The notes under the pieces were generated by a model that saw only the letters and a program-made list of their open reading frames with translations, did no database searches and had not been told where the DNA came from. Below are positions 1 to 64,000 of a stretch of 64,000 bases of DNA, one piece after another (the first letter of the stretch is position 1; each line of letters begins with the position of its first letter). Position numbers and translations under genes: made by a program. The stretch is from Leishmania martiniquensis (taxonomy: Eukaryota; Euglenozoa; Kinetoplastea; Trypanosomatida; Trypanosomatidae), in assembly GCF_017916325.1 (NCBI RefSeq), contig NC_090159.1, forward strand, positions 561,001 to 625,000, written 5' to 3'.

Positions 1-921
1 TGCGCGCGTGGGAGCCACGGTGTCGCTCGCTGTCCTTTCCCTGTACACTTGGTGCTCGATGCATGCAGAGGGGAGGGGCGCGCGGTTGCTTTTAGTGAGA
101 GGCCTGTGCATGCATGGATGCTGATGCGCGTGCGTGGACCACGGCGACAGCATACGGTGGAGGAAGGCGGATGGGGCGGAACAGGCGGCTGTTGGTGCTT
201 GATGGCAGTGGTGGTGTCAAGGATGCTGTTATATATATATACATGGGTAGGGGGTCCTTGCGACCAAGGGAGGAAGGCTCCCAAGCTTGAGACGTGAGCA
301 GACGCACATTCTGAGCCAACACCGTGGGCACACGCGCGAGCGAATCCGCTCGGTCGGCAGAAGAACAGATTTCAGTGCGCCAGCGAGTGCGCCCCCACCC
401 TCCTCCCCTCGCCAAGCGTGGAGGTTCACCGCATATAACAGAGAGTCGAGAGTGGATGGGGGAGCGATCAGCTTTGCCGTCGCTGCCTCCTCCTCTTCAC
501 TTTCTTCACCCTCGTCTTTATGGGCATCCTCCTCTGCGGGCCCATGCAGTGTTTGGGCCAGGAGAGGGAGCGTCCAAGAGAGAGCGAGAGCATAGACTGC
601 CTCCAACAGAGCGTGCACTGATGCGCGCTCGTCCTCGTGTTACTCCCTCACGCGCCTCCTCTCTTTCTCTGCACGTACTGTCCGCGATGCCGTCTCGCCT
701 AAACCCCTTCTGTTTCTTCGCTCTCCTCACGCTTCTTCTTTCTCGACACGCACGCACACACACACACATACACACACACACACGCACGACCGCCCTCGGT
801 CTCTCGCGTGATCTCGGTGCCCGCTGGCTCTGCCTTTCCTCGACTGCGCAGCTCAGCTCTCCTGCTAGTTAGGCTCTACTCGCTCTTCCTGCCTCCGCCG
901 CTTTCCCTCCCACCCATCGCC
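1..921. other. Spacer and 5' flank of TCTP copy 1
   Basis: I see no supported gene here. The first 600 bases are low-complexity spacer, with a short TA run near 230-242. From about 612 to 849 there is no AG dinucleotide and the sequence is mostly pyrimidine plus a CA microsatellite near 750-785, which marks it as the trans-splicing signal region of the TCTP gene. From 753 onward the sequence belongs to a repeat shared with the second TCTP copy. Overlapping reading frames in this stretch show no recognisable domain. Confidence 0.7.
612..851 (+). promoter_or_regulatory. Predicted spliced-leader acceptor of TCTP copy 1
   Basis: An AG-free, pyrimidine-rich stretch of about 238 nt ends at the AG at 850-851. 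This is the classic trypanosomatid pattern, in which the first AG after the tract receives the spliced leader. The predicted 5' UTR is about 70 nt and contains no ATG before the start at 922. Confidence 0.6.
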
Positions 922-1503
922 ATGAAGATTTTCAAGGATGTGCTGACCGGCGCCGAGGTTGTCTGCGACAACGACCGTCCGTTCGATATAGAGGGCGATA
1001 TCGTGTACGTGGTGGGCGGCCGCTACATCGACGTGGGCGGCGAGGACTACGGCATCTCTGCCAACGTGGACGAGGACGCTGCGGAGGGCGCGACGGGCGA
1101 CGTTGCGGAGGGCAAGGAGCGCGTGGTGGACGTGGTGTACAACAACCGATACACCGAGACGTCGTACGACAAGGCATCTTACATGGCGCACATCCGCGGC
1201 TACATGAAGCAGCTGCTGGACAAGATCGAGGACGAGGACAGCAAGAAGGCGTTCCAGACGAACGCTTCGGCGTTCGTGAAGAAGGTGCTGAAGGAGATCG
1301 ACGAATATCAGTTCTTCATCCCGGAGGGCAACGACGAGGACCCGGACAACGGCATGATCGTGCTGTGCCGCTGGGAGGGCGAGACGCCGAAGTTCTACTT
1401 CTGGAAGGATGGCCTGAAGGGCGAACGCGTCTAGGCACGTCGCTGGAGGTGGTGCCGCCGCGTACGTTCGCACGGGTCGCCGCCAACCCCCCTTTCTCTC
1501 TCC
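753..1503 (+). repeat. TCTP repeat unit, copy 1
   Basis: A direct repeat of 751 bp recurs at 2697-3447 with a constant offset of 1944. It covers the trans-splicing signal, the 5' UTR, the whole coding region and about 70 nt of 3' UTR. I found one difference, at 1486 versus 3430. Identity stops abruptly at 1504 versus 3448, so the two genes have unrelated 3' UTRs downstream. Confidence 0.9.
922..1434 (+). CDS. TCTP: Translationally controlled tumour protein (TCTP), copy 1
   Basis: This encodes a 170-residue protein recognised as TCTP, a small conserved cytosolic protein linked in eukaryotes to growth, stress survival and calcium or microtubule binding. The N terminus MKIFKDVLTGAEV, the long acidic loop around residues 45-75, the helical hairpin rich in Lys, Glu and Asp in the second half, and the C-terminal run ending PKFYFWKDGLKGERV are all family hallmarks. 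Length matches the family (about 170). The ATG at 922 is the first after the predicted acceptor at 850-851. An in-frame extension to 808 was rejected because it would run across that acceptor and give a non-conserved leader. The coding region appears identical to copy 2; only the downstream 3' UTR differs, so the copies can differ in expression but not in protein. Confidence 0.96.
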   Translation: MKIFKDVLTGAEVVCDNDRPFDIEGDIVYVVGGRYIDVGGEDYGISANVDEDAAEGATGDVAEGKERVVDVVYNNRYTETSYDKASYMAHIRGYMKQLLDKIEDEDSKKAFQTNASAFVKKVLKEIDEYQFFIPEGNDEDPDNGMIVLCRWEGETPKFYFWKDGLKGERV

Positions 1504-2865
1504 CCTTTTCTTTACCCGCATTCTTCGCCCTCGCCAGAAAGGGCTTCCCGCATGTCGCTCGCTACACGGAGCTAAATTAAGTAACAGTGGCAAAGAGGGA
1601 GAGGCGAGCCGACCAAAAAAGAAAGAAAAGGGCCCGACATGCAGTAAACTGAAAGTAAGCTGTTGGCGCTGTCTGTCCCTCGACTGTTTTTTTTCTTCCG
1701 TACGCTTGCTAAAGGGCTGAGAGGCAGTGAGGGAGGGAGACGCGAGATCTCTCTGTGTCTGTGTGTGCATGCGTGTGTGTGTGCAGGGGGTGCTGATGCG
1801 GGTGACAATACTGAAGTGGTGGAATCCGGGACTTACGCACCCTTCCTGAGCCTTTTCTTTGTGTCGGTGTGTACGGCCTCCTTCCACCACCACCACCTCC
1901 TCCTCACTCCGCTCCACTCCAGCCCCCCGCCCTCCTCAGCACATTCATCTCCTGGCTCCTCTCTTGGCCCTCCACAGGCCATCTCCTCTACCGCGCCTTT
2001 TTCCTTGAAGGTCTCCGTAGAGGAGCTGTTCGTGCCGTATGCTGCGCGCGCGCCGTTGCCCTCTAAGAACACAGGCGAAAAGCAGAAACACATCACCGAA
2101 AGAGGGGTGCGCCGCATGGCGTCGTGAAAAGGGAGGGTGTGGAGAGCGGTGTCGCTTGAGCTGAGACGTGAGGACTGCCGCTGCCGTTAGAGCTCCTTTG
2201 CCGTGGAGGCTGACGACATCACGGACACAACACCAGTTCGCATACGCTGCTCATGCATGAACGCATTTATGTGTGCGTGCTGGAGCTGTTGGCCATGACC
2301 TCCGCAGTTTTCGATCATAGGAGCGAAGAAAGAGGGAGAAGAGAATGGGGGAGGGCGCAGGATCAGCGCGAGAGGAGCACTGGCCTGTGCTTTCGTAGCC
2401 TCTCTGCCTTTCATCTGCTCGTCTCTCTCTCTCGCACAGCTTGCAGCGGCGGCACTCCGTGACGTTGTGTCTTCCGTCTTGCGCCCAGTAAAGCGACGCA
2501 CTCCCGCAAAGCTCAACGTGCACAGAGAGCTACCAAAAGGGGGGCCTCTTTCTCTGTGTGCACGCATGCTGTTGAACGCTCAACGCCCTCGCCCATCGGC
2601 CCGGCTGTCTTTCGATTCGCTCCCTTCTCCGCTTTACTTTCCTCTTCCACATCTCCCAACCGTTGCTTTGCGCCTGCGACGCTGCCCTGACACGCGCGCA
2701 CACACACACACATACACACACACACACGCACGACCGCCCTCGGTCTCTCGCGTGATCTCGGTGCCCGCTGGCTCTGCCTTTCCTCGACTGCGCAGCTCAG
2801 CTCTCCTGCTAGTTAGGCTCTACTCGCTCTTCCTGCCTCCGCCGCTTTCCCTCCCACCCATCGCC
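1435..2865. other. TCTP copy 1 3' UTR and intergenic spacer
   Basis: The first 70 nt are shared with copy 2 and the rest is unique to copy 1. An A-rich patch lies near 1614-1630, followed by purine-rich and pyrimidine-rich stretches. I see no coding gene. The stretch from about 2585 to 2793 lacks AG and forms the trans-splicing signal of copy 2. Open frames here, including one reaching back to 2467 in frame with copy 2, show no domain and cross the predicted acceptor. Confidence 0.7.
2585..2795 (+). promoter_or_regulatory. Predicted spliced-leader acceptor of TCTP copy 2
   Basis: An AG-free, pyrimidine-rich stretch of about 210 nt ends at the AG at 2794-2795, the exact equivalent of 850-851. 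The proximal half, from 2697, is repeat sequence. The distal half is unique yet still AG-free, which suggests the same constraint acting on unrelated sequence. Confidence 0.6.
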
Positions 2866-3447
2866 ATGAAGATTTTCAAGGATGTGCTGACCGGCGCCGA
2901 GGTTGTCTGCGACAACGACCGTCCGTTCGATATAGAGGGCGATATCGTGTACGTGGTGGGCGGCCGCTACATCGACGTGGGCGGCGAGGACTACGGCATC
3001 TCTGCCAACGTGGACGAGGACGCTGCGGAGGGCGCGACGGGCGACGTTGCGGAGGGCAAGGAGCGCGTGGTGGACGTGGTGTACAACAACCGATACACCG
3101 AGACGTCGTACGACAAGGCATCTTACATGGCGCACATCCGCGGCTACATGAAGCAGCTGCTGGACAAGATCGAGGACGAGGACAGCAAGAAGGCGTTCCA
3201 GACGAACGCTTCGGCGTTCGTGAAGAAGGTGCTGAAGGAGATCGACGAATATCAGTTCTTCATCCCGGAGGGCAACGACGAGGACCCGGACAACGGCATG
3301 ATCGTGCTGTGCCGCTGGGAGGGCGAGACGCCGAAGTTCTACTTCTGGAAGGATGGCCTGAAGGGCGAACGCGTCTAGGCACGTCGCTGGAGGTGGTGCC
3401 GCCGCGTACGTTCGCACGGGTCGCCGCCACCCCCCCTTTCTCTCTCC
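2697..3447 (+). repeat. TCTP repeat unit, copy 2
   Basis: Second copy of the 751-bp unit described at 753-1503. The sharp edges and near-total identity point to recent duplication or continuing gene conversion. Confidence 0.9.
2866..3378 (+). CDS. TCTP: Translationally controlled tumour protein (TCTP), copy 2
   Basis: The encoded 170-residue protein is the same as that of copy 1, with the same family features. The ATG at 2866 is the first after the predicted acceptor at 2794-2795. The in-frame extension to 2467 is not believed, because it would translate the trans-splicing signal region. The 3' flank diverges from copy 1 beginning at 3448. In Trypanosoma brucei the two TCTP paralogues are known to be expressed in different life stages through distinct 3' UTRs. 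A similar arrangement is inferred here but not shown by the sequence. Confidence 0.96.
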   Translation: MKIFKDVLTGAEVVCDNDRPFDIEGDIVYVVGGRYIDVGGEDYGISANVDEDAAEGATGDVAEGKERVVDVVYNNRYTETSYDKASYMAHIRGYMKQLLDKIEDEDSKKAFQTNASAFVKKVLKEIDEYQFFIPEGNDEDPDNGMIVLCRWEGETPKFYFWKDGLKGERV

Positions 3448-4968
3448 ATGACGTGGGATCTCTTACTCGCGATAGCCCCTCGTAGAAGCGCGTACTTTTT
3501 GCGGAGGTTGCGCTCCGTTGCACTCTTCAGCGCCTCCCCGCAGAGGGATTCCACGATGTGAGGCGGGTGAGGCGTTTCGTCTCGTGTGTGTGTGTGCCAC
3601 ATCTAAGGTGAATGGGGCCCTTCTCCTCCCTCGACTTCCCCAAAGGTAAAATGAGAAGCACGACGGAATGCCGTTAGGAGGAGGAGGGGAGGGGGAGGGG
3701 CGGTCTGGTGATGCCGCCGGCGCACAGCGCGTGGGAAGCCGTGTGGTACACGGAGAGACGCACACCAAATTTAGTGAAAGAAGACGTGCAAGGGGAGGGG
3801 GGGGGAAGCATAAGACGGCGGCACGGACGGAGTGCACAAAAACAAGGAGCCTTCCACGACACAACGTGGCCGCTTCGGAGTGAAGTGTGCGCGCTTGTGT
3901 AGGGAGTGGCGGAAGGTGCACGCGCCTGCGCTCTTGCGCAGGCCGGTACGCTTCTCTGTGCTCGCGTCGATGTGTGGGCCGACAGGTGTCGACGGAACGT
4001 GTTCGTCACCGGAAGGGACATCTGCCGACAAGCGCATGCGGATGCGTGCGCCTAAGTACTAAGAGCAAAGAAAGGGGAGAAAAGAGCAGTGCCGCATGAC
4101 TCATAAAACCTGTGGGGCGACCATAGGAGGAAGGAGGAGAGGGGGGGGGGGGTGGGGGACGCTGATGGGCAACAGAAGTGCAAGTCAAGCGCGGCCTCCT
4201 TCTGTCTGTCTGTCTGTCTTTTTCACTCTCCTCTCATCATCCTTCAGCTAAAAGAAGAGGAGAGCGCGACATGGCCTCGCGCGCCAAAGGGGACAGGGGT
4301 GGCCCTACGGTAAAGCGGTGCGCGTGCGCGTTGCCGAGGTTGGTGGTAGCGGTACAAAAGGAGAATGGCGCACTGGAGGAGAAGCGGCACCCCTGTCTCC
4401 TACGCTCCGTTTCCCGCTCGTATAGGGAGTGCCCGCTACTCTTGTGGCCAATGATGGTGCGACTCGCCTTCGTCTCCTTTCATTCTACCCGCCACACGAG
4501 AGCACTGCGACGGCCATCATGTTCCTCACCACCACTACTCACCACGAATCCTTACTCTCACCTCTCCTCCGACACTGTTTCTTCATCAACCGCCCTTTTA
4601 TGTGCCGCCGGCCCTATTCCACACTGACACATACGCTACCCATCGCGTGGCTCTCGTCAGCGTTCGCGTCGTTCCGCTACACGCTGACTTTTCATGTCGG
4701 CGTGTTGGCACCGTCAAGAACACGTAAAGGCGGGCGGGGAGGGGAGGGGGACCTCAGTGGCACACCTCAACGCACAGTGGGAAAGATTGCTTTCGCGATC
4801 TTGAGTGCGGCGGCGGGGTGAGTGTCAGGACCCTTCTTCACCCTTTCTGCTAGCCCTCTCCCTCTCTCGCTATCGTCAACAGATACAGCCCAGATTCTAC
4901 AGGTCATTCGTAGACGCACCTCTGAACATCACTACACCCCCTTCCCCTTCCCCTTCCCCTCCCCCCTC
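3379..4968. other. TCTP copy 2 3' UTR and spacer before the MUS81-like gene
   Basis: After 70 nt shared with copy 1 the sequence is unique. It holds a run of twelve G at 4141-4152, a TCTG repeat near 4200-4220, purine-rich patches and, at 4938-4966, a CCCCTT repeat just before the next start codon. I see no coding gene. Short open frames are low in complexity and lack domains. Confidence 0.65.
4829..4882 (+). promoter_or_regulatory. Predicted spliced-leader acceptor of the MUS81-like gene
   Basis: A pyrimidine-rich tract around 4830-4880 ends at the AG at 4881-4882. The first ATG downstream is the chosen start at 4969, giving a leader of about 86 nt. This argues against the in-frame ATG at 4822, which lies upstream of the tract. 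Confidence 0.55.
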
Positions 4969-7900
4969 ATGGCGGAGTCACGATCGTCTGCGCCGAGCCC
5001 CCTCGATGCCGGAACTGCAGACGGTGCTGTAGGAGAGCTGGATGGTGGGAAGATCAACGCGCGCCTCCGCAAGCACCTCCTTCTCTGCCAAGCCTCGACT
5101 CCGCAGCCGCGACAGCGTATGCTGAGCGCGGTGTTCCTCGATGCACTCGTCCGGTACCCTCTCCCTGTCGTATCGGCAGCCACTGCGCAAGACATTGCCG
5201 GATCGGGGTGGCAATGGCAGCTGCGTCAGCAGTCAGCACACTCTCCTTCGATGCCCCCTTCACATGTGCCAGGGACGCCAACACTGGCCACGCCTCGTTT
5301 GTCCGCTCGTACTCGAAGATCTGCCGCATCTCTTCGTGGCGAAGGCCGCGTGAGTGTCGGCGACTCGTCGCAGCTTGCTGCTGCTGCTGAGCTGACAGCT
5401 GCGATACACCACTTCTGGGCTCAGTCATCATCGGCGACCTCGACGCCGCCGCCGCATCCCCCGCTGCTTACAGCCATCGAGGACGAGTCGCAGTCGTCTC
5501 TGCGCACAGCCGCGGCCTCTGCACCTGGTCCCGCACCACCACCGCCGCCGCCGCCGTGGGCGGCCTTTTCGCCCTTCCGCTTTTGTGCGGATCCGTCGTT
5601 TCACGCGGCGCTGCGGTGCATTACGGGGTGCCGTAGCCACACGGGCAGTGATCGTGATCTAAGCCGACCTGTTTCGCCCCGCTCGCGGCCGAGTCACCAC
5701 ATGAATGACCTCCTCTCTTTTTCGTTTCCTGCGGGGGGCGGCAGGCCTTCCGGGTGCCCGGGTGAGGAGAGCCGGCATTGCAAGCCGGGCAGCGGCACAG
5801 CTGCCGCCGCCGTCCACGCTTCCGCTTCTGATGGCGGCAGCACCTCGTTAGATGCCGTGCTAGGTGCCCCGTGGACGGTCATAGATGCATTGTGCCACGG
5901 ATTCGCGGCGGCGGCGGTGGATGGGGGGCACGGCCGGAAGCGCGGCCGCACTGAAACCGACACGGCAGCGTTAGCGGCGAGGGCCAATCTCATAACTTCC
6001 GCGCATTGCCGCGTTACGGGCCCCCGTGACAGCGGCAATGAGATGCTGAATTCGAAGCGCAGCTCTCCTCCGGCTGTCGCGACGGGAGCTGCGCAGGCCG
6101 CCCTCCGCACCAACCCGTCGTCTGACTCTATCGCGCCGCGTCTACTGCCAGCTTCTCCAGTGACGGCGTACGAGGCGAAAGATGCACTGCAGAGCCGCGT
6201 GGCTGAGAACGATGACCTGCTTGGCTTGCTGCTTGGTGGTGAAGAGAGTACAAAGCGGCCGCTGGCGTTTGCGGGTGGGTTGTTATGTGCACGGGGGCGG
6301 CTCGCGGAAACTGCAGGGAAGGCCGACGCTGAGCCATGCAGGAACAGGGAGGATGGGCAAATCGCCTTGCCGGAGCGCGACTGCGCCGCGACGCCGTTCC
6401 GAGTAGGAACAGGCTCCAGGCCGGGGGCGCTAGAGGTGCGTGTAGACGTTGACGGACCTCCTGCGCCCTCCGCGCAAAATAGTTATCTGACCCCCGCTTT
6501 GGCCTTGACAGCGTCGGCTCGTACAGCCTTCATGCGTACAGGGCCGGCGGTGGATGTGGGCGCGGAGGCAGGCTCTTCCACCTGTGGTGGTGCTGACGGC
6601 TGCGAAGGGGAGCGTTTGTGCGTCGCCTCTGTGAAGGTTCTCAGGGACATGTGCACGCAACTCGGCCTGCTGAGCACCGGCTCCAAGGCGACCCTGCAAC
6701 AGCGCCTGCGTCTCTATTACGCATCCGCACCGCCGCCACAGGGTAGTGGCGTTGGTTGCCCGCTAGTGGCCGCCGCATCGGATGCGTCTTTCTCACCGCC
6801 TGTGTCGCTCGAGCCTGGCACGATGCGGCTGGGGAGCGGAGCCGGCGCTTCTCGCGCCGCTGGCTCTCTTCCACGAACGGTCTTTCGGTATCACAGTCCG
6901 TCGCAGTCGTCAGACCCAATCTTGCTCGCATCTGCTTCTGTGGTGGCACCCGATCAGCCGCGCAGATGCACTGGGGAGGCTGTGGGTGAGCCGGCGACGC
7001 GAACGGCTGCAGCGACCGGGCGGGAACATACGGCAGCACTCGCTCCTCCAACAGGTGTGGCCCCGGGACAGCGTGGTCGGCTCGTCCCCTCCCCTACCGA
7101 GTTCCTTCATGATCTCGCTTCTCGCAAGCCACAGACGCCTTCCGTCGCGCTTGCCACTCTCTGCGACCCATATGCGCCCTTCTCTGCGGCAGCCGTGCGA
7201 GCTCAGCAGGAGGAGCTGACCAGTGAGGCGGGCCGCGTACGCTGGCAGTGGCTGGTCGACTTCCGCGAGCGTGCCAGTGCTCACCGTGGCGGCGGCAGCG
7301 GTAGGCGCCATCATGAGGGCATGCTGGAGGCCTTCCGCAAACAGCGTGTACCGTGTGCGTCGGTGATGCTGCCGGCTGGTGACTTCATGTTGTCCGTGGA
7401 GCTGTCCCCAGAGGAGGCGGCTGCGGTGAACGTGTGTGGAGTTGCTGCGACGACAGGGGTGGATGACGGGATGCCGAGCGCCTCCACCGCTGCCGAGGAC
7501 GCTGTGCCGGTTCTCAGCCACGTCTGCTCCCTCGTGGTGGAGCGCAAGACAGCCGCGGATCTGGATGCGAGCGTGAAGGGGGCGCGCTACGCGGAGCAGC
7601 GGCGACTGCTTGCGGCGTCACCGTTCCGCTTGGTGGTGTGGCTAATCGAGGGCACAGAGGTTGCGGGCGGGCGTGGCGGCGGCGGCTTTACACGTGGCGG
7701 CCAGCGCTGCCGCCACGGTGGTGGGGGTGCCGAGGGCGATGCGCAGCCAAGCAGTCGTAGCCTATCACCGTCCTCTCCGTCGCCAGCAGAGAGTGCACGT
7801 CAGCGCGTCGACTCGGCGTGCGCCTCGCTTGGCCTCCAGGGGAAGGGCTGGCTGGTGGTGCGCACCCGTAGCACGGCGGAGTCGGTGCAATTTCTGAAGC

Positions 7901-8436
7901 TGCTCGCCACTCACGTGACACAGCAGCTGGCCAGTTACCGTCTTCGCTGTCGTTGCCGTAGCAAAGGCGAGAGTGCTGTGGTGCCCGATGCTGATTGCTG
8001 CGTTGCGCTCAAGGGTGCGGTGCAGCATTCACCTGCTCAGCACCTTGCACGCACCGACGGAGGAAACACCTGCTTTGGCGGCTGCAGCTACTACAGCTCA
8101 GGCCGTGATGCGTCGACGGCGCGGATGCCAGCCGCGATGGCGCTACTCGAGCTGATTCCCACCGAAACATGCCTGCAGTCCGTGAGTGCACTGCAGCGGC
8201 GTCTGCGCGCCAAGACGGCCTTTCCGCGCATGCTGATGTGCGTCCGCGGCTGCTCCGCCGCTCTCGCGTCGCTGATCGCCGCCAAGCACGGCACTTTGCT
8301 CCGATTTTGGAGAGAGCTTCGACAGCGCGGCCAGGAGGCATGCGACACCGATCCCGACATCCAGCGGCTCAGCACAGCTCAGAAGAAGGTGTACGTGCTG
8401 CTGACGGAGTTCCTCCTCGCCAAAGACTACTTCTGA
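4969..8436 (+). CDS. MUS81: MUS81-type structure-specific endonuclease with a SAP-like segment
   Basis: A 1155-residue protein recognised as the catalytic subunit of a MUS81-family nuclease, which cuts branched DNA at stalled forks and recombination intermediates in the nucleus, normally with an EME1 partner. The N-terminal helix-hairpin-helix region is visible at about residues 28-75, including the conserved RYPLP near 62. The ERCC4 nuclease motifs are present: GDF at 804-806 and ERKTAAD at 858-864. A C-terminal HhH-like segment (about 1085-1120) follows. A SAP-like helical segment at about 547-585 and long low-complexity stretches lie between the N-terminal and nuclease parts, making the protein about twice the length of human MUS81. 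A Gly-rich insertion near 905-940 interrupts the nuclease domain. The start was set by the acceptor at 4881-4882. Family assignment is solid; the SAP call is moderate. Confidence 0.85.
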   Translation: MAESRSSAPSPLDAGTADGAVGELDGGKINARLRKHLLLCQASTPQPRQRMLSAVFLDALVRYPLPVVSAATAQDIAGSGWQWQLRQQSAHSPSMPPSHVPGTPTLATPRLSARTRRSAASLRGEGRVSVGDSSQLAAAAELTAAIHHFWAQSSSATSTPPPHPPLLTAIEDESQSSLRTAAASAPGPAPPPPPPPWAAFSPFRFCADPSFHAALRCITGCRSHTGSDRDLSRPVSPRSRPSHHMNDLLSFSFPAGGGRPSGCPGEESRHCKPGSGTAAAAVHASASDGGSTSLDAVLGAPWTVIDALCHGFAAAAVDGGHGRKRGRTETDTAALAARANLITSAHCRVTGPRDSGNEMLNSKRSSPPAVATGAAQAALRTNPSSDSIAPRLLPASPVTAYEAKDALQSRVAENDDLLGLLLGGEESTKRPLAFAGGLLCARGRLAETAGKADAEPCRNREDGQIALPERDCAATPFRVGTGSRPGALEVRVDVDGPPAPSAQNSYLTPALALTASARTAFMRTGPAVDVGAEAGSSTCGGADGCEGERLCVASVKVLRDMCTQLGLLSTGSKATLQQRLRLYYASAPPPQGSGVGCPLVAAASDASFSPPVSLEPGTMRLGSGAGASRAAGSLPRTVFRYHSPSQSSDPILLASASVVAPDQPRRCTGEAVGEPATRTAAATGREHTAALAPPTGVAPGQRGRLVPSPTEFLHDLASRKPQTPSVALATLCDPYAPFSAAAVRAQQEELTSEAGRVRWQWLVDFRERASAHRGGGSGRRHHEGMLEAFRKQRVPCASVMLPAGDFMLSVELSPEEAAAVNVCGVAATTGVDDGMPSASTAAEDAVPVLSHVCSLVVERKTAADLDASVKGARYAEQRRLLAASPFRLVVWLIEGTEVAGGRGGGGFTRGGQRCRHGGGGAEGDAQPSSRSLSPSSPSPAESARQRVDSACASLGLQGKGWLVVRTRSTAESVQFLKLLATHVTQQLASYRLRCRCRSKGESAVVPDADCCVALKGAVQHSPAQHLARTDGGNTCFGGCSYYSSGRDASTARMPAAMALLELIPTETCLQSVSALQRRLRAKTAFPRMLMCVRGCSAALASLIAAKHGTLLRFWRELRQRGQEACDTDPDIQRLSTAQKKVYVLLTEFLLAKDYF

Positions 8437-10020
8437 TGCGGACGACACTGCAGTGGTGAGCATGCGCCTGCGGTTTTGCTTTCGTGCTTGGCTCGAGTGT
8501 CGGGACGTGTACATACTGCTGATGCACGCATTTTTGTGAGGTCGTTGTGTTTGTTCCGCGATTGGAAGCGGCTGAGGACGGAGGGAGGGGGCGGGAGGGT
8601 GAAGTGCTAGGAGGCGAAGCACATTTACTCATACTCAAGAAGAGCATACGTGTCTGTTCCCTCCCTCCCTCTATGCACGTGTGTGTGTGTGTCATAGACT
8701 GTGAAGGGCTGTTCTTGTGTGGCCGTGCTCTTCTGAGCGTGCGCCCGATATGTGGCGCAGCCCTCTGTGACTTCTCAACGCAGCCGCAGTTGTCTGTGCC
8801 GCTCGCGGCAGTCATCTGTGTCATAAAGACATGTACACGCCCAGATACATCCTCGCGTCCTTCCTTGAACGGGGCCGCGCGCCCCCAATCGACCACCGTC
8901 TCCATGCCAGGCTGCGGGTGGTGATGGCCCCTTCCCCTCCCCCCGAGCGACGCTTCAGTGACTACTCTTCCGTGCCTCTCCTTCTCCTGCCCCCCCTCTG
9001 CACATACGCGCAAGCTATCGGTGATCGTTGAAAGGGTCTAGCGGCGTACTCGCACACGTCTGCGTCATACGATCTGCGACGCTGCACACAATCACACAAG
9101 CGACAGCCACACCGCAAAGGAGCAGCGATCTCCTTCTCCCGCACACATAGACACACACACATACACACACACACGCATCTCGGCTCCGTTCATTCCCCTC
9201 TCCTCTCTCCGTTTGTCGGCGTCCTGCATGGTCGCCTACCCCTTTCCGCGAGCCTGCCTGCCTCCCCCCTCCCCCTCCTCTAACGCTCGTAGCGAGTGCT
9301 TCTCAGGGACGCGCCAGGGCAACTCTTCCAAACCCGATACAGTTTGGGCAGCACTCGAGGGGCACTGGAGAACGGTCCCACGCGGGCTCACGCGCACGCT
9401 GAGCGGGGCGGGGGGAGGGTGGGCGGACCGGGACACACTCGTCCTGCAGAGGAGGCTTCGTGACACACGCGAACATAAGTCAGGGCGCAGGCGAGCGCGC
9501 GCACGCACACACACACACACACGTCACATCACATCACATACATTTATCTGTATGCGCACGCGCGCTCCTCTCATACTCTCTGAAGCGTTCGCACGGGATC
9601 GGAAGCCGCTGAGGGCAGCGGTGCGCGCGCGCGACCCACGGATACTCGCATCTGCCGGCGCTTGAGCCTCCCCGGGTCTCTGCCTGTAGCCGCGTTACTG
9701 TTGTGCACCTGTGTGGGATCGACTCGCCCTGGTTGCCACCGCGCACTCTCCTCCGCTTCGCCTCCCCTCTTTGCTGCTCACACGCACACACATACACATG
9801 TACTCACGCAGAAAGGTGCGCACCCACCCGTAGCACCGCGCCACCCTTACCCTGGGCTCTCCCACTTTTTCTCTCACCCGCTTCTTCGGGGCATCAACAC
9901 ACACGCACACATAGAGGCGCAGGATCGTGCGCATTTTGGCTCTCTTACTCTCTCTCTTCCTCTGTATGTGTGTGTCCGTCGGTCTCTGCCTTTCCACTCG
10001 GCAGCCAACGCCCACCGAGG
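8437..10020. other. Spacer between the MUS81-like and RecQ genes
   Basis: I see no supported gene. It contains CA microsatellites near 9147-9177, 9505-9525 and 9778-9805. Pyrimidine-rich stretches at about 9180-9290 and 9935-10000 could direct trans-splicing of the RecQ transcript. The large RecQ frame is open back to 9703, but that part is low complexity and treated as leader. Confidence 0.65.
9935..10004 (+). promoter_or_regulatory. Candidate spliced-leader acceptor of the RecQ gene
   Basis: A pyrimidine-rich stretch ends at the AG at 10003-10004, leaving a very short leader of 16 nt before the ATG at 10021. An upstream out-of-frame ATG at 9965 would be excluded from the mRNA if this AG is used, which supports it. 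AGs near 9916-9922 are possible alternatives. Confidence 0.45.
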
Positions 10021-13000
10021 ATGCCCGCCTCGACGCCACTGCCATCCGCATCGACTTTGACAGTGACTGCGGGATGCGGGGGCAACAGTGACCATTATGG
10101 CAACAGCCTCACCACCCATGCTGCTGCCGCTGCCCGTGTGGCCCCACCGTACCGCACAAACGAGTCAGAATGGATATCGGCTCTCGTCTCTGCCGTGCAG
10201 CGCAGCCTCGAAGGCGGTGCTGAGAGCATCAGCAACAGCGGCAATGGTGACAGCGCTCGAGGGAAACAAAGCAACACGCATGCAGGTGACGCCGAAAGTG
10301 TGGCAGCGCGCGCTGCCCGGGAGACAGCCCCTCCTTTGGCGGAGTATCAGGCCGTCTATCAGTACCATAGCCTCCGCCACAGCGGCCTTGCCTCGGCGTC
10401 TCCTCCAGCTCGCCTGTATCCAGCTCTCAAGCCTAGTAGCTGGGGAAACCTGAACAGCGGCGGCGGCAGTTCTGGCAAGAACAGCACCTTCTCCGTCGCT
10501 TCCTACGCGTCCCCTGCACCACCGTCACTGAGTCACACGACTCCCTGCGTAAGCGACGCCTCTGCTTTACCACTATCTCTGGCACACTCACCCACCTTCG
10601 CGTCAGGAGCGCCGCAGCGAACGGCAGCTACGCGGGGCTCACACTTGGCTGCCGCTGCTGCACCCTTTCCCGTCTCCGCCGTCTACAACTCAGAGGGTGG
10701 CCCGCTGCCGGGGCCGAGCGGTGCTAGCGGTGCTGCCCCTGCTCTTTCGTCGCTGCCGCTTGCTACCGTGTCAACCCCGGCCCCGTCCACAAGTGGATGG
10801 GGCGAGGTACCCCCCGCTTCTACATCCGCTCCGGCCGCTATGCACGTGGCACCGCCGCCGCTGACGTTGGGCGAGGTGAAGGCGGAGATGCGGCTCATTG
10901 CCAAGGAGCTCCGCGAGGCGCAGCGCCACCGCGACGACCTTGTGCTTCTCGAAGACGAAGAGCACGACGCGTCGGACGAGCTGCGGAAGCTGGACGTGCG
11001 CATTGCAGAGTTGGAGCGGCGTTTTGCGCGCTTCCGCGCCTCCCAGGCAGCGCTACTGAACCGCCCGACACTCGCCTCGACGCCGCCCTCCCTGTCCTCA
11101 ATGTCATCCTCCCTCGTTGGGTCACCACGCGCCGCATCGGCGATGAGTTTCGGCTGCTCAGGCATCGGCAGCGGTGGTGGAGTCCTCGGCTGCGCCGGCG
11201 GCAGCGAACAGAGAGGCCCGCTCATGCAGAGCACTGAGCAGGCGCCGTGGCCCGTTGCGGTGACGAGCGGCATGGCCACAGGAGCAGGTACTACTGTGGC
11301 ACCACCTCCCGGTGGATGGACGACCGCCCCGACCCAGTGCGACGCACACCGCAGCGGCGTCGACACATATGCCCCGGTGCTGGCAGATCCGTGGGGCGGC
11401 GCCAACGCCAGCACGAGCTCGATGAGCTTCAGCAATGCCGAATACTCGGCGCCCTCAGCTCGCAAAGGCTTCTCGTGGGAGGCGTATGAGCAGCAGGTGA
11501 ACCCGGAAGCGCTCTCGCGCGATGCTCTCTCTCGCACTGCGCATGTCGAGCTTCCCGTTAACCCCACGCACCAATACGGCGGCGAGCGCTTCCCGTGGTC
11601 GTCGGAGCTTCGGCGCATGATGCGCGAAGTCTTTGGCTTGCACGACTACCGCTTCTGCCAGCTGGAGATCATGAACGCCTGCATGGATGGCCGCGACGTC
11701 TTTGTGCTGCTGCCGACGGGTGGCGGCAAGTCCCTCTGCTACCAGCTTCCTGCACTGATGCCGAACCCGGCCCAGGTGACTGTCGTCGTGTCGCCGCTCA
11801 TCTCGCTCATTCAAGATCAGGTGTATGCGCTGATGGCGAACGACATTCCCGCTGTGGCCCTTACCGGACAGACGAACGACACTGCTCGCCGCAGCCTCTT
11901 CCAAGAATGGGCCGCCGGCCACGTCGTGCATACCCTTGTGTACGTGACGCCGGAGTACTTCGGCCGCAGCGATCACTTTGTCGGCACTCTGCAGGGGCTT
12001 GCCGACAAGGGGCTGCTTTGCCGCTTTGTGATCGACGAGGCGCACTGTGTATCGCAGTGGGGCCACGACTTCCGGCCAGATTACCGAAAGCTCTCGGTGC
12101 TGAAGCAGCAGTTCCCACGCACGCCCATCACGGCGCTGACGGCGACGGCGACGGATCTCGTGCAGCAGGACGTGATCAAGACACTCGCCCTGCGCGACGC
12201 CATCATCTTCAAGGGGTCTTTTAACCGCGCCAACCTCAAGTACTCGGTGCAGCACGTGCAAGGCAAGCAGGTGATCCCGGTTGTGGAAGACCTCGTGCTG
12301 CACCGATTCTCACCGTCATCGTGTGGCATCGTGTACTGCTTGTCGCGCAAGGACTGTGAAGAGATGGCGGCCGCACTCGTACGCAGGGGCATCAAGGCCT
12401 CCTACTACCACTCCGAGGCGGATGCGAAGAGCGAGCGGCAGGAGCGGTGGACGCGCGATGAGTTGCAGGTGATTTGCGCCACCATCGCCTTTGGCATGGG
12501 GATCAACAAACCGGATGTCCGCTACGTCGTGCACGCAGCTATGCCCAAGTCCATTGAGGGGTACTACCAGGAGAGTGGCCGTGCCGGCCGTGACGGCTTG
12601 CCGTCAGAGTGTGTGCTGCTGAGCACCACCACAGATCGGCAGCGACAAGAGCGGCTGATCCACGGATCGAAGGATTGGCGCGCGTCGCTCACATCGCTGC
12701 ACCGCATGCTCGCCTACACCCTCAACGACGTCGACTGCCGCCGGCGTCAGCAGCTCGACCACTTTGGTGAGCAGGTGGACGTCCATTTCTGCCTTACTCA
12801 GCGGGCTGCCGCTGGCGGTAGTGCGGTGCCCCCACCGCCACTGACGTCAGCTGCCTCGGTGTCCGCCACGACGCAGCTGTGCGACAACTGTGCCAGTAAG
12901 CTGGCCGAGGGCTGGGCAGTGAAGGAGCTGAACGTGAACAACATTCTGCTTGATCTGTATGCCATCATCCGGCGCCTCGGCGCCATGACGTCGAAGCAGC

Positions 13001-16000
13001 TGGTCGGCGTCTACCGTGGCTCTGTCTCGGAAGTGGGGCGCGCTATCGAGGCTCGTATGCGCGTGAAGGGAACGCCGGCGGAGTACAAGAGCGGTGCCAA
13101 GCACTCTAAGGTACTCCTGGATCGCACACTGCTGGAGGGGATGCAAATCGGGCTGTTCGAGGAGCGGCTGGACACCATCAATGACTTCGCCGTCTGCGCC
13201 TTTGTGGAGCTTGGCGGCGCCCCAGCGGCGCAGCAGCTCTACCGCGACATTAAGGCTGGGCACCGGGTGGTGACGTTGCGGCTTCGAGGAGAGAAGGCCC
13301 GCAGCGGTCAAGGGGCTACGAGCTTTGGCGCCGCGGCCGGAGCACCAGGGCAGGCCTCGCCCTCGCACGGCGCCGCCCTCGCGAGCGCTGCTTCCGGCGC
13401 GATCGCCACAGACGACATTCCGCTCTTCGCGCTGTTTGAGAGCACTCGGCGGCGGACGACCGCAGACGGCGGAAGCGGCACGCGAGCTTCGGCGGCGGCG
13501 AAAGACAGGAAGAAGCCCAAGGCCAAGACGGACAAGGGGCGCCGCGGCGGCGGGTACGTGTTGAACGAGGCAGACGGCAGCACCGATGATGGCGAAGAGG
13601 CGATCTCATCCATCGAGGAAGACTCCGCATTGGCAGACAGCTTGGCGTCCTTTATTAATGATGAGAGCAGCAGCAGCATTGCCACCCCATCATGCGTCTC
13701 CAGCGCGACGACGCCGCAGCGCGATGGAGTCGGGGAGGCCGCGGCGGCAAGGGAGTGCCGACGCCGCGCGCTATCGACGGCCGGGTCGCAGGACGGCGCT
13801 GTGTCGACGCTGTCGGAGGACACCCAAGGCCGACCTCGAGCGTGTCATCCCCCGCGGAAGCGCACGCGCTGTGACGCAGCAGACCAGCGGGCGGCCATGG
13901 TGGGGAGGGTCATGGACGGTGCGGCGAATGTTGCGTCTCCGGCATCGACTGTTCCTGCGGCGCGGCTGGAGCGCCTGAAGGTACTTCTGCAGGAGGAGAT
14001 GGATAGCCTTGTGCAGACCCTTGTGAGTCAGTCGGTGGGGTGCCGCAGCTACAACGTAATGCCCAAGAGCACAATTCTGCGGCTGACGGAGACGCTTGCC
14101 ATCCCTGGCTGGGGCAGCGTTGGCGACCTCATCGACCTGGAGGGAATGGGCAAGAACAAAGTGAAGCGGTACGGTGCCGACATTTTGCGAGTGTACCGGC
14201 ATTTCCGCTACATCCACATCGGCGACGTCGAGGAGCTGTCAGAGGCAGAGGTGGCGGAGCTGAAAGACGTCAAGACGGCAGTGCGGCCACGCCATCGCCT
14301 TGGCCGCGCCAACGCCTCCGCTGGTGAATTGGAAGTTGAGAATGACGGGGGGGAGGAGCGCAGTGGTCATGGCGACGGTGTTGCGAGCGCGAAGGGGCCC
14401 GCTTTTGCGGGCGGGGCGGCCACCGAGGCAGCCACGTTGACCGGCCGTGCAACACATCACCAGGCGCAGCGCCCCATGCTGCTGGACCCGCCCACTCCCG
14501 ATAAGGCGCGAGCGTCGGCGACCTCGGTTGCCGGTACCCCATCGCGCGATGGCGGCAGCGGCGTTATCGTGCCAGGTGCCGCCGGCGATCAGCCGCGGCA
14601 GCGACGCACCACGTTCACGTTTTCGTCCGCGACGGCCTCGGCCCCTGTGGCGGTGCCCGCCGGCGCCGACTTCACGTCTTTCTCCACACGAATGCCTCTA
14701 CAGGGCCAAGGGGGGCGCGCAGGCGCATCGCCGCCATCACCGTCATTCCATGCCTCTACCACGGGCGACGGTGCCACGGACAGGTGCGATCAGCTCACAT
14801 GCGACTCATCGGTTGCGCATGCCTATGGACATACGGGCCTTGCGGCGGCTCCCAGTGTAGCAGCCGCACCAGCGTCGCAGCAGCCGCATCCTCCTCCCCC
14901 TATGCCGCAGTTCTCCGCGCCTCTCTTCCCGGAGCCGCCGGCGTGGCAGACGCCTACGACTTCCACTGGTGCTACTTGTGTGCCATCGTGTACGCCGGCG
15001 TCGATGCTGCTGCTGCTTCCCCACAACGACACCGCCAGCAGCAACGGAAATGTGCTTTGCCCCATCGGACCCTCTTTGGCATCCGCCTCAGAGCTCCTGG
15101 GCGGCGCGGAGCTTTCCATGGGCCAACGACCGCGTCTACGGGCGCCCGCAGCGCCCTCTCACACCGTGACGGCAGGCTGCCCGAGTCTGGCAGACACACT
15201 CCGAGACGGTGGTCACGCTGGCGCCACACGCGCCGTTGATAGCAGTGAGCTACTGATCGGGAGCACTCCTCTCCCCACTCAGCAACCGCAGCAACGTCAC
15301 CCTTGCCGCTTCAACGACGATAGCGCACTGCAGACGCTCGGAGATCGTCGCGTAGAGACTGGCGAGGTGCCGCAGAGTGGCATCGGCGTGGTGCTGCTAG
15401 GCTCCGACGCGCTAACGCAAGGGCCTTCGATGGCACCCACGTCGACGGCTTGCGGTCTTGGTGATTTCTCTGCCATCAGCTTTACTCACCCTGATGGAGA
15501 AGCCGCACTGGCGGCGACGGTGGGCTGCGGGCACGCCGCGCCGCCACCACGGCAACCTGCGGTAACCGACGTGCACAGCGCAGATTACTTGCTAGACCTC
15601 TGCAATGACGCCCGGCTTCGCACGCCATTGAGCGGGCGCCCATCTGGTCTGGCAACCGGTGGCGGTGTGGGACCCTCCCGGCCCGCGATGCCGGCACCTG
15701 CACTCACTGCTGCTGGCTCGATTGGCGCGACAACGCCGCACGCCGGCAATACCATGAGCCACCCGCTTCTTTACAACACGCTGGGCGGAGGGGCGCTCGG
15801 CAGTGGCTCGATGCTGTCCTCGGCTGGCGCGGAGGAGGTGATCTCTTCCTCGGAGCGCTTACTGCTTCAGCCCAGTACGCCATCACCCGCCCCACTGCAG
15901 AGGATGCAGAAGCTGTGCCCGCAGTGGCAGCCAAAGCTGTCAAAGCGAGAGAGTGGTGCGGCGGCGGGGGGCGCTAATGACGCGGATCGCGACAGACAAG

Positions 16001-16032
16001 AGGTCTTTACCGTCGACGATGACTCTGAGTGA
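10021..16032 (+). CDS. RecQ-family DNA helicase, very large (2003 residues)
   Basis: An ATP-dependent 3'-5' DNA helicase of the RecQ/BLM type, acting in the nucleus in recombination and replication-fork repair. The core starts near residue 535. Walker A TGGGKS is at 566-571 with Lys570, the DEAH box at 672-675, a TALTATAT motif III segment follows, and motif VI GRAGRDG is at 853-859. The RecQ zinc-binding part ends with Cys954 and Cys957, after which comes a winged-helix (RQC-like) region. An HRDC domain lies at about 1315-1400. About 530 residues of Ser/Ala/Gly/Pro-rich sequence precede the core, with a short charged coiled coil near 285-345. About 600 low-complexity residues follow the HRDC. 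The ATG at 10021 was preferred over the in-frame 9703 because of the acceptor at 10003-10004. All catalytic motifs look intact. Confidence 0.93.
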
Positions 16033-17007
16033 AGGGAGGAGAAGCAGAAGGGAGAGGGGTGTGGCGTCGTCCGCTGCTGTTGCGGGGAACGGAGAGAAAG
16101 AGTGGTGCGCGCCGCCTACGCGCACGTTTTTTTTTTTGGGGAGTGGTGGCCTTGAACAGCTCGCATAGTGTGTCTGTGTGTGTGTGTGCGTGAAATCCTC
16201 CGCTTGCCCCCTCCTTCCTTCTCGGGGCATCTCTGTCCCACTGTGTGGCCGAGCTCAGCTGCAGGTGCGCTGAGATCGTTGCCGCCCGGTGCCTCGCCCC
16301 TCTCCTTCTTCCTTCACCATTTTGCCATGCCCCACGTCGGCGTGCGCATCCTTTATTCCTGCGGCAGAGCGAAACACAGAGGAAAGGAAGTGCGAAGAGG
16401 CGAGTTGGAGGATACGTGGCACCGCGCGCATCGCCTTGTGTGGATGTGCGTGCGTGTCTTACGCCGACGAGCTCTCATGTGACATATTTTCGCCTGCCCC
16501 CCGCTCCCCATTCAGTGGCGTAGCGTCTGTGCATGGCAACACTGCGTCTCCCCTCCCCTCCGGGGTGGGGATGGGGGTGAAGGCAGCGTGGCGGAGCGAT
16601 CGCACCGTTTGCATTGGGCCTGTCTTGTCATCCACTTTCTCTCACCGCCTCTGCCCTCCATCGGTCTCCTCTCCGCGCCGTCTTCTCTTGCGACGTGCCG
16701 CTGCCGCCGAACCACCTTTGGCGCTCACGGGCACGGCGTGGGGCACGCGCGCCTATCCGCCCTCGTGGGGTGGGGAAAGGGCTTTGCCACGCAAGAGCCT
16801 CTGCTGCGACCAGAGTAGAGAGAGGGGGGGCTGCCATAAAAAGAAGCGCGCGTGTGTCTGTGGCCGTCCGCTGCGTGGAAAGGGGAGCCGATTTGGACAG
16901 CTGTCGCTAAGCGAAACAAAACTCGGAGGAGGGGGAGTGGGAAGGAAAGGCAAACGAGCGATCGCGCACACACCTACTGCATACACGCTGGTGCCAAGTC
17001 TACGCAG
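16033..17007. other. Spacer between RecQ and AP-3 sigma
   Basis: No gene recognised. A T-run near 16128-16137, a GT repeat near 16168-16190 and a pyrimidine-rich tract at about 16619-16695 are visible; the latter is the likely trans-splicing signal for the sigma subunit, though its acceptor AG is not clear. An open frame across 16289-17011 on the plus strand is low complexity without a domain. Confidence 0.6.
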
Positions 17008-17508
17008 ATGATCAAGGCGGTCCTCATCATCAACACGGCCGGCAAGATTCGGCTCCTCAGCTTCTATGAGAAGAGCATCTCCCTCGCGCAGCAGCAGGAG
17101 CTGGTGCGCAGCATTCATCGCGCCATCTCCCGCCGCGGCGACGAGCTCTGCAACTTTGTTGACCACTTTAAAGAGTGGCCCACACCAGACACCCGCGTCA
17201 TTTATCGCCGCTACGCGACTTTGTGCTTTGTGTTCGTGACGGACTCGTCGGAGTCGCAGCTGGCCATTCTCGATCTCATTCAGGTCTTCGTGGAGTCCCT
17301 TGACCGCACCTTCGAAAACGTTTGTGAGCTCGACTTGATTTTTCACTCGGAGAAGGTGCAGTACACGCTGATGGAGATGGTCATGGGCGGCATGGTGCTC
17401 GAGATGTCTCGGGATGAGATCGTCCGTAGCTTGGGAGAGATGAACCGCCTTAGTGCCAACACCTGTGCAGAAAACTCGGCGTCTCGCACCCTCTCCGGCT
17501 ACCATTGA
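17008..17508 (+). CDS. AP3S: AP-3 adaptor complex sigma subunit
   Basis: A 166-residue small subunit of a clathrin-adaptor-type complex, involved in selecting cargo for transport from Golgi or endosomes to lysosome-related organelles; in trypanosomatids AP-3 has been tied to acidocalcisome biogenesis. The N terminus MIKAVLIINTAGKIRLLSFY is the longin-like fold of sigma subunits. Segments such as YRRYATLCFVF, DSSESQLAILDLIQVFVE and FENVCELDLIFH, followed by EMVMGGMVLE, match AP-3 sigma much better than AP-1 or AP-2 sigma. Length fits the family. The chosen ATG gives the canonical N terminus; the frame is open back to 16852 but without family similarity. The last 20 or so residues are divergent. 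Confidence 0.92.
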   Translation: MIKAVLIINTAGKIRLLSFYEKSISLAQQQELVRSIHRAISRRGDELCNFVDHFKEWPTPDTRVIYRRYATLCFVFVTDSSESQLAILDLIQVFVESLDRTFENVCELDLIFHSEKVQYTLMEMVMGGMVLEMSRDEIVRSLGEMNRLSANTCAENSASRTLSGYH

Positions 17509-18217
17509 CCCCCTCCCCCTCCCCCCGCTGCGGTCATCTCAAACATCCCCTTAGCATGCACGCGTCTGAGGCTCCCGTGCTACTCTGATGGATGGCAACG
17601 CCGATTGCTTGCCTACAGGCTCACACGCGCGCACACGGGCCCCCTCACAGCTACCCCATCCGTTCATGGTTGCAGCACCGATGCGTTCCGATGAGTGCCG
17701 GTTTTACTTCCCCCTTTCTTCTTGGTAATGCTTCACCGTCTTTGCCGCATCACTCTCCGCGCTGATGCACGTGGCCTTCACCTCATAGAACAAGGAGAGG
17801 GCAGCATGGGGAGGGCGGGAGGGGCTCATCCGTGTGGTGACCATCGGGGCAAGACTGATAGTGGCGTCTTTCATCCTTTGAGGCATCTGTGTGTGCGCCA
17901 TCCTCGAGGCACCCCGAGAGGACTCCCTCGCGCGACGGCCCAGACGGGCCCTCTCTCCGTCCCTCTGTTCCTCTGTCTCTGGCCACGGACATGCGCGCCG
18001 GCCCACTCACTCTCGCCTTCTCGCTCTTCTTTGTTTCTCTTTGCGCGGTGCTCTGCATCGCCTTCGCGCCGCTCGTACACGCGCATCTTCAATGGAAGTG
18101 CTCACCATCATCGGCCGGTGCACAGACAGGGCGTCCTCGCAGCAGCGGAGACGGAGGGGGGCACTTTATCTGACGCCGTGCCATTCGTAAGAAAAAGGAG
18201 AGCTGCATCGACGCCTT
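17509..18217. other. Spacer between AP-3 sigma and the 968-residue orphan gene
   Basis: No gene recognised. A pyrimidine-rich tract near 17983-18090 precedes the predicted acceptor at 18097-18098. Short frames in this stretch have no recognisable features. Confidence 0.6.
17983..18098 (+). promoter_or_regulatory. Candidate spliced-leader acceptor of the 968-residue orphan gene
   Basis: After a pyrimidine-dominated stretch, the first AG is at 18097-18098. No ATG occurs between it and 18218, supporting both the acceptor and the start. Confidence 0.5.
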
Positions 18218-21124
18218 ATGGGCGATGTGGAGGAGCTGGCCCGACTGGGACAGCGCTTTCCGGCGCATATCGTCGGCACGGTGCTCCCTCTCTTATCGGA
18301 TGAGATCGCGAGCGGCGCGGCGGAGCTGAATGCGCAGGTAGACGGTACGCGTCAGCTGCTCCTGCAATCCGCGGTCCTGCGGCGGTCGACCGTGCTGGCA
18401 CCACTGCTGAAGCAGCAGCTGGTCACGCGGGCCATTCAGCTTCAACGGCACCGCGCACAATTGGTGCAGCAGCTTCAGCAGCAGCTTCGACAGCGGCGCG
18501 CGCCTTCACCAGGAGGCGGTGTGACCTCAACTTCCCTTCCCAGCGGCGGTGGGGCCTACAGACACGGTCGCCCGCGGAGCGGGGAAGCCCCTTCTGCCCC
18601 GGGGCAAGCTGACGGAGGGGCGCTGCGCGAGACGTGGGCCACGCTGCGGGAGGCCTTCCGCTTCGAGGAGAACCGCGCACACCTTGTGCAGGCGCCGCTG
18701 TGCCCACCCAGTGCGGCGCTACGCGCACTTCTCGACGAGGTGGTGACGGGAGGCCATCGCGGGCTGCATCGACGTGTCGCTGAACAGGTGGCAGGCACAA
18801 GCCCGTGCCACGGCCAGAGCCCCACCTCTGCTGCCCCTTCCACCGGAGCTGTAGGGAGCTCTGCCAAAGGCGATCGGGAAGCCAATGTGGGCGGTAGCGG
18901 CGGCAATACGGGTGCAGAGGACGCAATCGAAACCGCGCTGCATCTCATTCTCCGTTACACACGGCAGACGTACTCGAGGAAGGTGGCAGTCGATCGTCCA
19001 ACCGCACAGGGAAAAGCCCAGCGGTCAGCGCCGTTCGCGGGCTGCGCCGCCTTTCGATCTTCTGCGGTCGATCGTCGCCTCCTAACCGCCGATCCCATCG
19101 ATGTGTGTAATGTCGATGTGTACTCGGACGACGAGGGGGAGCAGGCGCAGGAGGCGGAGGAGGACATCTTTGGGAGGCGTCAACTGCTTCAGGAGCAGAG
19201 GGCCGCGATCACCACAGCCGAGGCGCCAGGGAGCGGCGCCGACTCTTTGGCAGCAGAGGTGTTGTCTACCGCAGGAGCGGCATCACAGCAAGCTTCTCTG
19301 TGGCTCCGCGTCCCTAGCATTCTGTCCCTCAGCCAGTACTGCGCTGAACTGCCGTGGGTGGCTGACCTCGCCGGTCAGCGGTACACCGAAGCACGCGAGC
19401 GCAAGAAGTACGGCAGCAGCGGCGCTGGCGAGGTGGGCTACACTAGTCGTCATGTACAGCCCGAGGAACAAGGTAGCGGCGAAGGTGCGAAAAGCAAGGA
19501 GGCAAGCTACGAGGCGGGCTACATCGCCCCCACGCCAGCGGCCCTTCACACGATGCCACCGCTCGGCTACCTCTTTGCCCCCGCGCTGGCAACCGACTCT
19601 GCCGGTGGTGCGAGCAGCGGCGGCGAGCCCTTGGTGGGGCGTGCTGTGCACCATACTGTCGGTATCGCAGCCGGTGCCCCGCGCGCTGCACCCGCTGAAT
19701 GCCGCACAGATCGCGAGGGGACTTCCTCCCCGCAGGAGGAGGAGCGCTCGTGGCTGTCGCGCGTAGTGGTCAAGTGCGTCTCCACTGCAGTAGATGAGGC
19801 ATGGCACGATGTGGAGGAGACCGTGGTGGCGCCCTTCTGCAGCCAGCGGCGCCGCGCCTTCTCTTCCCGGGCTCCTTCATCTGAGGATGCGCTTGCTACT
19901 GCCGCTGTGGCTGCTTCGGCTGGGGGAGGAGAGGCTGCAGACGAGGAGGAGGTGCTAACGCAGTTCATGGAGGTACTGCGCGTGCGCTACGCAGTGGAGC
20001 TGGCGGCCCAGGTGCTGGCGGCTCGCCACGCTACGGAGCTGCTGCTCGACAGCGAGGACAGCGTCATCTTTGCCGAGGCGCGCCTCTCATCGCTCCTGGT
20101 TGGCGGTGGTCCTTTTCCCGCAGGCGTGTCCAGCGGAGGCCGTGACGCGGCGGCCGCTAAGCAAACGTCACTGACTTCAGCGCCGGTGCTCACGTGCACA
20201 GTGCTGAGCCTCCCCGGCGTGAAGGAAATCTTTTACGTTATGGCGTACTGCACGGGAGCTGCCCTACTGTGCGATGTATCCGCTGCTCTAGCGACTTCCG
20301 GGAACGATGCTCAGAGCCGACCAGAGGGCGCAGGTGCTCAAGGGCGACAAGGTTACTGGGCAGTAGACGTGGACGTCGAGGAAGAGGAAGAGGGGAGGCA
20401 GCAGGAGGAGGGGCACTCGCTGGAGCAAGAGCACAGACTCGGTGATGGCCCTCGGCGCCTTCTCTTCGCCTCCGCGGCACAGGCGGCAGACCTTGCCGAC
20501 GAAGAGGACCCCCTTTACCGGCGGCAAGCGTCTCTGCAGGCCTGGGCTACACTCTTCGAGAGCGAGTACTTGAGAGATGGCCACAGCACTGCTGCCGCGG
20601 CGGAGAGCGCTTGGCCCGCTGACCCGGCGTCAGCTCGCTCGTCTTGGTCACTCGCCCCCTACTACCGTCTGTGGCTGTACGTGTGGGAGTACGTGCTGGC
20701 CGTGGCGGCGCCTCCGCCAGCGTCGGCCCACTCGGACGACGGCGGCATTGCTGAGCTAAATCGCCCTGTGCCGCAGAGCGGTGACGGCCCACCGCATTTT
20801 CCGCCGCGTTCGAGGGGCCACAGAGAACACCACCATCATGGCGGCGCCGGTCTCGCTCCTCTTCCCATTGCATGGCGCACGGCGCGGCGCTGGATGGAGA
20901 AGGTCATCCGCGCCTCTGTGATGCTCGGGTGCGCCGAGGCGGGACTGCTGGTGAGCTGTGCCACACCGGCGAGCTTTGCATGTGAACCAGCGACGTGCTT
21001 GCGTACACACCTGCCGGCGGGACAGACGCAGCGGCTCATTAAGGCGACAACGACCCAGGCGCGTAACGCACTCTTGAAGGTGTCTGGGGCTGGGGGAGGG
21101 CAACGGACGGCACCTTCTCGCTGA
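18218..21124 (+). CDS. Conserved-looking hypothetical protein, 968 residues, function unknown
   Basis: I do not recognise this protein. The first 95 residues are helical, rich in Leu and Gln, and end in a Gln-rich basic stretch, suggesting a coiled coil. The middle is Ala/Gly/Ser-rich and acidic in places: around 305-325 there is an acidic patch and around 720-750 a Glu-rich stretch. More ordered segments with aromatic residues appear near 370-395, 660-690 and 800-830, the last containing PYYRLWLYVWEYVLA. No signal peptide or convincing membrane segment is visible, and I find no catalytic motif. Codon use matches the neighbouring intact genes, the frame is open for 2.9 kb, and the start is the first ATG after the predicted acceptor, so it is very likely a real gene. 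A multisubunit tethering or trafficking role is possible but not supported by a motif. Confidence 0.85.
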   Translation: MGDVEELARLGQRFPAHIVGTVLPLLSDEIASGAAELNAQVDGTRQLLLQSAVLRRSTVLAPLLKQQLVTRAIQLQRHRAQLVQQLQQQLRQRRAPSPGGGVTSTSLPSGGGAYRHGRPRSGEAPSAPGQADGGALRETWATLREAFRFEENRAHLVQAPLCPPSAALRALLDEVVTGGHRGLHRRVAEQVAGTSPCHGQSPTSAAPSTGAVGSSAKGDREANVGGSGGNTGAEDAIETALHLILRYTRQTYSRKVAVDRPTAQGKAQRSAPFAGCAAFRSSAVDRRLLTADPIDVCNVDVYSDDEGEQAQEAEEDIFGRRQLLQEQRAAITTAEAPGSGADSLAAEVLSTAGAASQQASLWLRVPSILSLSQYCAELPWVADLAGQRYTEARERKKYGSSGAGEVGYTSRHVQPEEQGSGEGAKSKEASYEAGYIAPTPAALHTMPPLGYLFAPALATDSAGGASSGGEPLVGRAVHHTVGIAAGAPRAAPAECRTDREGTSSPQEEERSWLSRVVVKCVSTAVDEAWHDVEETVVAPFCSQRRRAFSSRAPSSEDALATAAVAASAGGGEAADEEEVLTQFMEVLRVRYAVELAAQVLAARHATELLLDSEDSVIFAEARLSSLLVGGGPFPAGVSSGGRDAAAAKQTSLTSAPVLTCTVLSLPGVKEIFYVMAYCTGAALLCDVSAALATSGNDAQSRPEGAGAQGRQGYWAVDVDVEEEEEGRQQEEGHSLEQEHRLGDGPRRLLFASAAQAADLADEEDPLYRRQASLQAWATLFESEYLRDGHSTAAAAESAWPADPASARSSWSLAPYYRLWLYVWEYVLAVAAPPPASAHSDDGGIAELNRPVPQSGDGPPHFPPRSRGHREHHHHGGAGLAPLPIAWRTARRWMEKVIRASVMLGCAEAGLLVSCATPASFACEPATCLRTHLPAGQTQRLIKATTTQARNALLKVSGAGGGQRTAPSR

Positions 21125-21893
21125 TATTCGTTGCGCTAGTCTCAGGGGTGCTGCTCGTAAAGGCAACGCACTTCCGCTCGATGGACAAGGCTACTTGCTG
21201 TGTGCTGCTGGCGCGCGGGTGGATCGATGCGGAGGGCTCTCTCGCCACCTGCAAGCGCAGCGTCCCGCCCTAGAGGTCCTGTGCGGTGCCACATAACGGC
21301 GTATAACTAGAAAAAGGCCAAGGATGTCTCTCTCTGTCTGTGTGTGTGTGCGTGTGCGTGTGCTTGACCCGGTACGACACGCTGAAGAAGAGGAAACAAA
21401 GGCAAGCGGATGCCCATAACAACACAAATTGTGGCTAACCGAGGCGCGGCAGAGCGCGCTTCGACAACAAACACCATCGCTGCAATGAATCGAGCGCGTG
21501 CTTGTGTGTGTGTGCATCGTGTTCGAGTGGGCGAGGAGAGGCGGAGGATCTGCTCAGAGGCTCTCCGGCAGAAGCCCAGGAAGAAGCAGCGCCTTCTGAG
21601 TGCCCGCTTCTCCCCTTCGTCCCGTTTACGCCTCTTCTCCTTCCTCTTTGCCGGCCAAATGAGGGTGCCGCCCCAATTCCGATCCCCCCTCGGAGACGGT
21701 CTCGCCTTTGTATATACGCTGAAGCACACGCGCGAACACGCACACGCACGCACGCACGCAGAGCGCTGTTTCTTTTTCTCCCCTCTCTTCACTCCCCTCT
21801 TCGCTGTCGTCTGTGCCACCAGCGCTTCCCTGGGAATCACACGCCGGCAGGCATACGCATCTTCGCCCCGATCTCTGCTGGTAACACGGGAGA
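21125..21893. other. Spacer before the leucine-rich-repeat gene
   Basis: No gene recognised. The final 120 nt form a pyrimidine-rich tract that ends at the predicted acceptor at 21821-21822. A GT repeat near 21336-21362 and a CACG repeat near 21740-21758 are present. Confidence 0.6.
21773..21822 (+). promoter_or_regulatory. Predicted spliced-leader acceptor of the leucine-rich-repeat gene
   Basis: A nearly pure CT tract ends at the AG at 21821-21822, and the first ATG after it is the chosen start at 21894, giving a leader of about 71 nt. Confidence 0.6.
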
Positions 21894-23705
21894 ATGACGA
21901 CGATGGCTCGCGTTGATGAGACGCTGGCGCGTTTCAAAGGCAAGTCGCCGCGAGACAGCTACAAGCAGATCTGCGGCGAGCTTCAGGTGCACATGCAGCG
22001 CGACATCTTTACCACTCTGCCCGGGAAGCCGATGGCGTGGCACCATATCTACACGCTAGACCTGGAAAGGAGCCTGCTGGGTACCAAGGGCTGCATGGCG
22101 ATGCTGCCGATCATCACCGTCAGCACTTCGATGCGCAAGCTTAGCCTGCGCTCCTGCGGCCTGTCGGACGACTTCGTGCTTGAGCTGTGCGGTATCCTCG
22201 AGAACCACCCGTCTCTGCGCTCGGTGGATATCAGCGACAACGATCTTGTCACGGTGTACAGTGCGCCTCACATCATCAGTGTCATGCGCAACAACTCAAA
22301 CATGGTGTTCCTCGACGTGTACAATACTCACGTCGGCTCCAACGTGGCGAGCATCATTGCGGACCTTGGCCAGCGAAACTTGAACAATGTCCTGCACTAC
22401 TACGAGGATCGCTATTTTCGCATGAAGAATCTCTTCAACTACATGGACGCGGACGGCACGGGTTGGGTGCTACTCAAGTCCCTCGTGCTTAACTGTCCGT
22501 TCCCAGTGCTGCAGGAGCAGTTTGTTGAGCGCATCGCTGCTAAGAAGCCACGCAAGCGCTCTGACAACACCATCCACATCAACACGTTTCTGCAGCTCGT
22601 CTACATGAATTACAAGACCGAATCGGAGATCGGCGCGCACGCGGAGAAGACGATCGATGAGCCCTACGTGTTCACGGTGGCGAACTGGAAGCAACTGTTG
22701 CATGCGGTGGAGCGGTATAACGCGCGCGCCGCTGCCGGGGAGGGCAACGAGAACCCGCGTAGCCGTGTGAGGCTGCCTGACAACCTCCACCGCTGGCGTC
22801 TGCGAGATTACATCATCACGCACGACGACGCAGACGCGGTTGTGGAGGGTGCGGTGCAGCTGGTTGAGCACTCGGAGCTGATGGCAGAGGGTGAGGGCGA
22901 GCCCATGGAGTTTGACAAGGCGGGCGAGAACGCTGAGCAGGAGACCCGGGTGGGCGATGATGCGTGTGCGGCGACAAATATGCCAGAAGCGGCCCCGCTG
23001 GTGATCCCTGTTAACGTCCTTATTCGGGCGGCCAAGGTTGCTCTCGTCCCTCCCCCCTCCGCCATCAAGCCCTCGTACCACTTCTACACGGACCGCGACG
23101 CCGCGTACGTGCCGGAGATCTTGCGCAACGGGTCGCGTCTGCTCAGCGTTGGTCGCCTTCCCTCCCTCTTCAGCTGTGGCACCTCCGTCGCTGGCGACAG
23201 CGCGGCCTCGGCCGACACACTGCAGGACTCCACCGACCCGCCGCACACCTTCTCGCTGCCCGCCTCTGTGGTCAAGATGGTGGTGAACTTCTTTAACAAG
23301 GAGTACGCAAAGCTCCCCGTGAAGAAGCCGTCCCCCATCCCTGACAGCCCCCGCACCCGCCGCGACAAAGCAATGGAGAAGGCGTCCATCCCTGTGGCGA
23401 CGTTCCTTAGCGCCGAGTTTGTCACGGACTTGGAGCGACTGTGCCCGCGCCTGCTCGCCGACTACTACTGTCGCCATGCACTGCTCATCGAGGACAGCAC
23501 CATCACGCTGCAAGAGATGGTGAACGTGCTGGACGAGATGTACGCTCAGTGCCGCATCGACCGCATCATTTCGCTGGACGAAATCGATGCCATGAAGAAT
23601 CCAATGAAGGATGCGTCCCTGGGAAGCTTCTTGAAAGCTCACTTCATGGAGCGCGACGAGCTTGTCTCGATCGTGGAGCCGTTGAGTGACGTGATGGCGT
23701 ACTGA
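21894..23705 (+). CDS. Leucine-rich-repeat protein with an EF-hand-like segment
   Basis: A 603-residue protein. Around residues 50-150 there are leucine-rich repeats of the ribonuclease-inhibitor type, for example MRKLSLRSCGLSDDFVLEL and LRSVDISDNDL, a protein-binding fold. Directly after, near residue 185, the sequence YMDADGTGWVLLKSL resembles an EF-hand loop with Asp, Asp and Gly at the expected places, although a full pair of EF-hands is not visible. The C-terminal half contains a Glu/Ala-rich linker around 325-370 and a helical region at about 460-600 with a second possible helix-loop-helix near 525-560. Trypanosomatids have many such proteins, often cytoskeletal or flagellar; a role here is inference. 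An ATG three codons downstream (21903) is a possible alternative start. No membrane segment is seen. Confidence 0.87.
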   Translation: MTTMARVDETLARFKGKSPRDSYKQICGELQVHMQRDIFTTLPGKPMAWHHIYTLDLERSLLGTKGCMAMLPIITVSTSMRKLSLRSCGLSDDFVLELCGILENHPSLRSVDISDNDLVTVYSAPHIISVMRNNSNMVFLDVYNTHVGSNVASIIADLGQRNLNNVLHYYEDRYFRMKNLFNYMDADGTGWVLLKSLVLNCPFPVLQEQFVERIAAKKPRKRSDNTIHINTFLQLVYMNYKTESEIGAHAEKTIDEPYVFTVANWKQLLHAVERYNARAAAGEGNENPRSRVRLPDNLHRWRLRDYIITHDDADAVVEGAVQLVEHSELMAEGEGEPMEFDKAGENAEQETRVGDDACAATNMPEAAPLVIPVNVLIRAAKVALVPPPSAIKPSYHFYTDRDAAYVPEILRNGSRLLSVGRLPSLFSCGTSVAGDSAASADTLQDSTDPPHTFSLPASVVKMVVNFFNKEYAKLPVKKPSPIPDSPRTRRDKAMEKASIPVATFLSAEFVTDLERLCPRLLADYYCRHALLIEDSTITLQEMVNVLDEMYAQCRIDRIISLDEIDAMKNPMKDASLGSFLKAHFMERDELVSIVEPLSDVMAY

Positions 23706-25258
23706 GAGGGTGTCAGCGTACACACGCACAGAGAGAGAGAGAAAATCGTACACGACTCGATATCTGTGGCGCGCACCTCGGCTGATCCGCCCGCCGCTGC
23801 ATATTGCTGAATGCGTGCGTGTATGTGTGTGTTAGGGTGGGGGGGTCCCACGACAGCGGCTCTCCTTCCTATCTGCCGCCTCCTTGCTCGACCCGCTCCC
23901 ATGCCGCCCACCCTCCGTCAGCTTCGAGCACTGTTCCGCATGTACAGAGCATAAAGCGCCATCTTTTCCCTCTTTTTCTGTTGGCGTCCGCTCCCCACTT
24001 CCTTTCCCTTTCCGCCGTTGCAAAGCGCGCGTCGGCCTCCTAATCCGTCTCCTCTCTTCCTTCACAACGCCCCTCCCCTCCCCCTTCGCCCATCGATGGC
24101 GCCATGTATTTCATCTCCCCTCCTCCCCCCTCCCTCTGTCTTCTCATATATACATAAATATGTACATATGTATATGTATTCATGTACATTGCGTGCGTGT
24201 GTGAGTGAGTGTGTGTGTGTGCCACGTCGCGCTAACGAGAGAGAGAGCGGTGAGGAGAGGGAGAGGGGAGGCTGCGGGGCAGGACGGGCCTGCGGGCCGA
24301 CTTTTCATCGTTGGGAATGGGGAAAGGGGCGCAGCGGCTGATGAGCTTGACGCTCCGTAGGCCACCTCTCCTCACCGGTCCACGCGCCGCTGCCCCTCTT
24401 TCCCCACCCCCAACGATGTGCCGTCGCACCAAACGTCTTCTCCCCGTCTTCGACGTGTTCTGTTCATCTCCTCCGTTGCGCCGCTCGGGTGCCAGACAGA
24501 AGCGTTGGCCAGACATGAATGTAAACGAAAGCTGATCTCCATGTGGTGTACTCTTCTTCTTCCCGATTCACCTTTGGCTTTGCCGCGGAGGCTCGTCCCT
24601 TTCGCTGTCCCGAGTGCGGCCCTTCAAACAACGGAGAGCCCTTCCCCTCTGACGGTCACGCTCCTTCACCAGAGGTGCCCGGTCGGAAGCAGAAGAGAAA
24701 GGCCGCAGTGGGAGAAGAGGACAGAGGGAGGGGGCGGCAGGGGCCGTAGTCGCGTCGGGTTGCCGGCTGCTTTTCCCAGTCCGTCTCGGTGATGACCATG
24801 GCGCGCCCTTGCCCTTTTTCTTTCTCTCTCTCTCGCCTATGTGTGGGTATGCGCGCTACGGTGCCTGCACAGCCAACGTGTTCTCACTCATTTGGAAGCG
24901 AAGCAGAACTGGCCAAAAACTCAGTGCCGCAAACGGAACGTGCGAGGGGCCCGTGGATGTCGGTGGGTCTCCACTCTCCTTCTCCACCTCCCTTTCTCCC
25001 TCTTGGTCTGGGGCCGATAGCGTTCGTGCCCGTGTGAAAGAGCGGGCTGAAGTCGGATGGGCCGGCTGGTGTCGAGCGCATCTCAGTGTGCACATTCTCA
25101 GAGAGAGGGGGGGTCTTACTCTCTCCCTCTTCCACTTTCTTCTCTCCCTCCCTCATTGTCCTCGTGGCTGCGGCTCTCTCTGCCGCCCTACGCTCGTGCA
25201 CGCGTCTTCTCGTTCAACGTGCGCCTCTACGCACACGCCATCATCATCCATGTCCTCC
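23706..25258. other. Leucine-rich-repeat gene 3' UTR and spacer
   Basis: No gene recognised. ATG is common here (about 20 by eye), unlike the next 7.3 kb. A TA/TG-rich microsatellite lies at about 24145-24200. From about 25117 to 25258 the sequence has no AG and is pyrimidine-rich, which is read as the trans-splicing signal of the following leader. Confidence 0.6.
24145..24220. repeat. TA/TG microsatellite tract
   Basis: Alternating TA, TG and CA dinucleotides with a short palindromic character (tatata, gtacat) followed by a GTGTG run. Low-complexity sequence in a spacer; its length may vary between strains. Confidence 0.75.
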
Positions 25259-25260
25259 AG
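25117..25260 (+). promoter_or_regulatory. Predicted spliced-leader acceptor opening the long leader
   Basis: A stretch of about 140 nt, rich in pyrimidine and without any AG, ends at the AG at 25259-25260. The last ATG before the ATG-poor zone lies at 25250-25252, just inside this excluded segment. ATG depletion begins immediately after the AG, which is the pattern expected if mature transcripts start at 25261. Internal acceptors further downstream are also possible. Confidence 0.5.
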
Positions 25261-25445
25261 AACAACCTTCCCCCTTCCTCCCCTTGCCGCTTTCCTTCTT
25301 TTCACCGTGACACACACTCGCGCCCCGCGCACACCGTGTGCATCACACAACCACATCTTCTTGGGCGCGCCCGCGCCCTCTCTCTGAAGAAGGAACAGCT
25401 GTCCCTTCCCCCCTCCCCCTCTTCCCTCCTCTGTACTCGCCTTCA

Positions 25446-25449
25446 CACA

Positions 25450-25480
<31 letters not shown>

Positions 25481-25487
25481 GCGCGCA
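25446..25487. repeat. CACG tetranucleotide repeat
   Basis: About nine tandem units of the tetranucleotide ACGC flanked by a CA run, lying inside the candidate long leader. Simple microsatellite. Confidence 0.85.
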
Positions 25488-26640
25488 GATCCCTCGAGGA
25501 AGCGCTGTACCCTCGCCTACTCAAAGGGCAGCTCTCCTCTCCTCTATTCTCTCTCTCTACTTTTGCTCTCCTCCACTTTTTCTCGTTAGCTGCCGCATTT
25601 AAACGCGCTAAGGTACCCTCTCACCTGTTCAGTCTTCTTTCCTCCCCCCTTGGTACTCCCGCAGACCGACCTCCACGGATACCCCCTTCCCCGCCGTGCA
25701 CGAGCAAGCACCAACCGGTCTTCCTTTCCCCTCATCTCTCTCTTCAATTTTACCCTAAAGCCCGTGCTGTCACTTCCCCTCACCCTCACCCCCCTTCCCC
25801 ACCCCCGACCTCATCAGCACGTGAAGGGTATACTTCAACACAGCCGCGGCACACACAGGTGCAGTTCATCCCCCTTCCTTTCTGTCACACACGTTCTTTC
25901 TTGAGTTCCTGAGACCGCCTGCCTCTTTATTTTCACGTCGTCTCCACCCCTTCGCTTGCCTCTCGTGTTCCCCTTCCCGATTTATTCACAACTCCCCTTT
26001 TCCTCCATCGCAGACACTTCATCCATCACGTTATCTCCCCTTTCGGCTTGACACGCCGCTCACCACCGCTGCGGGCTGTATTCGATTCCTTCAAACAGAA
26101 CCAAGCGAAGAAGCTCTCACTGGGGGCTGGTGAGGCCACACACACACACATACACACATACACGAAGGCAGAGTCGTTCGCGTACAACACGAGATCCGAT
26201 TTCGCCTCCTCAAAACCAGCACACAGGGACAGAGCCAACTGCAGTGCGTGGGTGCGTGTGTGTGTGTGTGCTTCATCTAATTCAGCTCGTTCCCCCCTCT
26301 CTCCTTTTTTTGTTTGCACAAGTGCGCGCCTGTGTGGGCGCGCTGCGACTACGACTGCGACTGCGACTGCACTCGTTTCTTTTCCTCTTTTCGTTTCCCT
26401 TTTCTTTTTTCTCTGTTAGCCGCTGTTGTCTCTTTCCACCACACATCCGTGCGTATCCGCAAGCACTATCCGACCGTCATCGAGCTCATCGCTTGTGACA
26501 ACATCCGCTTCTCCTTTATCTATCTCGTTTTTCTTGTTTCTGTGTCTCTCTTCGTCTTTCTTGTGAGGTCGTTTCAGCTCTTCACGCCAGCTCTTCCTTC
26601 TCTCGCTGTTTCCCTGCCTGAAAGCCTGACTCGCATCTGC

Positions 26641-27030
26641 ATGCGTGCTTCGGCGCCTTCCGCCCCTTTCGCTTCGTTTTGTGTAAGTGTGCTTCTTCCG
26701 CGAAGATCGATCTCGCTCCGCGAGGGCTTCCTCTTCTTTTACTTTTGGCTTCCGCCTCGCCTCCTCGTCGCGCTCCCCCTTTTTTTCCTCCTTTCGGTTC
26801 TCTCTCACCCTCTCCCGTTCTTTCTCTTACCACCACCACTACCGCCACTTCCCCTTCCTCCTCCCTCATCATCATCATCTTTTGTTTTTGCTTTTTTTTG
26901 TCTTATCTCTGGTAAAGCTGTTTCTACACGTGTGCATTCCTCACTTGTGTCCATTTTCTTCACTTTGGGATCTTTTCTTCTCCTCCTCTACTGCGTGTGT
27001 GTGCGTGTGTGTGTGCGATCTCATCTTTGA
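26641..27030 (+). other. Longest upstream ORF in the candidate leader (129 codons)
   Basis: This is the only upstream ATG in the leader that opens more than 20 codons. The predicted peptide is made of Ser, Leu, Phe and Pro from CT-rich sequence and shows no domain, so I do not call it a gene. If the leader begins at 25261 this ORF would inhibit downstream initiation. If an acceptor near 27533 is used it would be absent from the mRNA. Confidence 0.35.
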
Positions 27031-27480
27031 ACGGTTTTCCTGCCCTCCCCCTCTTCTTTTTTTTTTTGCTTGCCTTGTGGTGCATTTCTTCTCCCTGCTG
27101 ATTCTTCAGTTGGCTGCTGTCCTCGTCGAGAGGCGTTTCTCCTCGTTGTTTGGTATTGGCGGCGTAGACGTTTCTCTTTGGCACCTATCCGTCTCCGCCC
27201 TCCGTTTCGTTGCACCAGGTGTATTGCTTCGACGTCCCTGGACGTTCCTCTTCCCTCTTTCCCCCCCCCCCACACCCTCACAGCTGTGGTGGCTCGCTTT
27301 TCGTGTGCGCGTTGTCCGCTTGCCGCCACATACACCCCCCTTTTTTCCTTTCGCGTGCCTCTTTTGATTGACTTTCGGTTCGTTGACTGATTTTTTCGCT
27401 TGCGACTAACGGACGCTCTGACTGCGAGGCGGCGGTGGCCATACAACCACACATACACACACATATATATATATATTGGA

Positions 27481-27534
27481 CTTTTCCTCTCCCTCCTCCT
27501 CCTTTCTCCCGTTCCTTTTGGTGCGATCGCACAG
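27481..27534 (+). promoter_or_regulatory. Alternative spliced-leader acceptor candidate inside the leader
   Basis: A CT-rich tract ends at the AG at 27533-27534 and is followed by an A-rich block. No ATG occurs from here to 29952, so a transcript starting here would avoid the long upstream ORF at 26641. Confidence 0.4.
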
Positions 27535-29040
27535 ACAGGCAGACACAGACAGACTCTTGCGATCCCGTGTTGAAGGCCAAAGGAAGCCTGGCGCACCTTC
27601 GCACACAGCCGAGCCGCTCAGCAGCTGAAAATACGAGGAAAAGCGAAGGAAGCGAAGAAACTTAACGATAAAACGGGGAAAAGGACACAAAGGCTCGACG
27701 GGCATCTCCAACGAAAAAAACGCCCGAGGAGACTTCTGTGCAGATCACGAACGCTGAAGCAAACGTCTACCGAACGCTCGTGCGGCGCTTTCCTCTTTTC
27801 CTTTTTTTTTGTGTCGGTGCTACTGCTTCTGCGTGGCCGCTTTCTCTCTCTCTGTCTCTGTCTGTCCTGTCTTTTTTCTTTTTTTTCGCTACACCCCATC
27901 CCCTTTTCCCCATAAAACATTTGCTGTTCGCCTCTTTTTTCCCTTTCTACAACGTTCATTACACCGGTACAGACGCACACAGAGAGAGAAACGTGAAAAA
28001 AAATCGGGTGCGCCCACCAAAAAACGCAACGAACGTGACAATCCGCGCGGAGAGCGAAGCGGTGGAAGAGAAAAAAAACAAAGACAGCCGAACAACCAAG
28101 CAGCAAAAAAATAAAAAAGATACCAGCACGTAAAGAAAAAACAAAATAGACGAGCGCCCTCGGGGAAGAAAAAAAGGGAGAAACACCAAGCTGGCGCACC
28201 ACACGTTGCCAAAGAGAATTGCCATCATCATACAGTAGAACGAGCGAGTGCTTCGGGGCCGGGGAGGGGAGTGCAGCACGCGCTCAATCAAGCAGCAGGT
28301 GAAGCGCAAGACTCAGCGAAACGGCTGCAACGCGTTGACTCTAGAGAAGGTGCCGAAAGAAAAGAGCCGATCGAGCGAACACACACATACACACACACAA
28401 AAAGGGAAGTGAAAGCCACACAGACAAACACAGCCACAAACACAGAGAGAGGGAAAAATTGGAAGACAAAACGTCTCTCGGACGCGCGCGCTCTCTCTGC
28501 CTGGTGCTTCTGTGCACATTAAGCTTCCCCATAGGTACACACCAATACCCGCACAAGGAGCGGCTGCTGACAAACGGGCTGGGGGACACACTTGGATATA
28601 TACGCTGACAAAATCTGTATCGTGAACGAGCAAACAGCAGCAGTCCGGCCTCACCCCCCCCGGCGCCCTTCTCTCTCTCTCGTGTTGTGTCGGCTCTTTT
28701 CGCTATTCTGCAGGATCCATTTTTTTCTTTCTATATTTCTCTTCCCCCTTTTTTGTTTGATCTTCGGGCTTGCTTGATTGCCAACGCATAGAGTATCCTT
28801 CGCCCCTCCCTCCCTCCTTTTCCACGTGTACGCGTGCAGGTGAGCGTTGATTCGTTGGCGATTGACGCGTGTCTCTCTTTCTCTGGTCGTCCCCCTCTCC
28901 TCTCTGTCTCTCTGTCTGGTCTTTTCGTGTATTTTCCTCTTTGTGTGTATTTTCGTCTCTCTGAGATTCTTTTTTGTTTTCTTCTCTTTCCTTTTCTCGT
29001 CTCGCTTTATTCTCCACCTATCCCCTCCACTCCCCCCTCC

Positions 29041-29069
29041 GACCACCACCACCACCACCACCACACACG
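29041..29069. repeat. CAC trinucleotide repeat
   Basis: About seven tandem CAC units followed by a short CA run, inside the candidate long leader. Confidence 0.8.
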
Positions 29070-32000
29070 CCATTGACCCATCTGCATCTGCTTTCTTCCC
29101 CCCTCCCCCGAAAGTGAACTCGTTCATTTTCTGCCCCCCCCTTTTTTCATTCAGACACGGTCAGACGCGCGCGTACATATCCGACATTCTCTCTGACTCT
29201 GACTTGGACCCTCTCTCTTTGTCTCTCAGCTGCTCTTTTTTTTTTAGCGTGTGTGTGTGTGAGTGTGCGTGTGCGCTCGCTCTGTGTGCTTATTCCCCAG
29301 CTCACTTTTGCTGCCGAGTGCCGTTGGATCTGATCGGCGGCAGCAGAACACGTTTTTCGCTCACTGCTCGACTTTGCCTTCTTCTGCTTCGTCTTGCTTC
29401 TCGCTGTGTGCGTTCATTCACCTCTCTTTTTTCTTTTCTGTTGCTCTTCTTTTCTATCCTTCCTATCGTTGGCGCACGTAGATACCCCCGCACTGGCGTA
29501 GGCTCGCACGTGATTAGCTCTTCCCCCCTTCCCCCTTCCTCCCCCCCGCTAACTCTAACCCCCCTCCTCCTCCTTCCCTCTCGCTGCGCCATCATCCGAC
29601 TCAACGCCTTTTCGTTCAGTGCCTTTTTTTTTCTTCTCTTTCACGTCTCGCTTCTTGTCTGCTCCGTTTGGCGTTCGTTTCGGCGTCCTTCTGTCTCTCT
29701 TCATCGTATCTCACACCTCTCCGCTTTTTTTTCCCCCCACTCCCTCTCAGAAAAGTACATACGCAGACATTTCTTGCATCCTCCTCCTTTCTGCTTCTGT
29801 CTGCCCCTCCGTATTCCCCTGCTTGCCCACTACTCTTACCCTGCCCCCCTCCTCTTCCCTCCCTTCCTCCCTCCACCTCGCTCTCCTCAAACTTTGAGGT
29901 TCGATACAGAGGAAAAGGGCCGGAAAAAAGGAAAGGGCACGCACGCACGTGCATGCGTAAGGTTTGACTTGCTGCTGCTGCCGCTGCTGCGTGTCACCCG
30001 CCGCCCTGCCTCCCTGAACTTGGTCGCCTAGCGTCGACCAGATCGTTTGTGCGCTCTTCGAAGGCTTCCGTTTATATATATTATATATATTATCTCTCTC
30101 TCTCGCTCTTTTCCTCTCCTTCTGTGTGCGCCTTTTTTTTGTTCTCTTTACGTCTTTGCTCATAAACTTTCGCTCCCCCCAAACACACTTTTTTCTCGCC
30201 TCCCTCCGTGACAGTACCCGCGCGTCACTTCTTAAAGCTCTCCCTTTTATATTTCATCTCTCTCGCTCTTCGATTTTTTCTCCTGTTGTAAACATCTCCC
30301 TCCCTCTCTTGCGCGTGTGTGTGTGTGTGTTCCCCTCTTTTGTATGTACATTCACTCTTATGTAATCTGGCAATAGTGATTAGCACACACATACACACAA
30401 AATCGTATTCACAAACGAACACACACACACACACACAAACATTAAGAAGAAGCGGTCGCCAAAGTCGACGGCAGCCGTCCAACAACCGCACATCTTTTTT
30501 TTCTTCCCTTTGAGCGCAGAAGAGAAGGACAGACAGACACACTGCAAAAAAAATCAACAACAAAAGGAAGTCTGTGCCCCCCCCCACGCGCACACACACA
30601 GCCCTTTATCTTGCGTTCTTCTCTGGCGCTGAGTGCGCTCGCGTGTGCGTGCGTGCGTGTATGCTTGTCCTGTCCTCAGCGATTCCGCTTCCCGTCTTTG
30701 TTTTTTTTTCGTTTTAACGTCTCCACTTCACTTACTCTCCGTTCGCCTTCCTTAGCTCCTCTGTCGTCTCCCTCCTTCCCTCTGTCTCTCCGTACTCCGT
30801 CGCCGCCAGACGAAAGCGTAAATCTTTTTTTCTTCGCGTTCCCTTTTGCTTTCAGCTCATTTTTTCCCCCGTCTCTCACTTGCTCTCTCTTTTTTTTGGT
30901 GTGCGTTAGCGCCGTCGTTTGGTTTCAGTTTTTTTTTCCTGGTTTCGCTGCACTGTCGCTTTCTGTTTGGACGAATCCTCTCTCTTTCTCTCTCCTCCTC
31001 CCCTCTTTCATATATATATATTATATATATATATTTCCCTTTCCTCTCTCTCTGGGCTCTTCGTCTTCCGTTCACTTCGCTCGCTCTTTTTTTCCTCTCG
31101 CGACTGTCTCCTTCGCACCACTGAAACATTTTCTCTGGTATTCAAGTTTGCTGTCTGGGAAGAGGGGCACTGCGTCCCTCACTCTTCTTTTTTTTTCTTG
31201 CTCAAATCCTCTCTCGCTCCACGCTCATCGACATTTATTAGTATTATATCAGCCAAACTCCCCTTTCTTGCGACCTCTCGTCATCTACGTATTCCCCCTT
31301 CCCCCCCGCCTCTCCTCTCTTCAGCATTCCACCCTCTCGTCTGTTTCTGTCTCCTACTCCTCCCCCCTCTCTCTCTGTGTGCGTGTGTAAGTCTCGGTGT
31401 GTGTATTGGGCACACATCGATTTAATTTTCTCCTTCGTTGGCCTTTTTATTTTTGCTGTACGCGGCGTAGAACGAAAGGAGCGGCAAAGGAGCTGGACCA
31501 CACGTGACTAGGCAAAGCTACATCAGCCAAAGAGTGTGCCGCCGCTCTTCCCTCACGCTCGGCTTATCCACTATTGCAAGGCTACGCTGTTCGGCCCTTT
31601 TAGTGGTCCCGTACTCTTCTTCTCCCTCTTTTCCCCTCTCTTGCGCCGCGACTCGCTTGCTCTCGCCTTCGTCCTGATTGACATTTTTTTTGGACTCGGC
31701 CCCCTATTTCGTTTCTATTTTGGCGCCTCATCTGAAAGGTCGTGTGGGACTTCGCAAACATAAGTTATATACACACACACACACCTCTCTCTATATATAT
31801 TCCCTTTTGCGCGCATTTATTTGTTTGTTGCGCTCTCCTGTTGCTCGCTGCTTATTTTCGAAGGTCGGCTCGTGCGTGTGTGCGTCCCTCGACTCTCTCC
31901 TCTTTCTGTCATTCTGTGTGCGGGTGTGCCTGCGGTGTGCACTTGCACGGTCTTTCCTCCCTTGGCAGTGTTGGGCCTTCTCGATTGTTTCCCCTCTCCC

Positions 32001-32160
32001 CCCTCTCTCTCTTTTCTTTTCCGTTTTCCCTTTCCTTCGCGTGCGTGCGCTTTCACGCCTGTCGACCTCGTCCTCCATTTCTTTGGCTCAGCGTTCCGTC
32101 TCTCCCTCTCTGACGTTACCTTCTTCTGCATTGTCAGCGACATCGGCCGTGCCGCTCCTC

Positions 32161-32235
32161 GCCTCCTCCTCTTCCTAAGATAAGGCAACCCTTTCCTCTC
32201 TCCCTCTTTCTCTCCCTAAAGTGCTTCCTTTGCAG
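32161..32235 (+). promoter_or_regulatory. Proximal spliced-leader acceptor candidate of the RNA-binding protein gene
   Basis: A pyrimidine-rich stretch ends at the AG at 32234-32235. The 291 nt from there to the start at 32527 contain no ATG. This is the alternative to a long leader: if it is the main acceptor, the upstream 7 kb would be intergenic and its ATG depletion would need another explanation. Confidence 0.45.
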
Positions 32236-32526
32236 ATATCTCGCTTGCCTCGCTCGTGTTTTGGGCCACATTTTGGCTGGCAAGCAACCCAGGTCATCAG
32301 TACAGCAGGCTTGGGCATCAGCAGTGGTGAGGAAGTCCCTGCTGGCGACTCCCTCCCTCTCTCTCTCTCGACGTTGCGGATCGAAGCGCTGACGAACGCT
32401 TCCCTGAACACCGATTCTCTGTGTGGCTGCCTTCCCGCCCACCGCGGCGCGGCTCTTCCGGAACCTCTTTCACTGTAGCGCCTGAAGTGCACCCGCGTCA
32501 CTCTGAGCACCGCTGGTGAGGCTGCC

Positions 32527-34674
32527 ATGCAGTCCCAAAACAGTTCCACCCGGCCGTCGCAGCAAGATCCATTGCCAGACCTCAACGCCCTCGCCGCCAA
32601 TCCGTTGTTCCCCTTCGCTTCTGCGGCCGGCGCAGGCGGCTCCGGCGATGGACAGCAGCAGCAGCTGCAGACGACGACAACGCACCTCTACGAGGCATCT
32701 CATCTTGATTGTCTCGTGAAGGCCATGTCGGGCGACGACAAGAAAGCCGCGGTGGCGCCAGAGCCGGCGTCCAAAAACGCACGCACCGACCTTACTGTCT
32801 CGATGCTGGCAGCGCAGGGTACCGCTCTCAATGCGCTGCCGCAGCCGCCACTGTTTGTTGCCTCTCAGTTCGCTCCGCTCGGCGCCGGTGCAGGCTCCAA
32901 CGCAAGTCGCTCCTCGGCCCCGTCCCAAAGCAGTACCTCGGCGCCGGTTGGATGCGGTCCGCAGATGTACAACGGCGACCCCACTTTTCTCTACCCAACC
33001 TGCGCCAACGAGGTGCTTTCTTTGACACCAACGCCGTCAGCTCAGGGCCAAGCCGACGGCTTCGTCGCCGGCGCCACCACCACCACCCCTCCGGCGACGC
33101 CCATGAGTGCTAGTGCCGTGAACAACAATACAAGTACCCCTCTCTCACAAGCCACGGTGAGCGGCGCAGCGACGTCGTCGAGTGTGACCGTGCCTTCCAG
33201 CCAGCCAAACGATGCTGAGGTGCGCAGCAACCTGTTTGTGTGTGGTCTCCCCGTCAGCGTTAGCGACAAGGAGCTGCTAGAGATGTTCGAAGAGTATGGG
33301 GAGATCGAGTCCGCTAAGGTCATGCTCGACATTCACACTGGCCGTAGCCGAGGCATCGCCTTTGTGAAGTTTAAAAGTGTGGAGGATGCTGAGAAAGCAG
33401 TGGACGCGCTGAACGGCACGACGTTGAATGGGCATCAGCTCACTGTGCGTGTGGCGAACTCGCGTGCCGCCTACCTGCCAGGCAACCCGACCAACAAGAC
33501 ATTTGTGCGCAACGTGCCGCTGACAGTGTCACGCACGGCTCTCTTCGACTACTTCGCACAGTTCGGCGAAGTCACCGACCTGTCTATTAAATCGGACACC
33601 GCGCAAAGCCGCCACAGCCCGTCCGGCCGCTCCGCTAGCGCTGCAGATGACAGCGGCGACGACCGGCTGAACATTGTCTTCATCACGTACTCGACCAAGG
33701 AGGCGGCTGCCAAGGCCGCCGAGGCGACGCACACGAAGACACCGTTCGCGGAGTGCAATGGTGTGCCACTGCTGGCGAAGGTCGCCGAGGACACGGTGCG
33801 CCGCATGGAGCGCCTGTCACGTCGCCAACGCTCTGCCGTGGGCGGCGAAGGATCGAGGGACGTGAACGCGGCGACCAGTGGTGGCAGCATCCCGTCGATG
33901 AGTAGGTTCGTTGCGCCGCCGATAGCTGCCGCTCTTCCTCCTGGAATGATGATGCCATCGATGATGCCCATGACCGGCGGCTTTCCTCCTGCGACGTTTG
34001 TCTCTGTTCCGAGCATGGGTAGTCCACCTGACCTGGCCGCAGCCGCAATAATGCCCGCGAGCGTGCCAGGTGACCACATGACGGCCTTCCGAGATGCCAA
34101 TGGAAACACCATCTACGCCCCAGCGCCACCGAATCCCAGCGGCGCGGCTGGCGGTATGGCGTTCGCTGTGCCGGGCAACATGGCGCAGTCGAGCATGTTC
34201 TTTGGTGCACAGTCGCCATCGCTGCCAATGGCCCAGTCGCCGTCACAGCAGCCTCAGCAGCCGCCACCACCGCCGGCGGCACATCCGCAAACTTTGTACA
34301 TCAGCACACCAAACGGCTTTGTTCCAGCCCCGCAGTCGCAGCAGCCGCAGCCTTTACCTCAGCCGCAGCCGCCGCAGTCGCAGCCGCAGCCGCAGCCGCA
34401 GCAGCCGCAGCCGCAGCCGCAGTCGCAACCTCAGGCTCAGTTGCAGTTCTTCCCAGCACCACCACCACTGACGTCGGCACCGCCCCAGTCGCAGCAGGCC
34501 ATACCAATGGCAGGCACTGCACCTGGACAGTTTGTGTACATGCAGGCATCTAACGGGTCGATGGTGCCGGTGATGTACAGCGGCTCGCAGCCGGCGGTGG
34601 CACCAGTGATTCAGCCGCAGCAGATGAATCCCTATTTCGTGATGATGGGAGGACAGCAGCCTCCAAGCCAGTAG
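32527..34674 (+). CDS. RNA-binding protein with two RRM domains and a Gln/Pro-rich tail
   Basis: A 715-residue protein with two RNA-recognition motifs in tandem. RRM1 spans about residues 234-310, with RNP2 LFVCGL at 236-241 and RNP1 RGIAFVKF at 275-282. RRM2 spans about 324-415, with TFVRNV at 325-330 and a less typical RNP1 (NIVFITYS) and an inserted Ser-rich loop. RRM1 resembles ELAV/poly(A)-binding type domains. The N-terminal 230 residues are Ser/Ala/Pro/Gln-rich. The C-terminal 300 residues are Met/Pro/Gln-rich, including a near-perfect Gln-Pro repeat at about 600-640. Such proteins act on mRNA stability or translation, the main level of gene control in trypanosomatids. The specific target is not deducible. 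The start is the first ATG after 30661, well over 1.8 kb upstream, so it is unambiguous. Confidence 0.92.
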   Translation: MQSQNSSTRPSQQDPLPDLNALAANPLFPFASAAGAGGSGDGQQQQLQTTTTHLYEASHLDCLVKAMSGDDKKAAVAPEPASKNARTDLTVSMLAAQGTALNALPQPPLFVASQFAPLGAGAGSNASRSSAPSQSSTSAPVGCGPQMYNGDPTFLYPTCANEVLSLTPTPSAQGQADGFVAGATTTTPPATPMSASAVNNNTSTPLSQATVSGAATSSSVTVPSSQPNDAEVRSNLFVCGLPVSVSDKELLEMFEEYGEIESAKVMLDIHTGRSRGIAFVKFKSVEDAEKAVDALNGTTLNGHQLTVRVANSRAAYLPGNPTNKTFVRNVPLTVSRTALFDYFAQFGEVTDLSIKSDTAQSRHSPSGRSASAADDSGDDRLNIVFITYSTKEAAAKAAEATHTKTPFAECNGVPLLAKVAEDTVRRMERLSRRQRSAVGGEGSRDVNAATSGGSIPSMSRFVAPPIAAALPPGMMMPSMMPMTGGFPPATFVSVPSMGSPPDLAAAAIMPASVPGDHMTAFRDANGNTIYAPAPPNPSGAAGGMAFAVPGNMAQSSMFFGAQSPSLPMAQSPSQQPQQPPPPPAAHPQTLYISTPNGFVPAPQSQQPQPLPQPQPPQSQPQPQPQQPQPQPQSQPQAQLQFFPAPPPLTSAPPQSQQAIPMAGTAPGQFVYMQASNGSMVPVMYSGSQPAVAPVIQPQQMNPYFVMMGGQQPPSQ
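34330..34440 (+). repeat. CAG-CCG hexamer-like repeat encoding Gln-Pro
   Basis: Tandem CAGCCG units with CAGTCG and CAGCCT variants, inside the RNA-binding protein gene. They encode alternating Gln and Pro. The tract is likely to vary in length between strains. Confidence 0.85.
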
Positions 34675-36689
34675 ACGCGTGCCTCGAGCAAGCGTGCGCG
34701 CGTTAGGTGACGGCTCGGCCGAACACTCTCTCGCGTGCGTTTCGCCATGCATCTCGTGCTCGTCCCTCTTATTCATGCTATGAACCGTTCCCTCCCCCTG
34801 GGGGGGTAGGAGTGCCAGCCTTCCTCCTCCGAAGATGTATTTCTAATTTCTTCGCATCCCCCTTTCCCGGCCTCGCCGCCTTGCCCCCCCCCCTGTGCTA
34901 TCGCTCAGTCCTTCGACACTTGACGACGACTGGCTGCGCCTTCCTCTTCGCCACTGTCCTCCCTCCCTTCCTCCCCCTCCGGCTGGCCCGCCCGCCCCCT
35001 GTCATGTCGAGTGGCCGTCAGCGCGACGTCTTCCGTTTTCCTCTCACATCTCTCTCTTCCTCCCCTGCGCCTGCGCAACGCTCTCGATCCCGCTCCACCC
35101 CACCTATCATCGTCATCGTCTTCACTGTTTTCTCCTTTTAAATATCTTTGCTGTCCGCTGGACTGCACTTTCCACGTGAGTGTGCGTGTATGTGTGTACT
35201 TCACTCTCTTCGACAGATCATTCGCATACACACACACAGACAGACAGACAGACATAGATGCACACAGACAGATGCATGCATGGAGATATTGACACGAAAG
35301 CCCTCGCTACCCCCCTCTTCGCTGGTCCTTTCTCGTTTCAAGGCACACGTGTATGTGCATACGTACGTGCACGTATCCGACTGTTTCGCCGCATTTTTTC
35401 CCTCTGTGCGTTTGTGTGTGCTATGAATCTCTAGCCCCCCTCCCCTCCTTTTTCCCCTGCCTGAAGCGCGCCCATTTTTCTTCGTTTCTGTTGTAAACGC
35501 ACACGCACATAAGCACACAGACAGAGAGACACGGGGACTGGCACTGCCACTGACAGACACGTATCACTCTCACTCACTAACGCTCTGTCGCTCCTAATGG
35601 TATTGCTTTATTTGCCTCATTTATCTTTGGTTTCCTCGTACTTCCTCTCTTCCCTCTCTCTCGCTGCCTTTTTCAGTCTTGGATGACGACTTCTCCGCGC
35701 GTGCTCGTTGGTGTGCGTTACAATAGTTCTGACTCCTCTGCTTTTGGCCTTTGCGTTGCATATTTTTCTCTGTAGCTCCCTCTGTCCCCTTCTTCCCCAA
35801 CACACACACACACACACAAGCGCGGGCTTCTCCTTTTTCTCTTCCGCTGTTGGAGGACGACTGCTCGCACCTTCCCCCACTCACGCCCCGCCTCTCTCGT
35901 TCGTTTCTGTCCTCTCTTCCCCCGCATGTCTAACCCCCCTTCCCCTCCCCCTCCCCCTCCCCCCGCTTGGTCGGCTGGTCGGGTGTTTTTTTCCCTGTAC
36001 TTGTGGTGCTCGTCGTGGATAGGTTTGTCTGCATACGACTGTGCTCGTATGCCCGTGCCCGTATAGTATTCGACCTGTATGCATTTCTGTGCCCAACCCT
36101 CTTCACTGCCTCCTTTGGGCTGGGGGAATCTGTGCGTGCCTTTGTATGCCTGCGAACGCGCGCGCGCCCGCCCGCTCTCTTGTACCCCTCCTTCTTCTCT
36201 ATCCATATCCCTGTCGCCATTCCTCCCTCAGCCCCCATAGACCTCTCCTTTCTCCATGTGCTCTGCCCCCTCTTTCTCCCTGGTCTTCTATCGTCTCCAC
36301 GGGTCTCTCATGCAGATGTGCACCCACTCTATCATTTCATGCAGTGCGCGCGCCTGTGTGTGTGTGTGTGCGTGCGTGTATGCATGTGTGCTCAGTTTTT
36401 TATGTCATCGCTTCCTTCCGTAGGTCATCTCGCCGCGTTTTCCTCCTCCTCCTCCTCCGCTTCGATGGGGTGCTGCCTCTATGGAAATGACTGGCGACTT
36501 CGCCTCGTCCTCCGCTCTTCTCGCAAAGCTCGTTTTTTCGTTTATATTGGCCTTCCCCCCTCGTCTGCTGCTGCTGCTGCTCCCTCCTCCCCATGCTCCC
36601 CGCATTGCCTGCTAGCGCGGTCCTTGTAGGGGTTGCCTCTCAGCTTTGTTTTTGCATGCGTGCGCGCTCTGCTCTCCCCCGTTCAACGC
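34675..36689. other. RNA-binding protein 3' UTR and spacer
   Basis: No gene recognised. The stretch has pyrimidine-rich sequence, an ACAG repeat near 35235-35253, CA and GT repeats near 35800-35818 and 36356-36380, and a CCCCTC run at about 35935-35965. ATG occurs at normal frequency here, unlike the zone upstream of the gene. Confidence 0.65.
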
Positions 36690-37830
36690 AGCTGGCCACC
36701 TCGTCGCGGTACCAGCAGCTCTGCTCCTCACAGAGTCGGGGACGCGGGGAGCCCGCAGCCTGCCCTGAGGCGCTGCAGCGGACTGTTTCGTGCCTGCGAG
36801 CAGGTGCTGGCTGGCGGGCTGTGCGAAAGGGGCCTATGGCCATGGTCGCGCTTGTGCCAGCTCGCCACGAACCGCGCCGACGGCTCAGCAGATATCGACG
36901 CTTACTCCTGTGAAGGTCGTGCGGATACAGGTGAAGGTGGCGTGTCTCTGCTGCCACAGACGTATAGCCATACCCCACCTGTCGCGGCGCGTGCGGGCGA
37001 GCCATTCCAGTCGCGCCCTCCCCACAGCATCGACGGAAGCGGAGGTTATGGAGGTAGCGAGCCCCCCCACTCATCAGACGACAGCGTCGCACAGAAGGGG
37101 GCCCTGGGACGCGAGCGAAAGAAACGTGAGCGCCATGCGCACGCGCTGTTGACCGCACTTCACATGATGTATCGCACGTACCAACAGCGTATGCAGATGC
37201 CTGGGGGGGGGTAGGAGCGGTACGTGGGAAAAGGCGCGCGGGACTGCGTTCTCATCAGCCCCGAAGCGCACGTGCGCGAAGCAGAAGGCATCTCCTGTAT
37301 CCAGCTGGGTGGCCTGATGAGGTGCAGGAGCGGGAAGCATCTCGACTACAGCCGGGGACTACATGGCCGAGTCTCCCCGAACCTAACATGCAGTGCCGCT
37401 GCGCTACTTTATGAAGCGCAGCTGCTTGAAGCGTCTCAGGAAGAAACATGAGATGATGGCAAGGTGCACGGTCTCCGTGGACCTTGACCGGGAGCTTTTC
37501 AGCTCCCTCCCTGACCCTGGCGCGCATGCACGTCGGCTGCCCCCTTTTCACCCGAACGGCAGGTGCCACTGCCCACACCCTCGCGCAGGACCCTGCAGGT
37601 GGCGTGTTTAGGTCGAGGCGCGCATTGCACTCGGGTTCTGTGTGGCGGCGGCAGCGCTAGTCCTTCACCAGAAAAAAAGAAGGGGACACGGAGAGCTGAG
37701 CAGAGCTCCGTGAGGTGCACTTCCCCGATTTGGCGGCAGAGTGCTTCATCCTGGACGGCGAGGGCTGCGTCGTCGTTGCGCTGCAGTCTGAATGGACTGA
37801 GATGCGTCTGCCCACCCACGTGTATACTTG
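36690..37830 (+). pseudogene. Decayed protein-coding gene (relic A)
   Basis: A GC-rich island with coding-like codon use, flanked by low-complexity spacer, but broken in several places. Coding-looking text runs in one frame to about 36870, in a second frame from about 36783 to a TAG at 37212-37214, and continues in that frame after the stop to 37451. It then moves to another frame at about 37393-37611 (including SVDLDRELFSSLPD) and to another at about 37705-37830 (HFPDLAAECFILDGEGC). The pieces look like parts of an ordinary protein rather than random translation, but I recognise no family. At least three frame changes and one stop are needed to link them. Assembly errors cannot be excluded, although intact long genes nearby argue against poor sequence quality. 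Confidence 0.5.
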
Positions 37831-40800
37831 TATATATATATATGTACATATATATTTGTGGGCGTGTGTGTATCTGGATGACGCGTGGCAGGTCTCGTGC
37901 AAAGAAGCTTAGCCCGTGCATTCCCGCGTTCTTGCCTCCCCCTGCCCATCTGCTTTCGGAGTTGTACGCTACCTGTGACTGACGCCGCTCTTTGTGCACG
38001 CTCTTAGGTCTGATGTATGGCGCCTCTTTCCTCTTTCCCCACCAACCCCTCATTCATATTTCTTATCTTTCCCCTCTCTGTCGGCGTACGCGCCTTGTGG
38101 TGCCGCTACTGCTTGCCTGCGTGGTCGATGACCTGCGTCTGCGCACACACATATATATATATATATGTATATGTGTACGTATGTAACTGTGTCTGCGTAT
38201 GTGTGTGATATTTCTCGGACGTTTCTTTGCCATCGCCTTTCCGTGGCGGGTCGAGAAGAAGCAGAAGAGGAGAACGGAGCCTTAACGGAAAGCCGAGACG
38301 AAGGAAAGGGAGACCAGCTGGAAGGAGGTGAGGGGGTGGTGTTGAAGAAATGGGCAGCTGTGCAGCCTCGGGCAGAGGTGGAAGGCGGGGGGGCTGTGCC
38401 TCTCCACGCAGCGCTTTGCTCTGTACGGAATCGACTCCGCTTAACTCTCTGAGCTTCTTACTGCGCCGTAGTTCCCAACCACATCTTTCACACCTATTCA
38501 TCCCTCTTTCTGAGCCACAGGTGGGGCGTGAGCACCGCACACTCATCGCTGCGGGTCTGTGTGCTGATGTCGGTCTGTGTTGAAGCGATGTCAGATCTTT
38601 TCTGTTGCTTTCCTTGCGTTTTTCTTTGTGTAGCTGTTTTCGGTGCACCTCTGCGGTTTGCCGTGCCATCTACGTTGGAGGCTCTCGTTTCTTCTCTTCT
38701 CTGCCTTCGCTTTTTTCTTTCTTTGACGATCACAATTCGTGCTCGATGTGCTTTTTTTCTTTCTCATCGTTCGATGACACACGGCGTGCTGCCGCGGCGC
38801 TGCCGTCTCTGCACCTTTCAGTGGTGCTAGTGAGCAACGCCTGTGAGTGCGCGCGCGCATGTGTGTGCATGTGTGTCTGACCCGCACTCGTGATCGCTCT
38901 CTCTCTCTTTCTCTATCTCATGACCTTCTCTTTTGGCGTGGCGTTTTCGAGGCGCGTAAGGGCCCTCGTGCCCTCTCCCCCCTCTCCTCATGGACGACCC
39001 TCTCTCTTTCTGTCTGCCTGTCTTTCCTCTTTCTTCCGTCGCTCACAAACTCCCAGACAGGCCTCTCCCTCCCTCCCCCCTGTGCTCTGTGGTATCCTCA
39101 CTCCATTCCTCTTGGACGATTTCATCGAGGCCCCTTCTCACACACACACACACCTCTTCTCGAGGGCTTTGCTCTATTCTTCCGCGTCCTTCTCTACCGG
39201 CGAGACATCTTTTCCTTCCTCCTCCTCCTCCCCTCGATTTCCATTTGATTTGGCGCATATGTGTTGTGTGTGTGTGTGTGAGTGCGTGCGTGAGATGCCG
39301 TTTGCCCGACGGCGTGTAAGCAGGTGCGTCTCGTTCTACTTCCCTTTCTCTTATCGTGTTCCCCCAGCACCCCCCTCCCCCTCCTCTCCCTGATTATCGT
39401 TGCATGCGCGTAAGCCTTTCTGTGGGTATCCCACCATGCACATCTGTTTGGGACTGTTTTATTGTGCCCTCGGCTGCTGCGGCTGTTGTAAAACGCAACT
39501 ACTGTGACGAGGGGAGGAGGGGAGGTGACGAGTGTAGTGGGTGAGGGGTGGGGGGCCATTGAGTCCAACGGAAGGCCGCCTCCTCCCCCCCTCTTTCTTA
39601 CACACACACAGACACACAAAGGCCTACACATGTGCGTACGCGCCGATGGCCACCTCGCCCACTGCATGGATCTCAGTAGTAGTGCTCATCTCTCTCTTTC
39701 GCTCCCCTTTTTTTCTTCCCATCCCCGTCGATGACCCGCTGTATTACCAGACGGATACAGCATCAGCTTCCACTTTCGCTGGACTGTATGCGACCACCCG
39801 CCCTGGCCTCTCCACTTTTACACAGTCTTTAACAAGCACAAACGCACGGCGAAGCATCGCCTCCTGTGTGCCCTTTCACCATCTATGACAGAGATGGATG
39901 AAGAGAAGATGACGGACAGACATACGCGCACGCGTGCGAAGGAGAGCAGAGGGGGAGAGGAGCACCACGTGGTGATCTGCAGTTTTTTTTTCTCTCTTGA
40001 TTCTTCTCTCGTCTGTACGGCATTGTTACCTCTTCCGTAGGTGCGCGTCTCTCTCCCCTTTCTCTTGTGCTCTTCTCTCGGACGTATGTATATATATTTT
40101 TTGTGTCTGCGTTTTATGTGCGGGCACGTGCGCGCCTCTGTGCGGTTGCTCAGCAACGACGCCAATACGAGGCGCCGTCGTGCATATTGTCCCTGTCGTG
40201 ATACGACTCGCTTGACACCTCCCATCTCTGCTTTTTCTGTTGCTCACCAATGCGCTAAACGCCACGCTCTTGCACGCTACCGTTCTTTTTTTTGTTTCTC
40301 TTTGACACTCGTTCAGCGCGCACTATTCCCTCTCTTCCTCTTCTTCGTTGTGACGCTCTTCTCTCCGCCGTTGCCCCCCTTTTTTGGTTGCTCCTGTTCA
40401 TTTATGCTCCTTCGATAGGTGTGTGCAAGAAAAAAAACATGCGTGCGAAGGCGTGTCTCTGTGCGTCTCTCTCCGTGTACGCCCTCGTTGACTTCTCTCT
40501 TCTCTCTCTGTGTTGCTCTCACGGATGCCCGTGTGCTGAAAGTGCCTATGTCTTCGTGCATGCACATTTTTGCTTCCATTGAGGTGTCTCACCGTTGTTC
40601 GTCCCTCTTGGCTTGTTGCTGTATCTATTTGTCTTGATTTAAGTCGTTGCTTTCGTGTGAAGTGCCGTGAAGAGCGCGGCGATCCGCGGCATTCCTCCCC
40701 TTCCGCCCTCTCCCCCTTCCCCCCTTTGCAGCCTCTCTCTCTCTGTGTGTGCTGACGTCGTATGGTAAAGCTCTCAAAGACTGAAAGAGGTAAACAGGCG

Positions 40801-41636
40801 ACGAGAGAAAGCATGACGCATCCATGGGGAGGGGGAGCCCTGCCGTAGAGCAAGTGCTCTCCCCCGGGCCGCCTCCGGCGCCCATCCACCTCTCTTCAAG
40901 GTGACTCGGTCTCGCGTTCGGCACCTGCAGGAAGGAGGGTGAGGATGGGTGTAAGGGTGAGTTCGCTGGCAGGCGCGCGACTTTTGCTTTCTTTTTCCCT
41001 GGCGCTCTGGTGCTTGAGGAAGAGAACCGTGCCTACGTGACAGGCAAGCTGCCGGATGAGTCTTCTGTGCGCAGTGCTGCGAGGACTGCTCTCTCTCTCG
41101 CTTCTGCCCTCTCTGTCAGGAGGGCCCTGTCCCACTCTGTTGACAGCTCTCACTCTGCCCCCCCTTCGTTCTCTGAGGAAGTGCTTTGCCCCTGATGCCA
41201 CGCGCGCCCTCATCTCCCTCCTCATCGTTTGCCTCGCTGCGTTTTCGTGCTTAGAAGCACACAGTTGACGCCGTGCTTCCCCCCTTCCCTCTCTCTCTGC
41301 TCTCTACAAGCACGCGCATCCACGGCGAACGGCCTTCACACTCACTCACACATCCCTCCCCCTCTGGCTATCGCCCTCGTTCATCCCCTCCCCCTACTCC
41401 GCCCGTCCCCGCCTTCGCCGGCGAGGACGCCTCGAGGCGCTTCTATCTCTTGTATTGCCCGCCTTCTTGTATGCACTCTCTTGCACGGTCGCTGACTCAG
41501 CAGGCTGCACACAGCGGGGCTTCCCATACCGCCGAGCAGCCCATCCATCAATACAGAGTAGGGGAAGAGAAAAGACCCATTGCCGTAGCCAGCAAAGAGT
41601 CTCAGTAGGGGGGTGGTGGTGGGGGGTCTGCCGCTC
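37831..41636. other. Spacer between the two gene relics
   Basis: No gene recognised. TA/TG microsatellites sit at 37829-37860 and 38148-38190, CA runs near 39140-39152 and 39600-39618, and a TA run near 40086-40100. Pyrimidine-rich tracts alternate with short purine-rich stretches. A tract around 41281-41400 could once have served as the trans-splicing signal of relic B. Confidence 0.6.
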
Positions 41637-44600
41637 ATGTCGAATGCGCCCGCGTCGCTACCTGCTCTGAGCGTCGGGGAAGCGAACGACTTTGGCCCAC
41701 AAGGGGTGAAGGACTCGCGGCCTCCTAACGCTGGGGTGACTGTGGTGCCCCTGAGGCCGCACTTTTCGTAGTTGCCTCACCCGGTGACGTTGCGCCCGCT
41801 GTCGCACCTACGTGGCTGCACAGTGCGACGAGGAGCGGAAAAGGGAGCAGCACCACCGTCACTCGGAGACAGGCCGCTGCGTTTGCCATCGCTGCGACTG
41901 TCTGCCGCTCACTTTTCATGCAGCAGCACAGCGGCAGCCCACGCCAGTACACCGTCCCGTTCAACCTATCGCCCCCGACGCACACTTCCGCTCGTGTTTT
42001 CTTTTGCAAGGGCGACGGGGATAGTCGACAGCGGCTGCCAGAGCGACGGTACCCACCGTACACCATTGCCTGCTACCACGGCGACCGTGGTGGTGCCTGT
42101 GACAATGGTCGGCGACCGTGCTCCCCTCCGCAGGGCAGCCATCCTCACCGTGCGCTCACTACTCCTGAGACGACCACAGATGACAGGTGCGTAGACCGTG
42201 CTGAGGCGCGACCGTCAGCCTTCGACGTGACGCCTGCCCTTTTATCGGAGACGGCAGGGGAAAACACGCAGGTGCCTGATGTCACCACTGCCACGCAATC
42301 GACGCCGCTACCACCTCCGGCTCTTGAAGAAGTCTTGGCGTCGCCGGAGGTGGCTCGGCTCGTGCGCAGGCTTCGGCGGCACATGGAGGAGCTTGCAGAG
42401 CTCGCTGGAAGCACTAGAGGAGCAGTACGGTACTACGCATGAGGGCAGTGCAAGGGGTGGTGACGCTGCGAAGTGTGCACTGCCTCCTCTACTCCCAGCC
42501 GAGGTGGAGGCTGCTTACATGTCTGCTGTCACTAATGCCGAGCATCATTCCGGTAACCTGTCGGCAGCGCGATCCTGCGACGGTACTCGCGGCTCGACGA
42601 CCGGCGTGGTGCTGCCGGCGGCAGCAGAAGGGTCCCAGCGTAGTCACCCTGGCTCCACCGGAAGCAGGGCTTTTAGGATGCGATGTGCCCTCTGCTCGAG
42701 CCCCGAGAAGGGCTGTGGCTGGTGGTGAACGGGTCTACGTAGCGGTCAACGGCGCTGTTGGGCGGCGTTGCTCGGCATCACCGGGGCACCCTTCGCCACT
42801 GGAAGGGGCCCCGCACGAGCGGCGCATTACCACCACCCCTCGACAGTTTCCAGCCGTTGCCTTCTACAGCCTCCGAGGCGGCCACTCCGATCTTGACGTC
42901 GCCTGAGTCTGCGAGCACGCTCAACTCGCCCATCGCCCTTTTCGGGTTTACTGAGCTACGCACAGCCAGTAACTATCGCGACGAGGGCGGCTCTGGCGGC
43001 GATGTAGCGCTAGACGTATCGGCGGTGCGCCGGCTGCGGGGACTTCGGATTGGAAATGGCGAAGGGAGCGTATCCATGGACCGTCCTGTGAGCAGCATGC
43101 GCAAGCCATTGGGTAAGGGATGTGACACTGGCGCTCCAGAAGAGCTTTGTGGAGTGCTTCGGGGGGCGCCCCGTGACGTCACTTCAGGCTCGCTCTTCAA
43201 AAGGAGGCCCAACAGCTGACGCCGCCGGTTGCAGCAGAAATGGCGACGTGAAAGCGGCGCTGAGTCACGGAGGGTATAGCGGGAGCAGGGAATCACTTAT
43301 CACACTTGACGTCTACTTGCAGCGCATGCGTATCCCCTTCACCGACCAAGGGAGGGCGACGTCGACGAGGAGCCCCAGTCGCTGCCCAGCCGTAGCGACA
43401 GGTGCCGGAGAGGGCTCATTCATGCTGGCCTCCGGTGCGTCGATGTTTTGCCAGTCGCTTACGACGACGGCCACCATTGGTGCGTTGGAAGAGGATGCGT
43501 CATGCGAGGACGATATCGCGATGTGCGCGCGCGAGGTGAGGATGACATCGCAGCCCGAGGACACGCAGAGGAGGCCGTATGGGCTGCGCCCGGGCTCGAT
43601 GAGGTCGGGGCGATCATTCGCTGTGCCACTCCAGTGGCCGAGTCGTCTGCCGTGATGCTGGACCAGAAGCTCAGTCGCGCGATTCAGTCTCCGCCGCCAG
43701 ACACGACGCGCCGCCCCTCGACTGCGGCGGGGCAGATGAAAGCAGCGGCGGCGAAGTGGAGCACCTTCATGCGGCTGCTGCCGGCCGAGGGAGCTGACAC
43801 TCCCGTCCTCAATGCCGGCGACGGAGTGTTGACGGACGCGCCGAGCTCCTATGCAGACATTACGGCGGCTCGCAGCTCGACAGACGCGGAGGTTAGTACC
43901 AGTGCAGCGATAATGAACCATGAGGTGGCGACCAACAGGAACGCTAGCGACTTCGAGGACACGGAGGCTGACGGTAAGAATGCAGCGGCGAACGTGGAGA
44001 ACGAGGTGGGCGGAGATCGGGAGCCTAAATCCCCAGATTTCGCCGCCGCCATCGCAGCGCGCGAGACTGCATCGCTGCGAGCTTTGGGCCCTCAAAACAG
44101 TACCACAGAGGGTTCTGCGTTTGCCTCTCGTGGTCGCGTCGCCTGTCGTGGAGACGCTGTACCGCCCCGACACGGGCTGCGCGGTGCCACGGGCCCGGCT
44201 GCGCCGATCTCTAGATGACAGGCACACCGACGTGCGAGAGCCTCAGCTGCATTGCTACGATCGCCTCTATCCAAAGCTACTTGATGCTGCGAGCGATGGC
44301 AAGGATCTCCACCTCGCGTATTCAGCGGCGGGGCAGAAGGGTGGATGGCAGCTTGCACGATAGCGTAGGTTTCCCACTCGGCAAAGCCGCCAAGACGCTG
44401 TCCTTCTCTTTCCCACGCTCCAATGCACCGTCGCGGTTCTTCGACCCATTCAAACACCGATTGCTGACGTGGGCGGCCGCGTTCTCCTCTGCCGCCCCGC
44501 TGCCACCTCCGCGGCCAGACACCTCTGAGGCCGTGTGGTGCAGCTCTACGAATCCCGTGGACGCTGCTTCTGGCGCAGCCTTCTCCACTGCTGCAGAGTT

Positions 44601-44993
44601 GCTCTTGCGCACGCTGCTGCTATCACTAAAGTGTACAAACGTGGCAACACAACCGCACGCTACAGCGTCTCCCTCTCTAGTCCCCGTCGCCGCTCCACCT
44701 GTGCGGCGCTCGCCTTCCAAACTGCTCTGTGGCGGTACTACAGATGCGGCGCTCGTGCTGCCCACCGTGAGCACCACCGGCGACGCACTGCGCCTGTCTC
44801 GTCGCACACACTCATGCGGCTACACAAGCACTGCAGTGCTGACGACGGGTTGCCCTGGCCCGATATCGGGACCCAGCTCCAGCCACATGCCTGTGATCCG
44901 ACGAGGCTACGAAGGGACTCCCACGGAGCGGTAGCGCTGGACGGAAGACTACGGCGGCACCACCATCACGGCTCTCTGGCGTTGCTGCGATGA
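41637..44993 (+). pseudogene. Decayed long protein-coding gene (relic B)
   Basis: About 3.3 kb of coding-like, GC-rich sequence in which the reading frame changes at least six times. An ATG at 41637 opens 44 codons ending at 41771. Before that stop, near 41740, a second frame takes over and continues to 42441 (for example PFNLSPPTHTSARVFFCKG). Frames then change near 42400, 42700, 42850, 43125, 43560, 44120 and 44340. Individual segments are long and protein-like: one spans 43448-44218, and another contains GFPLGKAAKTLSFSFPRSNA. A short coiled-coil-like stretch (ARLVRRLRRHMEELAEL) is visible near 42355-42405. I do not recognise the family. No homopolymer explains the shifts, and neighbouring genes are intact, so genuine decay is favoured over sequencing error, though not proven. 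Confidence 0.6.
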
Positions 44994-47900
44994 GTGACAT
45001 CACCTCTCGACATGGACAGGCCTACGAGCGTGCAACTTCCACACCTCTCTCACGCAGCGCCATAGCGCCATGGAGTCGCCAAGTCTCTGAATGGACGGGT
45101 AGGTGCACGCACACTTGGCCCGCGTTTGCCCGTCTTCTCCCCTCCCTGCCCCCGTCTTGTGGAGGGAGGACTTATCTCCTCTGTTCACTTCAGCACTTCT
45201 CTTTTGGGCTGTCGCTCCGCTTCCCCCTTTTTTCGCGTCCTCCTCTCAGGCGCACATGCGCACCAATGCCCGAGACGCTTCAGCGCTCCTTCTAGGAGGC
45301 CTCCTCAGCACCTCTTCCCCTCTGGTCCACCGCGAACCGTCAGCGTTCAGGCAAGCCAGGTGTGGCACTCATTGACCGGATATCGAGCGCTGACCGGTCC
45401 GCTCGTGTCGTGCGCGCATACACGCTGTATCGACAGAGGGAGGTTAGGGAAACTCTCTCGGGCCCGATGCACGTGCGCATGCTCACAATATTTTTGTGAG
45501 CTTGCGTGCGTGTGGCGTGCGTGAGGAGACGGCGAGCGGGTCTCGCATCTGCGTTGGGCACGTGCTCGAGCGAAAAGGAGAGGGTAGGTGAAAGGAGGCC
45601 CATCCACCACTGTGCAGAGCTCGTCGTCTGTGGAGAAGTCGCAGCAGCCACAACAGCGGCTCCATGAGCGCCAGCTGACACGTACTCGCGCGATGTGCTC
45701 CTCGTAATCCGCCCTCTCATTCGCTTCTTTGTTGTCTGTTGCTGTCCTCACCCCTTATTGATGTCGCTCTCTTCCGCTTCGTTCTTCCTGAGAATTTTGT
45801 TGTTCACCTTCAGCCTATGCGCTCGCTCCTCTCTCACCCTCCTGGCCCTCCCCTCTTGCAGCCATACGCGCCCTCCCCTCCCCTCTTCTTTCACCTTTCT
45901 GCCGCTTCCTGCCTCCTCCACCTTCGACGGTGGCTCAGGAGAAGGGGGAAGACCCGGTAAGGAGACGGCGCGTGAGGGCAATGGCGACAGACGAAGAAGC
46001 GCATGCCTGTGCCCGTGCCGTATGACGCGATCAGCTCTTTACCCCGTCTTACGGAGCTGCCTGCCCTTGCAGCCACAGGCACACGCATACACACAAACAC
46101 CCGCCTTCCTCCTCCCTCTGTCTCTCTGTCTCTTCCCTTTTTTCCCTTGCCAGTTTTTGCACAATGGGGCGTGCCACTCCGTAGCGTCTCCGACGTTATT
46201 TTTTCTCTTCGCTCGCTCGCTCGCTCTCTTTGGAGCCCATCGTCTCCGTCTCTCCTCTCCTCCTCCTCTTTGTGGTCAGAGGAGGAGGAGGGGAAGGGTA
46301 TAACGTTTATGTGCATTTATCTCTATACATATCTCTCTCTGCGTGTGTGTATTTGTGCATCCTTGAGGAGGGAAGGAGCAGCGCAAGAGACGCTCCCTCA
46401 CCTTCCCCGCTTTCTCTCGCTGGGCTGTGCACCCGCTGGCGTTTCTCTGATGCCACGCTCCTTATTTGCGCTCGTGCTCGATTCTCTCAAACCCTCGTCG
46501 GCTCCCCTCCTCCCCCCTCTTTTTCCCCCTCTCTTCTGCTTTCCCTTCTCTTGAAGTGTCTTTCCGATCACGCCCTCTCAGCACCCCTTCTCTTTCGCTT
46601 TCCCTGCGCCACCTTCGATGACAGCGGTGATGGAGGTGGCGCAGCTCCTATGTGACAGAGGACACAATACCTTTTTCGTACAGCTTTCGTACTGCATCCG
46701 CCTTTCTCTACTGTTTTTCTTTTTTTGATATTTTTTTGCCCTCTGCCTGTACGCTTGCCCCGTGCAGCCTCCCTCCCTCTCCTTCGAAGGCAGCATCCCT
46801 CTCCGCTGAAATAGGCGTCGTGCAGCCGGGACAGCGTACACGTGCTTGTGTGTTCGTTCGTGTTCGAGATAAAGAGTCGCCGACCGGGCGCCGCAAATGA
46901 GGGGGGACCCTATGTGGAGCTCCTGCGCCATCGCGGTGCGGGGTAAGTGGATGCACTAAACCTTGCCTCTCCATATGGATCGGCAAGTCAAGTCGACCAA
47001 GCAAGCAAAAAAAAGAGACAAAGTTCGTGCAGGAAAGGAGTCCCCCCTGCCCGCCATTTCTTTAGCGCTCCCAGGCTTCATGCCGCCCGTCTAACCGTAT
47101 GAGGGAGGAGAGGGCGCTGCCACAGCGAGAGACCTATCCGGCTGTGTCTCCTCTACGCCAGCTCGTACACATGCGGCCGCTTTGCAGGTGTGCTTGCGTG
47201 CTGGTGCTTGTCACCACCGCGTTAGTGCGTGCAAAACATGTCTGCAGAGGCCGGTGATGGCGGTCTTTTCTTCCTCTCCTCCTGCCCCACTCGGCGGTTG
47301 TGCTTCGCTACGCACAGGCACACCATCTCCACACTGGTCTCGCCCTCCGCCTGCGACGGCGTCTCATGCTCTCCCCTCTTTGCCTCTTCTTTTCCCCGCC
47401 TCCTCCTCCTCCTCATGTACCGCGCCTTTTATATGTTTCTCCTCATTTTGCCGCCACCGGGGCGTATGTGCCTCTCGGTGCTTGTGCGCGCGCGTGCGTG
47501 TCTCTCTCTCTCGCTTGTCACACACCGCTACCCACCCCTCCTCTCCTCCTCCTCCTCCTTGTCCCCCTCGCTCTCCTGCTCCTCCCTGACTTCCACAAGG
47601 TAAGAGCACGAGCATCGACTGCCCCTTTTACAGACGCACAGGCACACACCGTAAAGGGAGGGGAGGGGAAGATAGAGGTGCCTGCAGAGGTGGCGAAGGG
47701 AGTGTGCTGAGGAATCTCTCTTCAAGAGCTCCGGCGTTTGCGAGGGCGCCTGCACGCACCACTGACAGAAGCGCGACGTGCCTCAGCCGCCGTAAGAACA
47801 CAGGTAAACAGCAGTAGACATATACACATAAAGCGGACGCCTGTGCCTGTGAATATCTGCCCCCTTTGCCAGCACTTCCATCAAGTGGCACGCGCAGTTG

Positions 47901-47996
47901 AACGGACGCTGGCGCTCGGGTTCTCCTCCGCCTCCCTATTGAGTCGGGTGATCCCCTCGTGGCGGCAGCAACAGCAGGGACTGAAACTTTCCAACC
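44994..47996. other. Spacer before the UBAC2-like gene
   Basis: No gene recognised. The stretch is mostly CT-rich with short repeats, such as CTCG near 46205-46225. A patch around 46860-47020 is different in composition and ends in an A-rich stretch at about 47000-47015; it might be an old retroposon remnant but I cannot show this. A long pyrimidine-rich tract at about 47510-47597 precedes the predicted acceptor. Confidence 0.6.
47510..47599 (+). promoter_or_regulatory. Predicted spliced-leader acceptor of the UBAC2-like gene
   Basis: A strong CT tract ends at the AG at 47598-47599. The following 397 nt contain no ATG until the start codon at 47997. Confidence 0.55.
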
Positions 47997-49190
47997 ATGA
48001 TTCTTGAAGGAGCTCCGGTGACGGGGCTGACCCTTCTCATCTCCACCGTCTCATCGACAATGGTGCGGGGCCAGTACACACGCTATCGTGGCACGGCTTT
48101 CGCTGCAGACACGTTGGCCGCCCCACTCGCCGGCTTCACGTTCACAAGGCGCCTCCTGCTGCAGAGTATCCCGATAGGCCCGCTGGGCATTTCTGTCATG
48201 GATATCTTTCTCACCATCAACTTGCTCTATCAGTTTCGCACGCTGGAACGGCGGTGGGGGTCCAACTCGTTTATGGCATTTCTCTTCAGCTCAGCCATGC
48301 TTGGTGTGTGCGCCGTCCAGCTCTTCATCACGGAGAGCGGGTCGAAGCAGCTGTCCATCGACGCTGTCCGCATCCTCTCTGCTGCTGGTACCATTGTTCC
48401 TTTATCGGCGCTGCTTACATGCTATCTTCGAGAGGTGCCGTCGCGGTCGACGTTGGCGATGCGCATCCCTGGCACGAACCTCACCATTTCAGAGAAGGCG
48501 GTGGCGCTGCTGCCGCTGCTGAAGCTTCTGCTGACCCCTAGCACGCAGCTGCAGGCGCAGACGTTTCGCCGGGCGGCAGTCGAGGTCGATGTGGGCGTGT
48601 GGACACGGCTGTGGTTCGCCCTTATCGGCACCGTCTTTGCCTTGATGTCAACGCGCTCAGGAGTCGTGCGCTGGTGGCTGACAGTCTTCACACGGTACGT
48701 GTGCCGCCCGCTGTTGCGCTTCCTTCGTCCGCTGACGGACGTCCTTTTTGGGCCGTCGTTTACTGTGGACCACGCCAAGCCGCGGAGCGCGCAGCACCAG
48801 CAGGGTGGCAATGGGAACTTTCAGCTGGGCGGCGGCAGTGCTCGCGGCGGCTTTGATGGCGCTGACGACACAGGTGTCGTGGACGGTGGCCGATACGTGG
48901 TGGAAAGCCTTATGGGTGACGACCCTCTTCAGGAGGTGCGTGCCCGCATGCGCGCGCGGCGACACAGGGCGCAACAGCACCAGCAGCAGGGCCCACTAGG
49001 CGACACCGTGGCCGACAGGGCGTCTGCCCCGGTGCGGCGTCGCAGCACGCAGGGGGAGGCAGCGAGAAACGAGGCGGTTGCCACTATAGAAGCAATCGGC
49101 CTCCGCGCATCACGTGATGAGATCATCGCAGCGCTGGACATGGCGGGAGGCAGCCTTGAGATGGCCGTGCAGATCCTTCTGGGCAGCTAA
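47997..49190 (+). CDS. UBAC2-like rhomboid-family pseudoprotease with a C-terminal UBA domain
   Basis: A 397-residue predicted membrane protein. Hydrophobic segments at about residues 57-77, 88-108, 118-142 and 202-218, with weaker ones near 5-25 and 158-172, form a rhomboid/derlin-like membrane region. The segment MDIFLTINLLYQFRTLERRWGS is typical of the UBAC2 group. I see no Gly-x-Ser-x protease motif, so catalysis is unlikely. A disordered Gly/Arg/Gln-rich linker (about 255-355) leads to a UBA domain at about 356-397 (ATIEAIGLRASRDEIIAAL), which binds ubiquitin. In other eukaryotes UBAC2 works in ER protein quality control and lipid-droplet traffic; the same role here is inferred. The start is the first ATG after the predicted acceptor. 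Confidence 0.75.
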   Translation: MILEGAPVTGLTLLISTVSSTMVRGQYTRYRGTAFAADTLAAPLAGFTFTRRLLLQSIPIGPLGISVMDIFLTINLLYQFRTLERRWGSNSFMAFLFSSAMLGVCAVQLFITESGSKQLSIDAVRILSAAGTIVPLSALLTCYLREVPSRSTLAMRIPGTNLTISEKAVALLPLLKLLLTPSTQLQAQTFRRAAVEVDVGVWTRLWFALIGTVFALMSTRSGVVRWWLTVFTRYVCRPLLRFLRPLTDVLFGPSFTVDHAKPRSAQHQQGGNGNFQLGGGSARGGFDGADDTGVVDGGRYVVESLMGDDPLQEVRARMRARRHRAQQHQQQGPLGDTVADRASAPVRRRSTQGEAARNEAVATIEAIGLRASRDEIIAALDMAGGSLEMAVQILLGS

Positions 49191-49890
49191 GGTGCTGTGA
49201 ATGACCCCCTGTTATCACCACCACCACCTGTTGGAGAGCGCTCTCCATCCCTATCGCGCTGACGTTGCTCTTGCGGCGCAGCCATGACTGGGGAGACTCG
49301 TACGCACCATCTTTGCCCGCCTCCTTCCTCTCTCTCGCCTGATGCGCAGGTGTGAGCCACAAAGCTATTGCTCTTACCCCTTTCCACTCCATCTACTGCG
49401 TGGTCTTATAAAACATTATCCACTTGGCGCTATTAGTTATATCAATATATATAGTTGCCTGCGTAGGCGTGCTTGTGTGCCGCCCAAATGCTCTTCCGTG
49501 TATTACCTTCCCTCTCACTCGCACTCTCTCTCCCTGTGTGTGTGTGTAATGCACCATGCGTGTGCATCGGCAATGGCGTCCATACCCCCTTCCCCCTTTC
49601 TTTCCCCTCTTCTGTCTCCTCTCTTTCCAGTTCCTTCCCCGTCTCTCTCGAACTTGCCAGCACACAAAGGCACCACCATTCGCGCACCTATGCGCAGGTG
49701 CCCTTGCAACAGCGGAGCACATCGATCTATAGGCCTCCTGCGTCTATCCGTGCTTGGCAGCTCTGTGCTCCACTTCCCTTCACCCCCCCTCCCTGCGTAC
49801 GCGCCTCAAAGCCGCCCAACAAAGTCCCTATCGAATTCGACAAGGAAAGCAACAACAACTGAAAAGCACCGTTGGCGAGAGAAGCCTTTC
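49191..49890. other. Spacer between UBAC2-like and RUN genes
   Basis: No separate gene recognised. Two pyrimidine tracts each followed by AG (ending at 49629-49630 and 49810-49811) could serve as acceptors for the RUN gene. The RUN frame is open upstream through this stretch but with no domain-like sequence. Confidence 0.6.
49762..49811 (+). promoter_or_regulatory. Candidate spliced-leader acceptor of the RUN gene
   Basis: A CT-rich tract is followed by the AG at 49810-49811. The first ATG afterwards is 49891. If instead the AG at 49629-49630 is used, an in-frame ATG at 49690 would add 67 residues. Confidence 0.4.
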
Positions 49891-51540
49891 ATGGACTCTG
49901 CCATCGCTCAGCTTCGCGAGTGCGTCAGAGAGCTTCTCGCGTATCATCTACACATACTGCGCAATGAGTTCGAGCCACAACCCTCGCCTCTGGCTGAGCC
50001 GCAGCCGCCCCACCCGCAACCGCACGATTCCTCGGCGCTGGCGGACGCCATCGAGGGTTTCCTGACGGAGCTCACTCGAGTCCTCTCCATGGGCCTCTGC
50101 GATAGCGATGGCGGATTGTGGCGGGTGCTAGAACTACTGGAGTGCGTGCCTGGCCGCATGCAGGCAGCTGCCGAGGCGACAGCAGCAACAACCGAGGCGG
50201 CCGCCGCAGGTGAGCACAGAGTTCGAGAACCTCTACAACGGCTGCAGAGATTCCGGTTCGCCTCCCAGATGGTCTACGTGGCTCGATCAACGTTTTCGGC
50301 TGTCTCGCACACGCTGCGGGCCCGTATTCTACTTCGCTTGACCCTCAACCAAGGGTGTCTCCTGGCAGCCCTTGAGCTGCTCCGGCGGTGGTGTTGGCCA
50401 GAGCTGCTCGTGCTCTACGCCGCTCGTCGTGGAGGCCTCAGCAGCGCTGCGGCCGACTCTACGGCGCTGTTGGTACAGCCGCACACGGACAGCGACTTGT
50501 GGAACTCCTTCGTTGCCGCTATCGCACCTGTGGCGGGCCCGCCAGTGGGCGAGATCGCAGCCGGCGCGCCGAAGGTAGCCACCCAGCCCTTTCACCTGCA
50601 GCTTTTCGTCTCTGGGCTCGACGACAACAGCGCGGCTTCTCACAGCTACTATACGCAGGTTCAGAGATACGTCTTCGGTCGCCAGCCTACGCGGCCATCC
50701 GCACTGGCGTGCTATCGTGCTGCTCTTCAGCGGCCGCGCCGCTTAGCAGCAGAAGATAGCAGCTGCTATTGCGCTGCCTTCCCAGGCGAGGGCGTTGCGT
50801 CCTCTTCGCAGATCGCCCAGTATCCCGCCGAGCAGCTTGTTTTGCGTGTGGAGTCGCTGCCGGTCGACCGTCGAAGTGCATCAGCCAAGGCGACTGCGCC
50901 TTTGCTGAGGACCAATGTGTCGTACGACTCCTCCTCGTCCACCTTGTCGTCACACGTCGCCACGCAGGCGCCCTTCCGCGTGCACGGAGAGCGACTCCGT
51001 AACACGAAGAAACGGCGCCAAAGGCCTTCTTCGCGCTCTACGACGGCTACAGAGGAGGCCGCTGCGCTGCCAATGCCGGCGAGCAAAACGGGTGGCCACT
51101 CTGATGAAGTTAGCGATATCGTCTCGAGGGTGGCGGCGCATTCATCCGCCGTGGTGACAGAGGCGAGGATATGCCGAGGTGCTTCGGGGGCGTTACAGGA
51201 AGCAGCGGCCACAGGCAAGGAGGATGGTGCTCTACAAACGGACGTTCCGCATGTACTGCCGGCGGTGGCGGAGGCTGTGGCTCGTGAAGGGGTTAGTAGG
51301 GCCTTCGGCACCGCTTTGACAGACTCACCCACCGCCGATCCCCTGAGCTCGCCTCCTGCGCTCTGCGCGAGTACCTCTGCTTGCGTGACTCTCGATACTT
51401 CGTCTGCCTCCACACCTTTTCCCGAGCTGCTAGACCTTCGACACCGCCTGTGGTTGTGCTGGCTGGCGGTCGTGACGCGCGCTGAGCTGGAGGAGCGCGC
51501 GCGCATCGCTGTGCAGGATGTCGACGCGAACACGTCGTAG
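49891..51540 (+). CDS. RUN-domain-like protein
   Basis: A 549-residue protein whose first 200 residues resemble a RUN domain, a helical fold that binds small GTPases of the Rab, Rap or Arl type in vesicle and organelle transport. Supporting features are an N-terminal helix with the pattern LRECVRELLAYHL, the segment GLCDSDGGLWRVLELLE, and later ARILLRLTLNQGCLLAALELL, which matches the conserved late RUN block (arginine, leucine and Asn spaced as in known members). From about residue 230 to 520 the chain is Ser/Ala/Thr-rich and probably disordered. The last 30 residues contain a helical segment LLDLRHRLWLCWLAVV. The start was chosen from the acceptor at 49810-49811; ATG 49690 is the alternative. 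RUN assignment is by eye only. Confidence 0.65.
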   Translation: MDSAIAQLRECVRELLAYHLHILRNEFEPQPSPLAEPQPPHPQPHDSSALADAIEGFLTELTRVLSMGLCDSDGGLWRVLELLECVPGRMQAAAEATAATTEAAAAGEHRVREPLQRLQRFRFASQMVYVARSTFSAVSHTLRARILLRLTLNQGCLLAALELLRRWCWPELLVLYAARRGGLSSAAADSTALLVQPHTDSDLWNSFVAAIAPVAGPPVGEIAAGAPKVATQPFHLQLFVSGLDDNSAASHSYYTQVQRYVFGRQPTRPSALACYRAALQRPRRLAAEDSSCYCAAFPGEGVASSSQIAQYPAEQLVLRVESLPVDRRSASAKATAPLLRTNVSYDSSSSTLSSHVATQAPFRVHGERLRNTKKRRQRPSSRSTTATEEAAALPMPASKTGGHSDEVSDIVSRVAAHSSAVVTEARICRGASGALQEAAATGKEDGALQTDVPHVLPAVAEAVAREGVSRAFGTALTDSPTADPLSSPPALCASTSACVTLDTSSASTPFPELLDLRHRLWLCWLAVVTRAELEERARIAVQDVDANTS

Positions 51541-51669
51541 AAGGGGAATGCCCTGACGACGAGGAGCGAGGTACACACAAAAGGGGGGGGGGACGAAACT
51601 GATCATGCGCGACAACCGCGTCGCCTTCGCACGCGTGTGTGTGCTCGACGCCTAGTTCTCCCGCTGAGA

Positions 51670-51701
<32 letters not shown>

Positions 51702-52511
51702 ATACCCGTCGGGCGCTTTTGTTGCTTTCCGTGTTGCCTTTCTTCCGCTTCTTGCTGTGTGTGCGCTATACAGTGAGCCTCCTCCCCTCCCTCCCTCTCT
51801 CTCTGTGTGTGTGTGTGTGCGCCCCTTGTACGACCACCTTTTCCCTTCACGTCCTCCGTCCTTCGCGGGGTGTGGGTGTGAGAGAGGCCCTGCCTCAACT
51901 TCTTTTGCTTCCTCGCTTGTGCGGCCCAGCCTCTGTGAGAGGGCGAGAAGAAGTGAAAAGACGGAGGCGAATAGAGAGAGGGAGGGAGGGGGGAGGGGAG
52001 GGGGGGGCGTATCACGGGCGACGATGGCGAGGGAAGTGTACCTCCAGGGTGGAGTCGCTTCGCTCTCTCTCCCCTCTCCTCCCCATCATCCACACGTTCC
52101 CAACGCAGCTCTTCATGAAACTTCGGCCATGGACGAGTGCTTGGTGGACGTGCGCAGTTTCCGCGGCCAAAAACCGACGTCTATGCGAGTGTGCAAGCGA
52201 AAGGGCCGCAGCAGCATTGGCTGTTCCCCTTAAGCCGTCCGGAAACTTTTGATCTATTTCGCTTCTCTGTCCCTGCCGGTGGCTGTGGGGACACAGCTTT
52301 GTGTTCGCGTCGCACCTCAAGCGGTCCAGTACGTCCCACTCGCTGTGGAAAGCAGCCAGCTGGTCCCCTCACCCATCCTGCCCTCACCCATCCCTCTCTA
52401 CCGGCACACTGGTCACACGTCCGAGAGCTCACGCACACATCAGAGCACACATCATTCACGCATCGTTTTCGTATCTCTTTTACTTTTTTTTGTCGTCCCT
52501 CCGTACGACTG
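51541..52511. other. RUN gene 3' UTR and spacer
   Basis: No gene recognised apart from the possible small ORF that follows. It includes a TA-then-TG microsatellite at about 51670-51702, a GT repeat near 51803-51818 and a purine-rich block near 51955-52010. A pyrimidine-rich patch at about 52462-52502 lies just before the small ORF. Confidence 0.6.
51668..51704. repeat. TA/TG microsatellite
   Basis: Eight or so TA units run directly into about eight TG units. Simple repeat in a 3' UTR or spacer. Confidence 0.85.
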
Positions 52512-52712
52512 ATGAGGAGAGAGGACGAAATCAACGCGAGGGCCGCGGAGGCAATGCGCTGCGCCGACAACGCGGATGCAGAGGAGTGCCTGGCGGCGTC
52601 GCCCCTCCTTGGATCTGATGCGGCCCAGCAGCAGCAGCAGCAGTGGAGCGAGACAGCGGCGGAGGCCATGCGCCGTGCCGATGTGGCCTATACCCGGGAC
52701 GACGAAGCATAG
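52512..52712 (+). CDS. Possible small protein of 66 residues with an internal repeat
   Basis: An ATG-started ORF of 66 codons sits directly after a CT-rich patch. The peptide is acidic and Ala-rich and contains the same short motif twice, AAEAMRCAD near residues 11-19 and AAEAMRRAD near 49-57, separated by a Gln run from a CAG repeat. The frame has the coding-like third-position bias seen in the neighbours and would be mostly helical. I know no matching family. It could be a genuine small gene or a chance ORF in the RUN 3' UTR; an acceptor AG is not clear in the patch immediately upstream. I rate it as unproven. Confidence 0.35.
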   Translation: MRREDEINARAAEAMRCADNADAEECLAASPLLGSDAAQQQQQQWSETAAEAMRRADVAYTRDDEA

Positions 52713-52877
52713 AGCGGAAGGGAAACGAAGGTAAGAGAGAGATGATGATAAGGATACGATGACGGCGGTACTTGCGAAGGGGGCGGTTGCAGATGGCACC
52801 GGCGGGGGGGGGTACGCCAGAAGAGCTCCGTAGGCGTCTACACACACACACACACGCACAGATGAGGTAATGACGTC

Positions 52878-52938
52878 ATCGATATATACGCACGCATATA
52901 TATATATATGTATATGTATGTATGTGTGTATATGTAGG
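52878..52938. repeat. TA/TG microsatellite
   Basis: A mix of TA, TG and GTAT units in a spacer; simple repeat. Confidence 0.8.
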
Positions 52939-53402
52939 TGCCGTTTTGGACTTGTCCTACGCTCCGTCTTCTGTCTCCAGGTCACTGCCGACCCCACGCC
53001 GCCCACACTCTCCTCTCCCCCTTCGCCCGCGTGACGCTGGCACGTTTTGCCCCAACCCCGTCTCCCTCCCCTCCGCTTGTTTCTGTCTTCTTTGGCCCCC
53101 CTCCCTCCCGCTCTCTCTCTCTCTCTTTCTCGTATCACCATCAAACGTACTGCACGTGGAATCTATATTTCTTCGCCTGGGTGTGTGCTTATGTGTATCT
53201 CTACCGCCGACTGCCCCGCTCCTGCTCCACCTCCGCTCCCCATCCCGTCATGGCAACCCCACATCCGCTCTTCCCTTCCCCTCTCCCCCTACACAAACCC
53301 CAGCGCACACAGAAGAGAAGAAAATCGAAATGAGCGAGAGAGAGAAACGAAGGAAGTATATTTTCAACAGATACAGAAGCAGTGCCTCTCCAGTTGGATC
53401 TA

Positions 53403-53457
53403 TGCACACACACACACACATACATATACATATACATATATATGTATATGTATACAG
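53403..53457. repeat. CA/TA microsatellite
   Basis: A CA run passes into TA-containing units (acatat, tatgta). Simple repeat in a spacer. Confidence 0.8.
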
Positions 53458-53779
53458 ACCGACACCCGAAACACATTCGCCAACACGAGTCGCACCACTT
53501 GTATCGCACGGCAGTTGCGTGAGGGATGCGTCTGCGACAGTAGTGAATGTGTGTGTGCGTGTATGCCGCTGCCCCCTGTATTTTTTTCTCTGTTCGCCCG
53601 CCTTGGCAGTGCTCACCTCATCATCGCCTGACGCATCTTGATGTGCGCGCTGCTGCTGATATGCCCTGAGGTGGGCCGAACACGCTTCGACCGCAGGAAA
53701 AGAAGCGTCTCTGCTTTGTACCATATGCAGCAGCGCACAGCTGAGCACACTTGCACTCATCGGAAGAACTTCTTACGGG

Positions 53780-53846
53780 TCTTTGCTACCTTTTCGGCCC
53801 CTCCAATCCGTCAACCTCTCCGCTACCTTCCCTCCTCGCTTTTGAG
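53780..53846 (+). promoter_or_regulatory. Predicted spliced-leader acceptor of RBX1
   Basis: A CT-rich tract ends at the AG at 53845-53846. No ATG occurs in the following 129 nt before the RBX1 start. Confidence 0.55.
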
Positions 53847-53975
53847 CTCACCCACGTCTCGGTGCGCTTGTACACGGCAGTCTATCCCCGGTAGAATCAA
53901 TTAGATCGACTCACACATATACACACACCAACGCTTCCAGGGGCATATCTTCATTTCCACCCTCGCGCACCCACC

Positions 53976-54335
53976 ATGTCGTCAGAACCCACCGCTACCT
54001 CTTCGAATGCCTCTGATGCAGCACCATCATCAGCGTTGATGCCGGGTGGCCGGCAGCTCTTTACCGTGGAAGAGTTTTACCCGGTGTACTTCTCGGCCTG
54101 GGAGCGTGAGACGGGTCTGTGCAGCATCTGCTGCAATCAAGTCGAGGGGCCGTGCGTCGTTTGCCAAAGCAACGCGGAGGCCACCTCAGCGGAGTGCAGC
54201 ATTACGTGGGGTGAGTGTGGCCACGCCTTTCATACCCACTGCATTGAGAAGTGGCTGAGGACGCGGCCGGTGTGCCCGCTCGACAACAAAGAGTGGAAGG
54301 ATCGCTCAGACTGGAACACCTCCGCCACCGTCTAG
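53976..54335 (+). CDS. RBX1: RBX1/ROC1 RING-H2 subunit of cullin-RING ubiquitin ligases
   Basis: A 119-residue protein of the RBX1 family, the subunit that docks on the cullin and recruits the ubiquitin E2. Zinc ligands match RBX1 throughout: Cys49, Cys52, Cys60, Cys63, Cys74, Cys81, His83, His86, Cys89, Cys100 and Asp103. The final Asp in place of Cys is a signature of RBX1 that separates it from APC11 and other RING-H2 proteins. The core sequence around CPLDNKEW is almost identical to other eukaryotes. The N-terminal 25 residues are Ser/Ala-rich and divergent, while the segment FTVEEFYPVYFSAWE replaces the strand that inserts into the cullin. The length is normal (about 108 in human). The start follows a clean acceptor. 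Confidence 0.93.
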   Translation: MSSEPTATSSNASDAAPSSALMPGGRQLFTVEEFYPVYFSAWERETGLCSICCNQVEGPCVVCQSNAEATSAECSITWGECGHAFHTHCIEKWLRTRPVCPLDNKEWKDRSDWNTSATV

Positions 54336-54811
54336 CGGTGGAACTCCAATGCGATAGAAAGGAGGGGTGGGTGGGGGAAAGCGGAGGGTGCGCAGACGTA
54401 TGCCCGTCTCCGTGTGTCTCCGTGTGTGTGTGTGTGTGAGGGAGAGAGAAGACTTCCGCTGCTCCGTTGACGGCTTACTTTGGCATGCAACCAAAATCGA
54501 GATGAAACTGTGGCGGCCCTGCAGGGCATTCATTGCTGTATTCGCCGCTGCCTATCTCCGTCTTTGCCCCACCCCACCCCTTTCTTCCTTCCTCTTTCTC
54601 TTTCCCCCACGGCACTGCGTGGTTTGGCGGCCGCTCCTAGAGAGGTGACTCAAGGCATCTCCAAAGCGGTACGCGCAGCAGTCGCCGGTGCAGGAGAAAA
54701 CTCTGTGAAGAAAAGCTGCGACACCGCACAGCCTGTGACACGCTACCACCCGCTCTTTTCTTCTTTCTCTTGGGCAGGTCTTCCTCACAAGATACAGAGG
54801 GGGGACATACA
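54336..54811. other. Spacer before the FAX/metaxin-like gene
   Basis: No gene recognised. The end is a pyrimidine-rich tract with the predicted acceptor of the next gene. A GT repeat is near 54422-54438. Confidence 0.65.
54749..54777 (+). promoter_or_regulatory. Predicted spliced-leader acceptor of the FAX/metaxin-like gene
   Basis: A pyrimidine-rich tract followed by the AG at 54776-54777 lies 34 nt before the start at 54812. An in-frame ATG at 54770 precedes this AG and would be removed, which fixes the downstream start. Confidence 0.6.
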
Positions 54812-55975
54812 ATGAAACTAGGCTTCTTCGAGGACATCGTTGGCCGCGCGCGGCAGTCGATGGAGAACATCGTCAGCGGAGCTCACATGCGCGTCTCCTC
54901 GAAGTCTCGCAAAGGGGCCGAACCGTTTCACAAAGAGCCGTTGCGTTTGACACCGTGCCAGAGGCGACTGGCGGTCGGCGCCGCAGTCGTGATAGGCGCT
55001 ATCACCACCTACGCTACCTTGTCGCGCCTCTTCATACTCCTCGAGCGGCGTCGGTGCTGGCGCCTCATTCAGCAGTGTGAGGCCCGCGAGACGGAGCTGT
55101 TCCTCTTTATCCTCCCTCGCTCGCCATGGGCTCCGAGCTTATCGCCGGCCTGCACACGAGTGGAGGCGCTCCTGCGCGCTAACAGGATCCCGTACACAGC
55201 GATCGAGACGATCGACTCTCCCGGCACCCCGAACGGCGGACTCCCTTTTCTCATCTACAAGCGCCAGCGCGTTGACCAGCTCCCCAAGATTATGGAGCTC
55301 ATCACGTCGGAGTTCAACGTGGCCGCGGATGATACCCTCACCCGTGATGAGCGCGCGACGGGGGCGTCTCTGCGCCGCGCCCTGGAGTACAGCGCGGAGC
55401 GCTTCCTCTACCGCACCGTCTTCATCGATCACCCGTCCCTGGCAGTAGCGCAAATCGCACGAGCACTGCATATCACGCACCTGCGCGCGCGACTTGTCGT
55501 ACATGGCTACGCGATCCATCTCAAGAAGCAGGTCGCCATCACCGCGTACGGCGCGCTTGTCAGTGAGCAATACGAGAACGCATTTCTGCAGGATTGCAGG
55601 GCTATCGAAGCGCAAATTGGCCAGAAGCAGTACTTATTTAGCGACACCACGGTGACAAGCTACGACTGCGCCGTGTACTCGTTGCTCGTCCCCTTCGCTT
55701 GCATGAGCAACCGCACATCGCTGAGTGCTGCGTACTCCGCCGTCTCGGACAGCGCGGTGCTGATGGCCTACATAGCCCGCATGTCGGAGCGGCTGTTCTC
55801 GGACGTCAGATGCGTCTTCGACGTAGCGAAGACTTCCTTTGCCACCTCCGGTATGGACGCGAACAGCGGTGAGGCCGTGGGGAGGACCGTGGAGGAGGAG
55901 GCAGCGGCGAAGAGGCGGGTGATCGTCGACACGTTGATTGGAATCGCCAATGGCGAGACGGCGGGACTACGATAG
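54812..55975 (+). CDS. FAX/metaxin-like GST-fold protein with a membrane anchor
   Basis: A 387-residue protein with a hydrophobic segment at residues 53-77 followed by a domain that resembles the glutathione-transferase fold of the failed-axon-connections (FAX) and metaxin family. The N-terminal part of the domain (about 92-165) includes SPACTRVEALLRANRIPYTAIET and GLPFLIYKRQRVDQLPKIME, the pattern of the family's thioredoxin-like half. The helical half covers about 190-340, with Tyr/Asp-rich QKQYLFSDTTVTSYDCAVY, which matches the conserved C-terminal block. Human relatives sit in the mitochondrial outer membrane (metaxin) or are membrane-linked (FAXC). A mitochondrial or ER membrane place is therefore likely but not shown. 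No glutathione-binding residue is obvious. Confidence 0.72.
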   Translation: MKLGFFEDIVGRARQSMENIVSGAHMRVSSKSRKGAEPFHKEPLRLTPCQRRLAVGAAVVIGAITTYATLSRLFILLERRRCWRLIQQCEARETELFLFILPRSPWAPSLSPACTRVEALLRANRIPYTAIETIDSPGTPNGGLPFLIYKRQRVDQLPKIMELITSEFNVAADDTLTRDERATGASLRRALEYSAERFLYRTVFIDHPSLAVAQIARALHITHLRARLVVHGYAIHLKKQVAITAYGALVSEQYENAFLQDCRAIEAQIGQKQYLFSDTTVTSYDCAVYSLLVPFACMSNRTSLSAAYSAVSDSAVLMAYIARMSERLFSDVRCVFDVAKTSFATSGMDANSGEAVGRTVEEEAAAKRRVIVDTLIGIANGETAGLR

Positions 55976-58029
55976 CAAGGCCGACTGCATGACACCGGCG
56001 AGGAAGGCGTCAAGAGGCGATTTGGGAGAGGGAAGAGCTGGTGGCGGAGGGGGGAGGGGGAGAGAGAGGGCCAAGAGAGCACCTGACGCATACGTAAAGG
56101 ACGCGGATGGCCGTGGGCTCTCTTTTTTTTACGTACTGCGGCACCGCTGGCCTCTATTCCTTTCCTTTTCTCGCTCCAACCTGATTGCCCCCCCCCCCCC
56201 ACACACACATGCACACCCTCCCTCATCGACTCGCCCCATCCCTTTTCGAGGTGCTCCTTACCCACTTGTATGCGTACATATGCGTGTGTCTCTCTGCCTG
56301 TGTGTGCTGTAGCGGTTTCCCTTTCCCCTTTCATCTTCCCCTCTTTTTTTTTTGCTTGCTGCAGCACAGCGCTGCGTTTGTCGCTATATTGGCGGCGTTT
56401 TAAATCGTGTTTCGCCTCGGCTGCGCTCTTTCCGGCGCCTCTCCCTCTCTTTTCACCTGTGCACCGTTGTGTCGGTGGGGGCGCGTGCTGCTCTGCTAAA
56501 CGGTGGCAGCGTCTCTCTCTCTCACTCTGTAATGACAGCTGCAACGGGGAAATAAGAGGGCTGCCGGAGGTGTGCGAGACGCGCGCCTGTTGCTGGCTCC
56601 CTGAGGAGCAGCGAGGCGCATGGCTACAAGGTGGGATGTGGCGGGGCATGTGACGATGCATGCATGCCACGGTGCTCGGTGCTGTGCGCTAAATGCCGAG
56701 CTGCGTCTGCTTCGATCCAGATCGGCTCGAGGGCGGGTAGGGGACTCGATGAAACCAGAGACTGTCGCCTCGCTCCGCTGGCAGTGCTGTCGCCTTCACA
56801 AGTGGGCGCGCTATCCTCTCCCGCGCCGAGGCGCAGCCGCGGGAGTGAGCGCTGGAAATCGTAGCATTGTGTGTAGTTTGGGTATGTGTGGGGGAGGGAG
56901 GAAGGAGGAGGTGGTGGTGGTGGAGGACGAGGGAGGGGGAGAAGAGAAGGCTGATGCCGCTGCCTGGCCCAGAGGCCGCCTGACGACCCTCTCATGCTCG
57001 GAAAGACACACACGCCCAGCCTTTCGCATTTCCATGGCCCGTACGCTGGTCTTGTGCGCCGCTCTCTTCTTTTTTCCCTTTGGTGTAGCAGCGCCCTTCT
57101 GCGTCGCAGCGAATGCGGAGCTTCTCGCTCCTCCACCGCTTACGTGCGCACCAAGAAGAGAAGCGCTCCATCCGCCGTTTCGGCTCTCGCTCATATGCAC
57201 AGAAAGGGAGCGGCGCGCAGTCGAGGTGAACTGATCTTTGCTAGGCATGGGCACGAGCGAGCGAGTAAACTGTCCTCCCTCTCCCCCTCTCCTCCTATTC
57301 CAGTGTAAGTTTTGGGGCCCCTCCCCCCACTCTCCTTGCCGACGTCGAGCGGCCGCAGCTGGAGCAGCCCATCTTCGACGGCACCATCTCTCCCACCAGA
57401 GTGTGACGGTGACTGGGAAGCAGAGGCCGAAGGAACTGAGCACCAGGACTAAGTGAGCGAGGTGTATGGCATCGGTGAGGGGAGGTAGAGGACAGGGGGG
57501 GGCTTAGCAGCAGCACGGTGCGCTGCTCCTCCTCTTATGTGGGTCCCTGTAACCGTCCGCCCGGGCAGCAGCTCTTTTCATAGACACCCGTCTGCCCCCT
57601 CCCCTCCCCATTCCCACCCTTCTGCATCGTTACGGGGGCGTACAGATTGATGTGATCCTCGTCTGCCTGTGTGCCAATGAAGGCCTCCATTGGGGAGGAC
57701 ACCCCCTTCCCCTCGCCCTACCTATGTGAGCACTACTCGGCTATGTCGGACGCCTCTTTCCCGCTGCTCCTCCTCTCCGTCTCTCTCTCTCTTGGCTGTG
57801 GATTCCTCCGCCCCCCCCCCCCCCCCCACTTCTTCTCTTCCACTGTTCGGCCCTCTTCACAGCCAAGAGAAGCAACCAACACCCGCCACACCCATCTTAG
57901 CCGCAGCCCCCCTCCCCCCTACACACACACACACGAAAACGCGTATACTGGGGTCTTCCTGCCGTCGCTCAACATTATACACACACACACACACATTCAG
58001 AGAGAGAGGCAAGCGGCTCCATTACTAGA
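55976..58029. other. Spacer before SDHA
   Basis: No gene recognised. It includes a C run near 56188-56199, a GT-rich stretch near 56284-56310, purine-rich blocks around 56880-56950 and a run of 17 C at 57811-57827 in the SDHA trans-splicing signal. An open frame at 56620-57234 has patchy composition and no domain. A tract at about 57750-57860 carries the SDHA acceptor. Confidence 0.6.
57755..57862 (+). promoter_or_regulatory. Predicted spliced-leader acceptor of SDHA
   Basis: A pyrimidine-rich stretch containing 17 consecutive C (57811-57827) ends at the AG at 57861-57862. No ATG lies between it and the start at 58030, giving a leader of 167 nt. Confidence 0.55.
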
Positions 58030-59853
58030 ATGCTGCGTCGTACCTGTACCCGTCTCGCTCTTAGCCGCGCCTACCCGGTCATCGACCACACGTATGACTG
58101 CGTCGTCGTCGGTGCTGGCGGCTCTGGCCTCCGCGCTGCTATGGGTGTGGCGGCCTCTGGCTACGATGTGGCATGCATATCGAAGCTGTACCCGTCTCGT
58201 TCGCACACGATAGCGGCGCAGGGCGGCATCAACGCTGCCCTCGCGAACTGCGAGGAGGACGACTGGCGCTGGCACGTGTACGACACGGTGAAGGGCTCGG
58301 ACTGGCTTGGCGATCAGGATGCGATTCAGTACATGTGCCAGGAGGCTCCGTGCGTTGTGTCAGAGCTAGAGAGCATGGGTCTGCCTTTCCTTCGCACGAA
58401 GGATGGCTTCATCTACCAGCGTGCCTTTGGCGGCCAGTCGATTCACTACGGTGGCAAGCAGGCGCGCCGCACGTGCGCAGCGTCGGACCGCACGGGCCAC
58501 GCGATGCTTCATACTCTGTACGGCCAGTCCTTCCAGTACGGCGTCAACTTCTACAACGAGTACTACTGCCTTGACCTGATGATGGAGGATGGCTGCTGTC
58601 GCGGTGTGATGGCCATGAGCATCGATGACGGAACGATTCACCGCTTCAAGTCCAAGTACACAGTGCTCTGCACGGGCGGCTACGGTCGAGTGTACTTTAC
58701 GACAACCAGCGCGAAGAGCTGCACGGGCGACGGCACGGCCATGGTCGCGCGCGCTGGCCTGCCGGCGGAGGACATGGAGTTTGTGCAGTTCCACCCTACC
58801 GGCATCTACGGCCCTGGCGTACTGATCACGGAGGGCGCTCGCGGCGAGGGCGGCTACCTTGTGAACAGCAAGGGTGAGCGCTTCATGGAGCGCTACGCCC
58901 CCAAGGCGAAGGATTTGGCGTCGCGCGATGTTGTGTCGCGTGCCATTACGATGGAGATCCTGGCGGGTCGCGGCTGCGGCCCCAAGAAGGACCACGTCCT
59001 GCTGCAGCTCCACCATCTCGACCCCGCCACTTTGCACAAGAAGCTGCCGGGCATCTCGGAGAGCGCTCACATCTTTGCCGGGGTCGACGTGACGAAGGAG
59101 CCGATTCCAATTGTGCCGACGGTGCATTACTCGATGGGTGGTGTGCCGACATTGTGGACGGGCGAGGTGATCAGCCCACGCAACGGCGACGACAATGCCA
59201 TCGTGCCTGGCCTGCTCGCCGCCGGCGAGTGCGCGTGCGCTAGCGTGCACGGTGCCAACCGTCTTGGCGCGAATTCACTACTGGACATTGTCGTGTTCGG
59301 CAAGTCCTGCGCCAACACGATTATCTTCAATCTGACGAGGGAGGGCCGCAAGCAGCCCGACCTGCGCGCGGACGCTGGCGAGGCCTCCATCGCCGACTTG
59401 GACCGCATCCTCAGCAACAAGGGCGACATCCCCATCGCCCGCATCCGCGAGCGGATGAAGGAGACGATGGCGCTTTATGCCGCTGTCTTCCGAACAGAGG
59501 AGAGCATGCAGATAGGGAAGCGTATCATCGAGGAGTGCTACCGCGACTTTTCCCACGCCCTCGTGCACGACAAGTCACCAGTTTGGAACAGCAACCTGAT
59601 TGAGGCGCTCGAGCTGCGCAACCTGCTGACAAACGCCATGATGACGATTAGCGGCGCTGTGGTGCGCAAGGAGAGCCGTGGTGCCCATGCGCGCGACGAC
59701 TACCAGGAGCGCGATGACCACAACTGGATGAAGCACACCCTCGCCTACCTCGACGACGCAAACGGCAAGATTCGCCTTGCGTACCGCCCTGTGCACATGG
59801 AGACTCTGACGAACGAGGTGGACAGCTTTCCGCCGGCCAAGCGTGTGTACTAG
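58030..59853 (+). CDS. SDHA: Succinate dehydrogenase flavoprotein subunit (SDHA)
   Basis: A 607-residue catalytic subunit of complex II, which oxidises succinate to fumarate and passes electrons to ubiquinone on the mitochondrial inner membrane. The N terminus [14 protein letters not shown] is a typical mitochondrial targeting peptide. The FAD site has GAGGSG at 28-33, and the histidine that covalently holds FAD is His59 in [11 protein letters not shown]. Catalytic blocks HPTG (255-258) and the Glu268/Arg271 pair in EGARGEG are present, as are the downstream HYSMGG segment and the conserved C-terminal part ending near YRPVHMETL. The length is slightly below the human precursor. The ATG at 58030 is the first after the predicted acceptor. 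No oddities were seen; the enzyme should be active. Confidence 0.97.
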
Positions 59854-60293
59854 GTCTGTACTCTTCTGGGACCAACACAGGCAGCTGCAAAGTAAGACAC
59901 GTAAAGCGGTAGTGGAGCGGGCGTCATGCAACGTGTTCCCTTTTTTTCGATCCCTTTTTCCCCGCTTGCAACGATTGTGGGCACACAGATGTTCTGACTC
60001 TCCCTCCCCTCCCTCCCTTTCTTTCCCTCTCCCCTGCATGCTGCGACGGTATTGAACGGCTCAGTCCTGTGCCATGCACGGCGCAGAGGGGTGTACCCCC
60101 TTTTATTTGTGACCTTTGGCCGCCTTCGCTGTTGGTTGGGTGTTGTGGGTTGCTGCCGTAGGGCATGGCGATGCTCGCATGTGTGTGTGTGTGTGAGGAG
60201 GTTGGGGCTGCAGGCGCAGAGGAGAAGAGGCTTGGAGAAGCGTGACGTCGACTGGGTGCTGCTGCCGATGCGGAGATAATACCTTCACGGCAG

Positions 60294-60309
60294 CCCTAAC
60301 CCTAACCCC
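60294..60309. repeat. Interstitial telomere-like hexamers
   Basis: Two consecutive CCCTAA units followed by CCCC, the reverse complement of the TTAGGG telomere repeat. It is short, and a chance origin is possible. Confidence 0.6.
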
Positions 60310-62644
60310 TCTCTTCCTTGCCCATTCACATAGAGGGAGAGCGAAACGCGCTCACGTCTGTCGTTGGTAGACGTATAGCTTAGCTTAGCTGGATGCTCTC
60401 TCTCATTAGCACGACCTTTTGTTTGACGCTGGAGTTGGTGCGCTTAATCGATCTTCGCAGCGGTTCTCGATCATCTTCATCGTACGTTAGCAACTGAGAG
60501 CGTGCAAGAACTTCTGCATCTCACGGTAAATGCTGTCGTGGATGCGTGTATCTATCTATATATGTGTGTGTCTGCATGCATGGCGGTGTTGACCAGAGCC
60601 CGTCATCCCTGTCTCGCCTCTGTGCTTCAAGGCTCCAGTGGTGATGAGAAAACAAAGGTCACACACGCTGCTCGACCTCTCCAGACTCGCAAGTGGCAGG
60701 CGCTGAGAGAGGGAGAGAGAAGAAAAGGCTCGCCTTGAGGAGGGGAGGAGGGGGGGGAGTACAGCACAGGACTGCCACAATGTCTTGTCTCCTGACGCAA
60801 CCGTTTCTCTCGGACCTCCATGGCTTCTTGCGTCTTGTCTCACCTGCTCTTTTACCCTTTCCCCGCGCAATCTTTCAGCGATGCGGCCAACACATGCAAC
60901 TCTCTCGCTTGCTATACGGCGCATGCACGCCCACGCGAAGGCATACACCCCTCTCATCGCCTCTTTTGTTTCTTGTCCAGGGCGGTATGACGGTGCTGAT
61001 GTGAGGGTGAGAGGGGGAACGCCTCTGTCCCTCCACTTGGCATCTCGCTCCGCCTTTGCTTCGCGTTCCTCTCGCGGCGGGAAGGCTTCTCTGCCACTGT
61101 TTGTGTGCATCGCTCTGCTGTGCTAGCGGAGCCCCCTCTCGGGAGACGTTCCTGTGTCTCCGTGCCACTTTTCTCACCCAAATGGTTTCCTTGCGACACC
61201 CAAGTCCCCGCGCATTGATGCCAGAGGCCGCTCGTCAGCTTCCTCGGGCTTTGCCTCCCTTTTGGCCACTGGAGCCCTCCTGTATTTTAGGTGGCGCTCA
61301 TCAAGGTGTATATGCACGTGTTAGCAAGCCTGCGCCCGTATGCGAGAGGGGTAGTGCCAAGGAGCGAGGAGGATATACAACAAGGGTGGGGGGTCAAGGG
61401 TGCCGGCTTGCGGGGATAGCCGAGCGTGCCGGTTTGTACGCAGGACACGTGCATCCCACGCCTCCCTCAACGTACGCGCGAGAGGAACACGCACATACAT
61501 ACAGAGAGGCACTCACGTATGCTGATGTACCCGAGCGATCTCACGCAAGCGAAGAAAACTCATGTATGCCTGACGCAGAAGCCGATAGAGCCTCTGAAGT
61601 GACTGTGCTGTCGTGATTCGAGGCAGCAGCCATAGCCCCCATGAGGGCCGGTTCCCATGGGCATGCATACGCATCTCTTTCTCCCAGAGCATGCTTGCAC
61701 GTATGTGTGCTAGAGTCCGCTCGTGTCTGCACTGGAAAGGAGAGGTGACAGAGGAGGGGGGGAGCAGCAGGCCGACTTGTGGTAGGGACAGAGGCAGTGA
61801 GGCCACTGATCCGCCTCTCTCCTTGTTGCCAGTGCAATGGTGAGTACTTCGCGTCCATAGACACGCAAACGTACAAATAAATAAATAATATATGTATATG
61901 TATTGGCACATTTATGCACGCTCCCCTCCCCATTGGCGCCTCGCCTCTGCTGATTTCACTTCTCCCCTCCCCCAACTTTATACGTCTACCTGATCTTTCT
62001 TCTGCTGCCGATGGCGCACCTTTCACATGCACATTCGCTATCCCACACCACCGCATGACACGCACATATAATGCGCCCGTCCAACAGCTCTTGTAGGTGT
62101 TTGCATACCGGCTCGTCTTTCCACTTTGCACTCTCTTCGTTGTTTTCCACTTCCCTCTCGAGTGTTTCACTCGCCCTCCCGCTCTTTCACGTGCACCTCT
62201 CCCGAGTGTGTGACGGCGTGCGCGTGTGTCTACGACGTAGACTGGACGCTGTGCTTGAACCCTGCACCTCCGCTGTTTCTCTTTGCTCCCCCTCTCGTTG
62301 GTTCACCAGAGAGGTGTGACGGCGCACGCAACACCCTTTCCCCAGCCACATACCTCCTCGCTCCGTCGCGGAGAAGCAAGAAGAGACAGAGGGCGGGAGT
62401 GTGTGCGTGTGTAGCACGCGCGCAACGGCTCCGCAACAGTCATAGGGCCCACACGGGCGAGTTCTAAGGCAGACAGTCACACATCTTCGCGTTCGAATCC
62501 AGGAGCAGCTAAAGAGCTTTCTCTTCAGGCTCCGGCCTCCTTCCTGTAGCAGTCGCGCGCTTTCCGCTCCTCTTCCCCACCCCGTGAGCATATCAGTCAC
62601 GCAACAGGGAGCGACATAGAACATAACGAAGCGTCAACTTCGCT

Positions 62645-62676
62645 CTAGCACCCCCTCTCTTCTCCCCTTCACCCAG
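62645..62676 (+). promoter_or_regulatory. Predicted spliced-leader acceptor of the fatty acyl-CoA reductase
   Basis: A pyrimidine-rich tract ends at the AG at 62675-62676, 44 nt before the ATG at 62721, with no other ATG between. Confidence 0.6.
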
Positions 62677-62720
62677 TATCCACGACCCTCCCCCCTCCGT
62701 TTACTGGTGAAGGTGCCACC

Positions 62721-64000
62721 ATGTCTCTCGACATCCGCACTGGCTTCTCCCATCGCACGGTCTTCGTAACTGGCGGTACAGGCTTTGTGGGCAAGGTGCT
62801 GCTGTACAAGATACTCAAAGACATCCCTGATGTAAAACGGGTCTACTTACTTATGCGCGGCAAGCGCTCTCGCCGGCTGCAGAAGTACCTGAACGTGCAG
62901 GAGCGGCTGGAACTCGAGGTGCTTGGTTCGCCGTGCTTTGAGCCTCTGCGGCAGCAGGCTGGCGACGTCAAATGGCGCGAGCTGTGCCAGAAGGTGAAGG
63001 CGGTCGAGGGCGACATCACGCTCGACCATGTCGGTCTCTCGGGGCCGGACCGCGCGATGCTGGCTAGTGAAACAAACTTCATTGTTCACCTCGCCGCGAC
63101 CGTCAACTTCAATGAGCGGCTGGATCGAGCGTTGAATATGAACACGCTGGGTGGGCTGCGCGTGTTGGCACTGGCGAAGACGTGCCGCCACCTCGAGGCG
63201 ATGGTGCACGTCTCGACATGCTACGTCAACTATCGTCGCAAGGGCCGCCAGGTTGTGAACGAGGAGCGCCTCTACCCGCTGGGGTTCGACCCGGAGGAGA
63301 TGTGCAAGCGCGTGCTGGCAATGAACGCCAGAGAAGTGGAGGTCCAGTCGGCGCTGCTGCTCAAGGAGCACACCTTCCCCAATACGTATACGTTCACCAA
63401 GTGCATTGGCGAGCAGCTCATCTACAAGTACAAGGAGTCTGTCCCGATTGTCGTCGTTCGCCCATCCATTGTCGGCTGCAGCTACCGCGACCCGTTCCCC
63501 GGCTGGGTGGATGCCCTGACAGCCGCTGGCGGTTTGCTACTCACCATATCCCTGGGCGTGGTGCGTGAGGTGCTGTGCGACAAGGACCTCATCGCTGATG
63601 TCATTCCGGTGGACTACGTCGTGAACATCATCGTCAAGGCGCTCTTCAAGACCCAGCAGCACTACAAGATGCGCCGCCTGCACACAGCTTCAACGAGGTC
63701 GGGTGATGCGGCGGCGCCAGTGCGGGGAGCCACTGGCGCCGTGTGCGACAGCGCAACGCCCGTGCCAGCGGACCCCAAGACGGGCGCTGTTGGCAGCCAT
63801 GCGGGGATGGGCCAAGGTACGGTGACGGAGGTGAGCGCTCTTGCTGTTGTCCAGTCACCAGCAATAGCCGACGTGGACGGCAGCACGACAACGGAGGCAG
63901 ACACGGGCTTGCCTTTCATCTACCAGGCGGCTACGTCCGCCTCGGAGAATCGCGCGACGTGGGGCCGCGTGCACGCATCGCTGGCGGACTACATGAGGGG
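62721..64000 (+). CDS. Fatty acyl-CoA reductase (alcohol-forming), 5' part, cut by the window end
   Basis: The first 426 codons of a fatty acyl-CoA reductase, which uses NADPH to reduce acyl-CoA to fatty alcohol, the precursor of ether lipids; in trypanosomatids ether-lipid synthesis starts in glycosomes. The Rossmann cofactor motif TGGTGFVGK is at residues 17-25. Conserved blocks follow: VYLLMRGKR, VEGDIT, an HLAATVNFNERL segment, HVSTCYVN, the active-site YTFTK with Tyr223 and Lys227, and VVVRPSIVG. A PVDYVVN segment leads on to the start of the second half. From about residue 330 to 400 an Ala/Thr/Gly-rich insertion interrupts the usual sequence, after which helical protein resumes. No membrane segment is evident. 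The gene continues beyond 64000, so the C-terminal domain is not visible. The ATG is the first after a clear acceptor. Confidence 0.92.
   Translation, partial: MSLDIRTGFSHRTVFVTGGTGFVGKVLLYKILKDIPDVKRVYLLMRGKRSRRLQKYLNVQERLELEVLGSPCFEPLRQQAGDVKWRELCQKVKAVEGDITLDHVGLSGPDRAMLASETNFIVHLAATVNFNERLDRALNMNTLGGLRVLALAKTCRHLEAMVHVSTCYVNYRRKGRQVVNEERLYPLGFDPEEMCKRVLAMNAREVEVQSALLLKEHTFPNTYTFTKCIGEQLIYKYKESVPIVVVRPSIVGCSYRDPFPGWVDALTAAGGLLLTISLGVVREVLCDKDLIADVIPVDYVVNIIVKALFKTQQHYKMRRLHTASTRSGDAAAPVRGATGAVCDSATPVPADPKTGAVGSHAGMGQGTVTEVSALAVVQSPAIADVDGSTTTEADTGLPFIYQAATSASENRATWGRVHASLADYMR

What the first reader, a model, noticed from the sequence alone, without database searches (positions are those of the whole stretch)
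25261..32526. A 7.3-kb sense-strand ATG desert upstream of the RNA-binding protein gene
Seen directly: by hand I count only five ATG on the plus strand in 7,266 nt, against about 85 CAT and about 40 GAT. GAT has the same base composition as ATG, so low A or G does not explain the gap; the CT bias alone would account for some but not most of the CAT excess. The desert includes purine- and A-rich blocks, and ends exactly at the start codon. The 1.5 kb upstream has ATG at ordinary density, and so do other spacers. Inference: the region is scanned by ribosomes as a 5' leader, probably the longest in this window by more than ten-fold, and selected to lack upstream starts. That would be a remarkable leader for a gene-expression regulator.
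Basis: partly seen in the sequence, partly recalled or inferred. Interest (0 to 1): 0.92.

Follow-up and report, generated by a model that had tools for sequence, protein, structure and literature searches.

The report
Giant start-codon-free leader of Leishmania regulator
A Leishmania gene for an RNA-binding protein is preceded by more than seven thousand bases almost cleared of start signals, and most of its sister genes show the same pattern, which suggests that ribosomes search unusually long stretches of RNA before making these regulators.

Summary
Window 25261-32526 holds 5 sense ATG, against 43.7 +/- 5.3 in 500 dinucleotide shuffles (minimum 28). ATG is the most depleted of 64 triplets and the antisense strand is normal. 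The depletion stops at the start codon of a two-RRM protein, probable orthologue of T. brucei DRBD13 (ELAV-like).

(1) The loss depends on start-codon context. In seven deserts (28.7 kb), ATG with a purine at -3 number 1 against 74 expected from shuffles; with a pyrimidine, 33 against 122. Against real control spacers (58 of 190 with a purine) Fisher p is 2.4e-4. Scanning ribosomes would select for this. (2) It is a family trait. Of the nine best RRM matches in this genome, 8 have a strong-context-ATG-free run of 1.9-7.7 kb ending at their start codon, against 1 of 56 other genes sampled.

Best explanation: a multi-kb trans-spliced 5' leader, or nested leaders, traversed by scanning and purged of upstream starts. 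AUG depletion in leaders is a known principle; its length, near-completeness and sharing by one RNA-binding-protein family look new. No RNA data were available; transcript ends are inferred.

The parts
25261..32526 (+). ATG desert, inferred 5' leader (or nested leaders) of the RRM gene
   Evidence: 5 ATG vs 43.7 in shuffles; 0 of 5 with purine at -3
24849..25260 (+). Zone of uncertain distal border: the run free of purine(-3) ATG begins at 24849, weak-context ATG at 24957, 25057 and 25250 lie in it; an AG at 25259-25260 is one of many possible trans-splice acceptors
   Evidence: run 24849-32526, 7678 nt; contexts; sequence; acceptor use not tested
24839..25602 (+). Two overlapping + ORFs (182 and 181 codons) across the distal border, no Pfam match; coding status unknown
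26641..27030 (+). Surviving weak-context ATG with the longest upstream ORF (129 codons)
   Evidence: context atctgcATGc
29953..30717 (+). Four surviving weak-context ATG (29953, 30344, 30360, 30661) with ORFs of 4, 10, 1 and 18 codons
   Evidence: none has purine at -3 or G at +4, none overlaps the start codon
27511..28760 (+). Purine-rich part of the desert (250-nt bins with 0.61, 0.34, 0.68, 0.63 and 0.40 purine), free of ATG all the same
   Evidence: bins; 0 ATG in 27001-29000
32527..34674 (+). CDS of a 715-aa protein with two RRM domains, probable orthologue of DRBD13; start context purine at -3
   Evidence: Pfam RRM_1 1.4e-32; start residue conserved in four other Leishmania proteins and T. 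b. gambiense best-match test; in-frame stop at 32476
23706..25260 (+). Spacer after the upstream ORF (21894-23705) with ordinary ATG: probable 3' UTR and control
   Evidence: 23 ATG vs 16.5; 8 of 22 with purine at -3 in 23706-25200
34675..41900 (+). Spacer after the RRM gene with ordinary ATG: control
   Evidence: 24 of 96 ATG with purine at -3; 13.3 ATG per kb vs 0.69 in the desert

Best explanation
The region is the 5' untranslated leader of the downstream two-RRM gene: one very long trans-spliced leader starting near 25.0-25.6 kb, or a nested set of leaders of which the longest starts there. 43S complexes loaded at the cap scan it linearly to the first AUG in good context, which is the RRM start codon. 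A mutation that creates a good-context AUG aborts the scan, so these have been removed by purifying selection over the whole length; a few poor-context AUG, which ribosomes can pass, survive. The length and pyrimidine-rich make-up probably hold output of a dosage-sensitive regulator low and steady. Shown: depletion, strand, AUG specificity, dependence on the -3 base, end at the start codon, recurrence in paralogues. Inferred: that the region is in the mature mRNA, where it begins, scanning itself, and low output.
For: 5 ATG vs 43.7 +/- 5.3; antisense normal; uniform over three parts; pooled over seven deserts purine(-3) ATG 1 vs 74.0 (lowest of 200 shuffles 53) and pyrimidine(-3) ATG 33 vs 122.0; G at +4 0 vs 30.7; near-cognates not lost beyond control spacers; 8 of 9 best RRM matches have such a run ending at their start codon, 1 of 56 other sampled genes (Fisher 1.6e-8; 1 of 16 with spacers of 2.5 kb or more, p 7e-5); start codon conserved in four other Leishmania proteins; composition-matched windows elsewhere have ordinary ATG; L. 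major trans-splice sites assigned to genes reach 7252 nt upstream (PMC4538839, passages).
Against: No RNA evidence. Typical Leishmania leaders are short (medians 233-242 nt), leaders over 200 nt lowered a reporter in T. brucei (PMC6597758, passages), so 7 kb of scanning is a strong claim. Control spacers also have fewer purine(-3) ATG than shuffles expect (58 vs 70.1) and more pyrimidine(-3) ones (132 vs 87.6), so the shuffle ratio 1 vs 74 somewhat overstates the context effect. One of nine paralogues (G) has no desert; paralogue B keeps 16 weak-context ATG in 4.7 kb. One antisense run of 1551 nt free of purine(-3) ATG exists in the window. The distal ends of the deserts of the window, C and D overlap + ORFs of 181-357 codons. 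Deletion of DRBD13 changed little in L. mexicana promastigotes (PMC13405223, passages).
Confidence: 0.84

Rival explanations
1. Nested short leaders: many acceptors across the region are used, most mRNA has a short leader, and rare long forms alone drive the purge of ATG.
For: Alternative acceptors are common in Leishmania (mean 2.4 sites per gene in L. mexicana, PMC4599935, section read); pyrimidine tracts of 15 or more are frequent in the desert (6.9 per kb vs 0.84 shuffled; 3.7 in the control spacer).
Against: Depletion has no gradient towards the distal end, so the distal forms must matter for fitness. This is a variant of the best explanation rather than its opposite.
Confidence: 0.3
2. 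One or more SL-capped non-coding transcripts fill the region and are kept free of AUG for their own sake; the RRM gene has a short separate leader.
For: 2,441 L. donovani transcripts lack an annotated CDS and most carry SL sites (PMC6467909, passages).
Against: In the six + strand RRM loci and two C18 loci the run ends exactly at the start codon, which separate transcripts would not require; no reason is known for context-dependent AUG loss in non-coding RNA.
Confidence: 0.08
3. Compositional or mutational artefact: skewed pyrimidine-rich sequence and simple repeats lack ATG without selection.
For: Composition is skewed, and the shuffle model misfits other triplets as well (AAT 0.34, ATA 3.1).
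Against: Block shuffles agree (45.1 vs 5); composition-matched windows have ordinary ATG (0 of 19 without any); GAT and CAT are common; the loss depends on the base at -3; the purine-rich part is also free of ATG.
Confidence: 0.02
4. Internal entry or shunting delivers ribosomes near the start codon and the leader is not scanned.
For: Would avoid the problem of scanning 7 kb; no direct evidence seen.
Against: Such leaders have no need to lose AUG along their whole length (established reasoning), yet here strong-context AUG are gone throughout.
Confidence: 0.04

Closest known systems
Depletion of upstream AUG in eukaryotic 5' leaders (PMC7889888, 478 species; PMC7049704, fungi; passages read)
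   Same: Upstream AUG are fewer than expected and tend to poor context; purifying selection is the stated cause.
   Different: In the passages read the protist signal concerns the 100-150 nt next to the CDS; here it runs over 1.9-7.7 kb and is nearly complete for good-context AUG.
Long trypanosomatid leaders and uORFs (PMC6084854, PMC2916883, PMC3973304, PMC4538839; passages read)
   Different: In T. congolense the number of uORFs grows with leader length (r = 0.88); here the long leader is nearly free of AUG.
T. brucei DRBD13 (Tb927.8.6650; that this number is DRBD13 is recalled, and fits the review's citation) and L. mexicana LmxM.24.1570 (PMC3794602, PMC6597758, PMC13405223; passages read)
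   Same: Two-RRM ELAV-like protein; protein dosage matters in T. brucei (RNAi and over-expression both killed procyclic forms).
   Different: The passages read say nothing of its own leader; deletion in L. mexicana promastigotes had little effect.
Sex-lethal binding to poly(U) in the msl-2 leader (recalled, not looked up)
   Same: ELAV/Sex-lethal-type RRMs and poly(U) runs in a leader.
   Different: No binding data; poly(U) runs may be trans-splicing signals; msl-2 leader is far shorter (recalled).

Membership tests
Scanned 5' leader under selection against upstream AUG | Sense-strand, AUG-specific depletion | tested here: met
   5 vs 43.7; antisense 85 vs 87.4; ATG lowest of 64 triplets
Scanned 5' leader under selection against upstream AUG | Depletion stronger for AUG in good initiation context | tested here: met
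   Window alone 0 of 5 with purine at -3, 0 vs 15.1 in shuffles; pooled 1 of 34; 58 of 190 in control spacers
Scanned 5' leader under selection against upstream AUG | Depletion ends at the start codon | tested here: met
   Run 24849-32526 ends at 32527
Scanned 5' leader under selection against upstream AUG | Region is part of the mature SL-capped mRNA | not testable with these tools
   No RNA reads available
Scanned 5' leader under selection against upstream AUG | Depletion conserved in orthologues of other species | not testable with these tools
   No other Leishmania DNA is held in the collections offered; paralogues in the same genome were tested instead
uORF-regulated mRNA | Upstream ORFs with start codons in usable context | tested here: not met
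   0 of 5 upstream ATG in 25261-32526 with purine at -3 or G at +4; none overlaps the start
IRES or shunt leader | AUG tolerated in the bypassed part | tested here: not met
   ATG depleted in all three parts
DRBD13 orthologue group | Two RRM domains, ELAV-like | tested here: met
   Pfam; ELAV-like and Sex-lethal chains among the best PDB matches
DRBD13 orthologue group | T. brucei protein picks this gene over its paralogues | tested here: met
   P0024 (T. b. gambiense) 223 bits vs at most 138 for seven paralogues, B not included; that P0024 is DRBD13 was not shown by a call
DRBD13 orthologue group | Synteny with LmxM.24.1570 | not tested
   Same chromosome number and region only; neighbours not compared

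The most novel reading that the evidence does not exclude
A family of Leishmania RRM regulators uses scan length as the control device: 43S complexes walk through 2-7.7 kb of RNA free of good-context AUG, far beyond ordinary leaders, and ELAV/Sex-lethal-like RRM proteins, perhaps the gene's own product, bind poly(U) runs and stall the walk, giving dosage feedback like Sex-lethal on msl-2 (recalled). Runs of 7 or more U are 2.6 per kb in the leader, against 0.69 in the downstream spacer and 0.45 in leader shuffles; the spacer is enriched over its own shuffles too (0.06), and the runs may only be trans-splicing signals.
Probability: 0.25. Interest if true: 0.9.

Novelty: new variant of a known kind. 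Interest (0 to 1): 0.74.

Why it matters
How far a eukaryotic ribosome can scan is, to my knowledge, unsettled; here selection appears to have left its footprint over 7 kb. It offers a sequence-only way to delimit leaders in trypanosomatids (runs free of good-context ATG that end at start codons), and it ties extreme leader length to RNA-binding proteins, the regulators on which organisms with little transcriptional control depend. Existing spliced-leader and ribosome-profiling data could test it at once.

Tried and rejected
Near-cognate starts: the loss of purine(-3) CTG and TTG in deserts (0.74, 0.68) is matched in control spacers (0.67, 0.59), so no such selection is claimed. Structured RNA: no Rfam family reached its gathering score in the window. 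N-terminal extension of the RRM protein: in-frame stop at 32476, 16 codons between. A separate small gene at 26641 (129 codons): unlikely, because the 2.9 kb after it are free of ATG. Low structure: the leader folds weakly (-0.172 kcal/mol/nt) but not clearly less than its own shuffles (-0.190 +/- 0.012, 10 shuffles), so composition carries this. Literature searches (open-access library, listings of 5 to 20 papers each) showed no report of this pattern in their listings; supplements could not be read, and most subscription papers are not held.

Corrections on the way: the three C18 loci were first read on the wrong strand, seen and redone. Paralogue B was first thought not to reach its start codon and C18 to lack deserts (note); one search shows all 15 upstream ATG of B from 548066 to 552211 with a pyrimidine at -3, and its run ends at the start. 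For B, F and H the borders were set by purine(-3) ATG, so zero such ATG there is by construction and they are not in the 34; the window, A, C, D, E, 86172 and 179918 were bordered on ATG count. The 1.8-kb threshold was chosen after seeing the runs; at 2.5 kb it is 6 of 9 RRM genes against 1 of 56 others. Only the nine best of 37 matches were read upstream. Background genes are plain + ORFs of at least 250 codons in C24:1-200000 (15,000 N) and the window, one with a non-RRM gene of unknown function 179918 whose run ends at an upstream purine(-3) ATG (run 1065 nt) and is counted as a miss.
Full report
What is there. The window is G000:C24:561001-625000 of a genome of 32.3 Mb in 41 contigs. The protein at 32527-34674 is 72% identical to one of Leishmania sp. 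Namibia and 65% to one of L. donovani, so the organism is a Leishmania or a close kin; the species is not shown. The protein has two RRM domains; PABP, Hu/ELAV and Sex-lethal chains are among its best PDB matches. Proteins of four other Leishmania species align with it from residue 1, which supports the start codon, and a T. b. gambiense protein scores 223 bits against it and at most 138 against seven paralogues.

The observation. Dinucleotide shuffles give 43.7 +/- 5.3 ATG and at least 28 in 500; block shuffles give 45.1 and at least 25 in 300; observed 5. No other triplet is as depleted, by z or by ratio. The other strand is normal and all three parts are equally poor. The three longest ATG-free runs of the + strand of the window (3312, 1866, 1391 nt) are here; the fourth is 650 nt. 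Half-overlapping windows of similar composition elsewhere average 6.2 ATG per 500 nt, 0 of 19 without any.

The test by context. If ribosomes scan the region, AUG with a purine at -3 should suffer most. Borders of seven deserts were set on ATG count alone: the window's, those of RRM paralogues A, C, D and E on C29, and those of genes 86172 and 179918 on C24. Of the 34 surviving ATG, 1 has a purine at -3 and 0 have G at +4. Block shuffles expect 74.0 with a purine at -3 (lowest of 200: 53) and 122.0 without; observed 1 and 33. Given 34 survivors and the shuffled fraction 0.377, at most one has probability 2e-6. Control spacers of the window have a lower fraction than shuffles would give, 58 of 190; against these Fisher p is 2.4e-4, the more cautious figure. 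Near-cognate codons show no loss beyond that of control spacers. I can think of no compositional or mutational account that removes ATG according to the base at -3.

The family. The nine best matches of the protein in its own genome are the window gene, five genes on C29 and three on C18. I read upstream of all nine (and the loci). Runs free of purine(-3) ATG that end at the start codon measure 7675 nt (window), 3916 (A, C29:534398), 4696 (B, C29:552674), 3932 (C, C29:567999), 6977 (D, C29:588942), 1880 (E, C29:601633), 1867 (F, C18:69766) and 4737 (H, C18:96183); G (C18:79865) has ordinary ATG and a 209-codon ORF in frame before it. F has 4 ATG against 13.6 and H 2 against 28.0 in shuffles. 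B keeps 16 ATG, all with a pyrimidine at -3. Among 56 other predicted genes of C24:1-200000 (15 kb of it N) and the window, 1 has such a run of 1.8 kb or more: 86172, a NIF-like phosphatase by Pfam; among those with an upstream spacer of at least 2.5 kb, 1 of 16. Scanning both strands of the window, the C24 sample and five C29 stretches for runs of at least 1.5 kb gave nine: eight sense, one antisense (1551 nt, window 49956-51506); six of the eight sense runs end at RRM start codons, one passes the weak-context start of 86172, one ends at a short upstream ORF of 179918. The median run over 57 genes is 324 nt, near the median leaders of 233 and 242 nt reported for L. major and L. mexicana. So the window's desert is the far end of a general rule that is stretched in this gene family.

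Mechanism. Most likely the desert is in the mature mRNA as leader and is scanned. Even depletion up to the distal end means that leaders starting near 25.0-25.6 kb matter for fitness, at least in some stage; whether they are the only form is open. The leader is weakly folded (-0.172 kcal/mol/nt against -0.266 for the downstream spacer and -0.327 for the CDS) but not clearly less than its shuffles. In T. brucei leaders over 200 nt lowered reporter output, and both loss and excess of DRBD13 killed procyclic forms (PMC6597758, passages). A long but clean leader could give low, steady output of a dosage-sensitive regulator. This step is inference, and the weak effect of DRBD13 deletion in L. mexicana promastigotes (PMC13405223, passages) tells against an essential role there.

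Known and new. Depletion of upstream AUG is known across eukaryotes; for five protists the passage read speaks of the 100-150 nt next to the CDS (PMC7889888). In T. congolense longer leaders carry more uORFs (PMC6084854, passages). Searches of an open-access library listed no report of multi-kb AUG-free leaders in RNA-binding-protein genes. I rate it a new variant of a known kind.

Limits. No transcripts and no other Leishmania DNA could be examined; the background is about 250 kb of 32 Mb; paralogues were chosen by protein similarity; one of nine lacks the pattern; the length threshold was set after seeing the data; the distal borders of the window's, C's and D's deserts overlap ORFs of unknown status.

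Noticed in passing
window 34675-47996: 13.3-kb spacer without a predicted + gene of 250 codons or more after the RRM gene, with ordinary ATG density; perhaps a very long 3' UTR or small genes.
   Followed up: partly
C24:83625-86171 (L017/L018 region): A NIF-like phosphatase gene (86172) has a 2.5-kb desert with 2 ATG against 17.5; its own start codon lacks a purine at -3.
   Followed up: partly
C24:176404-179917: A 1186-codon gene of unknown function (179918) has a 3.5-kb desert with 8 ATG against 33.5, one of them in good context and one opening a 115-codon ORF just before the gene.
   Followed up: no
L004/L034, C18:78837-80504: RRM gene G, the one paralogue without a desert, is preceded in frame by a 209-codon ORF that ends at a TAA shortly before its ATG.
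   Followed up: no
C29:534398-604032 and C18:68726-96183: The RRM paralogues sit in two loose clusters with starts about 10-21 kb apart, most of that being non-coding by ORF size.
   Followed up: no
window 27511-28760; similar in paralogue D: Purine-rich blocks (up to 0.68 purine per 250 nt) lie inside otherwise pyrimidine-rich leaders of the window gene and of D (0.59-0.66); weaker ones (about 0.5-0.6) occur in the other leaders.
   Followed up: no
window 49956-51506, - strand: An antisense run of 1551 nt free of purine(-3) ATG, opposite a 732-codon ORF; probably a coding-sequence effect.
   Followed up: no
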